From Pyropia yezoensis (taxonomy: Eukaryota > Rhodophyta > Bangiophyceae > Bangiales > Bangiaceae): a stretch of DNA of 64,000 nucleotides. A model generated the notes under the pieces. The model saw only the letters and a list, made by a program, of their open reading frames with translations. It was not told where the DNA came from and made no database searches. Below, piece by piece: positions 1 through 64,000 of the stretch. A program made the translations under genes and the position numbers. The DNA is taken from contig CM020619.1 in NCBI GenBank assembly GCA_009829735.1, positions 13,879,777 through 13,943,776 on the forward strand, read 5' to 3'. Position 1 is the first letter of the stretch. The number at the start of each line of letters is the position of its first letter.

Positions 1-24
1 GAGGGCGGTGGGGGGTGGGCGCCG

Positions 25-170
25 CGCGTGCACGCATGCGCGCGCGCATGCCCGAGGATACACGCGCACGGTCCGCGCGCACGCATGAGCGAGGGCGCGG
101 GCGGGCGCTCGCGCGCATGCGCGCATGCATTCGCGCGCGCACGTCCGCGAGACGTGCGCCCCGGGAAGCG
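25..170. other. Alternating purine-pyrimidine GC tract
   Basis: This stretch is dominated by CG/CA/TG alternation (repeated GCGCGC, CATGCG and CGCACG). Such sequence is prone to form Z-DNA. No gene is supported here; the short frames through it translate to Arg/Ala/His repeats. Confidence 0.5.
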
Positions 171-317
171 ACGACTTTTGGTCCGACGATTTTTGTCCTG
201 CGTATTACACACTGGCAGTTTGCGGAAAAGCCACAAGATTTTTCAGCACATCCCTTAGCGGTCGTCGCCCCCAAGATCTACGTGCCGGGAAAGGTCCCTC
301 ATTATGTACAGAGTGAG

Positions 318-415
318 GGGCGGTTCATTAGGAGGGGCGATTAATTAGGATGGGCGGTTCATTAGGAGGGGCGATTAATTAGGATGGGCGATTCATTAGG
401 AGGGGGCGGTTCCTT
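318..415 (+). repeat. Tandem repeat, 34-bp unit, about 2.9 copies
   Basis: Units begin at 318, 352 and 386 and contain TTCATTAGGAGG and TTAATTAGGATG. The third copy is shortened and runs into a 14-nt G run near 419-434. The unit is AT-richer than its surroundings. No coding role is seen. Confidence 0.8.
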
Positions 416-434
416 TAGGGGGGGGGGGGGGGGG

Positions 435-1002
435 AAGGGTTCGTGGCACGGGTGTGAGCTGTGGGCCCACAAATGGAGAATCGTTCGTAAGATCGACAGA
501 CGGCTGAATCGTAGAGCAAACCCCGTGTCCGCGGACATCTGAAAAAGCGCGCAGTTTGTGTAACCCCTACTCCAATCGATCAATGGACTGGGAAACGCGG
601 TGTATCCGGTATTATGCATATAGACCGCCGTCGGTCGTCACAGGAAGTGACAATAAGACTACTCGCCGGACAAGCCTGCAGAATCAAAACCTCATAGACT
701 ACCGGATTTTCGTCCTGGCGTAGACCACCGGACACATGCCGGGACACACCCGTGGCTATTTAGCATGGAATATATCGCTTTGTTCTGATTCGCATTTCCT
801 GTGACGGCCGTGCGCAGTGGGTCTAAAACCGAGTACCTACATTTCCGTCCAAGACGGCCCTCAGGGGGTCGTGAGGGCCTGCTTATAGAAGCCGACTCCC
901 CCACAGAGGCCGTAAAGGCCATGCAACTGGCAAACGTTGCCTGGACGCGCCGTTTGCCGGTGTGTGGTCGTCGGCGGCGGCGGCGGGCCCTGCTACGCAG
1001 AC
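435..1002. other. Intergenic region, no supported gene
   Basis: This is mixed-composition sequence upstream of the first plus-strand gene. It presumably contains that gene's promoter, but I cannot identify a specific element. Open frames here are short and overlap on both strands. Confidence 0.4.
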
Positions 1003-2100
1003 ATGCCTCGGCGCGCTGGGCGCCGCGTCTCGGCCGCCAAGGCCCGGCTGGCCGTCGCGCGTGATGTGCAACCAGATGTACTCCGCACTGTCTTTGACGT
1101 TGCTGATGAAGCCGTGGCGTCTTTTCGGCGCCTGGCACTCGAGGCCCATGGTCTGGCGCACGACGGCAGCGGGGCAGGTCCGGCGAGGACCCGACGTAAA
1201 GTCGAGCTGAGGAACCCGGGACGGTTCGAACTTTCGACGGCTGTCAAGGACGCAGTGCTAGACTTTCTGCGGCGCGCGGCTTCCCGGGCGTCTACGACAC
1301 GCGGAAAGCTTGCGCCATCAGATTCGGCCAAGGGCGCAGGCGAGAGGGCCACCGACGCCGAGGCGGCTGCATCGGGCGGCGCATCGGACGTGGGATCGCG
1401 TGCGGTGCCGGCACAGCTGCCCCCGCGCTCTGTCGCCGTCGATGACGAGGAGGAGGGGGAGGCAGGTGGGGCGGGCGCCGCACGCGACGACGCACCCCTT
1501 GCTAGGAACCCGCAAGTAATGACGCGCATCGGGTTTTTCCTGCCGGAAAAAGAGGCTGGCAGTGCCCCCGAAGGGGATGACCCCGCAGGCAGAGTGACAA
1601 AGAGTCAACCCCTTCGTCGCAGACGCTTGGGCGCGCGTCGTGGGGCGATGGAGGACCTCAACCGCCGGGTGGCAGAGGAAGCCGCAAAGGTGCAGCACCT
1701 GCTGCTCGTGACCAACAACTTGGCGGCACTGCTGCGTACTGACGTGCCCAACGTGGCGTCCACTGGCGGACCATCCACGGAGGTAGGTCCCGTGCGCGTG
1801 TCCCTGGAGTCCGACCCCACCACACCCGTCATCACCCAGGCGCTCAGCACGTTGGCCGGCATGTCTGAGAAGCTTCTCACATCGCAAAAAAGTCCGCAGA
1901 CGGTGTCTGACCAGTTGGCACAGGAGACGCGCCGGAACGAGGAGCTCCACGATTCATTCGCCCGTGTGTGCGCTGCACGGCAGCGGGACGACGACTACGA
2001 CTCCCTCCAGGGGTCGGATGAATCCGACGGGCGCGGGAATGGATCGGGTGGGAGAGGGGGTGTCAACGAGCCGACAGCTCCGGAGCCAGGCAGTCGTTGA
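1003..2100 (+). CDS. Hypothetical helical protein, possible coiled coil
   Basis: The function is not recognised. The ATG at 1003 is preferred because the open frame upstream of it is Gly/Cys low complexity. The 365-residue product has an Ala/Arg-rich N-terminal third, an acidic linker (residues about 140-175, with EEEGEAGG) and a C-terminal half rich in heptad-like Leu/Val/Ala spacing (EDLNRRVAEEAAKVQHLL, then a second helical stretch ending in LAQETRRNEELHDSF). It ends with an acidic Asp/Glu/Ser/Gly tail and TGA. It is convergent with the large minus-strand NYN-domain gene about 310 bp away. Coiled-coil oligomerisation or DNA/protein binding would be guesses. It may belong to one accessory unit with the NYN and Ulp1 genes, but no boundary repeats were found. 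Confidence 0.55.
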   Translation: MPRRAGRRVSAAKARLAVARDVQPDVLRTVFDVADEAVASFRRLALEAHGLAHDGSGAGPARTRRKVELRNPGRFELSTAVKDAVLDFLRRAASRASTTRGKLAPSDSAKGAGERATDAEAAASGGASDVGSRAVPAQLPPRSVAVDDEEEGEAGGAGAARDDAPLARNPQVMTRIGFFLPEKEAGSAPEGDDPAGRVTKSQPLRRRRLGARRGAMEDLNRRVAEEAAKVQHLLLVTNNLAALLRTDVPNVASTGGPSTEVGPVRVSLESDPTTPVITQALSTLAGMSEKLLTSQKSPQTVSDQLAQETRRNEELHDSFARVCAARQRDDDYDSLQGSDESDGRGNGSGGRGGVNEPTAPEPGSR

Positions 2101-2409
2101 TGGGGGGCTTGGCCACCGGCTGGCGTCGGCTTTGTATTGTCTCTCTACTGCTTTTTTTTTTTTTCCATCCTGGCTTCCCTTCGTAGCTTTGTTTTGTGTA
2201 TGCATGGCTACCGTTCGTTCGAACGAATCCGTCCCACACCTGTGTGTACACATGAACAGCACCCCCCCCCCCCCCCCCCCCCCCTTCAGTGTCAGCGAAA
2301 AAGGGACACACCCCGCCCCACCACTCTTCACCCGCTCATGGGGGCAAAGGTGTGGGGGGTTGAGTGGCCCCGCAGCCCCATTAGCCAGCAACGAAACGCC
2401 CCCGGGCGT
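2101..2409. other. Intergenic region with poly(C) tract
   Basis: This is the space between two convergent genes. It holds a T-rich patch (about 2149-2164), a C run of roughly 23 nt near 2262-2284, and no supported gene. The T-rich patch would fit the 3' end of the preceding gene; no clear polyadenylation signal is seen. Confidence 0.4.
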
Positions 2410-5400
2410 CTAGAGCGCGCGGTCGTACCAGGCAGCACCGCAGGCAGTCTTTTTTTGTCTTGCCTCCTCCTCCTCAGCAGCCACATTCGTCCAAAAGACG
2501 AACGGATCCAGAGCGCGGCGAGGGCGAGTCTGGGCTGGCTGGGCCGCCGGCAGCAGCAGCGCGGAATTGCGGGCCGGCGGCGGCGGGCGAGTGGGGCGGA
2601 CGACCATGCCCGCCAGCACGCGCATCAGCTCGTCGCGCTCGGAACGGATGTGCGGGTTGCAAAACCGCACGCGGTCGCCGCCCGCAAGGGATCCCCTCGA
2701 GTTCGCTGACAGGCCCCTGTCGCCAGACACAAACCAGATGCGCGCCCTCGAGTCGAGCAGCGCGTCGAGCCGGCCGACGGCGACGGCGAGGGCAATGTCC
2801 GCCGCGTTCTTGTCGTCGGTCGCAAAAGTCCAGCCAAGGCGGCCCCCCTCCGCTAGGCGGAGCAGCGGGCGTGGGAGGAGAACGTCCCCTTCAAGGGCAC
2901 GCTTGCCAAACAGGCTGGCCACGCCCCTTGCCTTGACCGCCACCAGCACGCCAATAGCAGGGGAAAGTCCCTCTAGCAGCTCTCTCAACAGACAGGAAAA
3001 GTTGTCAGCGTCCAGCGCGATGAGCGCCAGCAGCCCGTCCACATCCAGCGTGGAGCTGACCAGCGCGCACACGTGGTCGGGCAGGCTCTCCCAGACAGGC
3101 ACGTTCTCGGACAGTCCCGTCATGACAAACGGGTGCTCCACCCGTGGCGTTGTACAGGGAGGCACGCGGAGACGCTGGTCGGCAGGGCAGTCCATAGCTG
3201 CAAACCAGTTGACGTCTGGCGGGGGGGCGCCGCGCTGGAGGACGGGCGTGAGGCCGCCCAGGCACATACAGCACGATGGCCGGCACGTCCGCACGGTACC
3301 GCCACGGCCGCCGCCGCCACTGCCGCTGCGGTACGTTCGGGACGAGGAGCGAGGAGCGTCAGCGCCGGCGGCACGGCCGCCACTTGTACAGCCGGCGGCC
3401 CCGCCTCCCTCCCCCACCACACCCGACGGCGTCGCATCCCCGTGGCTAGAAGTTTCGTCCGTGTACCCCACAGCTCGGGGGATGCCTGTCCGGTTGGAAG
3501 TGATGACCGCTCTGTCTGCTCCGCGACTGCTGTCGCCGCCGCCGCCGCCGTCGCCGCCGTTGGCCCTTCCAACAATAAGCCCTCGGTTGTCTGCACGGAC
3601 GCTGCCCAAGTGGCCGACACTGTCCTGTTCGCGTTGCCCCGGGCTTGGCTGTTGCCCTTGCCCGTGGTGCTGGTTGTGCTGGCGAGGCACCACTCGTTGA
3701 TGCCCCGCGGGCCCGTGGGGGGGACGCAGCAGCGGCGTAGGCGGAAAAATGTAGACCATGCGCTTTCGTGCGCCGCGACCGCCACCGCCACCCGGTGCAA
3801 GTCCAGTAGCCGCAGAGGCAGGTGCGGCGGCGACCGGGGCCGTCGCGTTGGCCACGGCGTCGGGCGCGACCACCGACGCCGGTTCAGCCGCGGGCGCGTC
3901 CACCACCGTCCTCGCGGTGGACGTGGCGCTGCGTCGTACCTCTGGTATGGCCGCTGCAGCGGCGCCGGTGTCGACCGAAGACTCTGGGGCCACGCCTCTA
4001 CCCCCTGCCGCATTGGCGGTCGACGCCGCGGCGGTCGCCGTCGGTGCACCAGCCGCCGCGGACGTCCGTTTGCGCCGTGCCGCCACAACGGCAACGGCGG
4101 CTGCCCACCCGTTGTCCACCTCCACAGCCGCGGCTGCCAATGCGGCCGCCGCCGCGGTCTCGGCCGACGCGGCAGCGGCTTTCGAACCCGCCGTTTCGTC
4201 GAGCGGTGCGGCATCCGCCAGCGCACCATCCGCATGGTCGCCCGCCGACGCTGCCGACGTGCATGCCGCCGCCACTGCCGACCCCTCACAGGCCCCGGAG
4301 GAAGCACACGTGATGCGTTTGGCCGCTGCGTCGTTGGAAAACGGCGCGGTCGCCACCGTTGGCACAGCGCCACAGTGTCGTGCTGGTGCGTCTGCAGCCG
4401 CCGCAGCCGCATTGCCTGCCACCAGGGTCGGCATAGCCACACATGACGCCGAGTCGGGCCGAGCGAGCCCCGCAGCTGGCTTGTCGGCATCATCATTGTC
4501 TTCGTCGTCGCCCGACCCGGTGGCTCCTGCCACCGCTGCCGGCGCCGCAGCCGCTGGAACTGTGGAGTGCAACTTTCCCGTCGCCGCCCTTGGCGCCGCC
4601 GCCGCCGCCGCAGCCGCCGCCATCGCCGGCGCCGCCACCGCCGCCGCGCCCCCCGGCGCGGTCACCGGCGCCGCCGCTCCCACACCCTCTGTACGTGCCG
4701 CAACGGCCGCCGCCGCCACGTCGGGTGACCCCACAGAGGCCGTCACCGCCGCTGCCGCCCCCGCGGCTGCCGCCTCGGCCACGTCCCGGGAAGGGGTTGG
4801 CACGCCGAGGGCCGCGTCGATGGTCGATAATGCCGACCCGTCCGCAGCGACTGTGGCAGCTTCTGTGGCCGACGCCACCGGAGCCGGTGCCGTCGTGGTG
4901 CACGATGCGGAAGGTGGGCCTCGTGCGGCCGCAGCTGGCTCGATGTCGGTTGCCACGGCCGGTGGGCTACCACTACAGGAGGAGTACGGGTTTGGTACAC
5001 CATAGAGGAGTGCGCGCGCTGACGGCCACTGACGTACCATGAGCTCTCTATCACGCTCAAAGGCCGCGCTGCGTTCGAGTCGCGCCTCCCTGAGCAGCTC
5101 CGCTTGCCAAGCAACGGCCAAAGGTACGCCGTCAACCAAGACGTCCTCTTCGTTGTCTGGCTCTGCGACGCGCCCCAGCGGCTGCTCTTGTGGCTGCTGG
5201 CGGTCGCGCGCCTGCGGCTGGCAGTCCCCTGCTGGCTGCGGCGTGTTTGCTGTCGCCGTCGGCTGTCGCCGAGAGGAGTGTCGCGGCGACGACAATGCGA
5301 CGGGGCGCAAAATATCCATGGACGTATCGTCGACGCCTCCAGTACGAGCGGTACCACTCTCACCACCGGGAGCGGGGGGTTCTTCATCGGGTTCCACCGC

Positions 5401-7431
5401 CGCGGCGGCTGCCACGAGTTGCGGAGGCACTGGCGGCACCGAGGACGCGGGCAACGCTGCCGCCGCTGCGGTGCTCGTACCTGGCTGTACTGTGGCACCG
5501 GGACTGGTACCGTCGTCCGCCGTGCGTGTCACACCCGCCATGGCTGCCATCTCTGTCACCGCCGCATCTTTGGCGGCGGGCGGAGCCGTGTCGGTGGCGC
5601 TCCCGGTCGTCACCGCGTCGGTGGAGACGGCCGACCCTGACGCCGCCGTTGCCGACACTGGCGCCTCCTTGTCAATCGGCGCCGCGGCGGCGGTCTCGAT
5701 GCCCACAGCGTAAGCGTGGTTCGCCGCTGCCGACCCGGCCGCTACAGACCCAGCCACCGTCTCCGCCATTGCCGACGCCGCGGCTGACTGTGCTGCTGCT
5801 GCTGCTGCTGTCGGAGTTATCGCTCTGCCGTGCGCCCGTGGCCGAAGGCCACGGGCTCTCGGTGCGCGCAGCGTCGGCTCACGCTCGGTCCCCGTTGGCG
5901 CCAGGCCCGCGGCAGTGCCCGCACGCGGTACAACAGCGAAGGTGTCGCCATGGACCGCACCGGCGACAACCTCATAAACCTCGACAACCTCGGCCGCCGT
6001 CGCCGACACTTCTGCAGCCGCCGCTGATCCCGTCGCGGCCGCGCTCAAGTCGGGCCGATGTGCGGCAGAGGCGCCAAAGACTGCACCGACCACCGCCGCC
6101 GCCGGCACCGCCGCCGCCCCTGCCCCTGCCGCGGCCGCCGCCGCTGCCAGGTCGCCCGCCGCCGCCGCCGCCGGCACCGCCGACGCCCCTGCCCCCGCTG
6201 CCGCCGCCGCCGGAACCGCCGCCGCCGCCGCCCCTGCCGCGGCCGCGGCCGTTGCCAGGTCGCCCGCCGCCGGCGCTGCTGCTGCGCGTGGCACGCCAGA
6301 GGGCAAGGCGTCTGGCGGCGGCGGTGGCGGGAGCGGTCGGACGCCGAGCCGCACCGCTGTGGCCGCCAACGTCCGCTGGTTTTCCTGCAGGTAGGCGTGC
6401 GCCGCACAGGCGCGCCTGTCTCGAGCGGCATACAGGCGCTGCAGGCGGGCGGCCACGAGCGGCAGGCTGCGCTCCACCCACGCGCGTCGACGTAGGACGC
6501 GCCGCTTGTTTCTCTCCGTCTGGTTCAGCACGTGGCCAGCCTCCCCCGGGGCCGCCTTCTCCGCCAGCGGTGGCAGGGCCCCCCCCCCCATGGACAGCAT
6601 GACCCACCGCAGGTCACACTCAATCGCGTTGTGGGCGGGCGTTGGCCGATTGGCGGGTGTCTCCAGCGGCGGAAAGGCCGCGACCGGCACAGGCAGCACG
6701 CCCGCGCCAGCGGCGGGAGCGGCGCCGCTGCCCGCGGCGGCGCCGTTTGCCACGCCCCCTCCGGGCGCCGGTGCGTCAGCGCCCCCCGCCGCCGCTGCCG
6801 CCGCCGCAGCCACCACCACGGGCGCCTCCGCCGGCACCGCGGCCGGCGCCACCCTGGGCACCGCCGCCGGCACCGCCGCCGGCACCGCGGCCGGCGCCAG
6901 CGTCATCACAGGCATCACCGCCGGCACCGCCACCACCGGCGCCGGCGCCGCCACGGGCATCCCTGCCGGCACCGCCACCACCGGCATCGGCGGCGCCACC
7001 ACGGGCGTCACCGCCGCAACCACCGGTACCGGCGGCGCCACCACGGGCGTCACCGCCGGCACCACCGGCACCGGCATCGACGGCACCGCCGGGGCGGCCG
7101 TTGCCCCCGCTGATGAGGCAGGCGCCGAGGGCACGGTGCCCCCTCTGAGGCTGCTCCTCGCCCCGCTGCTGCTGCTGCCGCCGCCTGCATCTGCCAAACG
7201 AGGGCGGCTACGCTTCCCCGTGGTCCGGCGGGCGAGCGACGTGCGCGGGAGGGACAGCTCCGCCGTCGAGCAGCGCGTGGGTTTGCCTTGAGGGTAGGGG
7301 CATGTAAGGCCAGGGCACGCAGCACGGGCAACACAGAAGCAGAGTGGCGAGCGTGCGGGCGTGCCTGGCCGCGCTGTTCGTGACCGCCCGACCGCGATTG
7401 TGAGTCGGAGGGTCGGGGGAGCGTGCGGCAC
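2410..7431 (-). CDS. Giant Ala/Pro-rich protein with C-terminal NYN (PIN-like) nuclease domain
   Basis: The open frame is 1,673 codons. The beginning has no ATG; the first in-frame ATG is at 7077 (about 1,555 residues), so the start is uncertain and a 5' exon is possible. About 1,300 residues are Ala/Pro/Val low complexity. An Arg-rich helical island occurs early (near WVERSLPLVAARLQRLYAAR). The C-terminal 230 residues are ordered. The motif ALDADNF (bases about 2997-3029) matches the first Asp motif of NYN domains. About 95 residues later FVSGDRGL (about 2710-2742) matches the SGD motif, preceded by KNAADIALAVAVGRLD, the usual central helix. NYN domains are metal-dependent RNases of the PIN superfamily. 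RNA cleavage is therefore the likely activity; the target is unknown. It is convergent with the gene at 1003-2100 and divergent from the Ulp1-like gene. The frame ends in TAG. Confidence 0.7.
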   Translation of the reverse strand: MPHAPPTLRLTIAVGRSRTARPGTPARSPLCFCVARAACPGLTCPYPQGKPTRCSTAELSLPRTSLARRTTGKRSRPRLADAGGGSSSSGARSSLRGGTVPSAPASSAGATAAPAVPSMPVPVVPAVTPVVAPPVPVVAAVTPVVAPPMPVVAVPAGMPVAAPAPVVAVPAVMPVMTLAPAAVPAAVPAAVPRVAPAAVPAEAPVVVAAAAAAAAGGADAPAPGGGVANGAAAGSGAAPAAGAGVLPVPVAAFPPLETPANRPTPAHNAIECDLRWVMLSMGGGALPPLAEKAAPGEAGHVLNQTERNKRRVLRRRAWVERSLPLVAARLQRLYAARDRRACAAHAYLQENQRTLAATAVRLGVRPLPPPPPPDALPSGVPRAAAAPAAGDLATAAAAAGAAAAAVPAAAAAGAGASAVPAAAAAGDLAAAAAAAGAGAAAVPAAAVVGAVFGASAAHRPDLSAAATGSAAAAEVSATAAEVVEVYEVVAGAVHGDTFAVVPRAGTAAGLAPTGTEREPTLRAPRARGLRPRAHGRAITPTAAAAAAQSAAASAMAETVAGSVAAGSAAANHAYAVGIETAAAAPIDKEAPVSATAASGSAVSTDAVTTGSATDTAPPAAKDAAVTEMAAMAGVTRTADDGTSPGATVQPGTSTAAAAALPASSVPPVPPQLVAAAAAVEPDEEPPAPGGESGTARTGGVDDTSMDILRPVALSSPRHSSRRQPTATANTPQPAGDCQPQARDRQQPQEQPLGRVAEPDNEEDVLVDGVPLAVAWQAELLREARLERSAAFERDRELMVRQWPSARALLYGVPNPYSSCSGSPPAVATDIEPAAAARGPPSASCTTTAPAPVASATEAATVAADGSALSTIDAALGVPTPSRDVAEAAAAGAAAAVTASVGSPDVAAAAVAARTEGVGAAAPVTAPGGAAAVAAPAMAAAAAAAAAPRAATGKLHSTVPAAAAPAAVAGATGSGDDEDNDDADKPAAGLARPDSASCVAMPTLVAGNAAAAAADAPARHCGAVPTVATAPFSNDAAAKRITCASSGACEGSAVAAACTSAASAGDHADGALADAAPLDETAGSKAAAASAETAAAAALAAAAVEVDNGWAAAVAVVAARRKRTSAAAGAPTATAAASTANAAGGRGVAPESSVDTGAAAAAIPEVRRSATSTARTVVDAPAAEPASVVAPDAVANATAPVAAAPASAATGLAPGGGGGRGARKRMVYIFPPTPLLRPPHGPAGHQRVVPRQHNQHHGQGQQPSPGQREQDSVGHLGSVRADNRGLIVGRANGGDGGGGGDSSRGADRAVITSNRTGIPRAVGYTDETSSHGDATPSGVVGEGGGAAGCTSGGRAAGADAPRSSSRTYRSGSGGGGRGGTVRTCRPSCCMCLGGLTPVLQRGAPPPDVNWFAAMDCPADQRLRVPPCTTPRVEHPFVMTGLSENVPVWESLPDHVCALVSSTLDVDGLLALIALDADNFSCLLRELLEGLSPAIGVLVAVKARGVASLFGKRALEGDVLLPRPLLRLAEGGRLGWTFATDDKNAADIALAVAVGRLDALLDSRARIWFVSGDRGLSANSRGSLAGGDRVRFCNPHIRSERDELMRVLAGMVVRPTRPPPPARNSALLLPAAQPAQTRPRRALDPFVFWTNVAAEEEEARQKKTACGAAWYDRAL

Positions 7432-8036
7432 AGGCGTCCCGCTGTATGCCGAGATGGCGTGCGGCCCAAATTTCGCGCGTCGCGGTGATTGGCTGTGGTG
7501 GGCGGGGGCCCTGGCCGTCGACTCTCTCCCAAAGGCAGGGCACGAGTCACTCGCAAAAATATATACGGTTACTCTCTAAATCTACGCCAGACAGCCTTGC
7601 TTTACAAAGCTTGCAATTCATTTTTTTTGAAAGTTTCAACTGCTGCGAAATGTGAGCGACGACAAAAACGGAGCGTTGCAAGGAGCACTCATGTACGTGG
7701 CACATCGTGCGGGGGGGGGGAGCCCAGGCGGACAAAAATTTCCACAGACCCTGCCACGCCCGGCGTCGCGGCCGCGGCCGCGTACAGACGTGCACACATA
7801 CCATTCGGCCGCCCAGCGCACTCGGCTCCACGCACCGTGACGTCGCTCCAGTCGCCATCGTTGGCTCCCGTGCGTGGCTGCTTCCCTTCCACCCCCCCCC
7901 CCCCCCTCTCCCGAGAGGGTCCCCACCGTCCTCTGCTTGCACGTGCGCCGCCCACGGCGGCGGCGGCGGCGGTGGGGGCGGCGGAGGCAGGCTGCTGTCG
8001 TGGCGTGGCGCCGGCTAAGGCAGTGGCGGCTGCCGT

Positions 8037-8067
<31 letters not shown>

Positions 8068-8687
8068 TTCATCTACCATCAACTACTGACCGGTCCCTCG
8101 TACCGGCGCCACAACGGCCGTCTGCGGCGGCGGCGGGAGTGGCGGCAAAGATGACGGGGTCACCCTCGACGGCTGCACCTGCGGCGCAAACGTCAGCCGC
8201 GCAAACGGCGGCCGGGCCACCGACGGACTCTGCCACATAGGGCGCTCCCTGTGCGACCGACAGCGCGGTGGCGGGTAGAAAGCGCTCTCGTGCACAGGCG
8301 ACGGCGACGGATAACGCAGCCAGCGTCGGGGGCGACGGCGACGGCGACGGCGACGGCGAAGGTGATGCCGGCGGCGATGGCGCGGACAGTGGGCGGTCCA
8401 GTGGGCGGTCCGCCAGCTCCCATTCCGAACAGCCGCCGCGTCAACGCCGGCAAACCCAGCTGTGTGGGCCCCAGGCGGGGGGTAGGCGTGCGGGCGACCA
8501 AACGGACAAGGGACGTGCGCCACTTCCCCTTTTGGGGGTCTTGCACCCCAGCGCTGCCGCGGCGACTGCTGTGGCCCGTTCTGCCGCTGTTGGCTGTTCG
8601 GTTCATGCTGCGGACGCCGCAGCCACCGCCGCAGCCACCGCCACCGGCGCCGGCGTCGTTGCCAGCGCCGCTCGTGGTCGGCGCCAC
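7432..8687. promoter_or_regulatory. Probable divergent promoter region
   Basis: This lies between the divergently transcribed NYN and Ulp1-like genes. An AT-rich block at about 7555-7650 includes AAATATATAC, a TATA-like element, and a T8 run. C runs occur near 7890-7905 and 8041-8066 (about 26 nt). From 8241 the Ulp1 frame is open but has no ATG until 8688. Assignment as a promoter is inferred from position and composition. Confidence 0.35.
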
Positions 8688-10697
8688 ATGGGGGGTGGAG
8701 GCCCGGCGGGAGGGCTGCTTGTCGAGGAGCGCGTGGCAGGCCAAGCAGGGAGTGAGGCGTCAAAGCGCGCAGCGCGGGCCGTGGTAGTGGCACGCCAAGT
8801 GGCACAGGTGTTGGCGTGTGCGCCGTCCAAGCGCTCTGTGGAAGAGCGCTTCTTGTTGGGCGTCGTGCAAGGTGCGGCTATAGACGGGTTCACGGCACCA
8901 ATATCGCTGGTACCGGCGGGGGTCCCAGGTCGGGCAGATCGCGCAGATTCTTGTGCGAAAGAGGACCAGAGCCAGCCGCAGCAGCAGCAGCAGCGCCAAG
9001 AACAGCAGGGGCAGCAGGACGAGGTCCACTTGGAGCCGGCCATCGCGTACGAGGTGGCACCGTTTGTCATGGGCCAGCGTGCTGTCCCAGGAGGCGGTGC
9101 ATCGGAGGTGGGCGTGCGATCCCTTTCGCGGCAGCGCGTGTGGAGGTGGGACCGGCACGCACTGCAACGCGCGGTGCGGTTTCCGCTAGTGGGCGAAGGA
9201 ACGAACGGTTCTGGGTCCGCACATGTAGACGATGCGGGAACGACTGCCGCCGCCGCCACCCCAACCACCACGGCGGACACTGCCGCCGATGCGGAGGCCC
9301 CTGAGAACAAGCCGGTGCAGCCGAAGAAGAGGGCGCCTCGTCGACCAAGAAACCTTCCGGTAGGAGCGACTGCTCGCGTTGGCGCCCTGTCTTTGGAGCC
9401 CCTGCCACCGGACTGTGCGGCGTTCATCAAAGGGCTGCCGACCGGTCGACGAAGTGAGACGGTGCTTTTTAAAGTGCCTGGCGTGCACGGCTCGATGACG
9501 GACATCACGGCGGGCGATTTGCGACGGCTCTCCGATACCGCCATGTGGCTCAACGTCAATGTCATCAACGCGTACGTTGGGTTGATGAGTACTCGCGTTA
9601 GACGGGGCGACGCGTCGTCATCGTCGACAAAGGACAAGGTCGCGACCGTGAAGGGTCCTGACACGGGTCGCCGGGGCGGGCGACTCGGGTCGCCTGGGGG
9701 CGCATCTGAGCACGCTGGACAGGAAGCTCGCGGCGGCGTCGGTGACGCAGCGGGGCAAGTCAAGCCCGTCCACGCTCCTCCGGTGGCACAGGGGGGAAGC
9801 CAGCCGCCGCGAGAGACCGGGGAAGCGGCACCTTCGACGGGGCCGGAGGCATGCGAAGACCGGGTGGCCTTTTTGATGTCGGACGGGACTGAGGTGGCCA
9901 CACATCCTGCACACGGCGACGGCAAGATGAACAAGGAACCGCATGCTGCAGGCCCGAGTGTCGCTGCTGCGGGCGACGCCGCGGCGGTCGAGGAGCCCAT
10001 CCACAAGCGGCGACTGGACCCAGCACAGTCCCACTGTTGGGGCACCTTCTTTTTCACGACGCTGACCGGCGGGGGCCCCCACGGGGCAGCGACGGACCAC
10101 CAGCAGTCGGTCGTTCGAGGTGACCATGCGCGTGTATCGAGGTGGACGCGCGGGGCAGGGGTGGACGTCTGTGCACTACACTCCATACTGGTGCCCATCC
10201 ACGAGGGCGGCAACCACTGGTGCCTCGCACAAATCAACCCTGTGCGCAGGTGCGTACGGTTTTTCAACTCTTTCCGGTCACGGCACGTACCACCCGGAGT
10301 GCTCTCTGTTTTGTACCAGTGGTACAGGGACGAGGTCGCTGTCGTGGCGGCGGCGGCGGCGGCGGCGGCGGCGAAATCGAATGTGGCGGACGCGCGGCTC
10401 GACGGCTGCGACGACGGCGGCGACGGTGGGGACGCGCGTGCTGGCGCTGCGGCTGCCGCGACGCGCGCGGAAGCGGAGGCGGCACGCGTCGCAGACGAAA
10501 CCTGCTGGGACGGCATCGTCGTCCGTCGGGGCCTACACTACCAGACCGATGGCAGCAGCTGTGGCGTTTTCATGCTCCTCTTTGCGGACTGCTTGAGCCT
10601 GGGAGTCCCCATCCCACCCGTCGTTGGCGCAGAGGCACTCGCCAATCTCCGGCTGCGAATGGCCCTTGATCTGCTCATTGGAAAGCTCTACTGCTGA
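8688..10697 (+). CDS. Ulp1/SENP-type cysteine protease (peptidase C48)
   Basis: Predicted to cleave SUMO or a similar Ubl, or an element-encoded substrate. The frame is open from 8241, but the first ATG is at 8688 (669 residues). After a Gln/Ala-rich N-terminus, the domain begins near MTDITAGDLRRLSDTAMWLNVNVINAYVG-like sequence, the WLND-x-vIN motif of Ulp1 (here WLNVNVIN). The catalytic set follows: His510 in NHWCLAQI, Asn527 in FFNSF where most family members have Asp, Gln619 in YQTDGSSCGVF, and Cys625. A roughly 300-residue low-complexity insertion separates the WLN motif from the His, and a poly-Ala stretch lies between Asn527 and Gln619. Ulp1 proteases are common passengers of eukaryotic DNA transposons. 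The His/Cys pair is intact, so it may be active. It ends in TGA. Confidence 0.85.
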   Translation: MGGGGPAGGLLVEERVAGQAGSEASKRAARAVVVARQVAQVLACAPSKRSVEERFLLGVVQGAAIDGFTAPISLVPAGVPGRADRADSCAKEDQSQPQQQQQRQEQQGQQDEVHLEPAIAYEVAPFVMGQRAVPGGGASEVGVRSLSRQRVWRWDRHALQRAVRFPLVGEGTNGSGSAHVDDAGTTAAAATPTTTADTAADAEAPENKPVQPKKRAPRRPRNLPVGATARVGALSLEPLPPDCAAFIKGLPTGRRSETVLFKVPGVHGSMTDITAGDLRRLSDTAMWLNVNVINAYVGLMSTRVRRGDASSSSTKDKVATVKGPDTGRRGGRLGSPGGASEHAGQEARGGVGDAAGQVKPVHAPPVAQGGSQPPRETGEAAPSTGPEACEDRVAFLMSDGTEVATHPAHGDGKMNKEPHAAGPSVAAAGDAAAVEEPIHKRRLDPAQSHCWGTFFFTTLTGGGPHGAATDHQQSVVRGDHARVSRWTRGAGVDVCALHSILVPIHEGGNHWCLAQINPVRRCVRFFNSFRSRHVPPGVLSVLYQWYRDEVAVVAAAAAAAAAKSNVADARLDGCDDGGDGGDARAGAAAAATRAEAEAARVADETCWDGIVVRRGLHYQTDGSSCGVFMLLFADCLSLGVPIPPVVGAEALANLRLRMALDLLIGKLYC

Positions 10698-11015
10698 CGG
10701 CGCGACCAGCCCTCGCAGGGGTGTGGGGTTGGCGGCACCCATACCCAGACCAGTAGGAGGTATGCATGATTTTCTTCTTGTCCATAGACACCTGCTGACT
10801 GTGTGTTGCGAGTCGAAGTCCATTTGCCGCCCTCGCCGCGACGCACGCACCCAGTCTGGTAGTTAGTTCCCTTCCCGGAGCACAGTCGTACCACATAGCC
10901 AGTGTGGTAGTTGGTTCCCTTTCCGGAGCACAGTCGTACCACATAGCGCTCTGCTCAGCCGTCGGCCGTCTTGGCAGTGTGCTTCCAAACCGTCAGGCAG
11001 CGCGTCCTTCCAAGC

Positions 11016-11051
<36 letters not shown>

Positions 11052-11269
11052 TCCCCTCCTCTGAAGTCCCCCCAGCACACGGCGTGCGCGCCCCATGCAG
11101 GCCCACACACCGCACGTGCACGGATGTGGCGCGGCTGCAGGTGCGTTGCACCGCGGCCTGGGTCCGCCAGGACAAACAATGTCAGCGGTCCGGCTGAAGG
11201 GGGGGCCTCGGGATAGAGCGGGGGGGGGGGGGGGGGGGCAGTCCGGCCGTGCGGGTGCATCATGGTCAG
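10698..11269. other. Intergenic region with 34-nt poly(C)
   Basis: No gene is supported. It contains a 48-bp tandem duplication (listed separately), an uninterrupted C run at 11017-11050, and a G run of about 17 nt near 11221-11238. It separates the Ulp1-like gene from the left inverted repeat of the large element. Confidence 0.45.
10858..10953 (+). repeat. Tandem duplication, 48-bp unit, 2 copies
   Basis: Copies start at 10858 and 10906 and share TCCGGAGCACAGTCGTACCA (first copy CCCGGAG...). The unit differs at only a few positions, so the duplication is recent. Its function is unknown. Confidence 0.85.
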
Positions 11270-11338
11270 CATCGATTGTTGTATTTTAACGTGCTTTGTT
11301 ATCGATTGTTGTATTTAATGTGCTTGATTTTAATTACC
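11270..11338 (+). repeat. AT-rich direct repeat at the left flank of the large element
   Basis: ATCGATTGTTGTATTT occurs at about 11270 and 11301, each followed by AA(C/T)GTGCTT. The block is strikingly AT-rich in a GC-rich setting. It ends in TTTTAATTACC, directly abutting the left inverted repeat. AT-rich sequence with TCAATTA also abuts the two right-hand repeats (29110 and 31970), which would fit an AT-rich insertion preference. Confidence 0.6.
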
Positions 11339-11664
11339 GTGGCGACCTCCACCGACTGCCACGTCCCGGGTGGCCGGTGCACGCATAATGGATATGCGGC
11401 GACCCGGCCGACGTGGCAGTTGGTGGACCTCCACCAACTGCCACGTTCGTCGCTGACTGCCACGTCCCGGGTGGCCGGTGCACGCATAATGGATATGCGG
11501 CGACCCGGCCGACGTGGCAGTTGGTGGACCTCCACCAACTGTCACGTTCACCGCTGACTGCCACATCCCGGGTGGCCGGTGCGCGCATAATGGATATGCG
11601 GCGACCCGGCCGGGTGGGGATCCGGCCAGCCGCGTCCGCCAAAGACTTTGCCGTGGGCGGCTCT
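11339..11664 (+). repeat. Left inverted repeat of the large element, with 101-bp tandem subrepeats
   Basis: The sequence from GTGGCGACCTCCACCG through CCGTGGGCGGCTC is the reverse complement of 28951-29099. Common blocks include GCATAATGGATATGCGGCGA and GGGATCCGGCCAGCC. Within it a 101-bp unit starts at 11354, 11455 and (partial) 11556. Each inter-unit junction carries a 36-nt near-perfect palindrome, with 17-bp arms at 11411-11427 and 11430-11446 and a 2-nt centre; the second copy lies near 11512-11547 with a mismatch. Terminal iterated palindromes are typical transposase-binding architecture. Confidence 0.85.
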
Positions 11665-12241
11665 CCGCCTGCGGTTGCCCGCGGACGTGGACAAGGTCGG
11701 GTCCCGCCCCCCCCCCCCCAGGAAGTGTCGGCAGACGGTTCGGCTTGCAGACGGGCCCTTCCTGCCCCCCCCTTTCCCCTCACCCCCCCTCCCCCCACCC
11801 CTCCCGCCACCCCTCCCCCGCCCCGCCCCTCCCTCGCCACCCTGCCCAGCCCCGCTCCCCGTGTCAAGCCCCGAACCCATCGCGTTTGTCATTGCAGCTC
11901 AAAGCGAGCTCCCGTTGGGAATGAGGTCGTGTGGCACTGAATGGAGCTGACCCACGTACGCGACGCGCCGCTTCCCCTGCCCTCCCCCCCCACAACTCCA
12001 CACTCAACCCTAACCCCCCTCTCCGCATGTTCGTCCCAGCACCCGTCATAGGCCCCACCGCGCGCCGCCGGTACTGTCATTCAGCGCCACTTGGTGCTCG
12101 CAACGCCCAAGCCACTGCCCCGGTAGCGGTGACAGTACAAGTGAGCATGCGTGGCCACTGGGTGTGGTGGCCGGGAATAAAAGCCCCCCCGATGCTCGGT
12201 CGGTGAGCCGGCGGGGCTGCACCCGTGGTCGGGCCGCGGCC
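11665..12241. other. Intergenic region inside the element
   Basis: This stretch lies between the left inverted repeat and the 3' end of the methyltransferase-SET gene. It is C-rich (11700-11850 consists largely of CCC/CCT runs). No supported gene is seen. It presumably contains the 3' UTR of the minus-strand gene. Confidence 0.4.
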
Positions 12242-15200
12242 TCACTCGTGAATGGGCGCAAACGTGTGGGGCGTGCTGCGCCGGTTGTCGGCTTCGGTCC
12301 GCTCCCGGTTTCTGTCCGCGTTTGTGTGGCGAACAGTGGTCTGCCTTGTTGCACTGCCCCGCCGGCGGCTCGTGCTGCTGCCGCTGCCGCCGTCGCGGAC
12401 CGATGCGCCAGCGCGGTCGCCGTCGTACATGGCTTGTCTGATGTCTGTGGTCAACCACCGGTAGGACGTACCGTAATCAGTACGCAGTTCCTCCCCCTGG
12501 CCTATGTCCCGCGTGGCGACAAGGGCGATGACCCTCGGCTTCACGAGCTCCGACAGAGTCGGGTCTTGGCCGTGAGCGCCGGGACACCTGACACTCATTT
12601 CGACATTGACATCCTGGCCGCCCAAACCAGCACCCACAACAGCTGCAGAGCAGTCGCGGGCAGCACCAACAGCAGCAGCAGCAGTGGAATCTACAGCAAC
12701 ACTCGCAACACCCTTGCGTGTAACACCGCCCGGTGGTCGCCCGGCAGAAGGCAAAAGCGCCGCCGCCTCGGGAGCCTGCTGCACGGCCAAGAAGCTCTTG
12801 GCCGTGGCTGCCCCAACTTGCTGCTCCAGTCGTGTCTGCCGGCGCCCGTCATTGACCAGGCCCGCCACACACCAGGCAGTGTACGCGAAAGTCGCCGAGG
12901 CGGCGACAGCGGAGCCATAGTGTACCCGGCTCTTGCGCGCACGGAGCGGCCGGTCCTCGTCCTCGTCGACGATTTCTTCGCCCAGCCCCTCCCGAGCTCG
13001 GCCCTGCTCCTCTTGCGCCTCCGCGCCGTCACGCTCGTGTTGCTGCTTTTGCTGCTGCGGGCCGCCCGGGTGCTGCTGCTGCTGTCGCTGTTGTCCCATT
13101 CGGAGTCGCCCCGTTGTCCCCCGCTGCCCTTCGTCTCCTTCCATGCTTCCTTCAGGTCGAATATGGACCTTGACGGCGTTCTCGGAAACCGCCTTGGACG
13201 TAGGTCCCAAGGCCCCCAGTGTCGGCGACGCGAACCCGTCGGTCCTTGTCATACCACGTTTGGCCAGGTTACATGTGGTCAGCGCGCCGTAGACAGGGCA
13301 AATCGTATCGCCCTTTCGGAACCGGCGTCCAGCAAACAAGCCGCTCCCGGCGGTGCCTCCCGCAACGCGCGAATGTGCGACAACGACGCCGTAGTGAGCG
13401 GCCTCCACAGCCAGCATCAGCTCGTGGTCCTCCACCGCAAGGCGAGCAACGAGGTCAGAAGGCCAGTCTCCCACACTACACCCGCCGAGTCCAATGACCA
13501 CTCCGCCGACCTCAGCTCCGCCCACAGGCGCGCGGGGGTGCGTGTGGTACCCCGCCGTTCGCTCGTTATCATTTTGTGCGGCCCACCGGTTGGCAAGCAG
13601 GAGGAGCATGTGTGCTGGCAGGGCCGTGAAGCACGGCTGGCCGGGCACGCGCGCCCAGGCAGCGGCTGTCGTTTGAAAGGACAGCGCCAGCAGCAGCGGG
13701 GCGGTCTTGGCCACGATCAGGTCATCAGCACCTTCACCAGCACCTTCATCAGCACCTGTCGCATCGACGGTGGCGGCCTCATTGGCTGCCAGCACCTCTC
13801 GCGCAGCGTGCACCACCTCTGCAGTAACGTCGGGCCACGACCGGAAGCCGCCGCTAACAACCTGGTCGACAAACTCTCGGAACAGGCGTGGCTGTGACGC
13901 TGCAATGACGGCCGGGTCGCTGTCGGCACAAACAACGCGCCGATGCTGGCCGCTGGGCATCCTGATCGCGGCCATCGCGGTGGAGCGCGTGCCCGCAAAC
14001 ATGTCGAGGACGAGGTCGTCCGCATTGGACATTCGCATGACCAACTCGGACAGGAAGAGGACAGACTTCTGCTCGCTTCGGACGCGTGGCGCAAGGGCGC
14101 GCGGGCGTGTCTTGCGGTGAGCAGGGCGAAAAGGAGGACACAATGGTGAAGTCTGCTGCTGCTGCGGCTGCTGCAGCTCCTTCTGACGCTGCTGCACAGA
14201 GGAGGTGGGATGCGGCGGGCAGCGCGGCTTGGCCAGCTTGGACGGAGCACCGGCGTCCAACGCACGCGGAGTACCCACGCGTCGGCCAGCGCGAGGCGGG
14301 ACGTCGTCGGGAGCACCCCCCGACGCCCCCGCCGAGGCGGTGGGGGCAGCACCACCACCACCCGCACGTGCGCGTGCACGCGCAATGCCTCGACCGGCAC
14401 CGCCTCCCCGTTCTAGGGGGCGTGCCCCGCGCTTCGTGCGTCTTTGAGGGCCCAGGCTCCAGTTCACGCCGCTTCCGTCGTCGTCGACGTCGCCGTCATC
14501 GTCCGTGTCGTCCTGGTCGTCCTGGTCGCCGCCCTCCGTGTCGGAGCCGTCGGCAACGTCGCTATCCATATCGTCGTCGTCGCCAACATCATCGTTGGGG
14601 TCAGGCACTTCTCCGTCGTCGTCGGCCCCGTCGTCGGAGCCGCACGGCGTATTGTCCCCGTCTCTGTCCGTATTCTCATTGTTGCTGTCGCCGCCGCCCC
14701 CGCTCCCGCCGTCGGTGTCCCGCCGCACGGTGCTCTGCCGCTGCTCCTGCTGCCGCAGCTTACCAACTAATTCTCTCAGCCCCGGCGTCCAGCGAAGGAC
14801 CTCGACATCCCGCAGGGGAACCACGTTGTCAATGACGTTGTGGTGCGCTGGGAAGCGCGACGGGACGGCGTTGAACGTGCGGTAATTGACAGCCCGGTAG
14901 GCTGCCGCGGCGGGCGCTCCGTTCCTGGTCGCGTGGAGCACGTACTGGGACCGGTTGGTCATCATCGTCGACGACCTTCTTGTCGTTGCCCACGCGTTGG
15001 GCGCCAAAAGGGCCAACAGGGGGCACGATTCCACCTGAAAAACGGGCGTAGCTCGCCGTCGTCGTTTTCGCTGCCGTGGTTCTCTTACAGAAGGTTCCCA
15101 GCCGCCCTGTCCGCCACCGCCACTGCCACGGTTGGGGTCACGACCCCCGCCGCTACCGGCAGCTGAGCGGTCGGCCGTCCTTGGCGGACCTGTGGTCGTA

Positions 15201-18200
15201 GCGGCGACCGCACCGTCGGGCGCATCAGGGGCAGCACCCGTTGCAGCCCCTGCCTCAGCAGCAGCCGCACGTTGACCCCCCGACACTGGTTCCTCCCCAC
15301 TGCCCGGAGCAGCAGCTACGGCTGCTGCCTTGTCACCATCCGTCGGCGGGAGTGGGTCCTTCAACTCGATCAGATGCGTCACCCACAGCGGGAACTGCAT
15401 CGGGCTGCAAAATAGTAGCACGTGCCCACCAGGACGAACCCAGTCGTGTATCCGCGACACGGTCTTCTTCAGCACGTCCTCCGACAGGTTGTCGTAATGA
15501 GAGTTGGGCATTGCATGTAGACGGCGGGTGTTGTAAGGGGGGTCGGACAGCACGAGCTGTACAGCGCCACGCAGGTCGGGGCCAATGCGGCAAGCATCAC
15601 ATCCTCCGATGCGGCTGCTGCTGCTGCTGCTGCTGCTGCGGGCACCCTCGTTGGCGGCGCTGTGGGTGTTGTCGAGGTCCCCCACGTCGCACACATGCGT
15701 TTGCACAATGGCACGCATGGCCGTCTGCACAGTGCGGATGTGACGGGCCAACGGGTGGTCGTCGTTGGTGACAGGCCTGCAACTCCCCAACGCAGCCGCA
15801 GAGCCGCCCTCGGTGCCAGGCACTGGCTGAGAGAGCACTGGTGACCCCCCGGCTACGGACGCCGCTCGTCTGGCCGGCGCTGTTGGTGCTGCTGATGGTA
15901 CAGGCGATCGTGCTGCCGGCTGCGCCCTCAACGCTGCTGCCGGTGCTTTTCGTGCTGCTTGTGCTGCTCGCGGTCCTGGCTGGCCTTGCCCCCCAGCGGC
16001 ATTGACGGGCGTGGCACGCCCACCACCCACGCCGCCGCCGTCGTCCTCGTCGTCACACACACGGGGAGCGGCATGTGTTGCAACAGCAGCAGCAGCGACA
16101 GGCGTGCCACCCCGGTGTATGTCCGCAGCCAACGCCGCACGCGCTGCGGCGATGCCTGCGTCGCGCGCAAGAGCGCGGTTCACCAGGCTCACACGAGCGC
16201 CTGCGTCCTCCACGCGACAAGCACGCATCCTCCCGGGGGCGCCCCCCCCCCCCCCCGCCCCCCCCTCCTCCGCGGTGGCCGGCGTCGCAGGCGGGATGGT
16301 GCCCATCGCTGCTGCCCCCGCGGCATCGACGACGACGGGCCGAAAGCCGGTTAGGCCTCGGACGGTCGGGTTTAGCACTGAAGGCACCCCAACCACCTCC
16401 CACGGACAGCGTGCTGCCAGTCCTCTGCCCACAAATGCAGCGGCTGTCAAATAGCCCGGCTTTATTTCCCCATTGACGGCAGCAGGAAGCGCGTCAACCG
16501 CCGACGCAGCCGACGCCGGTGGTGGAGCACCCGCCGCCGTGGCCGTGGCTGGGCAAGAAGGCGCTTGCAGATGCTGTCCTTGCTGCGGCTGGCCCCGCTG
16601 CGGCTGCTGCATTGCAGTTGTTCCCAACAGAGCGGCTGCCGCGTCGGCGAGTCGCTCGGGCTTCGTCACCTCCCCCATGTGGTAGACAAAATGAGCAGCA
16701 GCCATGCGGAGCTGTGCATCCGTGATGGCGGTGCGGTGCAGTGCCTCTGTACAGATGGGAGTCCCGTCCCTGTCGGCCTTGGAAGTTGGGGGGGGGAGCC
16801 CGTGGGCAATGTCAAACCGCTGCGCAGCGGGCGCGAATACGCCGGCAGTACCTTGCGGTTCTGACAGCGTCGTAAACGCGCACGACCGTGAGTGCCACAA
16901 GAGGTACGGGGGGAGGCAGTTCTCGATGCTTTCAAAGCCGATGTGCCTTGCGACGGCATCCCAGGAGCGCACGACGGCAGTCACAGCACATCGAACGGTG
17001 GCGCTGAGTGCCAACAAGGCGAGCCACTCCCGGTGCGCAGCGCACGCGTCGTCAGCACCCTGTTCAGGGCTGCTTGGGACGCCCGTACCCCCAACGGCGG
17101 AACGAGGACGCTTTCGCCCATGTGGGGTAGGCTCAGCTCCGGCAGCGGCAGCAGCGGACGCGCAGGCCCACCATGACGAAGAGGCCTTCCTGCGCCCGTC
17201 GCTGTGTACCGCAGGCGCGGCGATTGGTGGTGGAAGTGTGCCTTGCAGCTTGCGGGTCGGTGTCGATGACGGGCGCGCGGGGCGGGATGGTAGTGTTGTT
17301 GGCTGCTGCCGCTGTGGTGCAAGCCGCCGCCGCTCTTCCGCGTCGGCGGCAACAAGCGGGTGCAGCGAGGAGAGCCACAGTAAGAGCTCGAAAGGCTCCG
17401 TCTCGGCAGCAGCCTGCAGTCGCTCACAACGACAGGGCTGGCGTTCGGCGGCAGAGTCGCTGGCGCTGCCAGCACACATGCCGCCATCAACGGCACCACA
17501 GCCGCGTTCAAAGGTGGTGGTGCCGAGGGCGCCCTCCAGAATGGCTATAAGAAACCGCTTGTCTGGCGTCAGCACGCCCACTCGCTGCAGGCCACGGGCA
17601 GCGCCCCGGCGAAAGGTCTGCCACCCCGGCCGGCCGGGCAGTGGCAACGGCTGCGGCGACGCCAAGCGCGAGCGCTGCGACGTCACAAAAGACGCGTGGT
17701 GCGGACCGGTCGAGTGTGGCACATGCCGACCCTGTCCGGGACCAGGGCGATGCAGAACGGGCGGCGCGGCGCGTCCTGTGGTTTGTTCCTGACCGGCTGT
17801 GTTTGTCTCTTGCCTGGCTGGGCACGCGGCGCTTTCCGCAGCGGCTGCATACGCCGCGGTACGCGAAACTTCCTCCCCATGCCCGCAGCCAGCCGCGTGC
17901 CTGGCACATGCGTCCCGATGACGTAAGCTCGCGGCCAGGGCGGCCACGTCCAAGGCAGCTTCTTTCAGCGTCCCAACGTCAAGGACCGCTTGCCACACCC
18001 GGACGTCAACCGACGGGTCGCCCGACGTACAATCAACAACAGCAACGTTTGTCTGTCGTATTTTGTCGTCGTCGTGGTTGGCGTCTGTCATGTGGACGAC
18101 ACAGCCGGGCAGTCCGCGGGTCTCTTCTTCGTGCAGCGGCGGTGGCAGTGGCCGTCGCGTCGGCGACTGCAACTGCGGCGTCGGCCGCGTCGGCGGTGAC

Positions 18201-19342
18201 ACGTCCACACGCCCGGAGCGGAGGGCGAGCACGCGGAGCCACACGGATGACGGGCGGGGACGCCGCCCGCGCGCGTCCCCGCCGCCCCCGCCGCCGAGCG
18301 GGGGCAAAGACACAAACCGCTTGAGGACCCACACCGCACTGTACATGCGCTTGATGTGGGAACCCTCCATCCACCACGTCAGCGGCGTGTGAAGCACGCG
18401 GCCCGACGTCGGGGACGTACCGGCAACAGCATTTTCGGCCTCGGGAGGCCAATCAGACCACGAGAGGGGCGGCCGCTGCTGCTGATGGTGCTGCTGCTGG
18501 CCTTGGACGGCGAGCCGAGGAGGGGGGCGCGTGAGCGTGATGGCCCACAGCTTGACCGCCGGCCACGTCGCGTCCTCGAGTGTCGCATCGGCCGAACGGG
18601 GTGCGGCCACTCTTGGAGCCGTACTGTTATCACGTCCACACGCTGACCGCACAGCAGCAGCTACCGGGCCGCCCCCATTGCCGTCGGGGTCCAACTTCAC
18701 AATGCGCACCTTGTCCAGCACAAACAGGTCGCGCAACGCGGCGAGGCCGACAGTGATAGCGCGGGCGGGATATGCGTCGTGCACGTCCATGCATGCAAAA
18801 GGGGAAGGCCGGCAACCACATCCGCCCTGAAAGTCCAGCCCGCCACCATCGCCGCCGCCGCCGCCGCCGCCGCCGCCGGTTGTCCCGCGCCGCTCATCGT
18901 CTCGGACAGCGTTTGGCGCCCCGGCGCGCCGCTTTGTCGGGCGCCTCGCCGCGGTAGCGGGCTGGTTGCCACGATCCTCCACAGGCCCAGACCTCTTGCC
19001 GCCGGCACCGCGTTCGGTCCCGGTGGCCGTTGCGCCGCCAATTGCAGTGGCGGCGGTGTCAGCGGCGGGGGCGTCCGCCCCATCACCGGCGGCGTCCACC
19101 TCGGCCTCAGCGCAAGCGGTGACGATGCGCGTGACGCTGAGGACGAGCCACGAGGGTGGCAAAAGGTCGGCCATGCGGGCAGCCGGGCTTGCACTCGGAG
19201 CCACGGCGCGGGTGAAGCTCCGCAAACGATCGCGGTCAGTTCCGCGTCGCAGTCCGGTGGGTCGTGTGCACTGCAGCCACACACGGACAGAGTGTCGGGG
19301 TCGACCGACATTGGGCGCGCTTCTGTGTAGCCGCAAGTTCAT
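12242..19342 (-). CDS. DNA N6-adenine/N4-cytosine methyltransferase fused to a SET domain
   Basis: The product is about 2,366 residues from the ATG at 19342; an alternative ATG at 19174 (MADLLPPSW) gives 2,310. The N-terminal 1,200 residues are mostly low complexity with ordered islands. LVLSDPPYNT (D1267; bases 15527-15544) is catalytic motif IV of amino-methyltransferases, followed by VRPGGHVLLFCSP. After an acidic Asp/Glu-rich insert of about 500 residues, LDMFAG (D1780) is AdoMet motif I, followed by ADSDP. Motif IV before motif I is the beta-class order. At about residue 2000, GSGLFAGRRFRKGD starts a SET domain. CVAGLVND replaces the usual NHSC-type motif, and ATRDIGQGEELRTDYG (about 2270-2290) is the SET C-terminal signature. 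It likely methylates DNA and possibly a protein such as histone. DIRS elements also carry Dam-like enzymes, but I see no SET fusion there from memory. It ends in TGA. Confidence 0.88.
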   Translation of the reverse strand: MNLRLHRSAPNVGRPRHSVRVWLQCTRPTGLRRGTDRDRLRSFTRAVAPSASPAARMADLLPPSWLVLSVTRIVTACAEAEVDAAGDGADAPAADTAATAIGGATATGTERGAGGKRSGPVEDRGNQPATAARRPTKRRAGAPNAVRDDERRGTTGGGGGGGGGDGGGLDFQGGCGCRPSPFACMDVHDAYPARAITVGLAALRDLFVLDKVRIVKLDPDGNGGGPVAAAVRSACGRDNSTAPRVAAPRSADATLEDATWPAVKLWAITLTRPPPRLAVQGQQQHHQQQRPPLSWSDWPPEAENAVAGTSPTSGRVLHTPLTWWMEGSHIKRMYSAVWVLKRFVSLPPLGGGGGGDARGRRPRPSSVWLRVLALRSGRVDVSPPTRPTPQLQSPTRRPLPPPLHEEETRGLPGCVVHMTDANHDDDKIRQTNVAVVDCTSGDPSVDVRVWQAVLDVGTLKEAALDVAALAASLRHRDACARHAAGCGHGEEVSRTAAYAAAAESAACPARQETNTAGQEQTTGRAAPPVLHRPGPGQGRHVPHSTGPHHASFVTSQRSRLASPQPLPLPGRPGWQTFRRGAARGLQRVGVLTPDKRFLIAILEGALGTTTFERGCGAVDGGMCAGSASDSAAERQPCRCERLQAAAETEPFELLLWLSSLHPLVAADAEERRRLAPQRQQPTTLPSRPARPSSTPTRKLQGTLPPPIAAPAVHSDGRRKASSSWWACASAAAAAGAEPTPHGRKRPRSAVGGTGVPSSPEQGADDACAAHREWLALLALSATVRCAVTAVVRSWDAVARHIGFESIENCLPPYLLWHSRSCAFTTLSEPQGTAGVFAPAAQRFDIAHGLPPPTSKADRDGTPICTEALHRTAITDAQLRMAAAHFVYHMGEVTKPERLADAAAALLGTTAMQQPQRGQPQQGQHLQAPSCPATATAAGAPPPASAASAVDALPAAVNGEIKPGYLTAAAFVGRGLAARCPWEVVGVPSVLNPTVRGLTGFRPVVVDAAGAAAMGTIPPATPATAEEGGAGGGGGAPGRMRACRVEDAGARVSLVNRALARDAGIAAARAALAADIHRGGTPVAAAAVATHAAPRVCDDEDDGGGVGGGRATPVNAAGGQGQPGPRAAQAARKAPAAALRAQPAARSPVPSAAPTAPARRAASVAGGSPVLSQPVPGTEGGSAAALGSCRPVTNDDHPLARHIRTVQTAMRAIVQTHVCDVGDLDNTHSAANEGARSSSSSSSSRIGGCDACRIGPDLRGAVQLVLSDPPYNTRRLHAMPNSHYDNLSEDVLKKTVSRIHDWVRPGGHVLLFCSPMQFPLWVTHLIELKDPLPPTDGDKAAAVAAAPGSGEEPVSGGQRAAAAEAGAATGAAPDAPDGAVAATTTGPPRTADRSAAGSGGGRDPNRGSGGGGQGGWEPSVREPRQRKRRRRATPVFQVESCPLLALLAPNAWATTRRSSTMMTNRSQYVLHATRNGAPAAAAYRAVNYRTFNAVPSRFPAHHNVIDNVVPLRDVEVLRWTPGLRELVGKLRQQEQRQSTVRRDTDGGSGGGGDSNNENTDRDGDNTPCGSDDGADDDGEVPDPNDDVGDDDDMDSDVADGSDTEGGDQDDQDDTDDDGDVDDDGSGVNWSLGPQRRTKRGARPLERGGGAGRGIARARARAGGGGAAPTASAGASGGAPDDVPPRAGRRVGTPRALDAGAPSKLAKPRCPPHPTSSVQQRQKELQQPQQQQTSPLCPPFRPAHRKTRPRALAPRVRSEQKSVLFLSELVMRMSNADDLVLDMFAGTRSTAMAAIRMPSGQHRRVVCADSDPAVIAASQPRLFREFVDQVVSGGFRSWPDVTAEVVHAAREVLAANEAATVDATGADEGAGEGADDLIVAKTAPLLLALSFQTTAAAWARVPGQPCFTALPAHMLLLLANRWAAQNDNERTAGYHTHPRAPVGGAEVGGVVIGLGGCSVGDWPSDLVARLAVEDHELMLAVEAAHYGVVVAHSRVAGGTAGSGLFAGRRFRKGDTICPVYGALTTCNLAKRGMTRTDGFASPTLGALGPTSKAVSENAVKVHIRPEGSMEGDEGQRGTTGRLRMGQQRQQQQHPGGPQQQKQQHERDGAEAQEEQGRAREGLGEEIVDEDEDRPLRARKSRVHYGSAVAASATFAYTAWCVAGLVNDGRRQTRLEQQVGAATAKSFLAVQQAPEAAALLPSAGRPPGGVTRKGVASVAVDSTAAAAVGAARDCSAAVVGAGLGGQDVNVEMSVRCPGAHGQDPTLSELVKPRVIALVATRDIGQGEELRTDYGTSYRWLTTDIRQAMYDGDRAGASVRDGGSGSSTSRRRGSATRQTTVRHTNADRNRERTEADNRRSTPHTFAPIHE

Positions 19343-19690
19343 ACATTCAAAACAGAATGCACTTGTCAATCGATATCTATCCTGTGCGGCGTCACTGTAT
19401 CAAGAAAGATATCCATACGTGTACTGAATGGGAATTGAAACCGACGAGTACGTACAGGGCAGCTGTGTGATGTTCCCAGGTTTGCGCCCTCGGCGACCCT
19501 GCCACCCACGCACCCCCCCGTCATCCCCCCCGCACCGTCGTTCAAACACAGGAAACAAACAAATGCAAAACAGAAAACAGCACCACTCCCCACGACCACC
19601 ACTGCCACACAAACTAGCTTCCCCTGGCATCCCACATGTCACCAGACACACTCCCTGCGCGACCGCCAGAGGCCCATGCGGTCGCCTTTT
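19343..19690. promoter_or_regulatory. Spacer between oxygenase and methyltransferase genes
   Basis: This spacer is AT-richer than average. It probably contains the 5' UTR or promoter of the methyltransferase-SET gene and the 3' end of the oxygenase frame. On the minus strand a pyrimidine-rich stretch ending TTGATACAG (about 19396-19412) could be a 3' splice site. No motif is decisive. Confidence 0.3.
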
Positions 19691-20116
19691 TCAAATCGGG
19701 CGCCTCTTGGAAGGACCTCCATCCGCCGGCCGGCCGAAGCCGGTCCGTGACATAGGCCGCCCCGTGTCCCCGTCCCTCTCATCGTCCTCACGTGGGCGCT
19801 TTCTTCCGCCACTACCACCACCGAGTCGACGACCACCATCCTCGGTGCGGCGACCACCACCTCCTCGGGCACTGTCGCCACCAGCACTCGCGCTCCGGCC
19901 TTCCCCTTTGTCGAGGCCGTCCCCCCGGACGCCGGGTCGCAATCGGGCACCATGCCCAGGGCGACCGGCCAGGCTACTCGCACCGCTGCCTCCATCGCCG
20001 CGGCCACGACCGGAACTGGCGCGCACGCTACCGTGACTGACACCTCCAGACGCCAGACGAGCGACTCTAGTCGCCGGGCCGGTGCCACCACCATCGGAGC
20101 GGGAGCTACCACCGCG

Positions 20117-20151
<35 letters not shown>

Positions 20152-22075
20152 GGCTGCCACTGGGACCTCCACCACTACCAGGCGGGTGCCTCTGAGCAAG
20201 AGGAGGGGGGCGACGCCCAACTCTGTCACGGTCGGCGGCAATTCTGGCGGCAAGGCTCGCAGAGAGTGCGGCGGTGTCCAGCGGCGGGGCACGACTCGGT
20301 GGCTTTGTGGCACCCCGTCGGCTTTGTGGTGGTCGCGAAGGTGTTCTCGTTGAAGGGGTGAGGGCGGATGCCGGCGAAGGCCGTCGTCCGGGGAGTCCGG
20401 GACGCTGCGGTGGCCCCGTTGCCGGCGTCGTCCCGGTCACAGACGTGGACGTTGCTGCTCGCCGGGGTGTCGTTGAGCTTTCTAGTGCGCGGGCCTCGGG
20501 CCCGGGCCGTGGGGTCCGCCGCCGTGCTACACTCGACGGCACCACGACGGACGGCTGGCTGCTGTCTCTGGCTCTACCGCCGCTGCCGCCGCCGCCGCGG
20601 CCACCGCCGCCGCTGACGGCGCGGGATGATTGCGGCGGCGCTGCTGTTCGCCCTTTGCTCTTGGCACGACCAACAGCTGAGGTCACAAGTTGGGCGCCAG
20701 GACTCCTGTCGCCGACACGCCCGCCTGTTCCGTCAGCGGCGCCGAGGACGAACTCGCTTACGCTGTCACTGTTGCTGCCGTCGTCGCTGCCGCCGTCGCC
20801 GTCACTGTCGCCGTCACTGTCGTTGTCACTGTCGCCGTCACTGTCGCCGTCACTGCCACCGTCGCTGCCGCCGTCGCTGCCGCCGCCCCTGTTGCTGTCG
20901 CTGTCGCTGCTGACACCACTGCCGCCGCCCCTGTTGCTGTCGCTGTCGCTGCTGACGCCACTGCCGCTGTCGCTGCCGCTGTCGCTGCCGACGTCGCTGC
21001 CGACGTCGCTGCCGACGCCACTGCCGACGCCACTGCCGCTGTCGCTGCTGCTGTCGCTGCCGCTGTAGCTGCCGACGTCGCTGCCGACGCCACTGCCGCT
21101 ATCGCTGCCGACGTCGCTGCCGACGCCACTGCCGCTGTCGCTGCCGCTGTCGCTGCCGACGTCGCTGCCGACGTCGCTGCCGCTGTCGCCGTCTCCGTCG
21201 CCGTCACCGTCGCCACCCTTGTTTTCGGGGACAGGCTGGCCGCAGTCGGTGCACCGGCCGCGCTCACGGAGACGGCGGGGGGCTGCCACGTCATCGGGGG
21301 AGAGAAACACGCCTGGACGTAGAGGCAGAAGCACTGCATCGTACAGCGGGTCGTCCTCGTGCTGCAGGTACATGTGGAGGCGGATGCTGCGCGGGTAACT
21401 CACTTCCGCGAGGGCCTTGTGCGCTCGCCACACGTCATCCTTGGCGCCTGTGCCGCAGTGCACAAGTTCACTGCGAACAATGATGAAAGAGTTGGGCGGC
21501 ACGACCAACGTCATGGGCATTACCAATTGGTCCCGTAAGGTGGGGTCGTCGGCTTCCCGCTGCAAGGCCAGCACGCTTCCCGGCCAGACGCGCAGAGAAA
21601 ACGCGTCTGCCCCAGACGCAAGAGCAAAAAAACTTCTCGTCAGAGACATCTCGTACACAGGATCAGAGACCAGCTGCACGTCAATGCCAGTGTCCTCCTC
21701 GTCGTCATCGGCGTATTTGCCATCATCGTCACTTGTGCCGCTGGCACCAAGCGCCCCGTGCGAGGAGGAGCCCTTGCGACGCTCGCTCCCGCCCGGCCCA
21801 CCACCGCCGCGGCCACCGCGGCGACGCTGTCGACACTCGGCGGACGACCAAACGGGCAAGTCCACGTGCGGGACATGTGCACTGCACCGGCAGTCGTCAG
21901 CAGTACCCTCGAGCCCGTCCGAGGAGCACGAACGCGAAGCGGTGGCAGTGCGTCGTCTCGGCTGCCGACAAAGTGCTGCTAGGTAGGCCCGGGGACGGGC
22001 CGCGTGGACGTGGCGGGAATCAGGTTTCGACCAGGCCGGGCGTAGGGCAGCTGCGAGTGCTCGCGGCGTGCCGCC
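19691..22075 (-). CDS. 2-oxoglutarate/Fe(II)-dependent oxygenase, entered by frame change
   Basis: The open frame has no ATG near its start and overlaps the 3' end of the preceding ORF by about 100 nt, in the -1 frame. HVPHVDLPVW (bases about 21850-21880) supplies the HxD iron ligands. VPPNSFIIVRSELVHCGTG supplies the distal His (21449-21460). SIRLHMYLQ supplies the 2OG-binding Arg (21380-21382). This HxD...H...R spacing fits the double-stranded beta-helix fold. A Cys pair follows (RCTDCGQ). The C-terminal half is a Ser-Asp-Gly repeat from an 18-bp-like tandem array, then Arg/Pro/Ser-rich tail. The substrate is unknown; next to a DNA methyltransferase, oxidation of a methylated base is an attractive inference (TET/JBP- or AlkB-like), not shown. 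A short intron could also explain the frame change. Confidence 0.62.
20755..21215 (-). repeat. Coding Ser-Asp-Gly tandem repeat
   Basis: Degenerate GTCGCTGCCG(A/C)(C/T) units of 6/12/18 bp run through this segment. On the minus strand they encode alternating (S/G)-(D/G) dipeptides and hexapeptides such as GSDVGSDSGSD. Length stays in frame, consistent with a flexible acidic tail of the oxygenase. The C-terminal boundary of the ordered domain lies just before it. Confidence 0.75.
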
Positions 22076-24609
22076 TCAACCCTCTGAAGGCCGCGAAGGA
22101 CCTTGTTCGCCAGGGCCACCATACCCACATCAGCCGCCGACTTGCACAGGTACAGGCTGTGACGCTCGTTGTCGTCTGAGCTGCAGAGCGCGTCCACCCC
22201 TACGGTTAGCTGGCCATGCCCTTTGCTCGTGAACTTGCGGTCCAGCGAATCAATGTTGGTGTTGATGATGGGCGACCACAGGTCATCCACGTGCAGCCCC
22301 CCGTCGTCTGCACCGGGGGGTGTATCACCCGCAACAGTACCGCGACCCCCAGCAGCGACGCGACCAGTGTCGCCCTTCCGACTGCGCCTTGCACTGCCAC
22401 CCCGCCGCTGCCCCTGCTTGGCCCGTCTCGCCAGCTCTGCCTCCCCAGGAAACCTGCGCATGAGCTCGTGCAGCGTCGCGTCCACAACGCTCAACACCCG
22501 TCCCGCCGTCCCCGTGCCCGACTCCGCCCTAGGGCGGGCTTGCAGCCGCGACGGCTGCCCCGCCGCCGCATGGATACCGCCGCCACCCCCACAGCCGCCC
22601 CCGCCGTCGTCGTCGGCCATGTGCATGACAGGCATACCTACGGCCGTGGCGCCATGGAGAATCGCCCAGCCGCGCTCAAAAAGCTCGGTCGCAAGCACTG
22701 ACGCGGCCGTCGTCTCCAAAATGGACAAGACTTCCTTGGGCCAGCCCGACGACATGACGTTTTTGTCGGCCTTGGCGCCCAGCGCAACCCGTGCGCCCGC
22801 GTTGACCATGTACGCCTTCGCCCGGTCGTCCGCGTCGTACCAGACGCCCAGCTCCAGAAAGTCCCGCGCCTGGTGCTCCAGCGGCAACAGCGCCGCAAAT
22901 GGAGGCAGCACCTCTCCCCGCGGCGCCGGCGGTGGCGCCACGCGCGCGTCCTCCTGCTCCTCCTCGTCAGCAGCTGCAGCACCAGTAGCAGCCACCGCCA
23001 AGCGCGGCGGTGGTAGAGGGCAACCAAGCGCCGCCCGCCTCGCAGTAGCGTCGAGTGCTCGGGAGGCCGCCACTGGCGGCACCGTATCGGTGTACGGCCG
23101 GGTCAAAGGGTCTACCCCACCGCCGCCCGAGAGAGCACGCCCTGCTTCTTCGGGGCTTCCACCCACTTGGTTCTTGTCCGCGCCACGCGTGGCCTTGCTG
23201 GATCCGCGCGGCGTGCGCTTGGACCCCCCGTCGCTCTTGCCGGCCACGTTGGCGGTCGCCTTGGCCTGCGGGCGGCGCGCACGGTTGGAGCGCGCTTTAT
23301 TCTTGGTCAGTGGTCTGGACGCACCACCGCCGCCGTGTGCCGCCCCCGCCACGGACGCTTGTCGCGTCGCCCGATTAACGGCGCTGCGGGCGTGGCGCCT
23401 CCGAAATGGGGTGGCCGACGTCAAGCCATCCGCCGGCCCACCACTACCACCCGCAGCAGCGGCAGCGGCAGCGACAGCTACAGGGGCAGCGGCAGCGGCA
23501 GCGGCAGCGGCAGCGGCAGCGGCAGCGGCGGCGGCAGCGGCAGCGGCACGAGCACCTGCACGGGGACCGGCACCGGCAGCCTCAGCCGCAGCCGCAGCAG
23601 CCGCCAACGCGCTCGCTGCTGTATCCGTGACTTCTGCGACGGCTGCTGCCGGCACCGCCGGCGCTGCTGGTGCGGGTGCTGCTGGTGAGGGTGCTGCTGG
23701 TGCGGGTGCTGCTGGTGCGGGTGCTGCCGGTGTTGGTTCTGGTGCTGCTGGTGTTGGTGCTGCATGTGCTGGTTCGGGTGCTGCAGGTGTTGGTTCGGGT
23801 GCTGCTGCCGCTGCTGCTGCTGCTGCTGCACGCACACCTGCAGCAGAACCAGCACCCTCACTTGCCGGACCAGAAACGGCACCTGCACCGGCACTGGCAC
23901 CGGAATCGGCAGCAGCAGCCGTAACCGCAGCCGCAGTACCCTCCAAGGCGCTCGCAGCTGTTCCTCTGGCTTCTGTCTCGGCTGCACGCGATGATGCTGT
24001 TGCTGTTGTTGCCTCCGGTACGGTTGGCGGTACTGCTGCCGGTGCTGCTGCCGGTGCTGCTGCCGGTGCTGCTGCTGGTGCTGCGGGCGCATCCTCGGCA
24101 TTCGCAGGTGCCTCCGGCGGTTTGGCCTACAGACCCCGTGTCGGCGACTGGGCCGGCGGCGGTGAGGACGGTGCTGACCGCAACTGGTCGTCTACCTGCG
24201 TCAAAACGGCGGGAACGAGCGGCCGCCGCACCGTCTCCACGGGCGTCTCAAAACAGTCCGACCGCGAGGCCGCGGCTTCGCCGAAGCCGTGGCTCTTGTC
24301 GTGTCCACCACCGCCACAGTCCGCCTCGTCACGATCTCTGGCGTCGCCGTCATACCGCTGGGTGTCATTGGCGGCCCCCTTATTGCCGCCGACGTCAGCA
24401 TTCACAACGGGAATGACAGTGACCTGGGGCTGCTGCTGCTGCACCGGCCGCACCTGGCCTGCAGTTGCTTTGGCAGCGGCCGCAGCGGCAGCGGTCGCCA
24501 CAATGTCCTTTGCAATTGTGCTCGTCGGCGGCGGCGGTGGTGGTGGCGGCGGCTCTGTCTTGGCAAACGCGTCAAAGTCCTTGGCCCACGCAGCAAAGTG
24601 GACAGTCAT
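21979..24609 (-). CDS. Ala-rich ORF upstream of the oxygenase, one in-frame TAG
   Basis: The frame spans 877 codons from ATG 24609, read continuously except for a single TAG at 24127-24129. The first 160 codons start MTVHFAAWAKDFDAFAKTE and look protein-like. The middle is poly-Ala and (Ala-Pro)n repeats. The C-terminal 300 residues are ordered, including LATELFERGWAILHGATA, LWSPIINTNIDSLDRKFTSKG and VGMVALANKVLRGLQ. The ERGWAILHG segment resembles the N-terminal strand of 2OG oxygenases. The ORF therefore probably supplies the front part of the oxygenase completed in the -1 frame at 22075-19691. Its ATG overlaps the stop of the ParB-like gene (ATGA). It may encode a separate protein or the first part of a fused product. 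The TAG may be a mutation or part of an intron. Confidence 0.55.
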
Positions 24610-26001
24610 AAACGGCCGATGACGAACTTGGGCACCATCCCTCCCGCCTCCGTGTTGTATGACAGTCTTGCGCTGCCCAGTGGTTTGTTAACTCTCTCCA
24701 CCGTGGCCATCATTTCTTCGCACGTGTAGTGGCGTACGAAAACGCCGATCAACTCGTGCCGAAGCGTCAGCGAGCGGCCCGGCCGGCGCTGCTGCAGCAC
24801 TTGCAAGGCCGACGCCGCCTTGTCGTCGAGGGCGAGTTGTGCGTGGCGTGCATGAAACGACTTTGCCTCCGCAGTCGCCGAGGTCGTCTGCACCTTGGCG
24901 ACCGTTGCAGGCTGCACGCGCCCATCCCCCTCCTCCCCCTCCCCCGTGGTGTGTGGCTCGTGCTGCTTATGCTGCTCCAATCCATCACAGGTGATCCCAT
25001 ACAAGCGCTTAGCGGTGACCGTGTTGATGACGTGCATGATGAAAATCAATACGCACCAGTAAAACGGGCTGTCCGCGCCCCGAGTCAGACGGTTCATGCG
25101 GCCGTCTGCTGTGAACCCCGCGGACCACGCCAAAGACGTATCGACCATGAGCACACGTGCAGAGTTCCTCTCAGCTGGCGGCACTCCGGGAAGATGGAGG
25201 AACGGGATGGACCCAAGTGTCCCAAACACGAGCGTCCTGTTCGCGCGCTGGCGCAGTTGCTTGCCTCGGCCGTCACGGGCGGGTCGCTTGCCACAGTCAC
25301 GTGAACCGCCATCGACGCCGTCGACGCCATCGTGATCGTCGGAATCGTAACAGTCGTCGTCGTCTTCATCGTCGTCGTTGTCGTCCCCGCCACTGACAGG
25401 GCCGCGGGCGACACGCGCGGCACGACGTCGCACACCGCGGGGCTCACGAGAGCGAGCCGCAGCAGCACCCCCGGCGGCACAGTTCCTGTCCTTGGCGGCG
25501 GCTTCCTCCTGCAGCTTGGTGACAATGTGCTCGATGGACTCGCGCTCTGTCACGGCAGCGGCACCCAAGCTGAGCAGCTTACGCAGGGACTCGTCTCCCA
25601 ACTCCATTTGTGTTGTGATGCTACGGGGCACCGCCCCATGCGAGCGTGCTTCCTTGATGAGCAAGCCAACAGCCTTCGCCAGGTCCGCTTGCGGCATGCC
25701 CGGTGTGATGCCGTGGTACGCGCTGGCCAGTGAGGTGTCGTTGGGCGCCGTCACCCACCCAATGGCCCAAGTGAGCTGGTCACGCGCACTCATCGGCTCT
25801 GTGCGCACCGTGACAAAGTTGGCGGCGCCGCCCAGGACGATAATGTCCGTCCTGGACAGTGGCCGCCCGTCACGACGGGATACGACAGCAAAGAGCTCCG
25901 ACGCTCGCGAGAGTGGGTGACGCTCGTTCAGGTGACGCATCAAGGCAGTATACCGGTGGTAACCATCAATGAGCCAGTACCGTTTTCGGCGTTGACCGCC
26001 G

Positions 26002-26040
<39 letters not shown>

Positions 26041-26606
26041 GGGTCCTTCTCAAAGTCATCCCCGCCTTGTTCGCACACGCGTAGGGAGCCTGTTACCCAG
26101 CAGTAGCCCGTCTGCTTAAACTGTTCGTAGTACAAGCCTATGACGAAGGCCCGTGACGCGCGCACACCCTCGCCAAGCATGTCAATGTCTCGAAGGGACA
26201 CCGACTCTTGAACCGTGCAAAACGGGGATATAGGGCCGTCGGCGGGCGCGGCGTCGGGCCCGTCCGTGATCCGCCACGGTGGCGGACGATCGTCCGGGGG
26301 AGTCCCCGGACGTTCGTCACCTTGGACGGTACCGGCTCCGTCGTCGCCGCCAAAACAGGAGCTGCTCATCCCGTCCGGCTCCGGCTCGTCCACCCCACCG
26401 GGCTGCGGCTGCGTCAACGGCGGTACCGGTACCGAAGTCGAGTCGTCACGACCGTCGAGGTCGCCAAAGTCCAGCAGAGCGTCGTCGTAGCTCAGCGACG
26501 GTGTGGCCTCCCGGCCGTTGTCCTCGACGTCCATGTCGTCCGCGAGGGGCGGACTGGCCGCCCCAACGGAAGGCGGAGGGGATGGCGGGGGGTCAGAACA
26601 CTCCAT
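24606..26606 (-). CDS. ParB/sulfiredoxin-fold protein
   Basis: The product is 666 residues. The start at 26606 (MECSDPPPS) is chosen because a truncated paralogue at 32428 begins similarly (MDRSD) and because sequence upstream is a poly(G) run. After an acidic Pro-rich leader, VQESVSLRDIDMLGEG...FKQTGYCW...GSLRVC leads to YWLIDGYHRYTALMRHL (about 25946-25985). This is the GxHR box that ParB-N/sulfiredoxin domains use for nucleotide binding. A helical region follows (residues about 270-390), then an acidic/His linker, and a C-terminal domain of unknown type containing MVDTSLAWSAGFTADGRMNRL and FYWCVLIFIMHVINTV. ParB-like domains can be CTPases, nucleases or DNA-binding factors. It is first in the minus-strand cassette, and its stop overlaps the next start. 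Confidence 0.7.
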
Positions 26607-28950
26607 ACCTGACCCCGGCGCAGAGCCCAGCGTATAACAAGGGCACTCGGTCGTCCGTGCCGCGCGTGGGGTGACGGAGGCCGGCGTCGTTGGCGGGGGG
26701 GGGGGGGGGGGGGGGGGGGAGGTTGTTTGTCCTCGAGGTCGGGGGCAAAGAATGTTGAATGGCAACCCGGAAGGCGGCGTCGGGGGGTCGACAGATGGGT
26801 GCGGGGGGGGTGGGGAGGGCGGTGCGCGAAAGGGAGAGGGGGCGGAGAGGGTGTGTGAATAGGGGAGATTGGGCCGGTGGCAGTGAAATGGGTCGCGTCT
26901 CGATCCCGCGACACGACCGCGGCCCAGACACGAGAACTAGAGCAGGGGGGGGGGGGGGGGGGGGACGTCACGCCGATGGTGGCAGGAAGCACCCCCCGGA
27001 AGAGGGGAGCGGGGCGAGGACGAGGAGCCGCGTGCCTCGGCGCCCACGCACAGGAAGGGAAGGGGTGGGGGGAGGGGGGCGGGCGGGGTCGTGCCACGTC
27101 AGAAGCCCTCGGGTTCGTGCGTTTTTTGCCGGTGACAGCAAGCGGGGCACGTGCGCTGCCAGTGTGTGTGTGTGGAATCCGCAGGCACGCGCCAGTTGGA
27201 TATACAAAATGGAACGAATGGTTTCCCACCAGGACGGTGCGGCCCGTCCAACGCGTGCACCGTCGGTTCAATTTAATGCACTTTTTGAGCAACGCCTTTT
27301 GTCGTGACGGTCCTCGTGAATGATTTGACAAGCGAATATGTACCAGTTTCGCCGACGGGCCATTTGGTGTTGGCAGTCGCACGTGCAACGGGCCGTGCAA
27401 GCCGCGTTGCCAGTCAAATCGGCCGTCTGTTAGGGACATGGTGTGAGACCCGCTGCGCTGGCCCTCGCCGGCTGCGGCGCCCGGATGCAGCTGCGACGCC
27501 CGGCGCCTGGTCGCCTGCCTAGCGCTGCCGCCCTTCCCGCCCACGCCTCAGCTGCCGCCGCCCTTTCCCCCAATGCCACAGCTGCCCCCCCCCTGCCGCC
27601 CATGCCGTCGCTGTCAACGTCCACAACGCTGGCGGCGGCAGCAGCAGCGGCGGCAGCCGCCACAGCTGCGTCACGTGGTGCTACTCCCGCTGCCGCTGCG
27701 GCGGCACGGGCTGCGCTTGCCGCGTGGCGCGCTGACCCTCGGATGGGGATGGCGGCGGCGATTGAGGCTATGCGGGAAGAGCTCCCCCCGGGGTTGCCGG
27801 CGGGCTCTCCCAGTAGCATCCGTGCCGGACTCGCCCCTGGACTCCCCGCAGGGTTTCCTGTCGGCTTCCCGGGGGGGTTCTGGACCGCCTCCCCAGGGGG
27901 GTTCCCGTGAGGTTTCCTGGCGGGTCCCTTCTCAGGCCTGGCAAGCCTACCTGGCATGGCCGGCGGCGGTGGCGGCGGCGATGTCGGCGGCGGTGGCAGA
28001 GGTGGTGGGCTCCGCGCCGGCATTGGCATTGGCGCGGGCCCCATGGCAGCGGTAGCGGGGACCTAGGGGAGGGACACCATCGTGGTCGCTGACTATGTGC
28101 ATCCTTCTGTGGCAACCGATAGCGGGCTGGTGGCGTTTGTGCGCGGTGGGGGCGCGGGGGTGGCGGCGGCTGCTGTGGAGCGGCAGTTGACTTTTTCAGG
28201 TGGCTGTGCCGGCTGTGGCGGCTGCTCGTGTGGGCTGCCCGGGGGGGGGGGGGGGGGGGGGCTGCGGCCTGCGATTGCCTGGGCTTCCGCTGGGATGAGA
28301 GCGGCGGGAGGAAGCGCGTCGCTGCCGGGGGGGGGTCTCTGAATACGTCATGGCAAAGGAGTTTGTGCTGAAAGTGGGCTTTTGGGTGTCCCCACCCGTC
28401 GGGGGGGGAGGAGAAACAGGAAGGTGGATGGCCGCGAGGGGTGGGCTCGGGGGATTGCGCGGCCACCGGCGACGCCCGTGCCGCCGACGGAGAACTACTC
28501 TGGCGATGATGGCGCTACCCACCCCTTTCCTCCATAAAAGACCGCCGCGCCCGTACTCCGCCCGCCCAACCGCGAACCGTCCACCCCGTCTGCACCGCAA
28601 CGCTCCACACCTCCACGCCAAATGCAAGCATTCCCCCACTGACATGCACGCAACCCAGCAGCCGTCACAACCCACACCACCTGGGAAATGGGGAGGGGGG
28701 GGGGGGGGGGGGGGGGGGGGTGGAGCGGGCAAAGCAGGGCAGAAGATCTGCGGTCGCGAGTGGTGGGCGCGACTCAGGGGGGGGGGGGGGGGGGGGGGGG
28801 GCGACGCGTCAACAGCGGCACCAGCACGGCTGGAAAAACCGCACCGGCGGTGCGGGCGGGCGCCCCCCTCCCCAGAAGGAGGAGGCGGCGCGCACGGTGG
28901 GATGGACGTATCGCCACACCGCGCGGAATCCCCGCTCGCGGGCGCATGCG
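26607..28950. other. Non-coding or weakly coding region right of the ParB-like gene
   Basis: G runs lie at about 26695-26720, 26945-26964, 28240-28261, 28694-28722 and 28779-28801. Between 27430 and 28044 both strands are open. The plus frame 27443-27910 starts with ATG and encodes Ala-rich then GFPxGFP-like repeats; the minus frame 28044-27430 is Pro/Gly/Ala-rich. Neither has a recognisable domain, so I do not call a gene. A promoter for the ParB-like gene should lie in 26.6-27.4 kb. Confidence 0.35.
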
Positions 28951-29099
28951 GGGAGCCGCCCACGGCAAAGTCTTTCACGGACGCGGCTGGCCGGATCCCC
29001 ACCCGGCCGGGTCGCCGCATATCCATTATGCGTGCACCGGCCACCCGGGACGTGGCAGTCGGTGGAGGCGACGGACGTGGCAGTCGGTGGTGGCGACGG
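28951..29099 (-). repeat. Right inverted repeat (copy R1) of the large element
   Basis: It is the reverse complement of the left repeat from the shared CCGCCCACGGCAAAGTCTTT block through GGATCCCCACCCGGCCGGGT to CGTGGCAGTCGGTGG. The last box occurs twice at the outer edge (about 29050-29068 and 29073-29092). It matches the left end more closely than R2 does, so it is taken as the partner. Confidence 0.85.
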
Positions 29100-29440
29100 T
29101 AGTTGTATCAATTAACATTACAGCAGTCCTTTCTTCATTGATTGTCAAGTCTCGTTACTGTAGGACGGACTGTGAGGGGAGGGCGTGGGGGGGTGGGCGT
29201 GGGGGTATTCCCGTCAACACGAACAACACGAGCAACACGAGCACCACGTCCGACACGTGCAGCGCCGGCGTGGGCCCCTCAAATTGGATTTGAAATCGCT
29301 CAAGTCCCGAGTCCATAATAGACCAAGCCTGGCCGTCAGCGCACAGCCACCGGCCTGAGCCGCGTCACGCACGAGTGTCGGCGCCGTTCTTCTCGTACCC
29401 GCCCGGACCCGCCCCCCCCCCCGCCACCCTCCTCACCCAT
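29100..29440 (+). repeat. Outer flank of R1, duplicated beside R2
   Basis: The sequence outside R1 is related to that outside R2 (31963-32340). Shared blocks are ATCAATTA next to the repeat, CCCGTCAAC with repeated (A)ACACGAGCA units, CACGTGCAGCGCC, and CCTGAGCCGC(G/C)TCACGC. The order is conserved while intervals differ. The duplicated unit is therefore larger than the inverted repeat itself. Confidence 0.65.
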
Positions 29441-29570
29441 CCACCCACCGACGCCCCGGCTTGCCCCCCGTCCCTCTCCTGGCCGCCGACGACTTTTCCT
29501 GGCAACTGGACGGCAGCCCCTCTTGCGACAAGCTGTCGAGAGCAGTAGCCCCCCGGAGAGCGTTGCCGTC

Positions 29571-30356
29571 ATGCCGGGGCATGCGGCGCACAGCCTTCAT
29601 GGTGGGGCAGCTCACTTTGCTGTCGAGGTCTTTGTAGCTTACTTGCGCTTTTTTGGCTTGCTCACGGGTGCCCCCGGCGCCGCCGCCTCCCGTATCAGCG
29701 AGGTCGCCGCGGCAATGTGTCACGGCGGAATGGTTCTAGCGGCAGTGGCCGTAGCTTTCCAGTGGGAAAAATCGTACTGTGTCGCTGCCCGTGCGAGTGT
29801 CGGGCGCCCTCCGGCTCGGGAGCGGCCGGTGGCCTGCGAGCACGTTCCCACGGCCTTGCTCATTGCGTGTCGTGCTGTCTGTCTGCGGCTGCAGAGTTGT
29901 GGCCTGGCAGCGGACACGGCGGAAGCCGACCAAGAGCCCGTGCGGCTGATCTACTCTCTGATGGCGTTCAACGAGGCCGAGGGGCTGTCCGTCGCGCTGG
30001 CCGAGCTGGCCCTCCGCGCGGTGTGGCAGGACGCCCATCCCACCGTGCGCGCTGCCTCGCTCGTTTCCATCGCAGACGCTGCGTCCATGCGGCGCTGCGT
30101 GGACGCGGCAATGGCTCCCACAGGCACGGGCACGGGTGCACGGCCGTCTGCTGTTTGTATTCCGGCGGACCTAGCCGTTGCCAGTAAGTATGCGGACATG
30201 CACCTCGTCTTTGGAGCTGGCACGACCGCGACAGGGGCCGCTGCCACGGGAGTGGCTACAGGGCAGCACGTCGAGGCTGCGACGGTCCCGGAAGCCACCC
30301 CGCCGTCCCGTCGCCGGAGTCTGCGCCTGGCCATGCGCAACACACGGGGGCGATAG
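29571..30356 (+). CDS. Unknown helical protein, paralogue A1
   Basis: Not recognised. The 261-residue frame starts at ATG 29571, the start shared with its inverted paralogue (31729). Helical core segments are AVEVFVAYLRFFGLLTGAPG, PTALLIACRAVCLRLQ, EPVRLIYSLMAFNEAEGLSV and ALAELALRAVWQDAHPTV. The C-terminus is Ala/Thr-rich with a basic end and TAG TAG. Conservation of hydrophobic segments between the two copies, while linkers diverge, supports real coding. The all-helical layout faintly recalls cyclin-type folds, but no diagnostic residue supports that. It lies just outside R1, downstream of the duplicated flank, which may carry its promoter. Confidence 0.6.
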   Translation: MPGHAAHSLHGGAAHFAVEVFVAYLRFFGLLTGAPGAAASRISEVAAAMCHGGMVLAAVAVAFQWEKSYCVAARASVGRPPARERPVACEHVPTALLIACRAVCLRLQSCGLAADTAEADQEPVRLIYSLMAFNEAEGLSVALAELALRAVWQDAHPTVRAASLVSIADAASMRRCVDAAMAPTGTGTGARPSAVCIPADLAVASKYADMHLVFGAGTTATGAAATGVATGQHVEAATVPEATPPSRRRSLRLAMRNTRGR

Positions 30357-31072
30357 TAGAAGAGAGAGGGTGGAAAAGACCTCTTGGGGGGGGGGGGGGG
30401 GGGGGGGGGGGCGATTTCCCGTGTTCTGCCACTTAGAGCTGCTTTTTCGAATGTGGAACGCCTCTGTGCCAACACGTGACAACGTTTTCTGTACATGGTG
30501 CAAGATGTGGGCGGGTAGGAGGCGTGTCTTGTCTTGGGTCTCGGGTAGATCATTTCCATGCTTCTAGACGCCGCTTTCTCTTGGTCATTTCCTAGGCCGA
30601 CCGCGCGTCGGCGTTGTGCAGCGTGCCCCCGGCCCACCACCCGGCTCACCACCTTTACTAAAGACCGTATCGGCCGCGCCCCCTACTCACCAATGCGCGC
30701 GGAGGGGCGGACGACACGTACTTTTTAACCTTCTTGTCCTCCCGCAGCTACGCGAGATGCCGCGCCGCACAGGGCGACGCGGTAGACACGTCGGCCTACG
30801 CGCACGTGCCCGTGGTGACCCGATTGGCCGTCACTGCCCTCGTGCGCTTTGGCATGGGAGCTCCCCACGGGCCGCGGGCGTCTGGGGTGCACCGTGTGCG
30901 CACCCTTCATGGACTACAGACGAGAGCCCGGGGACCCGACGAGGCCATGGCTCCCAGCAGCCGACACGCGATGAAAAACAATTTGTACAAGAACCACCGA
31001 CACAATCCCCGCGGCCAGCCGGCACCCGTCGTGCGGACAAAACGCCCACAAAACGTCGGCTCCGTGGACCAC
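30357..31072. other. Spacer between the two inverted paralogues
   Basis: It contains a G run of about 25 nt (30387-30411), an AT-richer patch (30430-30600), and on the plus strand a good-looking 3' splice site (TTCTTGTCCTCCCGCAG, about 30731-30747). The splice site precedes an open stretch of about 130 nt. No exon partner or recognisable domain was found, so no gene is called. Confidence 0.35.
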
Positions 31073-31729
31073 CTACGGAGAGAGGTTCGAAAAATAACCC
31101 CCCTCGGGATACCCACTCGCACTGAACAAGCCTGCGGGGGGGTCCAGCGCCGACGCGGGCCGGTCCCCATTGTCTCCGATAGGGGCCTTGGCAGCGTCCA
31201 CACAGTGTCGCATTGCAGAGACGTCCGCCGCAAACGCCGGTGCCACGTGTGCCACTGGCGGGTGAGCGTCTTGCGACACCGCCCGGAGGGCGAGCTCTGC
31301 AACCGCAACAGCGAGTCCGTCGGCCGCGTTGAATGCCACCACAGAGGAGATCAGCCGCAGGGGCTCTTCGTCGGCGGCCGCCCCTCGGGGTGTCAGGCCC
31401 GATCCCTGCAGGCAGCCACAAGCGGCCCTACAGGCAACGAGCATGGCAGTCGGTACAAACTGGGCGGCCACAGGCTCTGGCCGCGCCGCCGGCCGGGGGT
31501 TGTTGAGACGGCCAGGAACGGAGTACGTATTGTCCCATTCAAGCGCAATAAAGATCGCCGCCGCAGCCATTCCGCTGCGGCTCCTCCCTGCCGTGCGGTC
31601 GTTGACGCGGGAGGACGCGGCGCCGGGGGCGCTCGTCAGCAGGCCAAAAAACCGCAGGACGAGCACGAAAGACTCGACGGCCCCGTGCAAAGCGCCGACA
31701 TTGGCGGTTTGCATGAACTGACGCGGCAT
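31073..31729 (-). CDS. Unknown helical protein, paralogue A2 (inverted copy)
   Basis: The 218-residue frame starts at ATG 31729 (MPRQFMQ) and is homologous to the plus-strand A1. Shared blocks are LRFFGLLT(G/S)APGAA, PTA(L/M)L(I/V)ACRA, EP(V/L)RLI and A(L/V)AELALRAV(W/S)QDAHP. The C-terminal 50 residues differ and the protein is shorter, so A2 may be truncated. It starts about 110 bp from R2 and points away from it, whereas A1 lies outside R1 and also points away. Function unknown; it ends in TAG. Confidence 0.55.
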   Translation of the reverse strand: MPRQFMQTANVGALHGAVESFVLVLRFFGLLTSAPGAASSRVNDRTAGRSRSGMAAAAIFIALEWDNTYSVPGRLNNPRPAARPEPVAAQFVPTAMLVACRAACGCLQGSGLTPRGAAADEEPLRLISSVVAFNAADGLAVAVAELALRAVSQDAHPPVAHVAPAFAADVSAMRHCVDAAKAPIGDNGDRPASALDPPAGLFSASGYPEGGYFSNLSP

Positions 31730-31839
31730 GGTCACGACGAGAACCCCCCGCCCGCCGCGCAGGGACAGTGCACACAAGGAAGGGTACGAGGGACATGGGA
31801 CAAGGCTACAATGCCAAGAGGGAGCGCGGCCGCTTGCGG

Positions 31840-31962
31840 AGTCGCCCACGGCAAAGTCTTTTGCGGGCGGGGCTGGCCGGATCCCGCCCGTGCCGGGTCG
31901 CCGCATATCCATTATGCGTGCACCGGCCGCCCGGGACGTGGCAGTCCGTGGTGGCGACAAAA
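31840..31962 (-). repeat. Second right-type inverted repeat (copy R2)
   Basis: It contains CGCCCACGGCAAAGTCTTTT, GGATCC, GCCGCATATCCATTATGCGT and a single GGCAGTCCGTGGTGGCGAC box. It is more diverged from the left repeat than R1. It belongs to another copy or remnant of the same element family, or to a local duplication of the right end. Confidence 0.8.
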
Positions 31963-32340
31963 CTTATATCAATTAGAAATTCGGAAATCCCTCTTCCAAT
32001 GATAGTTCCACTGATAGTTCAGTCTCGCGACCGTAAGACGGTTCGGCCCCCGGGGTGGGGGGGTCGGCGGGGGGGGGCAACCCCGTCAACGCAAACAGCA
32101 CGAGCAACACGAGCAGCGCGAGCAGCACGTGCAGCGCCAGGGAGGGCCTCTGGAATTGGTCCAATATGGACTTTAAAGTACCATGCACTTCACGGCGTTT
32201 AAGAGTTGTTGTCACTACACAGGCACAGGCCTGAGCCGCCTCACGCGTGACTGCCAGTGTGACGGTCGGCGCGCGGTTTTTTCCGCACTCGCCCAGACCC
32301 CCCCGGACCCCCCGCGCCACGCTCCACACCCACCACCACC
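31963..32340 (+). repeat. Outer flank of R2, related to the flank of R1
   Basis: It begins with ATCAATTA, then the repeated ACGAGCA units (about 32095-32125), ACGTGCAGCGCCAG and CCTGAGCCGCCTCACGC. It corresponds to 29100-29440. It leads into the truncated ParB-like copy, whereas the R1 flank leads into gene A1. Confidence 0.65.
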
Positions 32341-32427
32341 CACCCACCGACACTCCGCCTTGCCCCCCTTCCCCCACCCGATCATCGTTTGCCGCCCATT
32401 CCAGTTGTGCTGCCGCGGACGTCCGTC

Positions 32428-33102
32428 ATGGACAGATCGGATCGCGCTTTTCCCCGCCCCGCCAGCGTGGCCGATCCGTGCCCCTCCGACTTGACAGACG
32501 ACGACCATGACGTGCGGGCGAGCGCCGTCCACGTTGGCGATATGATCGTGGACGACAGCGGTGCGTCGCTAGAGGAACGCGGGCGCACTGACGCGCAGGG
32601 TACTGAAGAGGTGGTGGTGGAGAACGGGGGCAACGCGACACCGCCGACGGGTGCCGACGGAGCCGCCACCGCACGGGCTCCCCATCACCTGGCGCGCTCG
32701 TCGCTGGTGCTCCAAGACGTTACGCTGGGGACGTTGCCGATCACCACTCCCGTGGATGCTGCCGCGAGGCAGCCCGCCGACCCGGCCTACCACGACCAGT
32801 TTCACCAGCCGGGCTACTGTTGGCATCCGCGCTCCGTGCGCGTGGTGCTTGACATGGACGCCGCCACCACAAGCAGCAGCGTCGTGTGGGGGCCGTACGG
32901 TATTGCCCCTCGTCGTCGTGGGCCTCTGCCTGCCACGGTAGGTGCACGTGCACTTTCGGAGGTGGCTCCCCGCCGTAGCCACGTGGGGCGTGGACACCCC
33001 ATCGACGCAGCACGCGACGGCGACGGAGATGGCCGCCCCGAGCAGCACTGGATGGTCGTCAATGGGTACCGCCGCTTCTTTGCACTCCTGCTAGTGCTCT
33101 GA
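32428..33102 (+). pseudogene. Truncated ParB-like paralogue
   Basis: The 224-residue frame from ATG 32428 matches the N-terminal third of the ParB-like protein at 24606-26606. MDRSD resembles MECSD, FHQPGYCWHPRSVRVV matches FKQTGYCWVTGSLRVC, and HWMVVNGYRRFFALL matches YWLIDGYHRYTALM. It stops at TGA right after the GxRR box, so everything downstream (helical region and C-terminal domain) is missing. The low-complexity glycine insertion of the full copy is replaced by a different linker. Expression as a short protein is possible, but remnant status is more likely. Confidence 0.65.
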
Positions 33103-33174
33103 TGCACAGGCGTGCTGCATTTGCCACCAACGAGTGCGAAGAGTGACGGATTTCTCGTTGTAGCGTTTGTCGAT

Positions 33175-33324
33175 CGCGAATTTTGTTTGCGTGTGTATAC
33201 GAAGGATACGGGGTTGAGGCGGGCCACCGAGCCGTGCCGTCGTCTCAATCGCGGGTTTTGTTTGCGTGTGTGTACGAAAGATACGGGGTTGAGGAGGGCC
33301 ACTGAGCCGTGTCGTCCTCGACAG
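33175..33324 (+). repeat. Tandem duplication, 75-bp unit, 2 copies
   Basis: Copies start at 33175 and 33250 and share TTTTGTTTGCGTGTGT and GATACGGGGTTGAGG, followed by GGGCCAC(C/T)GAGCCGTG. It lies shortly after the truncated ParB-like copy. No coding function is seen. Confidence 0.85.
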
Positions 33325-33579
33325 CGATCCTTTTGCCCCCCCACTCGCGTGCCTTTCCCCGTCTCACCGGCGCATACCCGTACAGGAGCCCGGCCCACGC
33401 GACGACTTTCATACCCCGCGCCAGTCCTCGCACCCAAAACCGCTTCATGCCTGCCCCCCGTCCCCAACCCCCCCCCCCGCGCCTCCACCGCCGCCTCCCG
33501 CAGAAGCTCGGTAAAGTTTCCGGTCGTGCAGGCGCAGGCCCCCGAGGACAGCCCTGACGGGTGCGTGTGACCTCGACCG
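33325..33579. other. Spacer, no supported gene
   Basis: This is C-rich sequence between the 75-bp duplication and the AT-rich island. Short open frames occur on both strands without recognisable content. Confidence 0.3.
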
Positions 33580-33990
33580 CTGTCGGGGCATGTCGGTAGC
33601 CAATGAGATCGTGATAGACAAAAACACAAACTTTGTTCACGAGTGCCATTCCCACGTACGAAATCGTTCGATCGATGACGTGATCCGATTTTTGATGAAT
33701 CACGCCACCATATCATATGATAGTGTTCAGGTTACTTTTTCAACTGGTGGCGAGGACCACTTCATTAGTTGACAGATAAACCACAGTTCCGTCCAACTGT
33801 TTCAGTGTGTACCGTTCGCAATCCTCGGAAAACCACATGAAAATAGTCGCGGCCATGTGAGATCTCTTGGCACCATGTTATGTACATAACGCGACCCCGT
33901 CGCTGTGGTCGGTCCGCATGAGTGCAGTATGAGTTTTCTAATTACTTGGAGAATTAAGAGGTAAATATATTTAGGAGTTTTTGCTACCAG
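33580..33990. other. AT-rich island
   Basis: The base composition drops sharply from the surrounding high GC. It includes TTTTTGATGAATCACG, CATATCATATGATA (a near-palindrome at about 33709-33723) and a TAAATATATTTAGGAG stretch near 33962-33977. The only frame is about 60 codons and unrecognised. It may be a foreign insert, a small transposon remnant or a promoter/origin-like region. Confidence 0.5.
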
Positions 33991-35986
33991 ATCACTTCAC
34001 CTCTGTGGATCCGCGTGGGTGCGGGGCGGAGGTGGGGGTGGGGGTGGGGGGTGGGTGTGTGGGGGGGGTGGGGTGGGGGGGGGGCGGGGGGGTTGTGAGC
34101 CGCGCATTGCTGGTGTGTGCCGAGAGTGGGGTTCGTGGTGGCGGTGGCGGCGGTGGGGGCCAGAGGTTAGCCGACTCCGTTGCCGCCTCCACAGCTACGG
34201 CTGCCGCCACGCCGGCACGCCGCCACGCCGGCACGCCGCCACGCCGCCACGCCGCCACCGCGGCGCGGCGCCGCCACGCCGCCACGCGGTGCCTGCTGGT
34301 GCGCGACTTGAAGCCTGGGCTGGCGATCGCGGTCGGCACCGCGTTGGCGGCGTCGGCCACGGACCGTATCCTGCGGACAATAACCCGGTTTTTATGCTGG
34401 TTATTTGGCCCAGGAAAGCCAGGGGGTAAATCCCCACCCGGAACCCAGGGGATATGGACCGGGACCTCTCCTTACTTGTCCGGCCCCGACAACTTGCCCC
34501 AAGACACATCAATTCCCCACTACCCTGGTCGACACCACGCTGTATCCCTGACATTTTGCGGACGTCGGCCGACCGCACGAAAGCCGCCGTCAACGCACTG
34601 TCGGAACCCTGTCATGGACGTCGAAACTCGACAACGACGAGCGAGTGACATCGTCGACCAACCACGGGCGGACATCCCCGTCTGTGCTGCCTGAATTTTA
34701 TTCTCTGCGCTGCTTGAAAGCTGGCATCAAAGACCAGTCACATGATTCACCGACACTGAGGACATCACACATCCTCGCTGGCGGCTGAGTGCGATATGAC
34801 TGGCTCGCCGGCTTTTGGATTGATTGAATTTGGCCTTGCTGGCCCTTACAGCCGGTCGGACCTTCTGGCCGACCGGCGTGTGGAGCCGGCTGGTGGGGCG
34901 CGCTGGGCGCCATTTACGGGACCCCCTTCGTTTCGGGCAACCTGGGGCTGCACTCCTTTAGTGCGCACGCCCGCTCATGCTTTGTTCTGAGAGACACGCT
35001 TTGTTTTTGGACCGTTCTGTGCCTACCGGCAGTGCGATGGGGAAACGCATGCTTTTGGGCACCTCGGAGGTGCCCCGACGCGAGTAAGTAGTGTGTGGGT
35101 GTCGGCGCCACCGGGGGAGACGAGAGGGGCAACCACAGACACAGACCAAAGACACTGCTTACCTTTTGTACCCTCGATCCCCACCAACGTCACGCCCATC
35201 TTCTTCCCCAGACCCACCCCCGTCGAGACCACCGTCCTCTTCCCCGTGCCCCGCCGCCCCATTGGCTCACAGGGCCCGCTGACACCCCCACGAGTACGTT
35301 GAGGGCGCCCCGGATTTGGGTGGGTCCTCACAGGTGCCCCCGTTATTCGGGCGCCCCCGCTTGTGCCGCTGCCCTCCTGCGGTTACTGTGGCCCCGGGGT
35401 GAGGAGGCGGGCAGCGCGGGGGGCGCTGGGGGGGGGGGCGGGAGGGGAGGGGGTGCGAACCCCCATGGACGCGCCCCCCCCCCCCCCCCCCCGGCAGCCG
35501 CGGAGCGGCCGCGACGGCGTCACCAACGTCGCTGACCCCCCCCCCCCCCGCCCACTGACGACGGCCGGTCCCCCGCCTTTCCCGGCTGCGGCGGGGCGGC
35601 TTCTTCCCCCCCGTGCACGCGGGGGCAGACGCAGCAGCGGCGAGCGCGTCTGCGGACTTCGCCCTCGACGGCCTCGTCGCGTCGGTGAGTGTGGGGGGGG
35701 GGGGGGGGGGGGGGGGGGGGAACGCGGCCGTCGGCGAGGGATTCGCAGGCGTGGGGGACCGGGTAGTAAGGAGGACTGGCTGCGAACTCCCAACGGGAGC
35801 CCCACGTCCCCCCCTCGCGGGCCGCAACTCCCGAGGGTCGCCATGGAAACCAGGCAATCGCCACACGAACGCGCTGCGGCGCCGGCGTCGCCGTCTGGAC
35901 AAAGCTGCCAGGCCCCCCCTTAGATCGCAGGCCCTGGAGGCTGTCCGGTTGACGATATCCGCATCCATCTGACCCCCCCCTCAGCG
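33991..35986. other. GC-rich intergenic region, no supported gene
   Basis: G-rich tracts (34030-34110), mixed sequence, and poly(C)/poly(G) runs near 35469-35492 and 35694-35720 fill this stretch. Frames of 100-240 codons exist on both strands, but all are Pro/Arg/Gly low complexity without domains. Confidence 0.4.
34196..34296 (+). repeat. GCCACGCCG/GCACGCCGC microrepeat array
   Basis: Repeated ACGCCGCC and ACGCCGGC octamers occur about ten times in 100 bp. In any frame they translate to His/Ala/Arg repeats. It is probably a simple-sequence expansion. Confidence 0.75.
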
Positions 35987-36112
35987 ACCTTTCCCGGGGT
36001 ACCTTTCCCGGGAGAAAGGAACCAGGTTACTGCTGAGGAAGGAGCACACACGCCCAGAACCGGCAACTCAGTTCCTCTCCCAGGGGAAAGGTTGGACAAC
36101 CTTTCCCGGGAG
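35987..36112 (+). repeat. CCTTTCCCGGG motif cluster with hairpin
   Basis: ACCTTTCCCGGG occurs at about 35987, 36001 and 36099, and its inverted form at about 36083. GGGAAAGGTTG/CAACCTTTCCC forms an 11-bp-arm hairpin around 36085-36110. It could be the remnant of a small inverted-repeat element. Confidence 0.6.
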
Positions 36113-36990
36113 GAGCCGGATAGGCCTTCCGGCGCCGTACTTGGCGAGACCCGCCTCCTGGGCTTGATGCAGTGGGAAGGTTAGGCGTCCTCGATCCCCT
36201 AATAAGCTGCGCCTAATCCCCTAATGCGGTGCCTTTCCCCTCAGGAAGAACTTCCGCCTGTGCTCGTGACTGGCTCGTGCGCCAAATTAAGAAGGCGGGG
36301 CGCGTAAAGACCAGGTCGTGCCGCATGCAGCGCGCGCGGCACAGTGCGAGCAACCCCTCTCCTTTACTGCATAGATACGAGGAAGACAGAGCGCGACGCA
36401 ACCGAGTCGTCTGCCTCGACCAGTCCCGTCAGGACATGCAGTGCCGGCACGTTCGGGTCCCGCCTGAGCCATTGATGCAGTCCAAGGGGGTCCTGCCAAC
36501 AGCAGTAGTCAGACCACTTTGTCAGCCTCCCAGCGCCTTGAGTGCAGCAAAGGGGCAGGCGCTAGTAATCACCTGACAATGATTAACATTTGATTGTCAG
36601 GCCTCTCCTCAACCCCCGCCGGCACGGGTGATCCCCCGGCAGAAGTGAGGCAGGCGTGGAGCGACCTCGTCTACAACTCGGTTTTCCAAGTCCACGGCCG
36701 CCGCCTGTACGTAGGCTTCCACACGGCATCCGGCTGTCCATTACTAACGAGCCTGACATCGACGTTTCGCACGTACGAAGCCTCCCACGCTGCTCCAGTC
36801 AGCGCCTCTAATGGCTACGTTTTGTAGCGCGACGGACTCTTCAGCGTCCCCTCACCGCGTTTCCTGCGACTCAATGTTATAGGTATCGTCGCGACCAACG
36901 CCACATGCGTACACAACGTTTCCGCCGACATGCGGCATACTGCAAAAGGATCGTCGCTATCGCTGCAGTGAACATTGCCTGGCGCAGGAG
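36113..36990. other. Upstream region of the lipase-like gene
   Basis: Moderate-GC sequence. The plus-strand frame 36594-36827 reads as plausible peptide (VRQAWSDLVYNSVFQVHGRR) but has no recognised domain and no clear splice link. It may be an upstream exon or noise. Direct copies of CTAAT(C)CCCTAAT occur near 36198-36223. Confidence 0.3.
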
Positions 36991-38766
36991 ATGGCGTCGT
37001 CCGCATCTGCTGGAGCCGGTCGCAGTGCCCTCGCGCTGCCCGACCTCGTCGTCCGGAGCGCGTCGGCAGCACCAGACGGGCGGGGCGCCCCCGTCCGTAG
37101 CGGCATTCTTGTTCGACGACAGGGTGCCTCCGGGCAACGGACGGCCCCTTCTGCTGGACACCCCGCGGCGGTGTCCCTCCGCAACCTAGTACACGTCCGT
37201 CGAACCCGGTCCACCGAGTCTTGGGAGCCCATCCAGACGTCCGCGCTGCCAGCCCTGCTCACCGACACTTGGAACGGGCCGTCCGCCGAGGAGTTGAACG
37301 GGCTGGATGGCGCCAACCCCAAGTTGACCGCCATGCTTGTGGCCGAGATGCGCCACTACCGGAAGCTGACCGACAACCCGGACCTGACAAACGAGCAGCG
37401 GGACTATGAGCACAAGCGGCTGTGTGTCGAGGCCACCCACAGGGAGGTGGGGAGGGTTGAGCCCGTCTCGGCGTGGCTAACGTCCACGCAAGGAGATCTC
37501 TCGGATCCCTTGTTGGGGGTGGTCCGCACCCTGCCGCCCCCGCCCCCGGCAGGTGTACCCAAGGCCGATTATCTATACGCCTTTGCCGCTGCCGCTGCGC
37601 CGCACGCCGGCAACTGGCTTTCACTGGCGTGGCTGAAGGCTCACGTTGGGCGCGCCGTGGCCAACGGCGCAAGGGTTTTTCAAAGCCCATCCAGCAGCAC
37701 CTACTGCCTCTCGTCTGCCCTCGTCCAGTGGGGCTCCACACTGTACGTTGGCATCGCCGGTCGTCGGTGGGACGACTGGGACCGTCTGCTGAAGTTCTTT
37801 TCCTCCTCTTTGGTGAGCGTGGACATCGAGACACTGCTGGGCGGCCCGTCAGCCGTGCCAGCGAGCCTCACTCAAAGCGTCGCCGTCAATGCCGATGCGT
37901 GGGCGGCTTGCCGAGACCTGCACAGCGTCCTGGTCGCCGTGACCAAAGCACTCACGTCCAGGCAAGCGGACGACAAGAACGCGGACGATGCGCTAGCCCC
38001 CAGCCCCAAAAAGGCATCGCGGGTGGTGTTTTGTGGGCACGGCGCCGCGGCGGCGGTGGCCACCCTGCTGGCATTGCAATATCCGCAGCACGTGGCAGGT
38101 GACACCACCCTCCTGGCGGCCTCTCTCTCCGTGGCGACCTTTGGGTGCCCGCTGATGGGCGACGCGGCGCTCGCAACGGCCCTCCGCGCGCGGCTGCCTC
38201 GTACGACCCGGAGGTACGTGGACCATGACCCCGTGGCGGGCCTCCCCCGCTGGTCTGCCGTCGGCCTTCGCTTCTCCCCCGCCGCCCGGGACGTTGCGCC
38301 GGCGGACTGCCGCGCGCACCGGGTGCTCTCCCCCGACGGGGAGGCCCGGCCGGGCGCGGCTGGCGCGCCGCGGGTGGCGTCGCTGGCGGTGGCGAAGGTG
38401 GGCTACCACAGCCACCATCGGCTAGAGGCGTACGCGCTGTGCCTGACCCGCCAGTGGGCGGGGCGGGGGGTGAGCAGTGATCCGCCAGTCAGGGCCGCGG
38501 ACAGGGGGATGCTCCACCGCTTGTGGAGCCGTGTGGTGCATGAGCCCCCACAGCTGGTCAAGGGGTGGGCCTCTGTGGGGGGCGGAGCGCCTCACGACCC
38601 GGCACACGTGAAGCACGACTACGTCCCGCGGGGGGGGGTGGAGGAGCCAACGGTTGGGGATCGTCGCGGTGGGCGCAGCCCCGGAGTCCTGCCGCCAACG
38701 ATGCCCTCGTCTGCTGGGCCCCGCCCCTTCCGCTCGCCCGTCACTCAAGCACCCAGGCCGAGGTAA
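36991..38766 (+). CDS. Class 3 lipase-like protein with mutated nucleophile
   Basis: The product is 591 residues from ATG 36991. After a poorly conserved N-terminus, a helical region (EELNGLDGANPKLTAMLVAEM) precedes the alpha/beta-hydrolase part. STLYVGIAGRRWDDWDRLLKF resembles the RGT/DW segment of class 3 lipases. VVFCGHGAAAAVATLLAL occupies the nucleophile elbow, where the family has GHSLGGA; here Ser is Gly351. The remaining triad positions are present: Asp413 in DHDPVAGLP (family DPVP) and His473/His475 in GYHSHHRLEAY. Without the serine, hydrolysis by the standard mechanism is not expected, so a non-catalytic or regulatory role is likely. The C-terminal 110 residues are disordered. It ends in TAA. 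This looks like a resident host gene rather than a transposon gene. Confidence 0.72.
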   Translation: MASSASAGAGRSALALPDLVVRSASAAPDGRGAPVRSGILVRRQGASGQRTAPSAGHPAAVSLRNLVHVRRTRSTESWEPIQTSALPALLTDTWNGPSAEELNGLDGANPKLTAMLVAEMRHYRKLTDNPDLTNEQRDYEHKRLCVEATHREVGRVEPVSAWLTSTQGDLSDPLLGVVRTLPPPPPAGVPKADYLYAFAAAAAPHAGNWLSLAWLKAHVGRAVANGARVFQSPSSSTYCLSSALVQWGSTLYVGIAGRRWDDWDRLLKFFSSSLVSVDIETLLGGPSAVPASLTQSVAVNADAWAACRDLHSVLVAVTKALTSRQADDKNADDALAPSPKKASRVVFCGHGAAAAVATLLALQYPQHVAGDTTLLAASLSVATFGCPLMGDAALATALRARLPRTTRRYVDHDPVAGLPRWSAVGLRFSPAARDVAPADCRAHRVLSPDGEARPGAAGAPRVASLAVAKVGYHSHHRLEAYALCLTRQWAGRGVSSDPPVRAADRGMLHRLWSRVVHEPPQLVKGWASVGGGAPHDPAHVKHDYVPRGGVEEPTVGDRRGGRSPGVLPPTMPSSAGPRPFRSPVTQAPRPR

Positions 38767-40286
38767 GGAAACTGGTGGCACCCTCTACCAAGCGGCAGTG
38801 CGCGAAGGGCACAGTCCGCCCCTCTTTGGAGCCAATGACTTCGACTATTTCTAGATCTGGTCGGCGTCCAGAACTTTATTTTAATTGACTCCCGGGGGGC
38901 GTTGCACTATTTTACAGTGTATTTGTCGGCTTCTTGTGTTTGTCCGCGGCGCTACAGTCATGACCTGGGTAGATGGCGTCGCGTGCACAATATGCTTACA
39001 TATACATATTATATACCCCCGGTGACCGGGCAAAAGAGAAAAAGAAATACAAGCAAACGGCATGCGGGGCAGACACAGCAACAAGCTGGCCCTTTCCTCT
39101 CCACTATCTAGGCTTGGGTATCACGCCCCGCACGTGATGTACGATCAAGTATTTTGCGTGATCTCATGCGTGATTGAGGATGTGATCACACGTCACGCCC
39201 CTGCTGCAAAGGGCGTGATTGGGAGCGTGATCCGACAGTAAGTTGAACAGTCTAGCACTACATCAATTACATTACCGCAGGTGAGGGTTACAAGCGCCAC
39301 GGGTTGTTGTGCATGACAGTCCCAGGACGCCCCGTTGATGAGGGAACTGGTCCCCGTGTAGAGCATCGCGCGCGCTCACCTGCGCTCGCGCAGGTGAGTT
39401 TGGCCTGCGCCGAGAGCGCCCACGAATGGGTACCGCAGCCGCCAGCCTCGGTGGTTCCCTCAGCGGCCCCCGGCGGCCGCGAAGCGGAGGGCGGCGGCGT
39501 CAGCCCAGGTGGCGCCGCCAACTCCGCTGCCGCCGACACTGACGCCACCACCGTGAGCACACACAGAAAAAGAACGGAGACTGGGCCACGTTTCGGCCCC
39601 CTTCTGTCCCTAACCCTTCCGCTGGCATGCCTCCGCTGGCAGCCTGGGCATTTTCCTCGAATACTATCACAGAGACAGCCACGACTGCCACTCCGGTGAC
39701 GCATGTGGAACTTGCATAGGCCTTCCTAGCGCGGAAGAAGGGGAAAGGGGAGGGGAGGGTTGAGAGTCGCAGGTGCGCCCCCCGCCAATCAATGGCTGCG
39801 CATGGAGTTCGTTGAGCGCCAGAGAGCAGCGGAGAGTGCTAGGCGAGGGGGTGAGCGTGTATGACTCTTCGCGTAGACCTCGCGGTCTCTATGGCGCCGG
39901 TAACCGCTTGAGAAGTTGCCCGGCGGCCAGCAACGTAGCCGGTTGTTTCGGCTGCGGGTGCCAGGGCGTGAAGGCCGGTGTAGGGCGTGAAGGCGAGGGC
40001 AGCACGCCCCCTCCCCCGCCGTGCCTTACGACGCTGACCGCGGGCCGCGGGGAGCGCCAGCGAGACGCCCACCGCGGTAACCGCGGGCGACCGCTCGTCA
40101 CCGCGCGAGGGCTGACGGACAAAACAAAAAAAACAGCCGTCAAAGAAAAACCATTTCGCTAGATTTCGTACAACAACTACATCACAAACACAGTTGAGTG
40201 CCGGAATTTGTCTCGGGCCGTTGCCTCTGCAACCACGAGGGCGACCAACTAGTCCTCGACAAGAAACCCTGCCCTCGGCGAGGACT
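38767..40286. other. Intergenic region, no supported gene
   Basis: AT-richer sequence (38850-39060, with TACATATACATATTATATA) follows the lipase-like gene and could hold its 3' end. A CGTGAT cluster is listed separately. The rest (39300-40200) has only low-complexity frames. Confidence 0.4.
39119..39232. repeat. CGTGAT motif cluster
   Basis: GTGAT occurs at about 39134, 39159, 39171, 39182, 39215 and 39227, mostly as GCGTGAT. Inverted forms ATCACG (39120) and GATCACA (39184) are included, as are two CACGCCCC/GGGCGTGA pairs. The spacing suggests a binding-site cluster or ends of a small inverted-repeat element. Confidence 0.55.
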
Positions 40287-40332
40287 GAGAGTGTTCCACG
40301 GGTACCAACCATCTCGCATACCATCTCGCATA
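40287..40332 (+). repeat. Left inverted end with tandem ACCATCTCGCAT
   Basis: GAGAGTGTTCCACGGGTACC is followed by two tandem copies of ACCATCTCGCAT (40308-40319 and 40320-40331). The same arrangement occurs in reverse complement at 52501-52550. Confidence 0.75.
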
Positions 40333-41047
40333 CATTTTCGGAATGCTCATTTCAGGCGCCACGTGGCCGTTGAATGTCCACTTCGCCAATGGCAGCGCCG
40401 CGCGGGCTCGTGGGTCCCCGGTGGAGGGCCGATTCGGGCCGTCGATTCAGATTCAGAGGGGAAAGGACTTGCTGTAGTTGATTCAAGTCTCGAGTGCCAC
40501 GTACACGACACAGATGGTGGCGACTTGGGTTTTACCATCTCGGAAACGATCTACCCCCCCCTAGTTCGTTTCCGAGATGGTCTAGACCATCTCGTTTCGG
40601 CTTGTGGGACGCCATATTGGGCTAGAACTGGCCCCGTTTGAAGGTTTCGCGGCATGTTTCAAAGCTTTGAGACATGATTCGAGGGTCCTGCCTGCGTTTC
40701 GGCGCGTACATACTGCAGGGGGGGGGATGGACGCGGGTCATCGTGCTGTGCCGGCCCGATCGACACAGTTGCTGGCGCCCACTCGCGTGGATCCCTCCGG
40801 CTGGGGACTAGCGCATGTCTGGCAGCCCTGTGTCCACGAGCGCTGACACGTACCTGGCCCAGCTATGCTGGCGGCGTCCTGGGGCAGCCACGCGTGGCCA
40901 ATCCGCAATTCTTTTGGCCGGCGGGGGTGGCGGGGGGGGGCGCTCACAGCAGCCTCGGGGCGGCCGCTTCGCGTCGGCCCGACATGCCGGGGAGTGTTTC
41001 AGGGGGTACGGGGGGGCGGCGGCCAAGCGTGGCGGGCGTGGAACGTT
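40333..41047. other. Subterminal region of the Harbinger-type element
   Basis: Apart from the hairpin/palindrome at 40534-40594, this holds mixed sequence and no supported gene. Frames on both strands are low complexity from 40850 onward. Confidence 0.4.
40534..40594. repeat. Hairpin and 22-bp perfect palindrome built from ACCATCTCG
   Basis: Arms 40534-40549 (ACCATCTCGGAAACGA) and 40566-40581 are exact reverse complements with a 16-nt loop. The palindrome 40573-40594 (CGAGATGGTC/GACCATCTCG around TA) overlaps the right arm. These are additional inverted copies of the motif at both element ends, so they are probable binding sites. Confidence 0.85.
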
Positions 41048-41330
41048 GTTTTTTTTGGAGGGGGGGGCGCCAACGGCCCCGGGAATGCCGATGCACACCT
41101 GCCGTCGTCGCCGCGTGGCCCGACGAATCGAGGGGGCATGGAGGCGCGTGGCGTGCTGTTTGAGGGGGGGGGGGCGCCAGCGGCCCCGAAATGGCTGATC
41201 CAACCAGGCGGTCGGAACCGCATGGCGCGCTCCTTGGCTGGGGGGGGCGCGTGGTTTGCTGTTTCAGGGGGGGGGGGCGCCAGCGGCCTCGAAATGGCTG
41301 ATCCATCCCGGCGGTCAGGGCTGGGCTGCT
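41048..41330 (+). repeat. Three direct repeats of about 105 bp
   Basis: Each unit has a G run of 8 to 12 nt, then GGCGCCA(A/G)CGGCC and, in the last two, CGAAATGGCTGATCCA. Units begin near 41048, 41155 and 41262. No coding role is seen. Confidence 0.7.
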
Positions 41331-41399
41331 GTCGCTGTCCCCATCGCCGTCGTCACCACCACCGTCGGCGCGCGCTGCCAGTCGCCACCATCGCCGCAT

Positions 41400-41905
41400 C
41401 TGCCGCCGCCATCTCGCCACCGTCGCGGTGTCCACCGCAACCTCGCCACCGTCGCGGACACGACCGCCGTGGCCGCCACCGTTGCTGCGACCACCATCGC
41501 GGCGGCTACCGGATCCACCGTGGCGGCCACGACCGTCGAGGCCACCACCATCGCGGCGATCGCCGCCGCGGCCAGGTAGCCGTCGCGGCCAGCACCAGCG
41601 CGGCAACCATCGCGGCCGCAACCTTCGCTACCAGCAGGATCCCAGGTACCATCGTCGCGGCCACGACCATCTCGGCCGCCATCGCCACGGCCGCCACCGT
41701 CGCGGCCACTACCGTCGGCCGCCACAGTCGCGGCCGCGTAGCCGTCGCGGGTGCCACCATCGCGGGTGCCACCGTCGCGGCCGCCACCGTCGCGGCCACC
41801 ACCGTCGCGGCCGCCACCGTGGCGGCCGCCACCGTCGTGACTGCTGCCGTCGCGGCCTCCGCCATCGCGGCGACCGCCGCCGCGGCCATAACTGCCAGGG
41901 GCATC
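41400..41905 (+). repeat. Degenerate CACCGTCGCGGCC microsatellite array
   Basis: Repeats of (G/C)CCACC(G/A)TCGCGG of 12-18 bp fill the 500 bp upstream of the transposase. It is open in several frames, as expected for this repeat, and no frame is called as a gene. It ends about 30 bp before the transposase ATG. Confidence 0.75.
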
Positions 41906-41932
41906 CTCTGGCATCTTTGAGGGGGACTCGCC

Positions 41933-43876
41933 ATGGCCACCCACCATACCGGAGATAGGGAGGCTTGGGAGGTGACCGACGGATCGGGCGACGAGGCGCG
42001 CGCCGCCGTTGTGGCTTCGCAGCTGTCTTTGTGCCGGCGAAAACACTATGTCGCTTTGTCGGGTGCTATTGCGCGGCGCCGACGTCGGGGCGCATCTGTC
42101 CCAGGCCGCCGCGCCAACCGGCGTCGCGATTTTGACGTCGGCTTTCGTGGCATCCAGCGGAACTACTTCGGCTTGGATGGCCATCCTCCTGTTTATGGAG
42201 AGCAGGACTTTGAGACGCGCTTCCGCGTGCCCCGCAGCGTGTTCATGAAGGTCTACAATGACGTCAAGGACCTTCCCTACTGGAAGAGGTCCACTCACGC
42301 AACAGAGCGCTCGCAGGCGTTCGGGCTGCAGAAGGTTGCGGCCGCTTTTCGCGTGCTCGCATATGGCGAGGCCGCCGATCGGCCTGACGAGTACTTGCGC
42401 TTGGCCAAGTCAACCACCGCCCTGGCCGCACAGATGCTCGTGGACCACATCGTCGACAACCACGAGGATTCTTATCTGCGGCCGCCCACCAACGCGGAGC
42501 TGGCCCACATCCTCGACCGTAACGAGCAGCGGGGCATGCCGGGGTGCATGGGGAGCATCGACTGCTCACACGGGGTGTGGCGGATGTGTCCGGAGGCGCA
42601 GGCCGGGCAATACCAGGACTACAAGAAGCGGCGGTCGGTGGTAATGGAAACGGTTTGCGATGAGGATCTCTACATTTGGCATTTTTTTGTGGGGGCGCCC
42701 GGGAGCCACAATGACATTATCATGTGGGGCCAGTCGCCGTTATACATGGACGTGATGAGCGGGGCGTGGCCGCCTGATATTTTTGAGTGTACACTGAACG
42801 GCCGCCGTCGTCGTTTTTTGTACTACTTGGCTGATGGCGTCTATCCCCATTTCCCCATTTTTGCCCGCCCCTTCTCGCGCGCCGCCAACAACACCACGAA
42901 GAGGCGCACGTACAACCGGCTCCAGGAGGCACTGCGCAAGGACGTTGAGCGCCTCTACGGGGTCATGACGGCGCGGCTTCATATCGTGCAACACCCAGCG
43001 AAGTTCCACAGCATGGACCGCATCATCCGCGCCGCCAAAGCCGTCGCTTTTCTACACAACATGGTCGTCGTCCAGCGACGCGACGGGTACCTTTCCCGGC
43101 GCCGCATGGGCGATGCATATGGGGTCCCTGGGGCTGCCGCGGCCGCCGTGGTGGTCGCGGAAGCCGCGGCGGCGGCGGCGGCCGCGACAGCGGCGGCTGC
43201 GGCGGCGGCGGCAGCGGCGGCGGCGGCGGCGGCCGACGACAACTCAGCCGCGAAGCGGAGCGACGAACCGGCAGCTGGCGGACCTGGCGAGCGTTCCGAA
43301 GGTGGGGGTGTGGCGGCCGCGGGGAGTGACAACCGGACTGCCGGCCGCCCTGGCGGACGTGCTGGAGGTGGGGGCTGGGCGGCCGCTCCTGGATGCGTTC
43401 ATTCAGCATATGGCGGGGCTGCCGCCCGGCCGGTAGGCGCCGGGAGAGGCAGAGGAGGAGGTGGAGGTGGATGTACAGGCGGACCAGGCGGCGGGGCCGC
43501 CAGGCCGGTGGGTGTCGAACGAGGCGCAGGGGCAGGGGGTGGCGCCGGGCGCGTTGGGCGTGCTGAATGTGGTGGTGGTGGTGGTGCCGCTCAAGGTGCA
43601 CCAGCCGATGGGGGTGGGGCAGCAAGCGGTGGTGGTTCTGGGTGCGGCAGCGGGCCAGGTGGTTCTGCAGGCCGTGGTGGGACTGGGCGCGGTAGAGGGG
43701 CGGGGCGAGGTCGAGTGGACGGCCGCTCGGCCGCCGTACAATCGCGGTCGGCCGTGCGCAGCCCTGTTGAGCACGAGCGCCTGCGCGTGGACCTGATGGA
43801 GCATGTGTGGACGCACAGAAGGCTCACGCTGGCTCCATATGTTCATCGGCATCACATGCTCACGCCGCAGCCGTAG
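41933..43876 (+). CDS. PIF/Harbinger DDE transposase (HARBI1/Plant_tran type)
   Basis: Catalyses cut-and-paste transposition in the nucleus with a Myb-like partner. The product is 647 residues from ATG 41933. A helix-turn-helix-like N-terminal part (FRVPRSVFMKVYNDVKDLPYW) precedes the DDE core: Asp210 in MGSIDCSHG, Asp301 in YYLADGVYP, and Glu339 in LRKDVERLYGV. Family motifs include YKKRRSVVMETVCDEDLYIWHFF-type sequence, GSHNDIIM and FLHNMVV. All three acidic residues are present. A poly-Ala and Gly/Arg-rich insertion of about 200 residues (bases 43130-43740) separates the core from a conserved C-terminal LRVDLMEHVW. The end being family-like shows the insertion is in frame. It ends in TAG. 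It is potentially active. Confidence 0.93.
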   Translation: MATHHTGDREAWEVTDGSGDEARAAVVASQLSLCRRKHYVALSGAIARRRRRGASVPGRRANRRRDFDVGFRGIQRNYFGLDGHPPVYGEQDFETRFRVPRSVFMKVYNDVKDLPYWKRSTHATERSQAFGLQKVAAAFRVLAYGEAADRPDEYLRLAKSTTALAAQMLVDHIVDNHEDSYLRPPTNAELAHILDRNEQRGMPGCMGSIDCSHGVWRMCPEAQAGQYQDYKKRRSVVMETVCDEDLYIWHFFVGAPGSHNDIIMWGQSPLYMDVMSGAWPPDIFECTLNGRRRRFLYYLADGVYPHFPIFARPFSRAANNTTKRRTYNRLQEALRKDVERLYGVMTARLHIVQHPAKFHSMDRIIRAAKAVAFLHNMVVVQRRDGYLSRRRMGDAYGVPGAAAAAVVVAEAAAAAAAATAAAAAAAAAAAAAAADDNSAAKRSDEPAAGGPGERSEGGGVAAAGSDNRTAGRPGGRAGGGGWAAAPGCVHSAYGGAAARPVGAGRGRGGGGGGCTGGPGGGAARPVGVERGAGAGGGAGRVGRAECGGGGGAAQGAPADGGGAASGGGSGCGSGPGGSAGRGGTGRGRGAGRGRVDGRSAAVQSRSAVRSPVEHERLRVDLMEHVWTHRRLTLAPYVHRHHMLTPQP

Positions 43877-44655
43877 TATAGCGCGTGAGGCGCATGGAGC
43901 TAAAGGTTTTTTTTTCGCCTGCGGGTTGTTTTTTTCCTTGAATAAGAAGCGTACGCTCTGACACACGCGGCCGGTCGGGCTCGTCCGCGCAGCCCATGCG
44001 CAAAAACGCTAAGGCGGCCGCCCAGGCGCGACCGGCGGCCGGCCAAGGTGCGTGCCTGGGCGCGGCTGACGGGCAGACGCCCAGGCAGCCCCCGGCGACC
44101 GGCCAAGGTGCTTGCCCGGGCGCGGCTGACGGGCAGACGCCCAGGCAGCAACCGGCGAGCGCCCACGGCCGCTGCCGCCGCCGTGGCCGTGCACCAGGTG
44201 CGGTCAGCGGCCGCTTTATAGCGGCCGCACTGAGGTTGCGGTGCCCGTGTCGCCGCGCACCGGGTGCGGCGGGCGGGCGCCCTCCCACTGTCGTGCGCGG
44301 GCAGCGGATCATGCCGCACGTGGGGGGGGGGGGAAAGGTACCTCGCAGCTGCGCGCACTCTGGGTAGGAGGGCGCACACAGGGCGTATGTGCCTCGCGTG
44401 GACTCCTTTTTGGACAGGTCTCCGTAGAGAGAAAAGACGTCAGGTGCATTGTGCAAAGGTTTATGGCAGAGAAGCATGCATGAAACAAAGTCTACGCCCG
44501 ACACCCAGTGATGATCACAGATGAAGACAAGCAGCAAGGCGTTCAGGACAAAAGCAAAACACGAACGAAAAAAAACCAGCGCTCGACAGACACAGAAGCA
44601 CAAACCAGGAAAAAAAAAAAAGAGACACCACCGGCACAGCAAAGCCACAAACCCA
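43877..44655. other. Convergent 3' region between transposase and Myb-like genes
   Basis: T-rich (43902-43940) and A-rich (44565-44625) patches fit the 3' ends of the two convergent genes. A 60-bp duplication lies between them. No additional gene is seen. Confidence 0.45.
44041..44160 (+). repeat. Tandem duplication, 60-bp unit, 2 copies
   Basis: Copies 44041-44100 and 44101-44160 share GGCCAAGGTGC and GGCTGACGGGCAGACGCCCA, with few mismatches. Confidence 0.85.
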
Positions 44656-47298
44656 TCAAAGGTATAGGTCATCTTCGTCTTCGTCCTCCTCCAGCTCCTT
44701 CACGTCCCCAATGAGGGTCCCAAACTCATCGTCGTCGTCAGGCACATTACCAAAGCCGTCATCGTCCTCAGGGTCCTCTGACCCAGACAGGGAGGGTGTA
44801 GGAGAAACGTCAAGGGCCGCCCGCTTCGGCCCTTTACCCTTACTGCTGCGCTGTGTAGCAAACTGCAGCTGCCTCGTCACCTGCGCCCGACGGCCGACCG
44901 AGAGCAAGGCAGCCGACGAGCGACCGTTCGTCACTGCCGTCGTGATGGACATGGCGCCGGAAGCAGACATGTAGGGCGCCGGCGTCGCCACAGCCCGCTT
45001 AGTGGGCGCCGCCGATCGGCGCAAAGTCTGCGGTCCAGCCGTGACCGCAGATGCAGTCGCCGCCGCCGCTAGAGGCCCCGCCCCCGGTCCGTACCGCACC
45101 GGTGGTGCGACCGCCGGTGCCGAGCGACGTGGTTGTGCGGGAGGGGGTAGGACACGCGGTTGCGCGGCCGGGCGCGGCGCGACGGGAGGCCACGAAAAGT
45201 CGACGACGGGCGGTAGGGGAGGCGAACCCGGCGGATGGCTGCCGTCAGGGAGCGGCCAAGCGAGAAGCTCAGCAGGGGGGGCCGTGGGTGGGGGAGTACT
45301 GGCGGCGGCCACAGCCCCGGCGGCCGCTGAAGAGCGGCCACCTGGAGCACTTGAACCCGCTGCGGCCCCGACGACGGACGCCACCGCGGTCTGCCCAGCA
45401 GCCGCGGCCACTGCAGTCGGCGAGGCCGCTGGGGCGGCCGCCCCCCCCCCGTTCCCGCCTTCCCGCACGCCCCCTTTCCTATCCGCCCCTGCGGCCGCCC
45501 CAGAGCTCAATATATCTGCTTCATATGCTTCATGCACTTCACGGGCAGCAGCTCCCGCAGAAGGGCCCGATGGAGCGGGCCCCGTCCCACCAGCCCTGCC
45601 GCTGTTGGCGGCCGCGCCCGAGGCGGCCGACCCTTGTTGCGCAGCCAAGTGGGCCGCGATCAGTTCGTCGGCCCGCCTGGCCAGAGAGTCACGAAAGCGC
45701 GGCTCGTCCCGAATTGCGGGTGCCGACAAAGTCGCGACGATGTTGCGGTCACGGGCCGCCTCCGCAAGCACGTTCAACGCCTTCGTGTTTGCCTCGCCCT
45801 CCTGCTTAAACGCCTTGTCGCGGGCTGCCTGCGCGAGCTCCGCCAGCGTTGACTGCGGTCCCAGCGGGCGGTCTGCAAAGGTAGCCGGCCGCTGGCGCTT
45901 GCCAGCCGCCAGGCCGTCCGCTCGCGTCCCCTCCTGGTCGCCGCCGCCATCGGTCGTGGCCGCGTCCGTCGCGGCCGCGTCGGCTGCGGCCGCATCACGC
46001 GCGCTGAGGTCGTCGATCACGCTTGCCGCGGCGTTGGCTGCACCCCCCGCCGCGCCAGCAGGGCGGCGGCCGCGGCGGCGTGCCGCCATGGCCTCCATCG
46101 CAGCGGCGCCGCTATACTTTTCGGAAATCTTCAATACGCGCCAGCAGTCAATCCAGTAGTCCGCCCTCGCCTCCGCAGTCTTGAGGATGGGTTGCGGCAC
46201 GTACTTGCCCAGCCTGATGGCCTCGTACTCGTCGCGGTTCTCAAAAACGGCCATCATGGCCAGCTCCATGTCGGCCTCCGACGGGCTTCCAGTGAGGCTG
46301 AGGCCCTCCACGTGCACGCGCGCACACACGAGGCGCATCACCTTCTCGTTCAGCTTCTTGTAGTACCTCTGCACGCCGGTGGCCTCAGGCAGCACCCGCG
46401 CAGGGAGGCCCTCCATCGGCATCGCGACGTCGACGCGATCCATCCGCGCCTGGAAGTTGGCCGTCACGACAGCAAAAAACTCCTTGCTGTTCTGGTCCGC
46501 ACCTACCACGGCATCCTCAGACGTCTCGAGCCACGCGGCGCTCAGCTGTACTCGCTCGATCGCGGAGTACGGGACCCCGCTGGTGTGGACGCGAGGTCCC
46601 ACTCCATCTCGAGCGCCCGCCTCGCCGCCTCCACGGCCGCGTCCTCGGCCGCGCAGAGGGCCGCTTCGTCCGGCACGGCCGCGTCGCCCTGCGCCAGGAT
46701 TGGTGCGCGCGCCGGCGGCTGCTGCAGCGGTCTCTGCTGAGGGATCGCCGTCGCCGTCGGTGAGGCCATCGTCGGCCACGACGTCAAGGCGGCCTCCACT
46801 TCGCGGGGGCCGCCGCCCTCCTCGTGCACCTCCATGGGAGCCGCGTCCGCGGGGGGCTCTAGCCGCGCGGCCGCGAACCGGGCCGCGCGTGCGGACGGTG
46901 TAATCTGAGCTGCTGCTGCCGGGGCTGGCGGCGCCGCTGCCGTCGCTGGCGTAGCCAAAGGAGCGGCCGCTGGGGCTGCCACCAAGAAGGCTGCGGCCGC
47001 TCGGCCCCTTCCTTGATTGGATGGGGAGGAAAACATTGCCGTGTGGTCTGCGAAGGCGTCCCCACAGGTCGTCTCGCTGCTGCTGCCACCCCGCGTCTGT
47101 CCGACCCCGAGGGAGCGGTGGGAGCTGGATGGGACGACGGGTGCGCGTTGCCCGTCCGTTTACCGCGTGGCGTCCCCGTTGCGGGCAGCGGCGATCTGCT
47201 CGAGGATGGCCGCTGTAGTGGGCCGGTGTCCCTTGGCCCACCCTTGTGCGACCGCTGGGCGCCCTCCTGTTGCTGCCGGGTGCTTGACGCACCGCCAA
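44656..47298 (-). CDS. Myb/SANT-like (NAM-associated) protein of the Harbinger element
   Basis: Second ORF of PIF/Harbinger elements; binds the element ends and aids nuclear import of the transposase. The core (bases about 46580-46060) reads YSAIERVQLSAAWLETSEDAVVG, ADQNSKEFF, RYYKKLNEKVMRLVCARVHVE and ADYWIDCWRVLKISEKY. This matches the plant-type pattern in which an 'AWL..SEDpivG..Q..' trihelix-like domain is followed by a C-terminal helical region (LAELAQAARDKAFKQEGEANTKALNVL). The C-terminal 300 residues are Ala/Pro-rich and end in an acidic DELEEDEDEDDLYL-like tail with TGA. The N-terminus is uncertain: no good ATG precedes the core, and coding may continue upstream in other frames through the 60-bp repeat array (46859-49464). 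Confidence 0.8.
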   Translation of the reverse strand: MAVRQAPGSNRRAPSGRTRVGQGTPAHYSGHPRADRRCPQRGRHAVNGRATRTRRPIQLPPLPRGRTDAGWQQQRDDLWGRLRRPHGNVFLPIQSRKGPSGRSLLGGSPSGRSFGYASDGSGAASPGSSSSDYTVRTRGPVRGRAARAPRGRGSHGGARGGRRPPRSGGRLDVVADDGLTDGDGDPSAETAAAAAGARTNPGAGRRGRAGRSGPLRGRGRGRGGGEAGARDGVGPRVHTSGVPYSAIERVQLSAAWLETSEDAVVGADQNSKEFFAVVTANFQARMDRVDVAMPMEGLPARVLPEATGVQRYYKKLNEKVMRLVCARVHVEGLSLTGSPSEADMELAMMAVFENRDEYEAIRLGKYVPQPILKTAEARADYWIDCWRVLKISEKYSGAAAMEAMAARRRGRRPAGAAGGAANAAASVIDDLSARDAAAADAAATDAATTDGGGDQEGTRADGLAAGKRQRPATFADRPLGPQSTLAELAQAARDKAFKQEGEANTKALNVLAEAARDRNIVATLSAPAIRDEPRFRDSLARRADELIAAHLAAQQGSAASGAAANSGRAGGTGPAPSGPSAGAAAREVHEAYEADILSSGAAAGADRKGGVREGGNGGGAAAPAASPTAVAAAAGQTAVASVVGAAAGSSAPGGRSSAAAGAVAAASTPPPTAPPAELLAWPLPDGSHPPGSPPLPPVVDFSWPPVAPRPAAQPRVLPPPAQPRRSAPAVAPPVRYGPGAGPLAAAATASAVTAGPQTLRRSAAPTKRAVATPAPYMSASGAMSITTAVTNGRSSAALLSVGRRAQVTRQLQFATQRSSKGKGPKRAALDVSPTPSLSGSEDPEDDDGFGNVPDDDDEFGTLIGDVKELEEDEDEDDLYL

Positions 47299-47588
47299 GG
47301 TGGCTGGCCAATCCCTCCTTTCCCCGCTGCGACACTTTTGCTCCTGCAGGGGACTTAGAAGACCTCGGCTGCTCGTCGCCCGTCCCAGAAGACGACCGCT
47401 GATTGCGCACAGGGGCGCCCGGGGGCTCGCCCGGCTGACTTGGCCTCACTTGGAGGCCGCCAATGCGCGGCCTCGCCCCTGGGTAGTCATTCCCAGCCGG
47501 CCGACCCTCGCCGCCGACACCCGGTGCCCGGCCGCCCCGCCCCGGCGGGCTCGGCGGCCTCCGCTGAGGTGACGGCCGCTCCTGCTGC

Positions 47589-47621
<33 letters not shown>

Positions 47622-49464
47622 TGCTGATTGCTCTTGCCCTCCCCCGCTGGGCCGCCGCCAAACGGCGGCTGCGTCTGCCTGCGCGGGAAGGTCAGTCCTG
47701 TCGGCGCACCCTCGCGACCGCCCGTTGACGGCCCCTCCCAACCAGGAGGGTTCTGCGGTCGCGGCAGCTGGTTCACCCACGCCTGAATGCGAGCCAGTGG
47801 GTTGACAAGCGGTCGGACCACGCCGACCCTGCTGTCCTGCGGTGCTACTGCAGGGCCGTCCAACGGCGGCCCCGCCCGCAGCGGCAGGCTCGTCGGCCGC
47901 TGATGCGCGAGGCCGCTGGTCTCCGCCGGGGGGCCACCAAACGACGGCCCCTTCCCCCCGCGACGGTTCTGCGGCTCCTGCCGCTGCTCCTGCTTCGAGC
48001 TGTGTTCACTGGGGTCCACCGGGCGGTCTCCAAACAGCAGGCCCCGCCACCCACAAGGGCTCTGCGGACGAGGCCGCTGCGCTTGGTTGTTGTCCTCGTT
48101 CGGCCTTGCAGGATGGCCGCCCAGCCGCGGCCATCCGCACCAACGCGGGCTCGGTGGCCGCAGCTGGACTTTGTTGTTGCCCCCTCGCGGCCCTCCCCCC
48201 GCACGCTGGCTGGGCGGCTGCGGGTGCACGTGGGTGTTTCCCCCACTCGGCCCCCCCCACACACGCGGGCTGGGCGGCCGTCGCTGGACTTGATTGTCGC
48301 CCCCGCTTGGCCCCCCCCACCCACGCTGGCAGGGCCGCTGCGCGTGCAGGTGGTTGCTGCCCCCACTCGGCCCCCCCCACCCACGCGGGCTCGGCGGCCG
48401 CGGCTGGACTTTGTTGTCGCCCCCGCTTGGCCCCGCCCAACCGCACGGGCTCGGCGGCCGCGGCTGGACTTGGTCGTTGCTTCGGCTCGGCCCCGCCCAC
48501 CCGCGCGGGCGCGGCGGCCGCGGCTGGACTTGGTTGTCGCCCCCGCTTGGCCCGCCCCACCCACGCGGGCTCGGCGGCCGCAGCTGGGATTGGTCGTTGC
48601 CGCCCCTTGGCCCCGCCCACCCACGCGGGCTCGGCGGCCGCGGCTGGACTTGCTCGTTGCCCCCACTGGGCCTCCCCACTCACGGGGGCTTAGCGGCCGC
48701 CGCTGGGCTTGGTCGTTGCCCCGGCTCGGCCCCGCCCACCGGCCTGGGCTCGGCGGCCGCCACTGGACTTGGTCGTTGCCCCCGCTTGGCCCCCCCCACC
48801 CACGCGGGCTCAGCGGCCGCAGCTGGGATTGGTCGTAGCCGCCCCTTGGCCCCGCCCACCCACGCGGGCTTGGCGGCCGCGGCTGGACTTGCTCGTTGCC
48901 CCCTCAGGGCCCCCCCCACTCACGCGGGCTTAGCGGCCGCCGCTGGGCTTGGTCGTTGCCCCGGCTCGGCCCCGCCCACCCACGCGGGCTCAGCGGCCGC
49001 CACTGGACTTGGTCGTTGCCACGGCTGGGCCCCGCCCACCCACGCGGGCTCGGCGGCCGCTTGTCGTGTCCGGCGTAGCCGGCCGCCCCGGCCGGGCCAC
49101 CGCAACGTGGCGGCCCCGTCCACCGACGTGGGCTTGGCGGCCGCTCCCAGTCCAGGTTCTGCGGCTGCGGCTGTGCTGCCCACGAACAGCGGCAGGTCCA
49201 GCGGCACAGACCGTGCTGTGGCCCCGCGCGGTCCGCCAGGCGACACTGCCAGCACAGCCGCCGAGAGCCTCGGCGCCGTTGCGTTCTCGTCGGCTCCGTC
49301 ACGCATCCCCACCACCGGTTCACTGGCCCACCTGGCGGAGGCCGAGCCGCCCACGGGCAGCCGCAAGTCCAGTGGCACAGTGCAAACTCGGGCCCCGTGA
49401 TTTGGGCACGCCGACAACGTGCACAAAGCCGCCGACAGCCGCGACGCCGCTGGTCCTTGCTCAT
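46859..49464 (-). pseudogene. Repeat-rich upstream coding region: Cys motifs, 20-residue repeats, poly-Gln
   Basis: Read from ATG 49464 (MSKDQRRRGC), the minus strand encodes two copies of a Cys-rich motif (C-x2-C ... LC-x2-TC-x-C; bases about 49350-49460 and 49185-49290). Then come about 15 copies of a 20-residue repeat (PRPPSPRGWAGPSGGNDQVQ-like), a Pro/Arg-rich stretch and poly-Gln (about 47580-47630). A TGA interrupts the frame at about 48904, and one repeat unit near 48676 is 1 bp short, shifting the frame. It could be the decayed N-terminal part of the Myb-like gene or an independent gene. The consistency of the repeated peptide supports past coding, but a 60-bp repeat preserves any frame. 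Confidence 0.4.
48140..49065 (-). repeat. 60-bp minisatellite, about 15 copies
   Basis: The consensus contains CGGCGGCCGC(G/C)GCTGGACTTGG, CGTTGCCCC and CCCACCCACGCGGGCT. Unit starts recur about every 60 bp from 48153 to 49052. The GCGGCCGC core recurs in neighbouring repeats on both sides. A 1-bp length variant occurs near 48676. Confidence 0.9.
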
Positions 49465-52400
49465 CTTTCGCGTGGGCGGCCCGCCTCCCGGTGGCGGCCG
49501 CCCCCCCCCCCCCCCCCCCCCCCCCCCCCGCCTCGTCGGCCCCAACCCGCCCCAGAACGGCGCTGATCCCCCCCCGGTCGGCGTGGCTGACGCACATTGC
49601 GGTCGCTCGAGGAAAAAGGCGGTACGGGAGAGGACAGGCAGCCCAACAGAAAGGGGAGAGAGGTGTCGCGGGGGCCGACTTGCGGCCCGAAATCACGCCC
49701 AAAACCGCGTGCGCAAACAGCTTGACGTATGCAAATGCGTGCCCCGTCGTGCCAGCCTTTCATGGCCACCACACGCGGGGCTGGATACACCGCGACGGGG
49801 CCGAGAGTGATATCCAACTCCGCTGCCCCGCCAGTAGCAAACGCTCCCCTCCCCGCCAGCAGCAGCCAGTGCTTCCCAACAGCAGCAAGCGCGTCCCGGC
49901 AGCAGAAAACGCCCCCCTCCCCCCACGAACAGCAAACGCCTCTCCACCACCCCCCCCCCGACGTGCCCGTCACGACGCCAGCTGCGAAATTCTTGCGGCC
50001 GCGACACTGTCCGGGGTGGAGGAAGCCGCCCCCTCCGGCGCGGCCGCAAAAAGCGGAGGGGACACCACCGCCAAGAGCCCCACGGCGATGCGCCTACACC
50101 GACGGGGAGAACACAACGGGGGATGGCGGCCCGCCACGTGAACAATGTGGCCGCCCAGGGGGACCAGCCGCATGAACCGTGCGGCCGCAAGGAGAACCAG
50201 GCGGGGCGACACTCCCGTAGCGCCGCGGCAAACAGCGTGGGGACGGCCAACGGGGGGGGGGGCCCAACCCGCGGCCGCCACGCGGCCGCCAACGGGGGGG
50301 CGACCGTCGCCCACGAGCGTGACACTCCCCCAGAGGGGGGACGCCACCACCAAAACATCCGGGCAAGGCGCCTCTGCCCATGCGGCCCGACAAGGGGGAT
50401 GGCGGCCAGCCACGTAGACAATGTGGCCGCCTGAAGGACCAGCCGCATCAACCGTGCGGCCAAGTGACAACCCAGGCGGGGTGACGCTCCCCCTCCGCCG
50501 TCACAAGCACTTCCGAGACGCCCCTGGCACCGGGGGGGGGTGTCTTCCAAGCGCGGCGGCGACGATCCTCTGTCGGGCCGCAAAAACAGGGTGGGGGGGG
50601 CCGCATCATAGGGTGGGAGGGTGGAGGTGCGACTACTTCTGGCCGTGCCGGACCCGCCAAGGAGGGGGGGCAAGGGGGGAAGGGCGGCGACCTGTGTTCC
50701 GAAGGAGACCCGTCTTCGCACGGACGGGGGCCGATCTGCTGGGGTGCGGGGTCGGCGACGACCCGCGGCGACAGCGCGGCCGCAGAGCGTCAGAGGGAAC
50801 ATCACCCATGACGGGAGAGACCCGCGGCCGTCGAGCGGCCGCGGGCCATCCTTGCGATGTACGGGGCGGCGAGGGGGGGGGAAACCCGCGGCCGTCAGGC
50901 AGCCGCAAAGCATTGTGGAGGCCCGTCTCGGGGGGCCCCGCTCTGGGGTGAGCCACCTGGGGGGGCTAGAGGCGGCCACTTGGTAGTGGTCCCGCCAAAG
51001 GAGAGGGCAACCACGAGGCGCCCCAGAATTTGCTAAGACCATCATGGTCATGGTGTTTGTGGAGGCGCCACGCAGGACCACGCGGGGATAGTTGGGGGTG
51101 GGGGGGGGATCGCGGCGGACCTCGCGTGGCGGCCCCACAAGCATCCTTGCTGGCACGACGGGGGGTAATGGCAGGTGATAGCAGGTGATAGCACAGGGAG
51201 GGGCCAGGGCCGGAACAGTCAAAGTCGGAGGGGTGGAGGGGGCTGGAGGGGGAGTTGGGGCGTCACTGGTTTCAGTCTCGCGCGGGACGGCCGACACCGA
51301 CCGAGAGAGGAGCTGCTGTCCACACATATTGGGAACTTGTGCTGGCAGGGGGGGACGTCCCTCTGATTTGGTGCGCGCTGAGCCTCGACACGCACTTTCC
51401 TCCCTTCAAGGGGTGGGGGAACGCCGTTGGGGGCGCACGTGTGGTGGCTGTGTGACAAACCAATGGGGAACGCAATTGGGCCGGAAGGGGCGAGGGGGGG
51501 CGGAAGAGCACGAGGGGGGGGCGGGGGGGGTCGGGGGGGGTGCGATTCGGGGAGCGGGGGGGGTCGGGGGGGGTGCGACGCGGGGAGCGGGGTGGGAGAA
51601 AGGGCGCAAGGGAGGCGTAGAAGCACGCGCGGGAAAAATTCGAGGCCGAATACCGCGGGAGGCGGCGCCGGAGGGGCCGCCGAGGGCCGGGGAAGGGCGC
51701 TCTGGTAGAAATCGAGAAAAAAAACTTGGGCGACATCCACTGCAAGCGCGCCGTCGGAGGCCCGGGCTGCACCGCCAACGCGGCGTTTGGGTGTACGCGA
51801 CGCAGGGAAGCGACGCGCCCGCGGTTGACAGTCCCGCCGGACATCCCAGAACGACTGAGAGCCACAGAGACAAGGCCGACTCGAGGCGGCCCGCCCAGAC
51901 GGAAGACAGTCATTTGGCATGCGTTGCTGTGACCGGTCGTCCGTCCCAAGAAGCGCGACGAACAGAGCAAGATCATTGGCTGTCATCACGCAACGACAAC
52001 CAAAATATGCGAAACCGCCATACTTGCGCATGTACACGCGTGAATGTTGCATATGGCACGCGTTTCTGCCTCAAATTACTCGTGTACGTGGCACACGATT
52101 TTGTCTTCCATGCCCAATGCATCCCCATTCCTGCCAAAGGAGGGCAACATTGCTCCACAATGACTCCCTTTGCGCTGCGTGTCTCGCTACTTTGCCGATA
52201 CGAGGAACCATTCGGACGGTCCTTCCCCGTCCCAGGCAGTCCAGCAGGGGGGCTAGTGCATGTTATCGCGTATTGTATGAACGCGTGCGAACTCGGACAA
52301 TACATTCAGCGAACACAGGAATTCCGTAACCACATCCGAATCGCTGTCCGAGAGACCCCTCGGTCGTGTCTCAGGTATGCTGTAGTCCATCAAGACCATG

Positions 52401-52500
52401 TAGCCCCCGTCCGGCAACAACTCCTTTATGATGCTGAAGGGCGCTTGTTCTCAGCCAGTTAGAGGCGCCCACGTTGCGTTTAAAATTTATATTGCGGCAA
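49465..52500. other. Right part of the Harbinger-type element, no supported gene
   Basis: C run 49501-49530, GC-rich repeats (49.8-51.0 kb), G-rich tract (51.48-51.60 kb) and moderate-GC sequence (51.7-52.5 kb). Long frames exist (for example minus 49693-51327 and plus 51185-52462), but they translate to Pro/Arg/Gly/Ala repeats or unrecognised sequence. Confidence 0.4.
50105..50500 (+). repeat. Direct repeats of about 290 bp
   Basis: GGGGATGGCGGCC(C/A)GCCACGT...CAATGTGGCCGCC...GGACCAGCCGCAT occurs at about 50111 and 50397, followed in both by AACCGTGCGGCC and CCAGGCGGGG. The second copy is partial. Confidence 0.75.
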
Positions 52501-52550
52501 GATGGTATGCGAGATGGTCGGGACCCGTGGAAACACTCTGAGCTTCCTGC
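52501..52550 (-). repeat. Right inverted end of the Harbinger-type element
   Basis: Reading inward on the minus strand gives AGAGTGTTTCCACGGGTCCC then ACCATCTCGCATACCATC. This corresponds to 40287-40332, with one inserted T and one mismatch block. Confidence 0.7.
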
Positions 52551-52737
52551 GGGACCACTAGTGGCTGTCGATTGCATTTCTGTGGAGTTCATTTCTCATT
52601 TCGTTTTTTTTTTTTACTTTGGTGACGGTCCGCATCGCGCCCGACACCAGCGCGCGCGCACCTTTGGCTTGTGCTGATGCGGGAGTCGGCTCTCCCGCCG
52701 TGCGCCCCCCACCCCCCCCCCCTCCGCCCGCACTTAC

Positions 52738-53332
52738 CCTGCTCGTCTCCGGCAATAGGAAGGACAAGCATGTCAAAGGCAAAGACGTCCATGTGCCGCG
52801 TCACGTGCTCGACATTCTCCCAGGCATAGGGCAGGCGTGTGTTTCCAACGGGGGGCCCTAGGGCGCCGTAGATGTAGCCATCAAAAACGTGCATGGGCCG
52901 AGCCCGTCGCACGCTGCACGCCCACCGGTTCACCACCATCAGCAGCACCTTGATGGCGTCCATCGCTACATCCGACAGCCACCAGGTTGGCTGGAGCAAA
53001 GTGTCCAGTTCCGCTCGTCGCACTGTGACACCCAGAACACGAAGGGATGGTGGTGGGCCAAGAGCGGCAGAACCAATGGGGGGAGTAGGGACCTTGTCGG
53101 TGGTCAACGACAGAAATGTGGAGCAGCCAGTTCCGCGGGCGGCAGCACGGACAGTAGGTGACAGGCGGCCTGCGTCATGGAGGACGCCACCATGAGGCGT
53201 CCGTGCCACGGCTGGAAATGGTGGTGGTCGGGCCTCTTTTACAAACACGGTGCTCGAGGGAGGCGGGTGCCCGCAGAAGCGCCGCCCGGGGACTTGAAAG
53301 AGGTAGCCAGTGTCTTCGGTGAGAGAGTCCAA
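52738..53332 (-). pseudogene. Ulp1-like protease fragment, cut after the first half
   Basis: The open frame has no clear ATG. LGVTVRRAELDTLLQPTWWLSDVAMDAIKVL matches the start of Ulp1 domains (WL-x-D motif), followed by MHVFDGYIYGALG and VEHVTRHMDVFAFDMLVLPIAGDEQ. The family would next show HW and later Q...C. Instead a strong 5' splice site (GTAAGT at 52737-52732, minus strand) follows GACGAGCAGG. I find no downstream exon before the Harbinger right end about 190 bp away. The gene is therefore probably truncated by insertion or rearrangement. It is distinct from the complete Ulp1-like protein at 8688-10697. Confidence 0.6.
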
Positions 53333-54092
53333 GCGGGTAGGGGGGGGTACGGGGCGATCAGAGTGGCCTTGCCGAGGAGTGCCTCTCGTTCAAAAGGCTG
53401 ACCGCCTGGCACATGACCTCCAGTAGTGGTCGCGGGCGCGGCGGCAGCAGCACGTCGGGCGGCCCTTCGTGCACGCCGCGTAAGCGGGTCCCTCTCCCTG
53501 ACCCGCTGGTTGTCTTCTTTGGCAACAGCGCCCATCTCAGGTAGACGTGGCAAACAGCACAAGTGGGGAGAGGGGTTCTACCGGTCCCCGCCACGTCTTC
53601 TCACATGGGCACGTATGCGTGCAAGGTGATGTGGTGGAAGATAAAAATAGTACCCGCGATGTCTCCAGTGGGTTGGCGAGGGCACGCAGCGCTTCTGTGT
53701 CGGCGTAGCACGTGGGTCAGATGGCTGGCGCCCTGTACGATTTTTCCATGAGGGCGAGAAGTGCGCCCGGGACAGCTCGTCGCTCGCGTCTACCATGCGG
53801 ACGAGCGCACCACCTCTCGCGTCTGTCGTCCGCCATTCCGACCAGCGCACCACGACGTCGCGTCGTCAGGGTCCTCCCGGTGTGCTCAACCGCACAAGGT
53901 GAGGCAGTGTCTTGGAAGGACAGGCAGTCGACATGAATGTGACACCCGTGGCCTTTTGGTGACGCCAGGGTGTGTAGCTGGAAGGAAGGAAGTAACCGTA
54001 ATTGAAAGTAAGTATGGAACCATTTTAGGACATTCCTTCCTTGTGTTGACCCTATGAGTGGTAGGGTCAATGAAAGGAAGTAATGCCCAGGA

Positions 54093-54126
<34 letters not shown>

Positions 54127-54432
54127 CGGGAGCAAGAGGGGGCACCCGAGACGGGAGAGTGTGCGGGGGTACCTGGCCGTTTGAAAGCGCGCGCGCGCGT
54201 TTTTGGCGCCCACAGCCGAGACGCGCTCTCGTGCCTACGGAAAAAAAGCGCGCGTCCACACACGGCCCGACGGCGCCCTCCCCCATGGTGGCTGTCATAG
54301 TCCCCACCACGCCCTGCGCCGTTCGTCCCTCTCGTCACCACCTGCTATCCCCAGCAGCCCGATCACCACCAGCCGGCTCGCCGCGTTGGGGAGTCTTCTC
54401 GGACCGCCGTCGCTGGGGCAATCACCGCCCCG
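53333..54432. other. Intergenic region with 31-nt poly(G)
   Basis: It has low-complexity frames only. An uninterrupted G run lies at 54096-54126. Near 53990-54080, GGAAGGAAGTAA...CATTCCTTCC...TGAAAGGAAGTAA forms short inverted/direct repeats with a GACCCTATGAGTGGTAGGGTC hairpin (about 54048-54068). The promoter of the spliced gene should lie in 54.2-54.43 kb. Confidence 0.4.
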
Positions 54433-56046
54433 ATGGCGTCCCCTGCCCCTGTCGTTATCCCCGTCCCCGTGCACCTGCCGGTACGTTCTCTGGGCCACAA
54501 GAATAGGAAGAGAGTTCTCACGGCCGAGCGAGTCATCGAGTCGCTGGTCGTCCCATGCTATCCCCAGACCTCCGAGTGTGACACGTCGGGTGTGCTGACG
54601 ATGGTCCCGGTGGTGTCGGTGGAGAAATTCGTCAATCCTAAGTCGATTATCGCCTACAAGTGTCCTAGCGGGCAGAACCGCACATATCGCTCTGTCCTCT
54701 CTCCGCAGTTGGGTTTTGCTCGCACAACTGGGTTGAGTATCCTTGCTCGGGTGTCAAGTCGTGTGACCTGGTCCCCAACCAAGTTTTAGCGCTGTCCCAT
54801 TCGTCGGTTCAGGAAGGGCAGCACGACAACTACGCCACGTACGAGAGGCTGGTTGCGCAGGCCAGCGGGGCCACCGATGGGGCCAACGCGGAGCAGCAGG
54901 CCCTGAGCCGCGCATGGGACAAGTACGCCACTGTGGTTGCTCCCTTTGACGAGCGGGACTGCCCAAACTCGGTTTGGGGCGCTCTCCCTCGACCCCCGCC
55001 AGGAAACCTGGTGAGGGTGACTGCCACAGGGCACACCTTCCTTGGCTGCGCCAGTTACACGGCGTCAATCCGCGTGGGCCACAAGAATAGCTCGCTGGCG
55101 AACGTCACGAACCTGGACGCCTTTCGATTGTGGGTCCGAGAGAAAAGGTATGCGAAGTGTGCTCGATGGGAGGTCTTGCTGGTGGATTGTGTGCTCTTGG
55201 TCCTTTGAGGATATGAGCCACGCGAATGACGATAACGCTATGATCCCCCTTTACCTGCCCCCGTCTTTTGTGATTTTTGCGTGCAGGTCTCCTTTGGATG
55301 TGCTCGGTGGCATTGCGTCGGACCAGCCATGCATGACGATCCGGGCGCCGGGCATCCGGCTCAGGTGTAAGGTCCACATGGGCTCCGCGCGACCCTTGCG
55401 GGTCAGCACGTTGTGTGACAACGTCATCTTTATTGGGACACCCATGACGGATGACGGCAACCGCGACGTGATGGGCAGCTTTTTGCTTTTCGCCGTTCGG
55501 GCCCACTCTCACCCTCCCCCCCCTATCACCGTTGCTACCCGCGGCTTGCTGTTGACAGCCCGGGAGGTGGCAGGGAACCATCATGTGACTCTGGCCCAAG
55601 AGGAGGAGGACGTGCGGCAGCGGCTTGCGGACGAGTACGGGAGAGTGGCGGCGGCGGTCCCTCAGACCGCCTTGCGCAACGCGCGCCGACAGGCGGTCGC
55701 AGAGAAGAACCCTTAGGGGCTTGGGCGCGATGGGGCGCTGCGCATGGTCACCCGAGCGTTGGCTGCCGGGGACGCGTATTTTAAGACCCCCATTGTCGGG
55801 CCGACAACGGGCTACATCTTCCCCGCCTACACCGACGGGGCCGTGAGGCTGGTTGCCGCGGCCGCGACGGTAGTTGAGAATGCCTCTGCCCGTCGCACTC
55901 GCGCCTGCGGCGGGCGGCATCCCCTGGCTTGCGGCGGGCGGTCCACGCGGCAACACCGGCGACACCGGCGGCCGCCCCACATCTCACTCGCGGCTGCCGC
56001 CGAGCCCTCCCTCTTTCGCGGCAACGGCCGCTCCCCGTCTCATTAG
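54433..56046 (+). CDS. Spliced gene of unknown function, one in-frame TAG
   Basis: Not recognised. ATG 54433 opens a frame reading VIPVPVHLPVRSLGHKN and VEKFVNPKSIIAYKCPSGQ. Around 54669-54710 reading moves to the -1 frame (FCSHNWVEYPCSG...LVPNQVLALSHSSVQEG), through a small indel or a roughly 50-nt intron. The second frame ends in RLWVREK at a strong donor (GTATGC, 55148). The acceptor TTTTGCGTGCAG at 55286 restores an open frame (SPLDVLGGIASDQPCMTIRAPGIRL, DNVIFIGTPMTDDGN), keeping phase. A TAG at 55714-55716 interrupts; the same frame resumes with MVTRALAAGDAYFKTPIVGP and ends at 56046. LGHKN/VGHKN occurs once in each of the first two parts, hinting at an internal duplication. It may end at 55716, at 56046, or be decayed. 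Confidence 0.5.
55148..55286 (+). other. Spliceosomal intron, 139 nt
   Basis: Donor AAAAG/GTATGC and acceptor TTTTTGCGTGCAG/GTC. Removal joins two open frames in phase (AG+G making Arg). In-frame stops occur inside (TGA at 55206-55208 in the upstream frame). It is the clearest sign that the window is eukaryotic nuclear DNA. Confidence 0.75.
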
Positions 56047-57000
56047 TCCAGGCGGTGGCACCCCCTCTCGTTGGCGGCGGCGGCCGCCCCCCCTCTCCCT
56101 GGCGGCGGTGGCCGCATTCTCCCCACTTGCCATTGACGGCGGCGGCCGTTTCGCCTCTCGTGGCGGGGGTGATCGCATCCCTCGACTGTTGCGGTGGCGG
56201 CCGCCCCGCCGTATCCTTGGCGGCGGCGTCCGCCCCCCCCATCGTTTGCGGCGGTGGCCGCGCCCCTCAGTGTTGTCTGCGGTGGCCGCCCCTGCTCTTT
56301 TTGGCGACGGTGGCGCCCCCCCCCCTTGATGGCGGCAGAGGCCACCCCTTCCCTCTTGGGTGTTGACATCAGTGGCCGGCCTCCCTAAATTCGGCGCTGT
56401 GGCGGCATCCCGCGCCGGTTGCGGCGGCAACCGCTCCGCCCCTATGAGGCGGCGGCGGCCGGCCTCCCCCTCTTTGTGAGCGGCGTCCGCCGCCCGCCTC
56501 AGTTTTCGGCGGCTGCCGCCCCTCCCGTCGTTGGCGACAACGGCTGCGCCCACCCCTCTTGGCAGCAACGGCCACCCTCTTTCTCGTTGGCGGCGGCGGC
56601 GGCCCTCGGGTGGCCACGCCTTACCTCTTTCGCGGCCGTAGCCAAGGCTGCGGCCATGACGGCCGAGCCAGCAGTTGTCGCGGATGGCGGCAACGGCCGC
56701 CCCCAACGGTTTTGGCGGCGGCGGGCTGCCCCCCCATACCTCGCAGCGGCGAGCGTTCCCCGTCTCATGCTTGGCGGCGGGCGCCCCCCCCTTCGTTAGT
56801 GACGGTGGTCGCCCTGTTTTTCAGTTTCGGCGGCCGTCGCCCCCCGCTTCTTTTGCGGCGACCGCCGCTCCCTGATTCGTTGGCCGCCGCGACTGCCCCC
56901 TCCCCTCCCCTGAGGCGGTGCCCGCATGCCTGGCAGGTGGCGCCGCAGCCAACCCCCGTCATATGTGGCGGATTCAGCCGTGCTTCCTAATGGCTGTTGT
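56047..57000 (+). repeat. Degenerate GGCGGCGGCCGCCCC array
   Basis: Irregular units of about 40-50 bp, each with GGCGGC(G/T)G(C/T)GGCCGC followed by a C/T-rich tract, fill nearly 1 kb and resume at 57430-57700. All six frames are open for long distances because of the repeat, and I do not call a gene. Confidence 0.65.
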
Positions 57001-57320
57001 AGCGCTGCCGCGTGCGGTCTCTGTCGCGGGCGCCCCCCCCCCCCCCCCCCCCCTTTTTCCTTCCGCCATGTCGATCCCCTGGTCACCGGCGCTGGCGCTG
57101 GTGCGCCGGTGTCGACTGGGTTGGCGCTGTGGTGCTGTTCGTGAAGTAGGGGGAAGGGCGCATGGGGGTGGTCCCCCGTGGCGCGCACCGCCTGATTGAA
57201 GGCCGCGGCGCGGGAGCCCGGCGGGTGTGGAGGGAGAGGGCGAAGAGCGTGTGCGCGACGGGCGGCCATGCGTCCTTGCCATGGGGGGAAAGTTCCACAC
57301 CCCCCCCCCCCAGTTTGCCC
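57000..57320 (+). repeat. First copy of a duplicated segment of about 320 bp (decayed)
   Basis: It matches 57765-58070 throughout: GCCATGTC(G/C)ATCC start, GGGCGCAT(G/C)GGGGTGGTCCC, GGCGCGGGAGCCC-like and GCCATGGGGGG blocks. Relative to that copy, its reading frame from ATG 57068 is shifted early, ending at 57199. It looks like a frameshifted paralogue. Confidence 0.75.
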
Positions 57321-57820
57321 CGGTTCGCCGCCGCACTCCTGCCTTTTGGCTCCATCCGCTGCACCCTGTCTCTTCGGCGGCGGCTGTGGTGTCTGTGGCT
57401 ACGGCTGTGGCATTTGTGGCTGTGGCCACAGATTTCGCGGGTGGCAGTGGCGGGCGCCCCCCGCCTGTTTCGCGGCGGCGGCCGGCCCTCCCATACTAAG
57501 CTGCGGCAAGCGACCCCCACCTGACTGGCGGCGACGGGCGCCCCCCCCCTCGTTCATGATCGCGGTCGCTCCCATATTTGTTGTCGGCGGCGGCTGCCCC
57601 TCACTTCTCTTCCAGCTGCGGCTGCCCCCTGCTTCACGTGTGGCCGCGGCGGCACCCCTCCTTCCTGGGCGCGGTGGCAGAATGCCCCACAGGTGGCGGC
57701 GGCAGCAGGAGCCCCTTAGTTGCGACGGTTTCACCCGTCCTGCCCAATCGCCGTCGTAGCCCTGCCTCGTGCTGTCTCTGTCGCCCCCCCCGCCCACCCA
57801 ACCCCCTTTTCCCTTTCGCC

Positions 57821-58243
57821 ATGTCCATCCTCTTGTCAGCGGCGGTGGTGCTCGTAGGTGCGCCGGCGTCAGTGGCGCTGGCGCTGCTGGTGCTGTTTGT
57901 GGGGTTGGGAGGAGGGCGCATCGGGGTGGTCCCTCGTGGCGCGCCCCGCCTGCTCGACGGCCGCTGCGCGGGAGCCCAGCGGGCGTGGGGTGCGGAGGCG
58001 AAGCGCATGAGCGCGACGGGCGCCCACGCGCCCTTTGCCATGGGGGGGGAAATGCCGCCCCCCCCACAGCTTTCCTCTGTGTGGATTGTGCGCGCCCTCG
58101 CGTCCGGGCGCGCCTACATCCGCGTCACCCTACCGGTGAACCGGGCTACCGTCGGCTTCCTGCGGCCCTCCCGCCACCAGCTGCAGGTGTGTTCGTCCGA
58201 CCGGCCGCCCTACGGAGGCATGACCCCCGCAGCGCTGGCTTAG
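57821..58243 (+). CDS. Small hypothetical protein with hydrophobic N-terminus
   Basis: The 140-residue frame from ATG 57821 begins MSILLSAAVVLVGAPASVAL followed by ALLVLFVGLGGG, a long hydrophobic segment suggesting a signal anchor or membrane helix. After a basic stretch it has WIVRALASGRAYIRVTLPVNRATVGFLRPS, which reads like ordered protein. The upstream duplicate at 57068 is frame-disrupted, so this may be the only intact copy. Near the end, a possible donor (CTGCAG/GTGTGT, about 58187) and a T-rich acceptor (T11...GCCGGCAG, 58254-58281) suggest a further exon with VSTAPVTDVGG. The function is unknown. Confidence 0.35.
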   Translation: MSILLSAAVVLVGAPASVALALLVLFVGLGGGRIGVVPRGAPRLLDGRCAGAQRAWGAEAKRMSATGAHAPFAMGGEMPPPPQLSSVWIVRALASGRAYIRVTLPVNRATVGFLRPSRHQLQVCSSDRPPYGGMTPAALA

Positions 58244-59629
58244 GTGACTCCGTATTTTTTTTTTTGCAAGCCGGCAGCGTCAGTACCGCGCCCGTCACCG
58301 ACGTGGGAGGGACCGCTGCAAGAGGGGGCAATGCTGGCCGGTCAATGACTCGCCTGCATGTGCTGCGGTTTTTTGTGGGGGGGGTTGGGGGCGTCCCACC
58401 CGCCCTTAGCGTGTGCGCTGCCCGGGCGAGCGGCCGCCACGGCGCGCGCCAGAAGCTCGCGTGGGGGCGGGCCCACTGGCCCGTCGCGCTTCCTCTTCAC
58501 GGCAGTGGCGGCGGTCGCCGACGCATGCCCCGACCCCAACAGCCGGTGAAGGCGGCTACCCCGGTAGCAATGAAGGCGGCGCTGGTGAGTCCACAGAATG
58601 GCGGCACTACCGCCGGTGGCACAACCGTCGCGGCTGCGGCCGAGGTGGCTTGTCGGCTGCTGGCCGCGCAGAAAGGGCAGCCAGTAGAACCTGGACGCCC
58701 CGCCACACGGTGCGCGGCGCGGGCCGCGCTTTTCATGCGCGGCGGCCATCGGGGCCGCGACGGTCGCGGCCGCGCGTGCGCGGCGCCCCTCGCTGCCCTG
58801 GCAGCCACTTAGGCGGCCGCATCCGCAACTTCAACGCCGTGCTGCCTTCTCTCCGCCTACCGCGGCGGGGATGGTGGTCGCAGCTGTGAGTGGCCAATGG
58901 GTTGACCGAGGCCAGCCGGGCCGTCGGTGCCGTAGGTGACCCCTGTCGGTGGTTGCGGCGGGCGTTCAAGCGCTGCGCGCGGCGCGCCGGTGGGTAGGCA
59001 CACTTCCCCCTTTCTTGCCTCCGTTGCGACGCTGCCGCTGACAGTCCCGCACGGGGTCGACGCCCCCTGCCCCCGACTCTCCCCCCAACCCTGTGGACGA
59101 CCACCAGTCGTCGGCGGTGGCGAAGATGGCGATGGAGCTGCTGGTGTAGATGGCACGGTTCGGTTGGAGTGAGAGGTATCGCGGATGCCCGTCCTCTCCT
59201 TCTACTGGTTGGCAGGGGGCTGGTGGGAAGATGGCCGACGGGACGACAGCGACTGCTGTCGTTCAGTAGGCGCCCAGGCGGGTGCACTCCGTCACGAGGC
59301 CGTCACTTCACCCCCGACCTAGTCGGTGTCTGTTGTCGACGCCGCGGCCGGCGGCGGGCGGCGGCGGCCGCCGCCGCCGCCGTCGCCGCCACTGCCGCTG
59401 GTCGCAACATGAGACAAGATATGACAACCCCCCTCCCCGCTGTTCGTGCTGGTCACTTTCAGCACCCTCAACGCCTGCCAATGGAAGCGGTGGGGCTGGC
59501 GGTGGCGGCGCGACCGGACCCGCAAGATCCTGCCAGGAGGGTTGAGGGGGTGGGGGGGGGTGCACGGTCATTGCGCGTGGTCGGTCGTGGAGAGAACGTC
59601 GTTGAGTCTCATCAACTGTCCTCTGCTGT
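58244..59629. other. Region without a supported gene
   Basis: The plus frame to 58812 continues open after the possible 3' splice site at 58281 and could be a second exon of the preceding small gene. Its sequence (Ala/Gly/Arg-rich) gives no recognisable domain. 58.85-59.62 kb shows nothing convincing on either strand. Confidence 0.35.
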
Positions 59630-62600
59630 TTATTGCTTTGAAGCTAGAGAGGCTGGGTACTCGGCGGCCATCGCCTTGAGCGCGCCCTCAGCGCCGCGGT
59701 GATCCTTGAACTTCTGCTTGATGATTGATAGCACCCCAGCTACGCCGAGGGTGTGCCCGTGTGCGGCATACTCTTGGTCGAATGCGCGGTAGAGGGGGAG
59801 CCTCCTCGAGTACAGCTTGGTGATGTGCAGCTTCCGCGCCTTGTCCTGCACCATCAGCCGCCAGCGGGAGCCGAGCCGCTCCTCGACGTCCCGGATGGCC
59901 GCACGGCCGTTTACGCCCGACGCGTACTCGTCCAGGGCCTCGAGCCAGCTCAGGTTCTCCCCCATGGGCAACATCGGCACGAAGTTGGCGCCGTCGATCA
60001 GCAAGGACACGCCCGTCAGCTTCCCAAGAAGCTGCAGCTCTCGGACGTTCACGCGGTCGCAAAGAAGCGACGAGGAAACGGCAGGTGTGGGTGTCGGGGC
60101 GGAACGGGTTGGTGGGGGGGGGAGAGGGATGGAGGGGGGGGCGGCACGGGTGGGTGGATGCACCTCGGACGGACCAGGCCAGGATGGGGCGCTTGCAAGC
60201 CCACCCATATCCGCGGCGGGTTGCCCCGCTGCTGCACTAGCCGCACCCAGGCTCGGGCCCCGCAGCAGGGCGAGCACGTCGTCGCGCAGCTGGGAGACCT
60301 CCTTACGGAGCTCGGCGACCTCCTTGGTCGTGTGCCTCTTGACAGTAGCCACGCCGACGTTTGCGTGCTCCATGGCAGCAGCGGCCGTTTGCCTGGCGTG
60401 AGCCTGGATGGCGAGCGTGCTGGCGTCCACCTGCGCGGCCATGTAGATTTCAGCGTCCTGCAGTTGCGCCATGGTGGACGGGGCCACCGCCTTAATGGCG
60501 GCCATCACCGTCGGCGCCAACTGCGGCAGCACCTGCTCGGCCGCCTCGTTGGCCCGATCCTCCACACTCCTCAGCGCCGTCACCATGGTGGCTGCAAAGG
60601 CGGCAAACCCAGTGCCAGCGAGCAAGGGGTGCCGCAGCACGTACGCAGTCAGGGGTACATCGCCTGCCGCCAAACGCGCCGCCCAGGTTTGGAAGTACAC
60701 GGGCCTCATGGTACGGAGAAGCTTAAAACAGTCAACGAGCGACGCGTCCATGTTCCTCTTGTCCGCCGCCAGCCGCAGCGCGTAAGCAGCTTCCGCCGCC
60801 TCCAGCCAGGGGAAGAGCAGGGCCCCCAGCTCTGGTGGGACGACCACCTTCAGGCGGGGTGTCGACAAGGAGATGCAGCTGAGATCCCGGCCAGAGAGCC
60901 CAAGGGTCGCCCGCCGGTTAGGGATGTTCTGGTTGTACGCCCCCCCCCCCACGCCCTCGGTCCACAAGCCCTGCTCATTGTTGTCCTGCTCCGACGCTCC
61001 GGCCTCCTTGGGCTTCTGCGTCGACGCACGCCGACAAGTGTGCGTCTTGGAAAACCACTCGGGCACGCCAGCCGCAACCATCACCTTGCTGTGGTTGTCG
61101 CAGTGGTAGCGGTAGGACATCTCTTTAAACTTGCCCCCCCTCGCCGACGGGAAGACCAACAGCCGGTTCCAATCCCGCCACCCGTACACGTTGACCGCCT
61201 CCCGATAGTGCTCGGGGTTCACGCCACGGGCCCGCAGGTCCTCGTCAGCCGGCTTGGAGACTGGCTTTAGGGGGCTGGGGGGCACAGACGTGTCTTGACC
61301 TGGCCCATGGCACAGGGCCACCAGCGCGTCCGCCGCCGCACCAAAAGGGCACAGCCAGGGGTCCACATGGGGAAGGGCACCAATGCTAAACAGCCCCCCC
61401 TCCTTGGTCTTCGTGGCGGTGATGTACGTGCACAGCACATCGAGGGCCTCCCCGCTGGCCGAGAACATGGCCTCAAACTGGCGTACGGCAAGGTCGCTGC
61501 GTACCAAGCCGCGCGCCGTCGCCCCACGGGCCTCCAGAGCAAACGTGATCACAAAGAGTGCGGCCAGCACCGACTGGAGCTGGAACTTCCCAGCCGTCTC
61601 GGGCAGCAGCAGGAGGCGCTTGACGACCTCCCGGCACCGCGTGTCCGCAATGGCAGGTTCCCTCCTCCCAAGCGCCTTGTTCAGCCACGCAGCCTGGTTC
61701 TCCATCACCCCGTCCCGCGTCCGCTGCTTCACGACTGCCACCGCTGGGGGAGAGCTCCCGGCGCAGTCGTACTCCCTCACGCGCCAGCGCGAGCAGCAAG
61801 GGCAGCTGCTGCTGCGCCACAACAAGTTGAAAGTGCTGGCAATTTTGGCCAGCACGTTGAGGCAGTTTTTGACGACCATCGGCCCCACCCGCCGTGGCGG
61901 GTCCGTAGACTACGCTGCCGGCGTCCCACCAGTCCCGTCAGTTCGAGCCAGACCCGCCCCAGATGCTCTTCCACCACGCCGTGCAGGGGTAGCCGGTACC
62001 GCCTGAACGGCCGGCAGCAGTGCGCCGCTGGCGGCCACGGGTGGGGGGTGGGAATCGAGCAGGGCGGGCACGGTGGCGTCGTCCCCGTCGGTAACCTCCT
62101 CATCGCTGCCATCGGCCGTCCTCCGCCGCTTGAGTGTCACCCGCCTGCGCTCCTTCTCAGCCTCAAGGAAGGGCACGACAGTGTTGCGGCTCATTGGAAT
62201 AATGAGCGTGTCCGTCCCGTCCTGCTCCTCTGCCCAGGCACAAAACCGAGCCACGCACGGGCGGTAGGTTGTCATCGTCTGCTTATTGCTCGAGTTGGTG
62301 GCGCTATCGGCGTGCTGCTGCAAGTTGTTGCCAATGACACTGGCCACGGCGGCCACCCCGTCGCGCTGGTTCATCTCGGCGAGGTGGAGCGCCTGCTGCA
62401 CCACATCCCGCGTGTTGGCGTAGCTGAGCCCAAAGGCGGCAGCAGGTTCGCGATGGCCACAATGTGGCCGTAAAACACCTTGTCCCGCTTTTGCTGTGCC
62501 GGTGTGCGGTCGTCGCCGGGGGGGGCACCCGCTCCAGGCGCCCCCACGCCCACGGCGCTCGTCCCGCCCTCGCGGCTCAAAGGAGAGTAAAGGGACCCCA

Positions 62601-62985
62601 AGCGGATGAGGCGGTTGGCAACGACAGGCTCGTTCACAAAAAGCTTTGCCACCAAATTTCGCTGGGTGTAGCCCGCGGCGCCGTCCTCCCATTGCTCGTA
62701 GCCCGCTGACCGCTCCGCCGTCACAGCCCCCGCGGGCCCCCCGTAGACGTGGATCGCGGGCGTGGCAACAAAGTCGCGCTCAGAGCCTGCTGCGGGACCC
62801 CCGCCATTGCGGGCGGGGCGCTGGGCTGCCTCCATCGCAGGGGCTTGCCCGAGGGTGTGGGCTGCAAGCAATCCCCCGGCCACTCCACCGGCAGCGGGCC
62901 GCCCTCCGGCTGCCCTCATCCCTGCAGCTGCTGGTCCGCGCCCACGCCCCGCGCGGGAAGCCCGTCCTACCCCCTGCGCGCCCAC
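59630..62985 (-). pseudogene. Crypton-type tyrosine recombinase (decayed or interrupted)
   Basis: Encodes a YR transposase. From the 5' end: LFVNEPVVANRLIRLGSLYSPL and KVFYGHIVAIANLLP; then a 1-nt frame change near 62440 to FGLSYANTRDVVQQALHLAEM and the core-binding part KQTMTTYRPCVARFCAWAEEQ. A single TAG follows at 61910-61912, then the catalytic part in the same frame. With Val 61888 as residue 1: Arg121 in EARGATARGLVRSDL, His283 and Arg286 in THTCRR, and Tyr318 in GGGAYNQNIP. The following PPELGALLFPWLEAAEAAYA matches the Ndc10-II-like pattern. A coiled coil (EVAELRKEVSQLRDDVLALL) and a C-terminal GCR1_C-like domain (GRAAIRDVEERLGSRWR...YSRRLPLYRAF) complete the Crypton layout. All catalytic residues survive, so loss is recent or the breaks are sequencing errors/introns. 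Confidence 0.82.
59630..62985 (-). mobile_element. Crypton element (coding core only; ends undefined)
   Basis: Cryptons lack terminal inverted repeats, so the limits here are just the recognisable coding region. The element is separate from the Harbinger-type and giant elements. No other gene of a Crypton is expected. Confidence 0.65.
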
Positions 62986-64000
62986 CCCACGAGCCAGTGC
63001 CCCTCAAAAATTCCAGGAGTGGTAGAAGGTCAGCGGGGAGACGGGGAGAAGGCGTCAGCGGTCGTGCCGGGGCGCCGGAAAGTAGAAGCTAAAAAGAGGT
63101 GCGAGCGGAGTGGGCGCTCCTGTCGCGCAGAGAGGAGAGCCAAAGTACGCAGTGTAGCAGTACTCCCAAGCACCAACCCCGAGTCAGGGAAGGAAGAGGA
63201 GTATTGCCGATATCCCAACTTGGGACACCGGAAGCAAGCACCTCCACACAGCCGAACACGGAACTTGCGTGTGGTGAGCGGGTCCACTCACCAAGGCACG
63301 AACAAGATGTGTCGGAGCCAGACGGTGTTTTCTTGCTTGGCCAGCCAAGGTGGGCCCTCCCCGCCTTGCTGTCCCTCCTTATCAACCCTCCTCACACGCT
63401 CACGCAACCCCTCAAAACACTCAGAAAATGAACCCTCAAACAAACCAATCATATCACTCCACATGCAAAGAACTCAAAGCGTAGAAATCCGTCTGGCTCC
63501 CGTGCAAAAATCCCAAGAAACAAATACCAGCAGCATTACCCTGCTCTAGTATGTCGGAAGTCCTAGTCGAATTTCCGTCCAGAAGTCAGAAGTTTCACCA
63601 TCGTGGGTCGGGTGAATTTCGACTTCCGGTCAGGTCCACTTGACCCGAATCTTCAAAGTATTGGTACCGAATTCCGGCCCAATCTCCCACATTTCCCCCT
63701 TCTCAAAAGTCCAGCCGTCCCGGTGGACGTCCAATCAGCGGCGAGTCGCAGTGACCGGGAGAGGAGGATGCAATTCCCGAGTTGAGATGCAAAGTACGGT
63801 GCATCGCTGGCGTCTAGCGTGCACCAGGGTTACGCCGGGGTTGCACTCGCGTCCGGCGGGGCCCTCCGGGAGAGGCAGTCCCTCTCCGTGGGGTGCGCTC
63901 TCTGCCCTGACACTGGGTAGAGGAGCCCCCTCCACGCGAAACAGGTGTGGGGGAAAGTCGTCCCCCACCTGGTCAGGGTGCTCCACGGGTGGACTCACGT
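62986..64000. other. Terminal region, no supported gene
   Basis: It falls from GC-rich to moderate GC. 63545-63680 contains repeated TTTC-GACTTCCGG-like motifs (GTCGAATTTCCG, GTGAATTTCGACTTCCGG, CCGAATTCCGG). A hairpin at 63942-63971 has CAGGTGTGGGGGA/TCCCCCACCTG arms with one bulge. No domain-bearing frame is seen. Confidence 0.4.
63942..63971. repeat. GC-rich hairpin
   Basis: CAGGTGTGGGGGA and TCCCCCACCTG pair with one unpaired T and a 6-nt loop. Its function is unknown; it is the strongest hairpin in the last kilobase. Confidence 0.6.

Follow-up and report, generated by a model that had tools for sequence, protein, structure and literature searches.

What kind of unit brings together genes for a DNA methyltransferase fused to a SET domain, a 2OG/Fe(II) oxygenase-like protein, and a ParB-like protein in the genome of the edible red alga Pyropia yezoensis (nori), and where does that unit end? 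In the window (the whole stretch of 64,000 nucleotides that was analyzed), a preliminary description had placed these genes in a 17.8-kb transposon bounded by inverted repeats at 11.3 and 29.1 kb. The repeats are real and inverted. Their arms pair over 134 nt at 90% identity (11551-11684 with 28932-29065) and over 65 nt at 100% (11346-11410 with 29004-29068), and the left repeat is a tandem array of 101-bp units starting at 11354, 11455, and 11556, with a DNA fold z of -5.8 for one unit. When other copies were checked for both repeats, the pair proved to be kept at three or more loci besides the window. However, homology to nine other loci is present to the left as well as to the right of the left repeat (87-95% identity; roughly 11000-11410 and past 11703), two other copies extend past the right repeat up to 34417, with gaps, and the repeat core occurs in one to three exact copies, at differing places, in the fetched pieces of other copies. 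Because homology is continuous across both repeats, they do not mark the ends of a unit, and the 17.8-kb reading is refuted; we give it almost no chance. The window instead probably holds the interior of a giant P. yezoensis DNA transposon of about 50 kb, with other, mapped ends and dozens of copies, a judgment that takes in the full explanation developed below. The following features were annotated in the window.

1..34417, no strand: in-window part of the giant element (left-end mapping, DNA common to other copies, right limit)
2410..7431, minus: gene E, Ala-rich protein with a PIN/NYN-like C terminus (PIN_11 E 0.035, below cut-off; common to other copies)
8268..10697, plus: Ulp1/C48-type cysteine protease (Peptidase_C48, 51 bits against a cut-off of 20.7)
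11354..11684, plus: internal palindromic repeat array, the left inverted repeat (repeat search, homology across the array, repeat-core count)
12245..19399, minus: predicted DNA methyltransferase (beta class, DPPY) fused to a divergent SET domain (Pfam, alignment, profile)
19694..22075, minus: candidate C-terminal part of the 2OG-like gene (distal His within 21452-21472 and Arg motif within 21365-21394, by eye)
21982..24126, minus: Ala-rich ORF, possible N-terminal exon of the 2OG/Fe(II) oxygenase-like gene (HVD motif within 22282-22296, by eye)
24609..26936, minus: predicted ParB-like DNA-binding protein (phrog_1033 ParB, E 0.052; LIDGYHRY motif at 25950-25973)
28932..29080, minus: internal repeat, the right inverted repeat (repeat search and repeat-core count)
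29322..30353, plus: short protein SP1, no assigned function (53% identical to SP2 over 211 residues)
31076..31963, minus: short protein SP2, no assigned function (the same match to SP1)
31838..31954, minus: third internal repeat copy (repeat search, found at 31839-31953, and repeat-core count)
32263..33099, plus: second, shorter ParB-like ORF (one weak 20-residue match to the ParB-like protein, E 2e-5 for a single comparison)
34379..34417, plus: last bases homologous to other copies, an AATAACC...GGTTATT hairpin (homology limit)
34427..36253, plus: LTR-type repeat interrupting or replacing the right end of the window copy (907-bp repeat)

The left end of the window copy lies at C2:13864523, which is 15,254 bp to the left of the first base of the window, and homology runs from there to position 34417, a span of 49.7 kb. 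Across three chromosomes, dozens of copy ends are dispersed, with sharp limits and unrelated flanks. The two ends are asymmetric: the left reads (A)ACT-ATCGGTTAAACCCCTCCGGGAAACA and the right ...CCTTTCCCCACCAGGATA-ACT, with a similar block, GGTT(A/G)A(A/G)CCCC..CGGGAAACA, recognized by eye in both ends in inverse orientation. Simple terminal inverted repeats were rejected, as no inverted form of the right end turned up on the left side of the copies read. A direct repeat of ACT was present at both junctions in all 10 copies read, the flanks being otherwise unrelated apart from a 5-bp match beyond ACT in one of the 10 junction pairs; short direct repeats without further duplication are junctions of the Starship/Crypton type. 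Among the best 40 of 132 candidates for the left end, the 39 other places start at query positions 60-78, mostly at 68. A pattern for the right end (up to two mismatches) gave 50 matches, with unrelated flanks beyond them, versus none for a reversed control. Fifteen of the 40 left ends listed have a correctly oriented right end 20-70 kb away, and none has one in the opposite orientation or on the wrong side at that distance; the spacing is 45-60 kb in 10 of these paired copies. Random placement would give a mean of 0.49 pairs (maximum of 4 in 2,000 trials). For another 17 left ends the interval of 20-140 kb contains no right end, and for two it contains one of opposite orientation.

The window copy itself lacks the usual last ~600 bp of the right end. 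Position 34417 was considered as the true right end and rejected: in the window copy and one other it is a junction with the LTR-type repeat, and copies that could be read beyond the equivalent position continue for ~600 bp to a sharp end. The 907-bp LTR-type repeat occurs several times in pairs ~6.6 kb apart.

Identity over the left 5.3 kb is 92-96% in the best 25 of 1,051 candidate places, versus 77-78% for the block L029:8600-9900 in some of the copies that also hold the left 5.3 kb (e.g., C3:20.29 and C1:35.22). Furthermore, six diverged copies of that block all begin exactly at its query position 101, which could be a module joint. These differences favor two or more mobile modules, a left one with the Fanzor-like gene and a right one, that insert together or recombine and so seem to be one element. 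We regard this as unlikely, however, because left and right ends occur together, in a single orientation and ~50 kb apart, much more often than expected at random, and ACT is present at the two outer junctions. The block of methyltransferase-SET, 2OG-like, and ParB-like genes was found collinear at C1:34.84-34.87 Mb, where it falls into three pieces, and in a split and inverted form at C1:21.77/21.79 Mb; these come from the best 6 of 1,033 candidates scored, which makes the count of copies with the complete block a minimum. With the repeat pair and the gene block both recurring at other loci, the earlier proposal of a mobile, multicopy unit with this gene set holds.

Read from the left end, and with names that are partly tentative, the element encodes a TnpB/Fanzor-like protein, a UPF1-like SF1 helicase, ORFs without an assigned family, the PIN-like protein, the C48 protease, the methyltransferase-SET fusion, the 2OG-like and ParB-like proteins, and the short proteins before the right end. 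The helicase has AAA_11/AAA_12 matches and is of the IGHMBP2 type, although below the cut-off of that family. Its DNA is common to 21 other places at 87-96% identity (best 22 of 142 candidates), and its reading frame in the window copy holds a stop. The region of the C48 protease (7158-10732) is 96% identical to copy D.

The sequence supports a methyltransferase-SET fusion of the DPPY class, with the SET half weaker. The window ORF matches N6_N4_Mtase with 33.3 bits (Pfam cut-off, 26.7) and has motif IV (DPPY) before motif I (FxGT), the arrangement of beta-class N6_N4 enzymes. The D-P-P-Y-N and F-x-G-T columns are invariant across six aligned sequences, and a profile search reached the adenine methyltransferase DpnA at an E of 3e-9. 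For SET, the window ORF scored 19.9 bits, just under the cut-off of 22.4. Two of five relatives exceed that cut-off (P0001, 22.6; P0004, 23.6), P0003 falls below it (15.6), and P0002 and P0005 have no Pfam SET match. The profile search also found SET proteins from an E of 0.0086 (KMT2C), and D-Y-G-x-x-Y is invariant in the alignment of six sequences. Pfam matches in relatives, profile matches, and the DYG..Y motif together point to a SET domain in close relatives of the window protein. The predicted domain carries what we take to be a VND-like sequence where NHxC is usual.

The rest of the proposed minus-strand cassette is present as a gene set, with 2OG and ParB-like standing as motif calls made by eye. 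Neither the 2OG nor the ParB-like ORFs matched a family at the cut-off, and one search returned only low-complexity MSCRAMM matches far below it. The candidate 2OG assignment comes from HxD...H...R motifs. Given that HxD falls in 21982-24126 and the distal H and R in 19694-22075, a single gene with two exons may underlie both the "2OG" gene and the Ala-rich ORF. For the ParB-like protein, there was no homolog at an E of 0.001 among 7,999 candidates scored.

The 3' end of the TnpB/Fanzor-like ORF faces the left terminus of the element and runs into a structured terminal region. The terminal 237 nt have a fold z of -6.75, versus a mean of -0.22 and a minimum of -3.58 for 48 interior windows. The ORF contains motifs that we take to be of the RuvC type (DPGRS, DEFNTS..C..C, and NRD..A..N); among the relatives compared, NRD occurs only in this ORF and P0007. 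The TNB zinc domain (PF07282) was matched below cut-off (E 0.0097-0.06) and had no match in P0007 or P0009. The presumed catalytic Glu is Lys in the relative P0009, and the left-end DNA folds equally on the other strand (z, -8.0); these two observations weaken the Fanzor step of our explanation. Against the PDB, a profile of the Fanzor-like protein matched neither Fanzor nor TnpB; searches there with single sequences gave nothing informative, and an Rfam search at the gathering threshold returned no result. Two AlphaFold models, including the Fanzor-like protein, were useless (mean pLDDT, 37 and 33).

No transposase, recombinase, or HUH endonuclease was recognized inside the element by Pfam, phmmer, or motif in the ORFs scanned, so that the earlier statement to this effect extends to the ~50-kb unit as far as scanned. 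A phmmer search with a Crypton-like ORF found no tyrosine recombinase in 578 ORFs of at least 50 aa, and a motif scan found none in ORFs of at least 150 aa, scans that could miss a very diverged one. That Crypton-like ORF (59630-61888) was rejected as the mobilizer, since its position is outside the element, within which it has no relative; a Harbinger transposase was also detected outside. Nor does the element fit a Polinton/Maverick (right end not inverted at the left of the copies read; no PolB or integrase match in the ORFs scanned), a Helitron (helicase of the UPF1/IGHMBP2 type; just three chance-looking H-x-H strings), or a CACTA (En/Spm) element, whose ends differ and whose triplet would vary rather than be ACT in 10 of 10.

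The copies show no codon-position bias and contain stops, and therefore present activity is not supported; since they decay neutrally, what we say about function is inferred. CpG decay was considered as a sign of host 5mC silencing and set aside, with 593 transitions at CpG (284 + 309) versus 525 at CpC/GpG (322 + 203) and no clear excess. In both the codon-position and CpG counts, some fetched loci overlap, so differences there were counted more than once.

Could these genes have another origin? Fanzor, C48 protease, DNA methyltransferase, SF1 helicase, and ParB-like genes are all present in large DNA viruses, which speaks for an endogenous virus or virus-derived element. Yet no capsid, DNA polymerase, packaging, or primase family was found in the ORFs scanned, the ends are uniform and carry ACT, and the methyltransferase-SET query in IMG/VR gave at least two loci with a 63-residue match, while the Fanzor-like query matched none of 53 stretches in the viral collection. 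The viral and bacterial collections searched gave nothing informative, and we consider a viral origin improbable. A host epigenetic gene cluster, segmentally duplicated and not mobile, would suit enzymes that are unusual as cargo and copies that have diverged neutrally. That reading is refuted because the ends are precise: dozens of them, dispersed over three chromosomes, have sharp limits and unrelated flanks, leaving it scarcely credible.

Under the preferred reading, a giant transposon, the element would insert at ACT through a recombinase or transposase too diverged to recognize. TnpB helps to copy or retain IS elements; by analogy, the Fanzor-like nuclease and a structured left-end RNA might help to copy or retain this one. 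Judging from gene content, the methyltransferase-SET fusion may give element DNA an adenine-type mark and possibly a histone mark as well, the 2OG protein could modify or remove a mark, and the ParB-like protein could bind the palindromic repeats between genes. These genes are consistent with an element that determines its own epigenetic state. The giant elements are best read as a new DNA transposon family, one that perhaps marks or protects its own chromatin. We advance much more tentatively, as a doubtful possibility, that they constitute a new superfamily of giant eukaryotic transposons, combining ACT integration by an unrecognized enzyme, RNA-guided guidance or retention of the Fanzor type, and a complete chromatin kit. 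That kit would consist of an adenine-type methyltransferase-histone methyltransferase fusion, a 2OG protein that erases or modifies marks, and a ParB-like protein served by palindromic binding repeats of its own; by marking element DNA, it would shield the element from host silencing or from the element's own nuclease.

Giant multigene transposons are well established in fungi. If our reading is true, it adds a red-algal family, found in a crop seaweed, whose ends are defined and whose copies number in the dozens; excerpts of the genome paper for this seaweed report mainly LTR repeats (PMC7423979). A transposon with a fused DNA-mark and chromatin writer and a possible eraser would make it testable whether mobile elements bring their own chromatin state, and a methyltransferase encoded alongside a TnpB/Fanzor-like nuclease suggests a possible eukaryotic system of self-versus-target protection.

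Among known systems, fungal Starships have short direct repeats at their junctions, as with ACT in the nori element. In excerpts of PMC11623301, they are likewise very large single units with many cargo genes and defined ends, but their first gene is a tyrosine-recombinase captain, and none was recognized in the nori element. The end gene here is instead TnpB/Fanzor-like, and the host is a red alga. Fanzor-carrying eukaryotic transposons, as described in parts of PMC3627910 and PMC10711439, likewise place the 3' end of a Fanzor-like gene at the element end and have a terminal region that is structured; the red-algal example there, Cyanidioschyzon CMe-1A, is ~3 kb, in contrast to ~50 kb here. 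Viral Mariner elements with a methyltransferase have been reported (PMC3627910, in part). Unlike these Fanzor transposons, the nori element has helicase, SET, 2OG-like, and ParB-like genes and no recognized transposase. N4CMT of bdelloid rotifers similarly joins a bacterial-type amino-methyltransferase to a eukaryotic chromatin domain, but in the excerpted account it belongs to the host, has an SPPY motif and a chromodomain, and acts against transposons (PMC8885841). The nori methyltransferase has a DPPY motif and a SET partner, and its gene lies inside a transposon. CACTA elements make 3-bp duplications, and the nori element likewise has a 3-bp repeat. The En/Spm (CACTA) families of Chondrus, 16-20 kb long, are also enlarged multi-ORF red-algal DNA transposons (PMC6431247, in part). 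The nori element differs in its ends, ACTATCGG and, inverted, AGTTATCC, and no CACTA transposase was found in it. KDZ transposons carry TET/JBP, and DIRS elements carry a Dam-like methylase. Both resemble the nori element as transposons with a DNA-modification gene but differ from it in having a single such gene and other transposition enzymes.

The inverted repeats that a preliminary description took as the ends of a 17.8-kb unit (left repeat, ~11.35-11.68 kb; right repeat, ~28.93-29.07 kb) were confirmed in the window sequence. They are not unit boundaries, since homology in other copies continues through both. A search of the Pyropia yezoensis assembly (107 Mb in 11 contigs, of which the three large ones, C1 to C3, are 43.6, 34.3, and 29.4 Mb) returned 46 matches to the left repeat. 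Among the loci read around these matches, both flanks were matched at nine other places with 87 to 95% identity. Beyond the right repeat, two other copies showed 89 to 97% identity, with gaps, up to window position 34417, a homology that spans short-protein genes and a third copy of the repeat. The window almost certainly holds part of a mobile unit of ~50 kb, the giant element, which contains the following genes from left to right.

Genes of the giant element (L050 and L029, stretches left of the window; bare coordinates, window positions)
L050:4932-9944, minus strand: TnpB/Fanzor-like ORF (database relatives P0006-P0009, motifs)
L029:2281-5316, minus strand: UPF1/IGHMBP2-type SF1 helicase, frame broken by a stop in the window copy
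L029:4922-6796 and 7015-9372, minus strand: two ORFs with no match in the Pfam scan
2410-7431, minus strand: gene E, Ala-rich, PIN-like C terminus (weak match)
8268-10697, plus strand: C48 protease
12245-19399, minus strand: DNA methyltransferase-SET fusion (MTase-SET)
19694-24126, minus strand: 2OG-like, two ORFs
24609-26936, minus strand: ParB-like
Right-hand part of the element: short proteins SP1 and SP2, second ParB-like ORF

The element has discrete ends, ACT repeats, and this ORF order, and it is spread through the genome in many copies. Other copies share L050, L029, and window 1-6940, 6196-12300, and 12300-26900, as well as 27892-34417 with gaps. By walking leftward stepwise and searching each stretch, we placed the left limit of homology at L050:4747 (C2:13864523); 39 other listed left ends start within 11 bases of it, most exactly there (40 of 132 candidates scored). 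At the right, copies read past 34417 extend ~600 bp farther, and six (L033, L039-L042, and L046) terminate in CCACCAGGATAACT, exactly or with one base changed, beyond which the DNA is unrelated. The right-terminal 21-mer occurs 50 times in the genome at up to two mismatches (reversed control, 0). Just inside the ends, a similar block is recognizable by eye in inverse orientation, GGTTAAACCCCTCCGGGAAACA and GGTTGAGCCCC-CGGGAAACA. At C3:15909683 (minus) and C3:15920191 (plus), two right ends separated by 10.5 kb point away from each other, possibly a short derivative with two identical ends.

When the 40 listed left ends were compared with the 50 right ends, 15 had a correctly oriented partner 20 to 70 kb away, 10 of these at 45 to 60 kb. 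Random placement averaged 0.49 and reached at most 4 in 2,000 trials. Within 20 to 140 kb, 23 left ends had such a partner and 17 had none (random mean, 1.16; maximum, 6; 2,000 trials). No right end lay on the wrong side; opposite orientations numbered zero at 20 to 70 kb and two at 20 to 140 kb. An example of a collinear marker series runs over 63 kb from C2:19584848 to 19521827. Comparison of copy ends, also proposed earlier, found ACT on each side in all ten paired copies read at both junctions, preceded by A at the left in eight; nine had no duplication beyond ACT, and one had a 5-bp match.

The window copy extends over 49,671 bp, from C2:13864523 to window 34417. Its left junction reads ACA, and the window lacks its usual final ~600 bp; an LTR-type repeat begins at 34427. 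The copy at C1:28.77 Mb has the same LTR junction (97.7% identity over 3.3 kb), so both probably derive from a single copy that had been damaged before. That copy may have been duplicated, or it may have moved while lacking a normal right end. The shared junction lies at window 34427-36253 and C1:28766932-28768787, 10 bp past the loss of the usual right end.

Some copies carry an extra ~10 kb (L049, L009, and L048; copies at C1:19.30 and C3:19.69 Mb), with another short-protein gene, an internal repeat, and a gene-E segment, so the gene set varies between copies. The left module (L050:4747-10000) is nearly uniform, at 92 to 96% identity (25 places scored), whereas the L029:8600-9900 block reaches only 77 to 78% in copies with that module; six such copies begin at query position 101 of the block. 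This pattern may reflect exchange of modules or gene conversion. Individual copies decay neutrally: differences between them are spread evenly over the three codon positions (a comparison in which some overlapping loci counted more than once), nonsynonymous/synonymous differences are 2.4 to 3.0 in the MTase-SET, C48, 2OG, and ParB-like ORFs, and all of these except the 19694-22075 ORF contain stops. Conservation of active-site motifs is visible only against proteins 35 to 40% identical. The between-copy differences revealed no clear CpG decay.

Five database proteins align with the METHYLTRANSFERASE-SET fusion, P0001 at 93 to 95% identity and the other four at 34 to 46% locally and 35 to 40% overall; the TPHTF tail is invariant. 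DPPYN precedes FxGT, the order that characterizes the beta class. N6A enzymes are described with DPPY, most N4C enzymes with SPPY (PMC8885841, excerpt). Searched against the PDB, a six-sequence profile matched adenine methyltransferases (E = 3e-9) and, in two C-terminal parts, the SET enzymes KMT2C, EZH2, and SETD8 (E = 0.0086 to 0.1).

The left-end protein is fairly likely to be Fanzor-like. Its relatives are P0006-P0009, of which P0006 and P0008 come from the genome that contains the window. All five aligned sequences contain DPGRS; the element ORF, P0007, and P0008 share DEFNTS.AC..CH, P0009 has K in place of the E, and P0006 ends before the motif; NRD..A..NMAW is confined to the element ORF and P0007. 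Presumably these are RuvC and zinc ribbon motifs, and Pfam Cas12f1-like_TNB matches there, below cutoff (E = 0.0097 to 0.06). In the presumed transcription direction of this gene, folding of the left-terminal 237 nt gives z = -6.75 (48 interior windows: mean, -0.22; minimum, -3.58; right end, near 0). Guide RNAs of TnpB and Fanzor are located at the end of the element, and the duplicated site can be part of them (PMC10711439, excerpt); the left-end structure fits a putative guide RNA. DNA palindromes required for transposition would likewise fold, and the opposite strand does fold (z = -8.0).

In the mechanism we propose, an unrecognized recombinase or strictly site-selecting transposase would insert the element at (A)ACT, and the Fanzor-like protein would support copy retention. 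The ParB-like protein may bind the 101-bp palindromic repeats, which lie between genes (DNA fold z = -5.8) and vary in number among the pieces of copies read. The fusion enzyme would mark DNA and histones on element DNA, although we regard such self-marking as tentative and somewhat improbable.

Lipase-like genes flank the insertion (L050:2910-4193, minus, GHSLGG motif by eye; window 36991-38766, plus, Lipase_3 match), which raises the possibility that the insertion divided a cluster of host lipase genes. Outside the element are a Crypton-like tyrosine recombinase candidate (adjoining ORFs 59630-61888 and 61910-62692, both minus; NDC10_II and GCR1_C matches below cutoff) and a tandem array of ~60-bp units, 14 copies in register (48069-49147). 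A PIF/Harbinger-type transposase is encoded at 41933-43876 (plus; Plant_tran, 174.8 bits); the repeat around its ORF start (40285-42000) occurs at seven other places.

We found no published description of the giant-element family in the openly readable literature or the genome paper (PMC7423979), to the extent accessible; an earlier entry may exist in subscription papers or repeat-library reports. Nor did the literature searched, partly as excerpts, contain a transposon with a methyltransferase-SET fusion. Methyltransferase-carrying transposons have been reported among viral Mariners (PMC3627910, excerpt).
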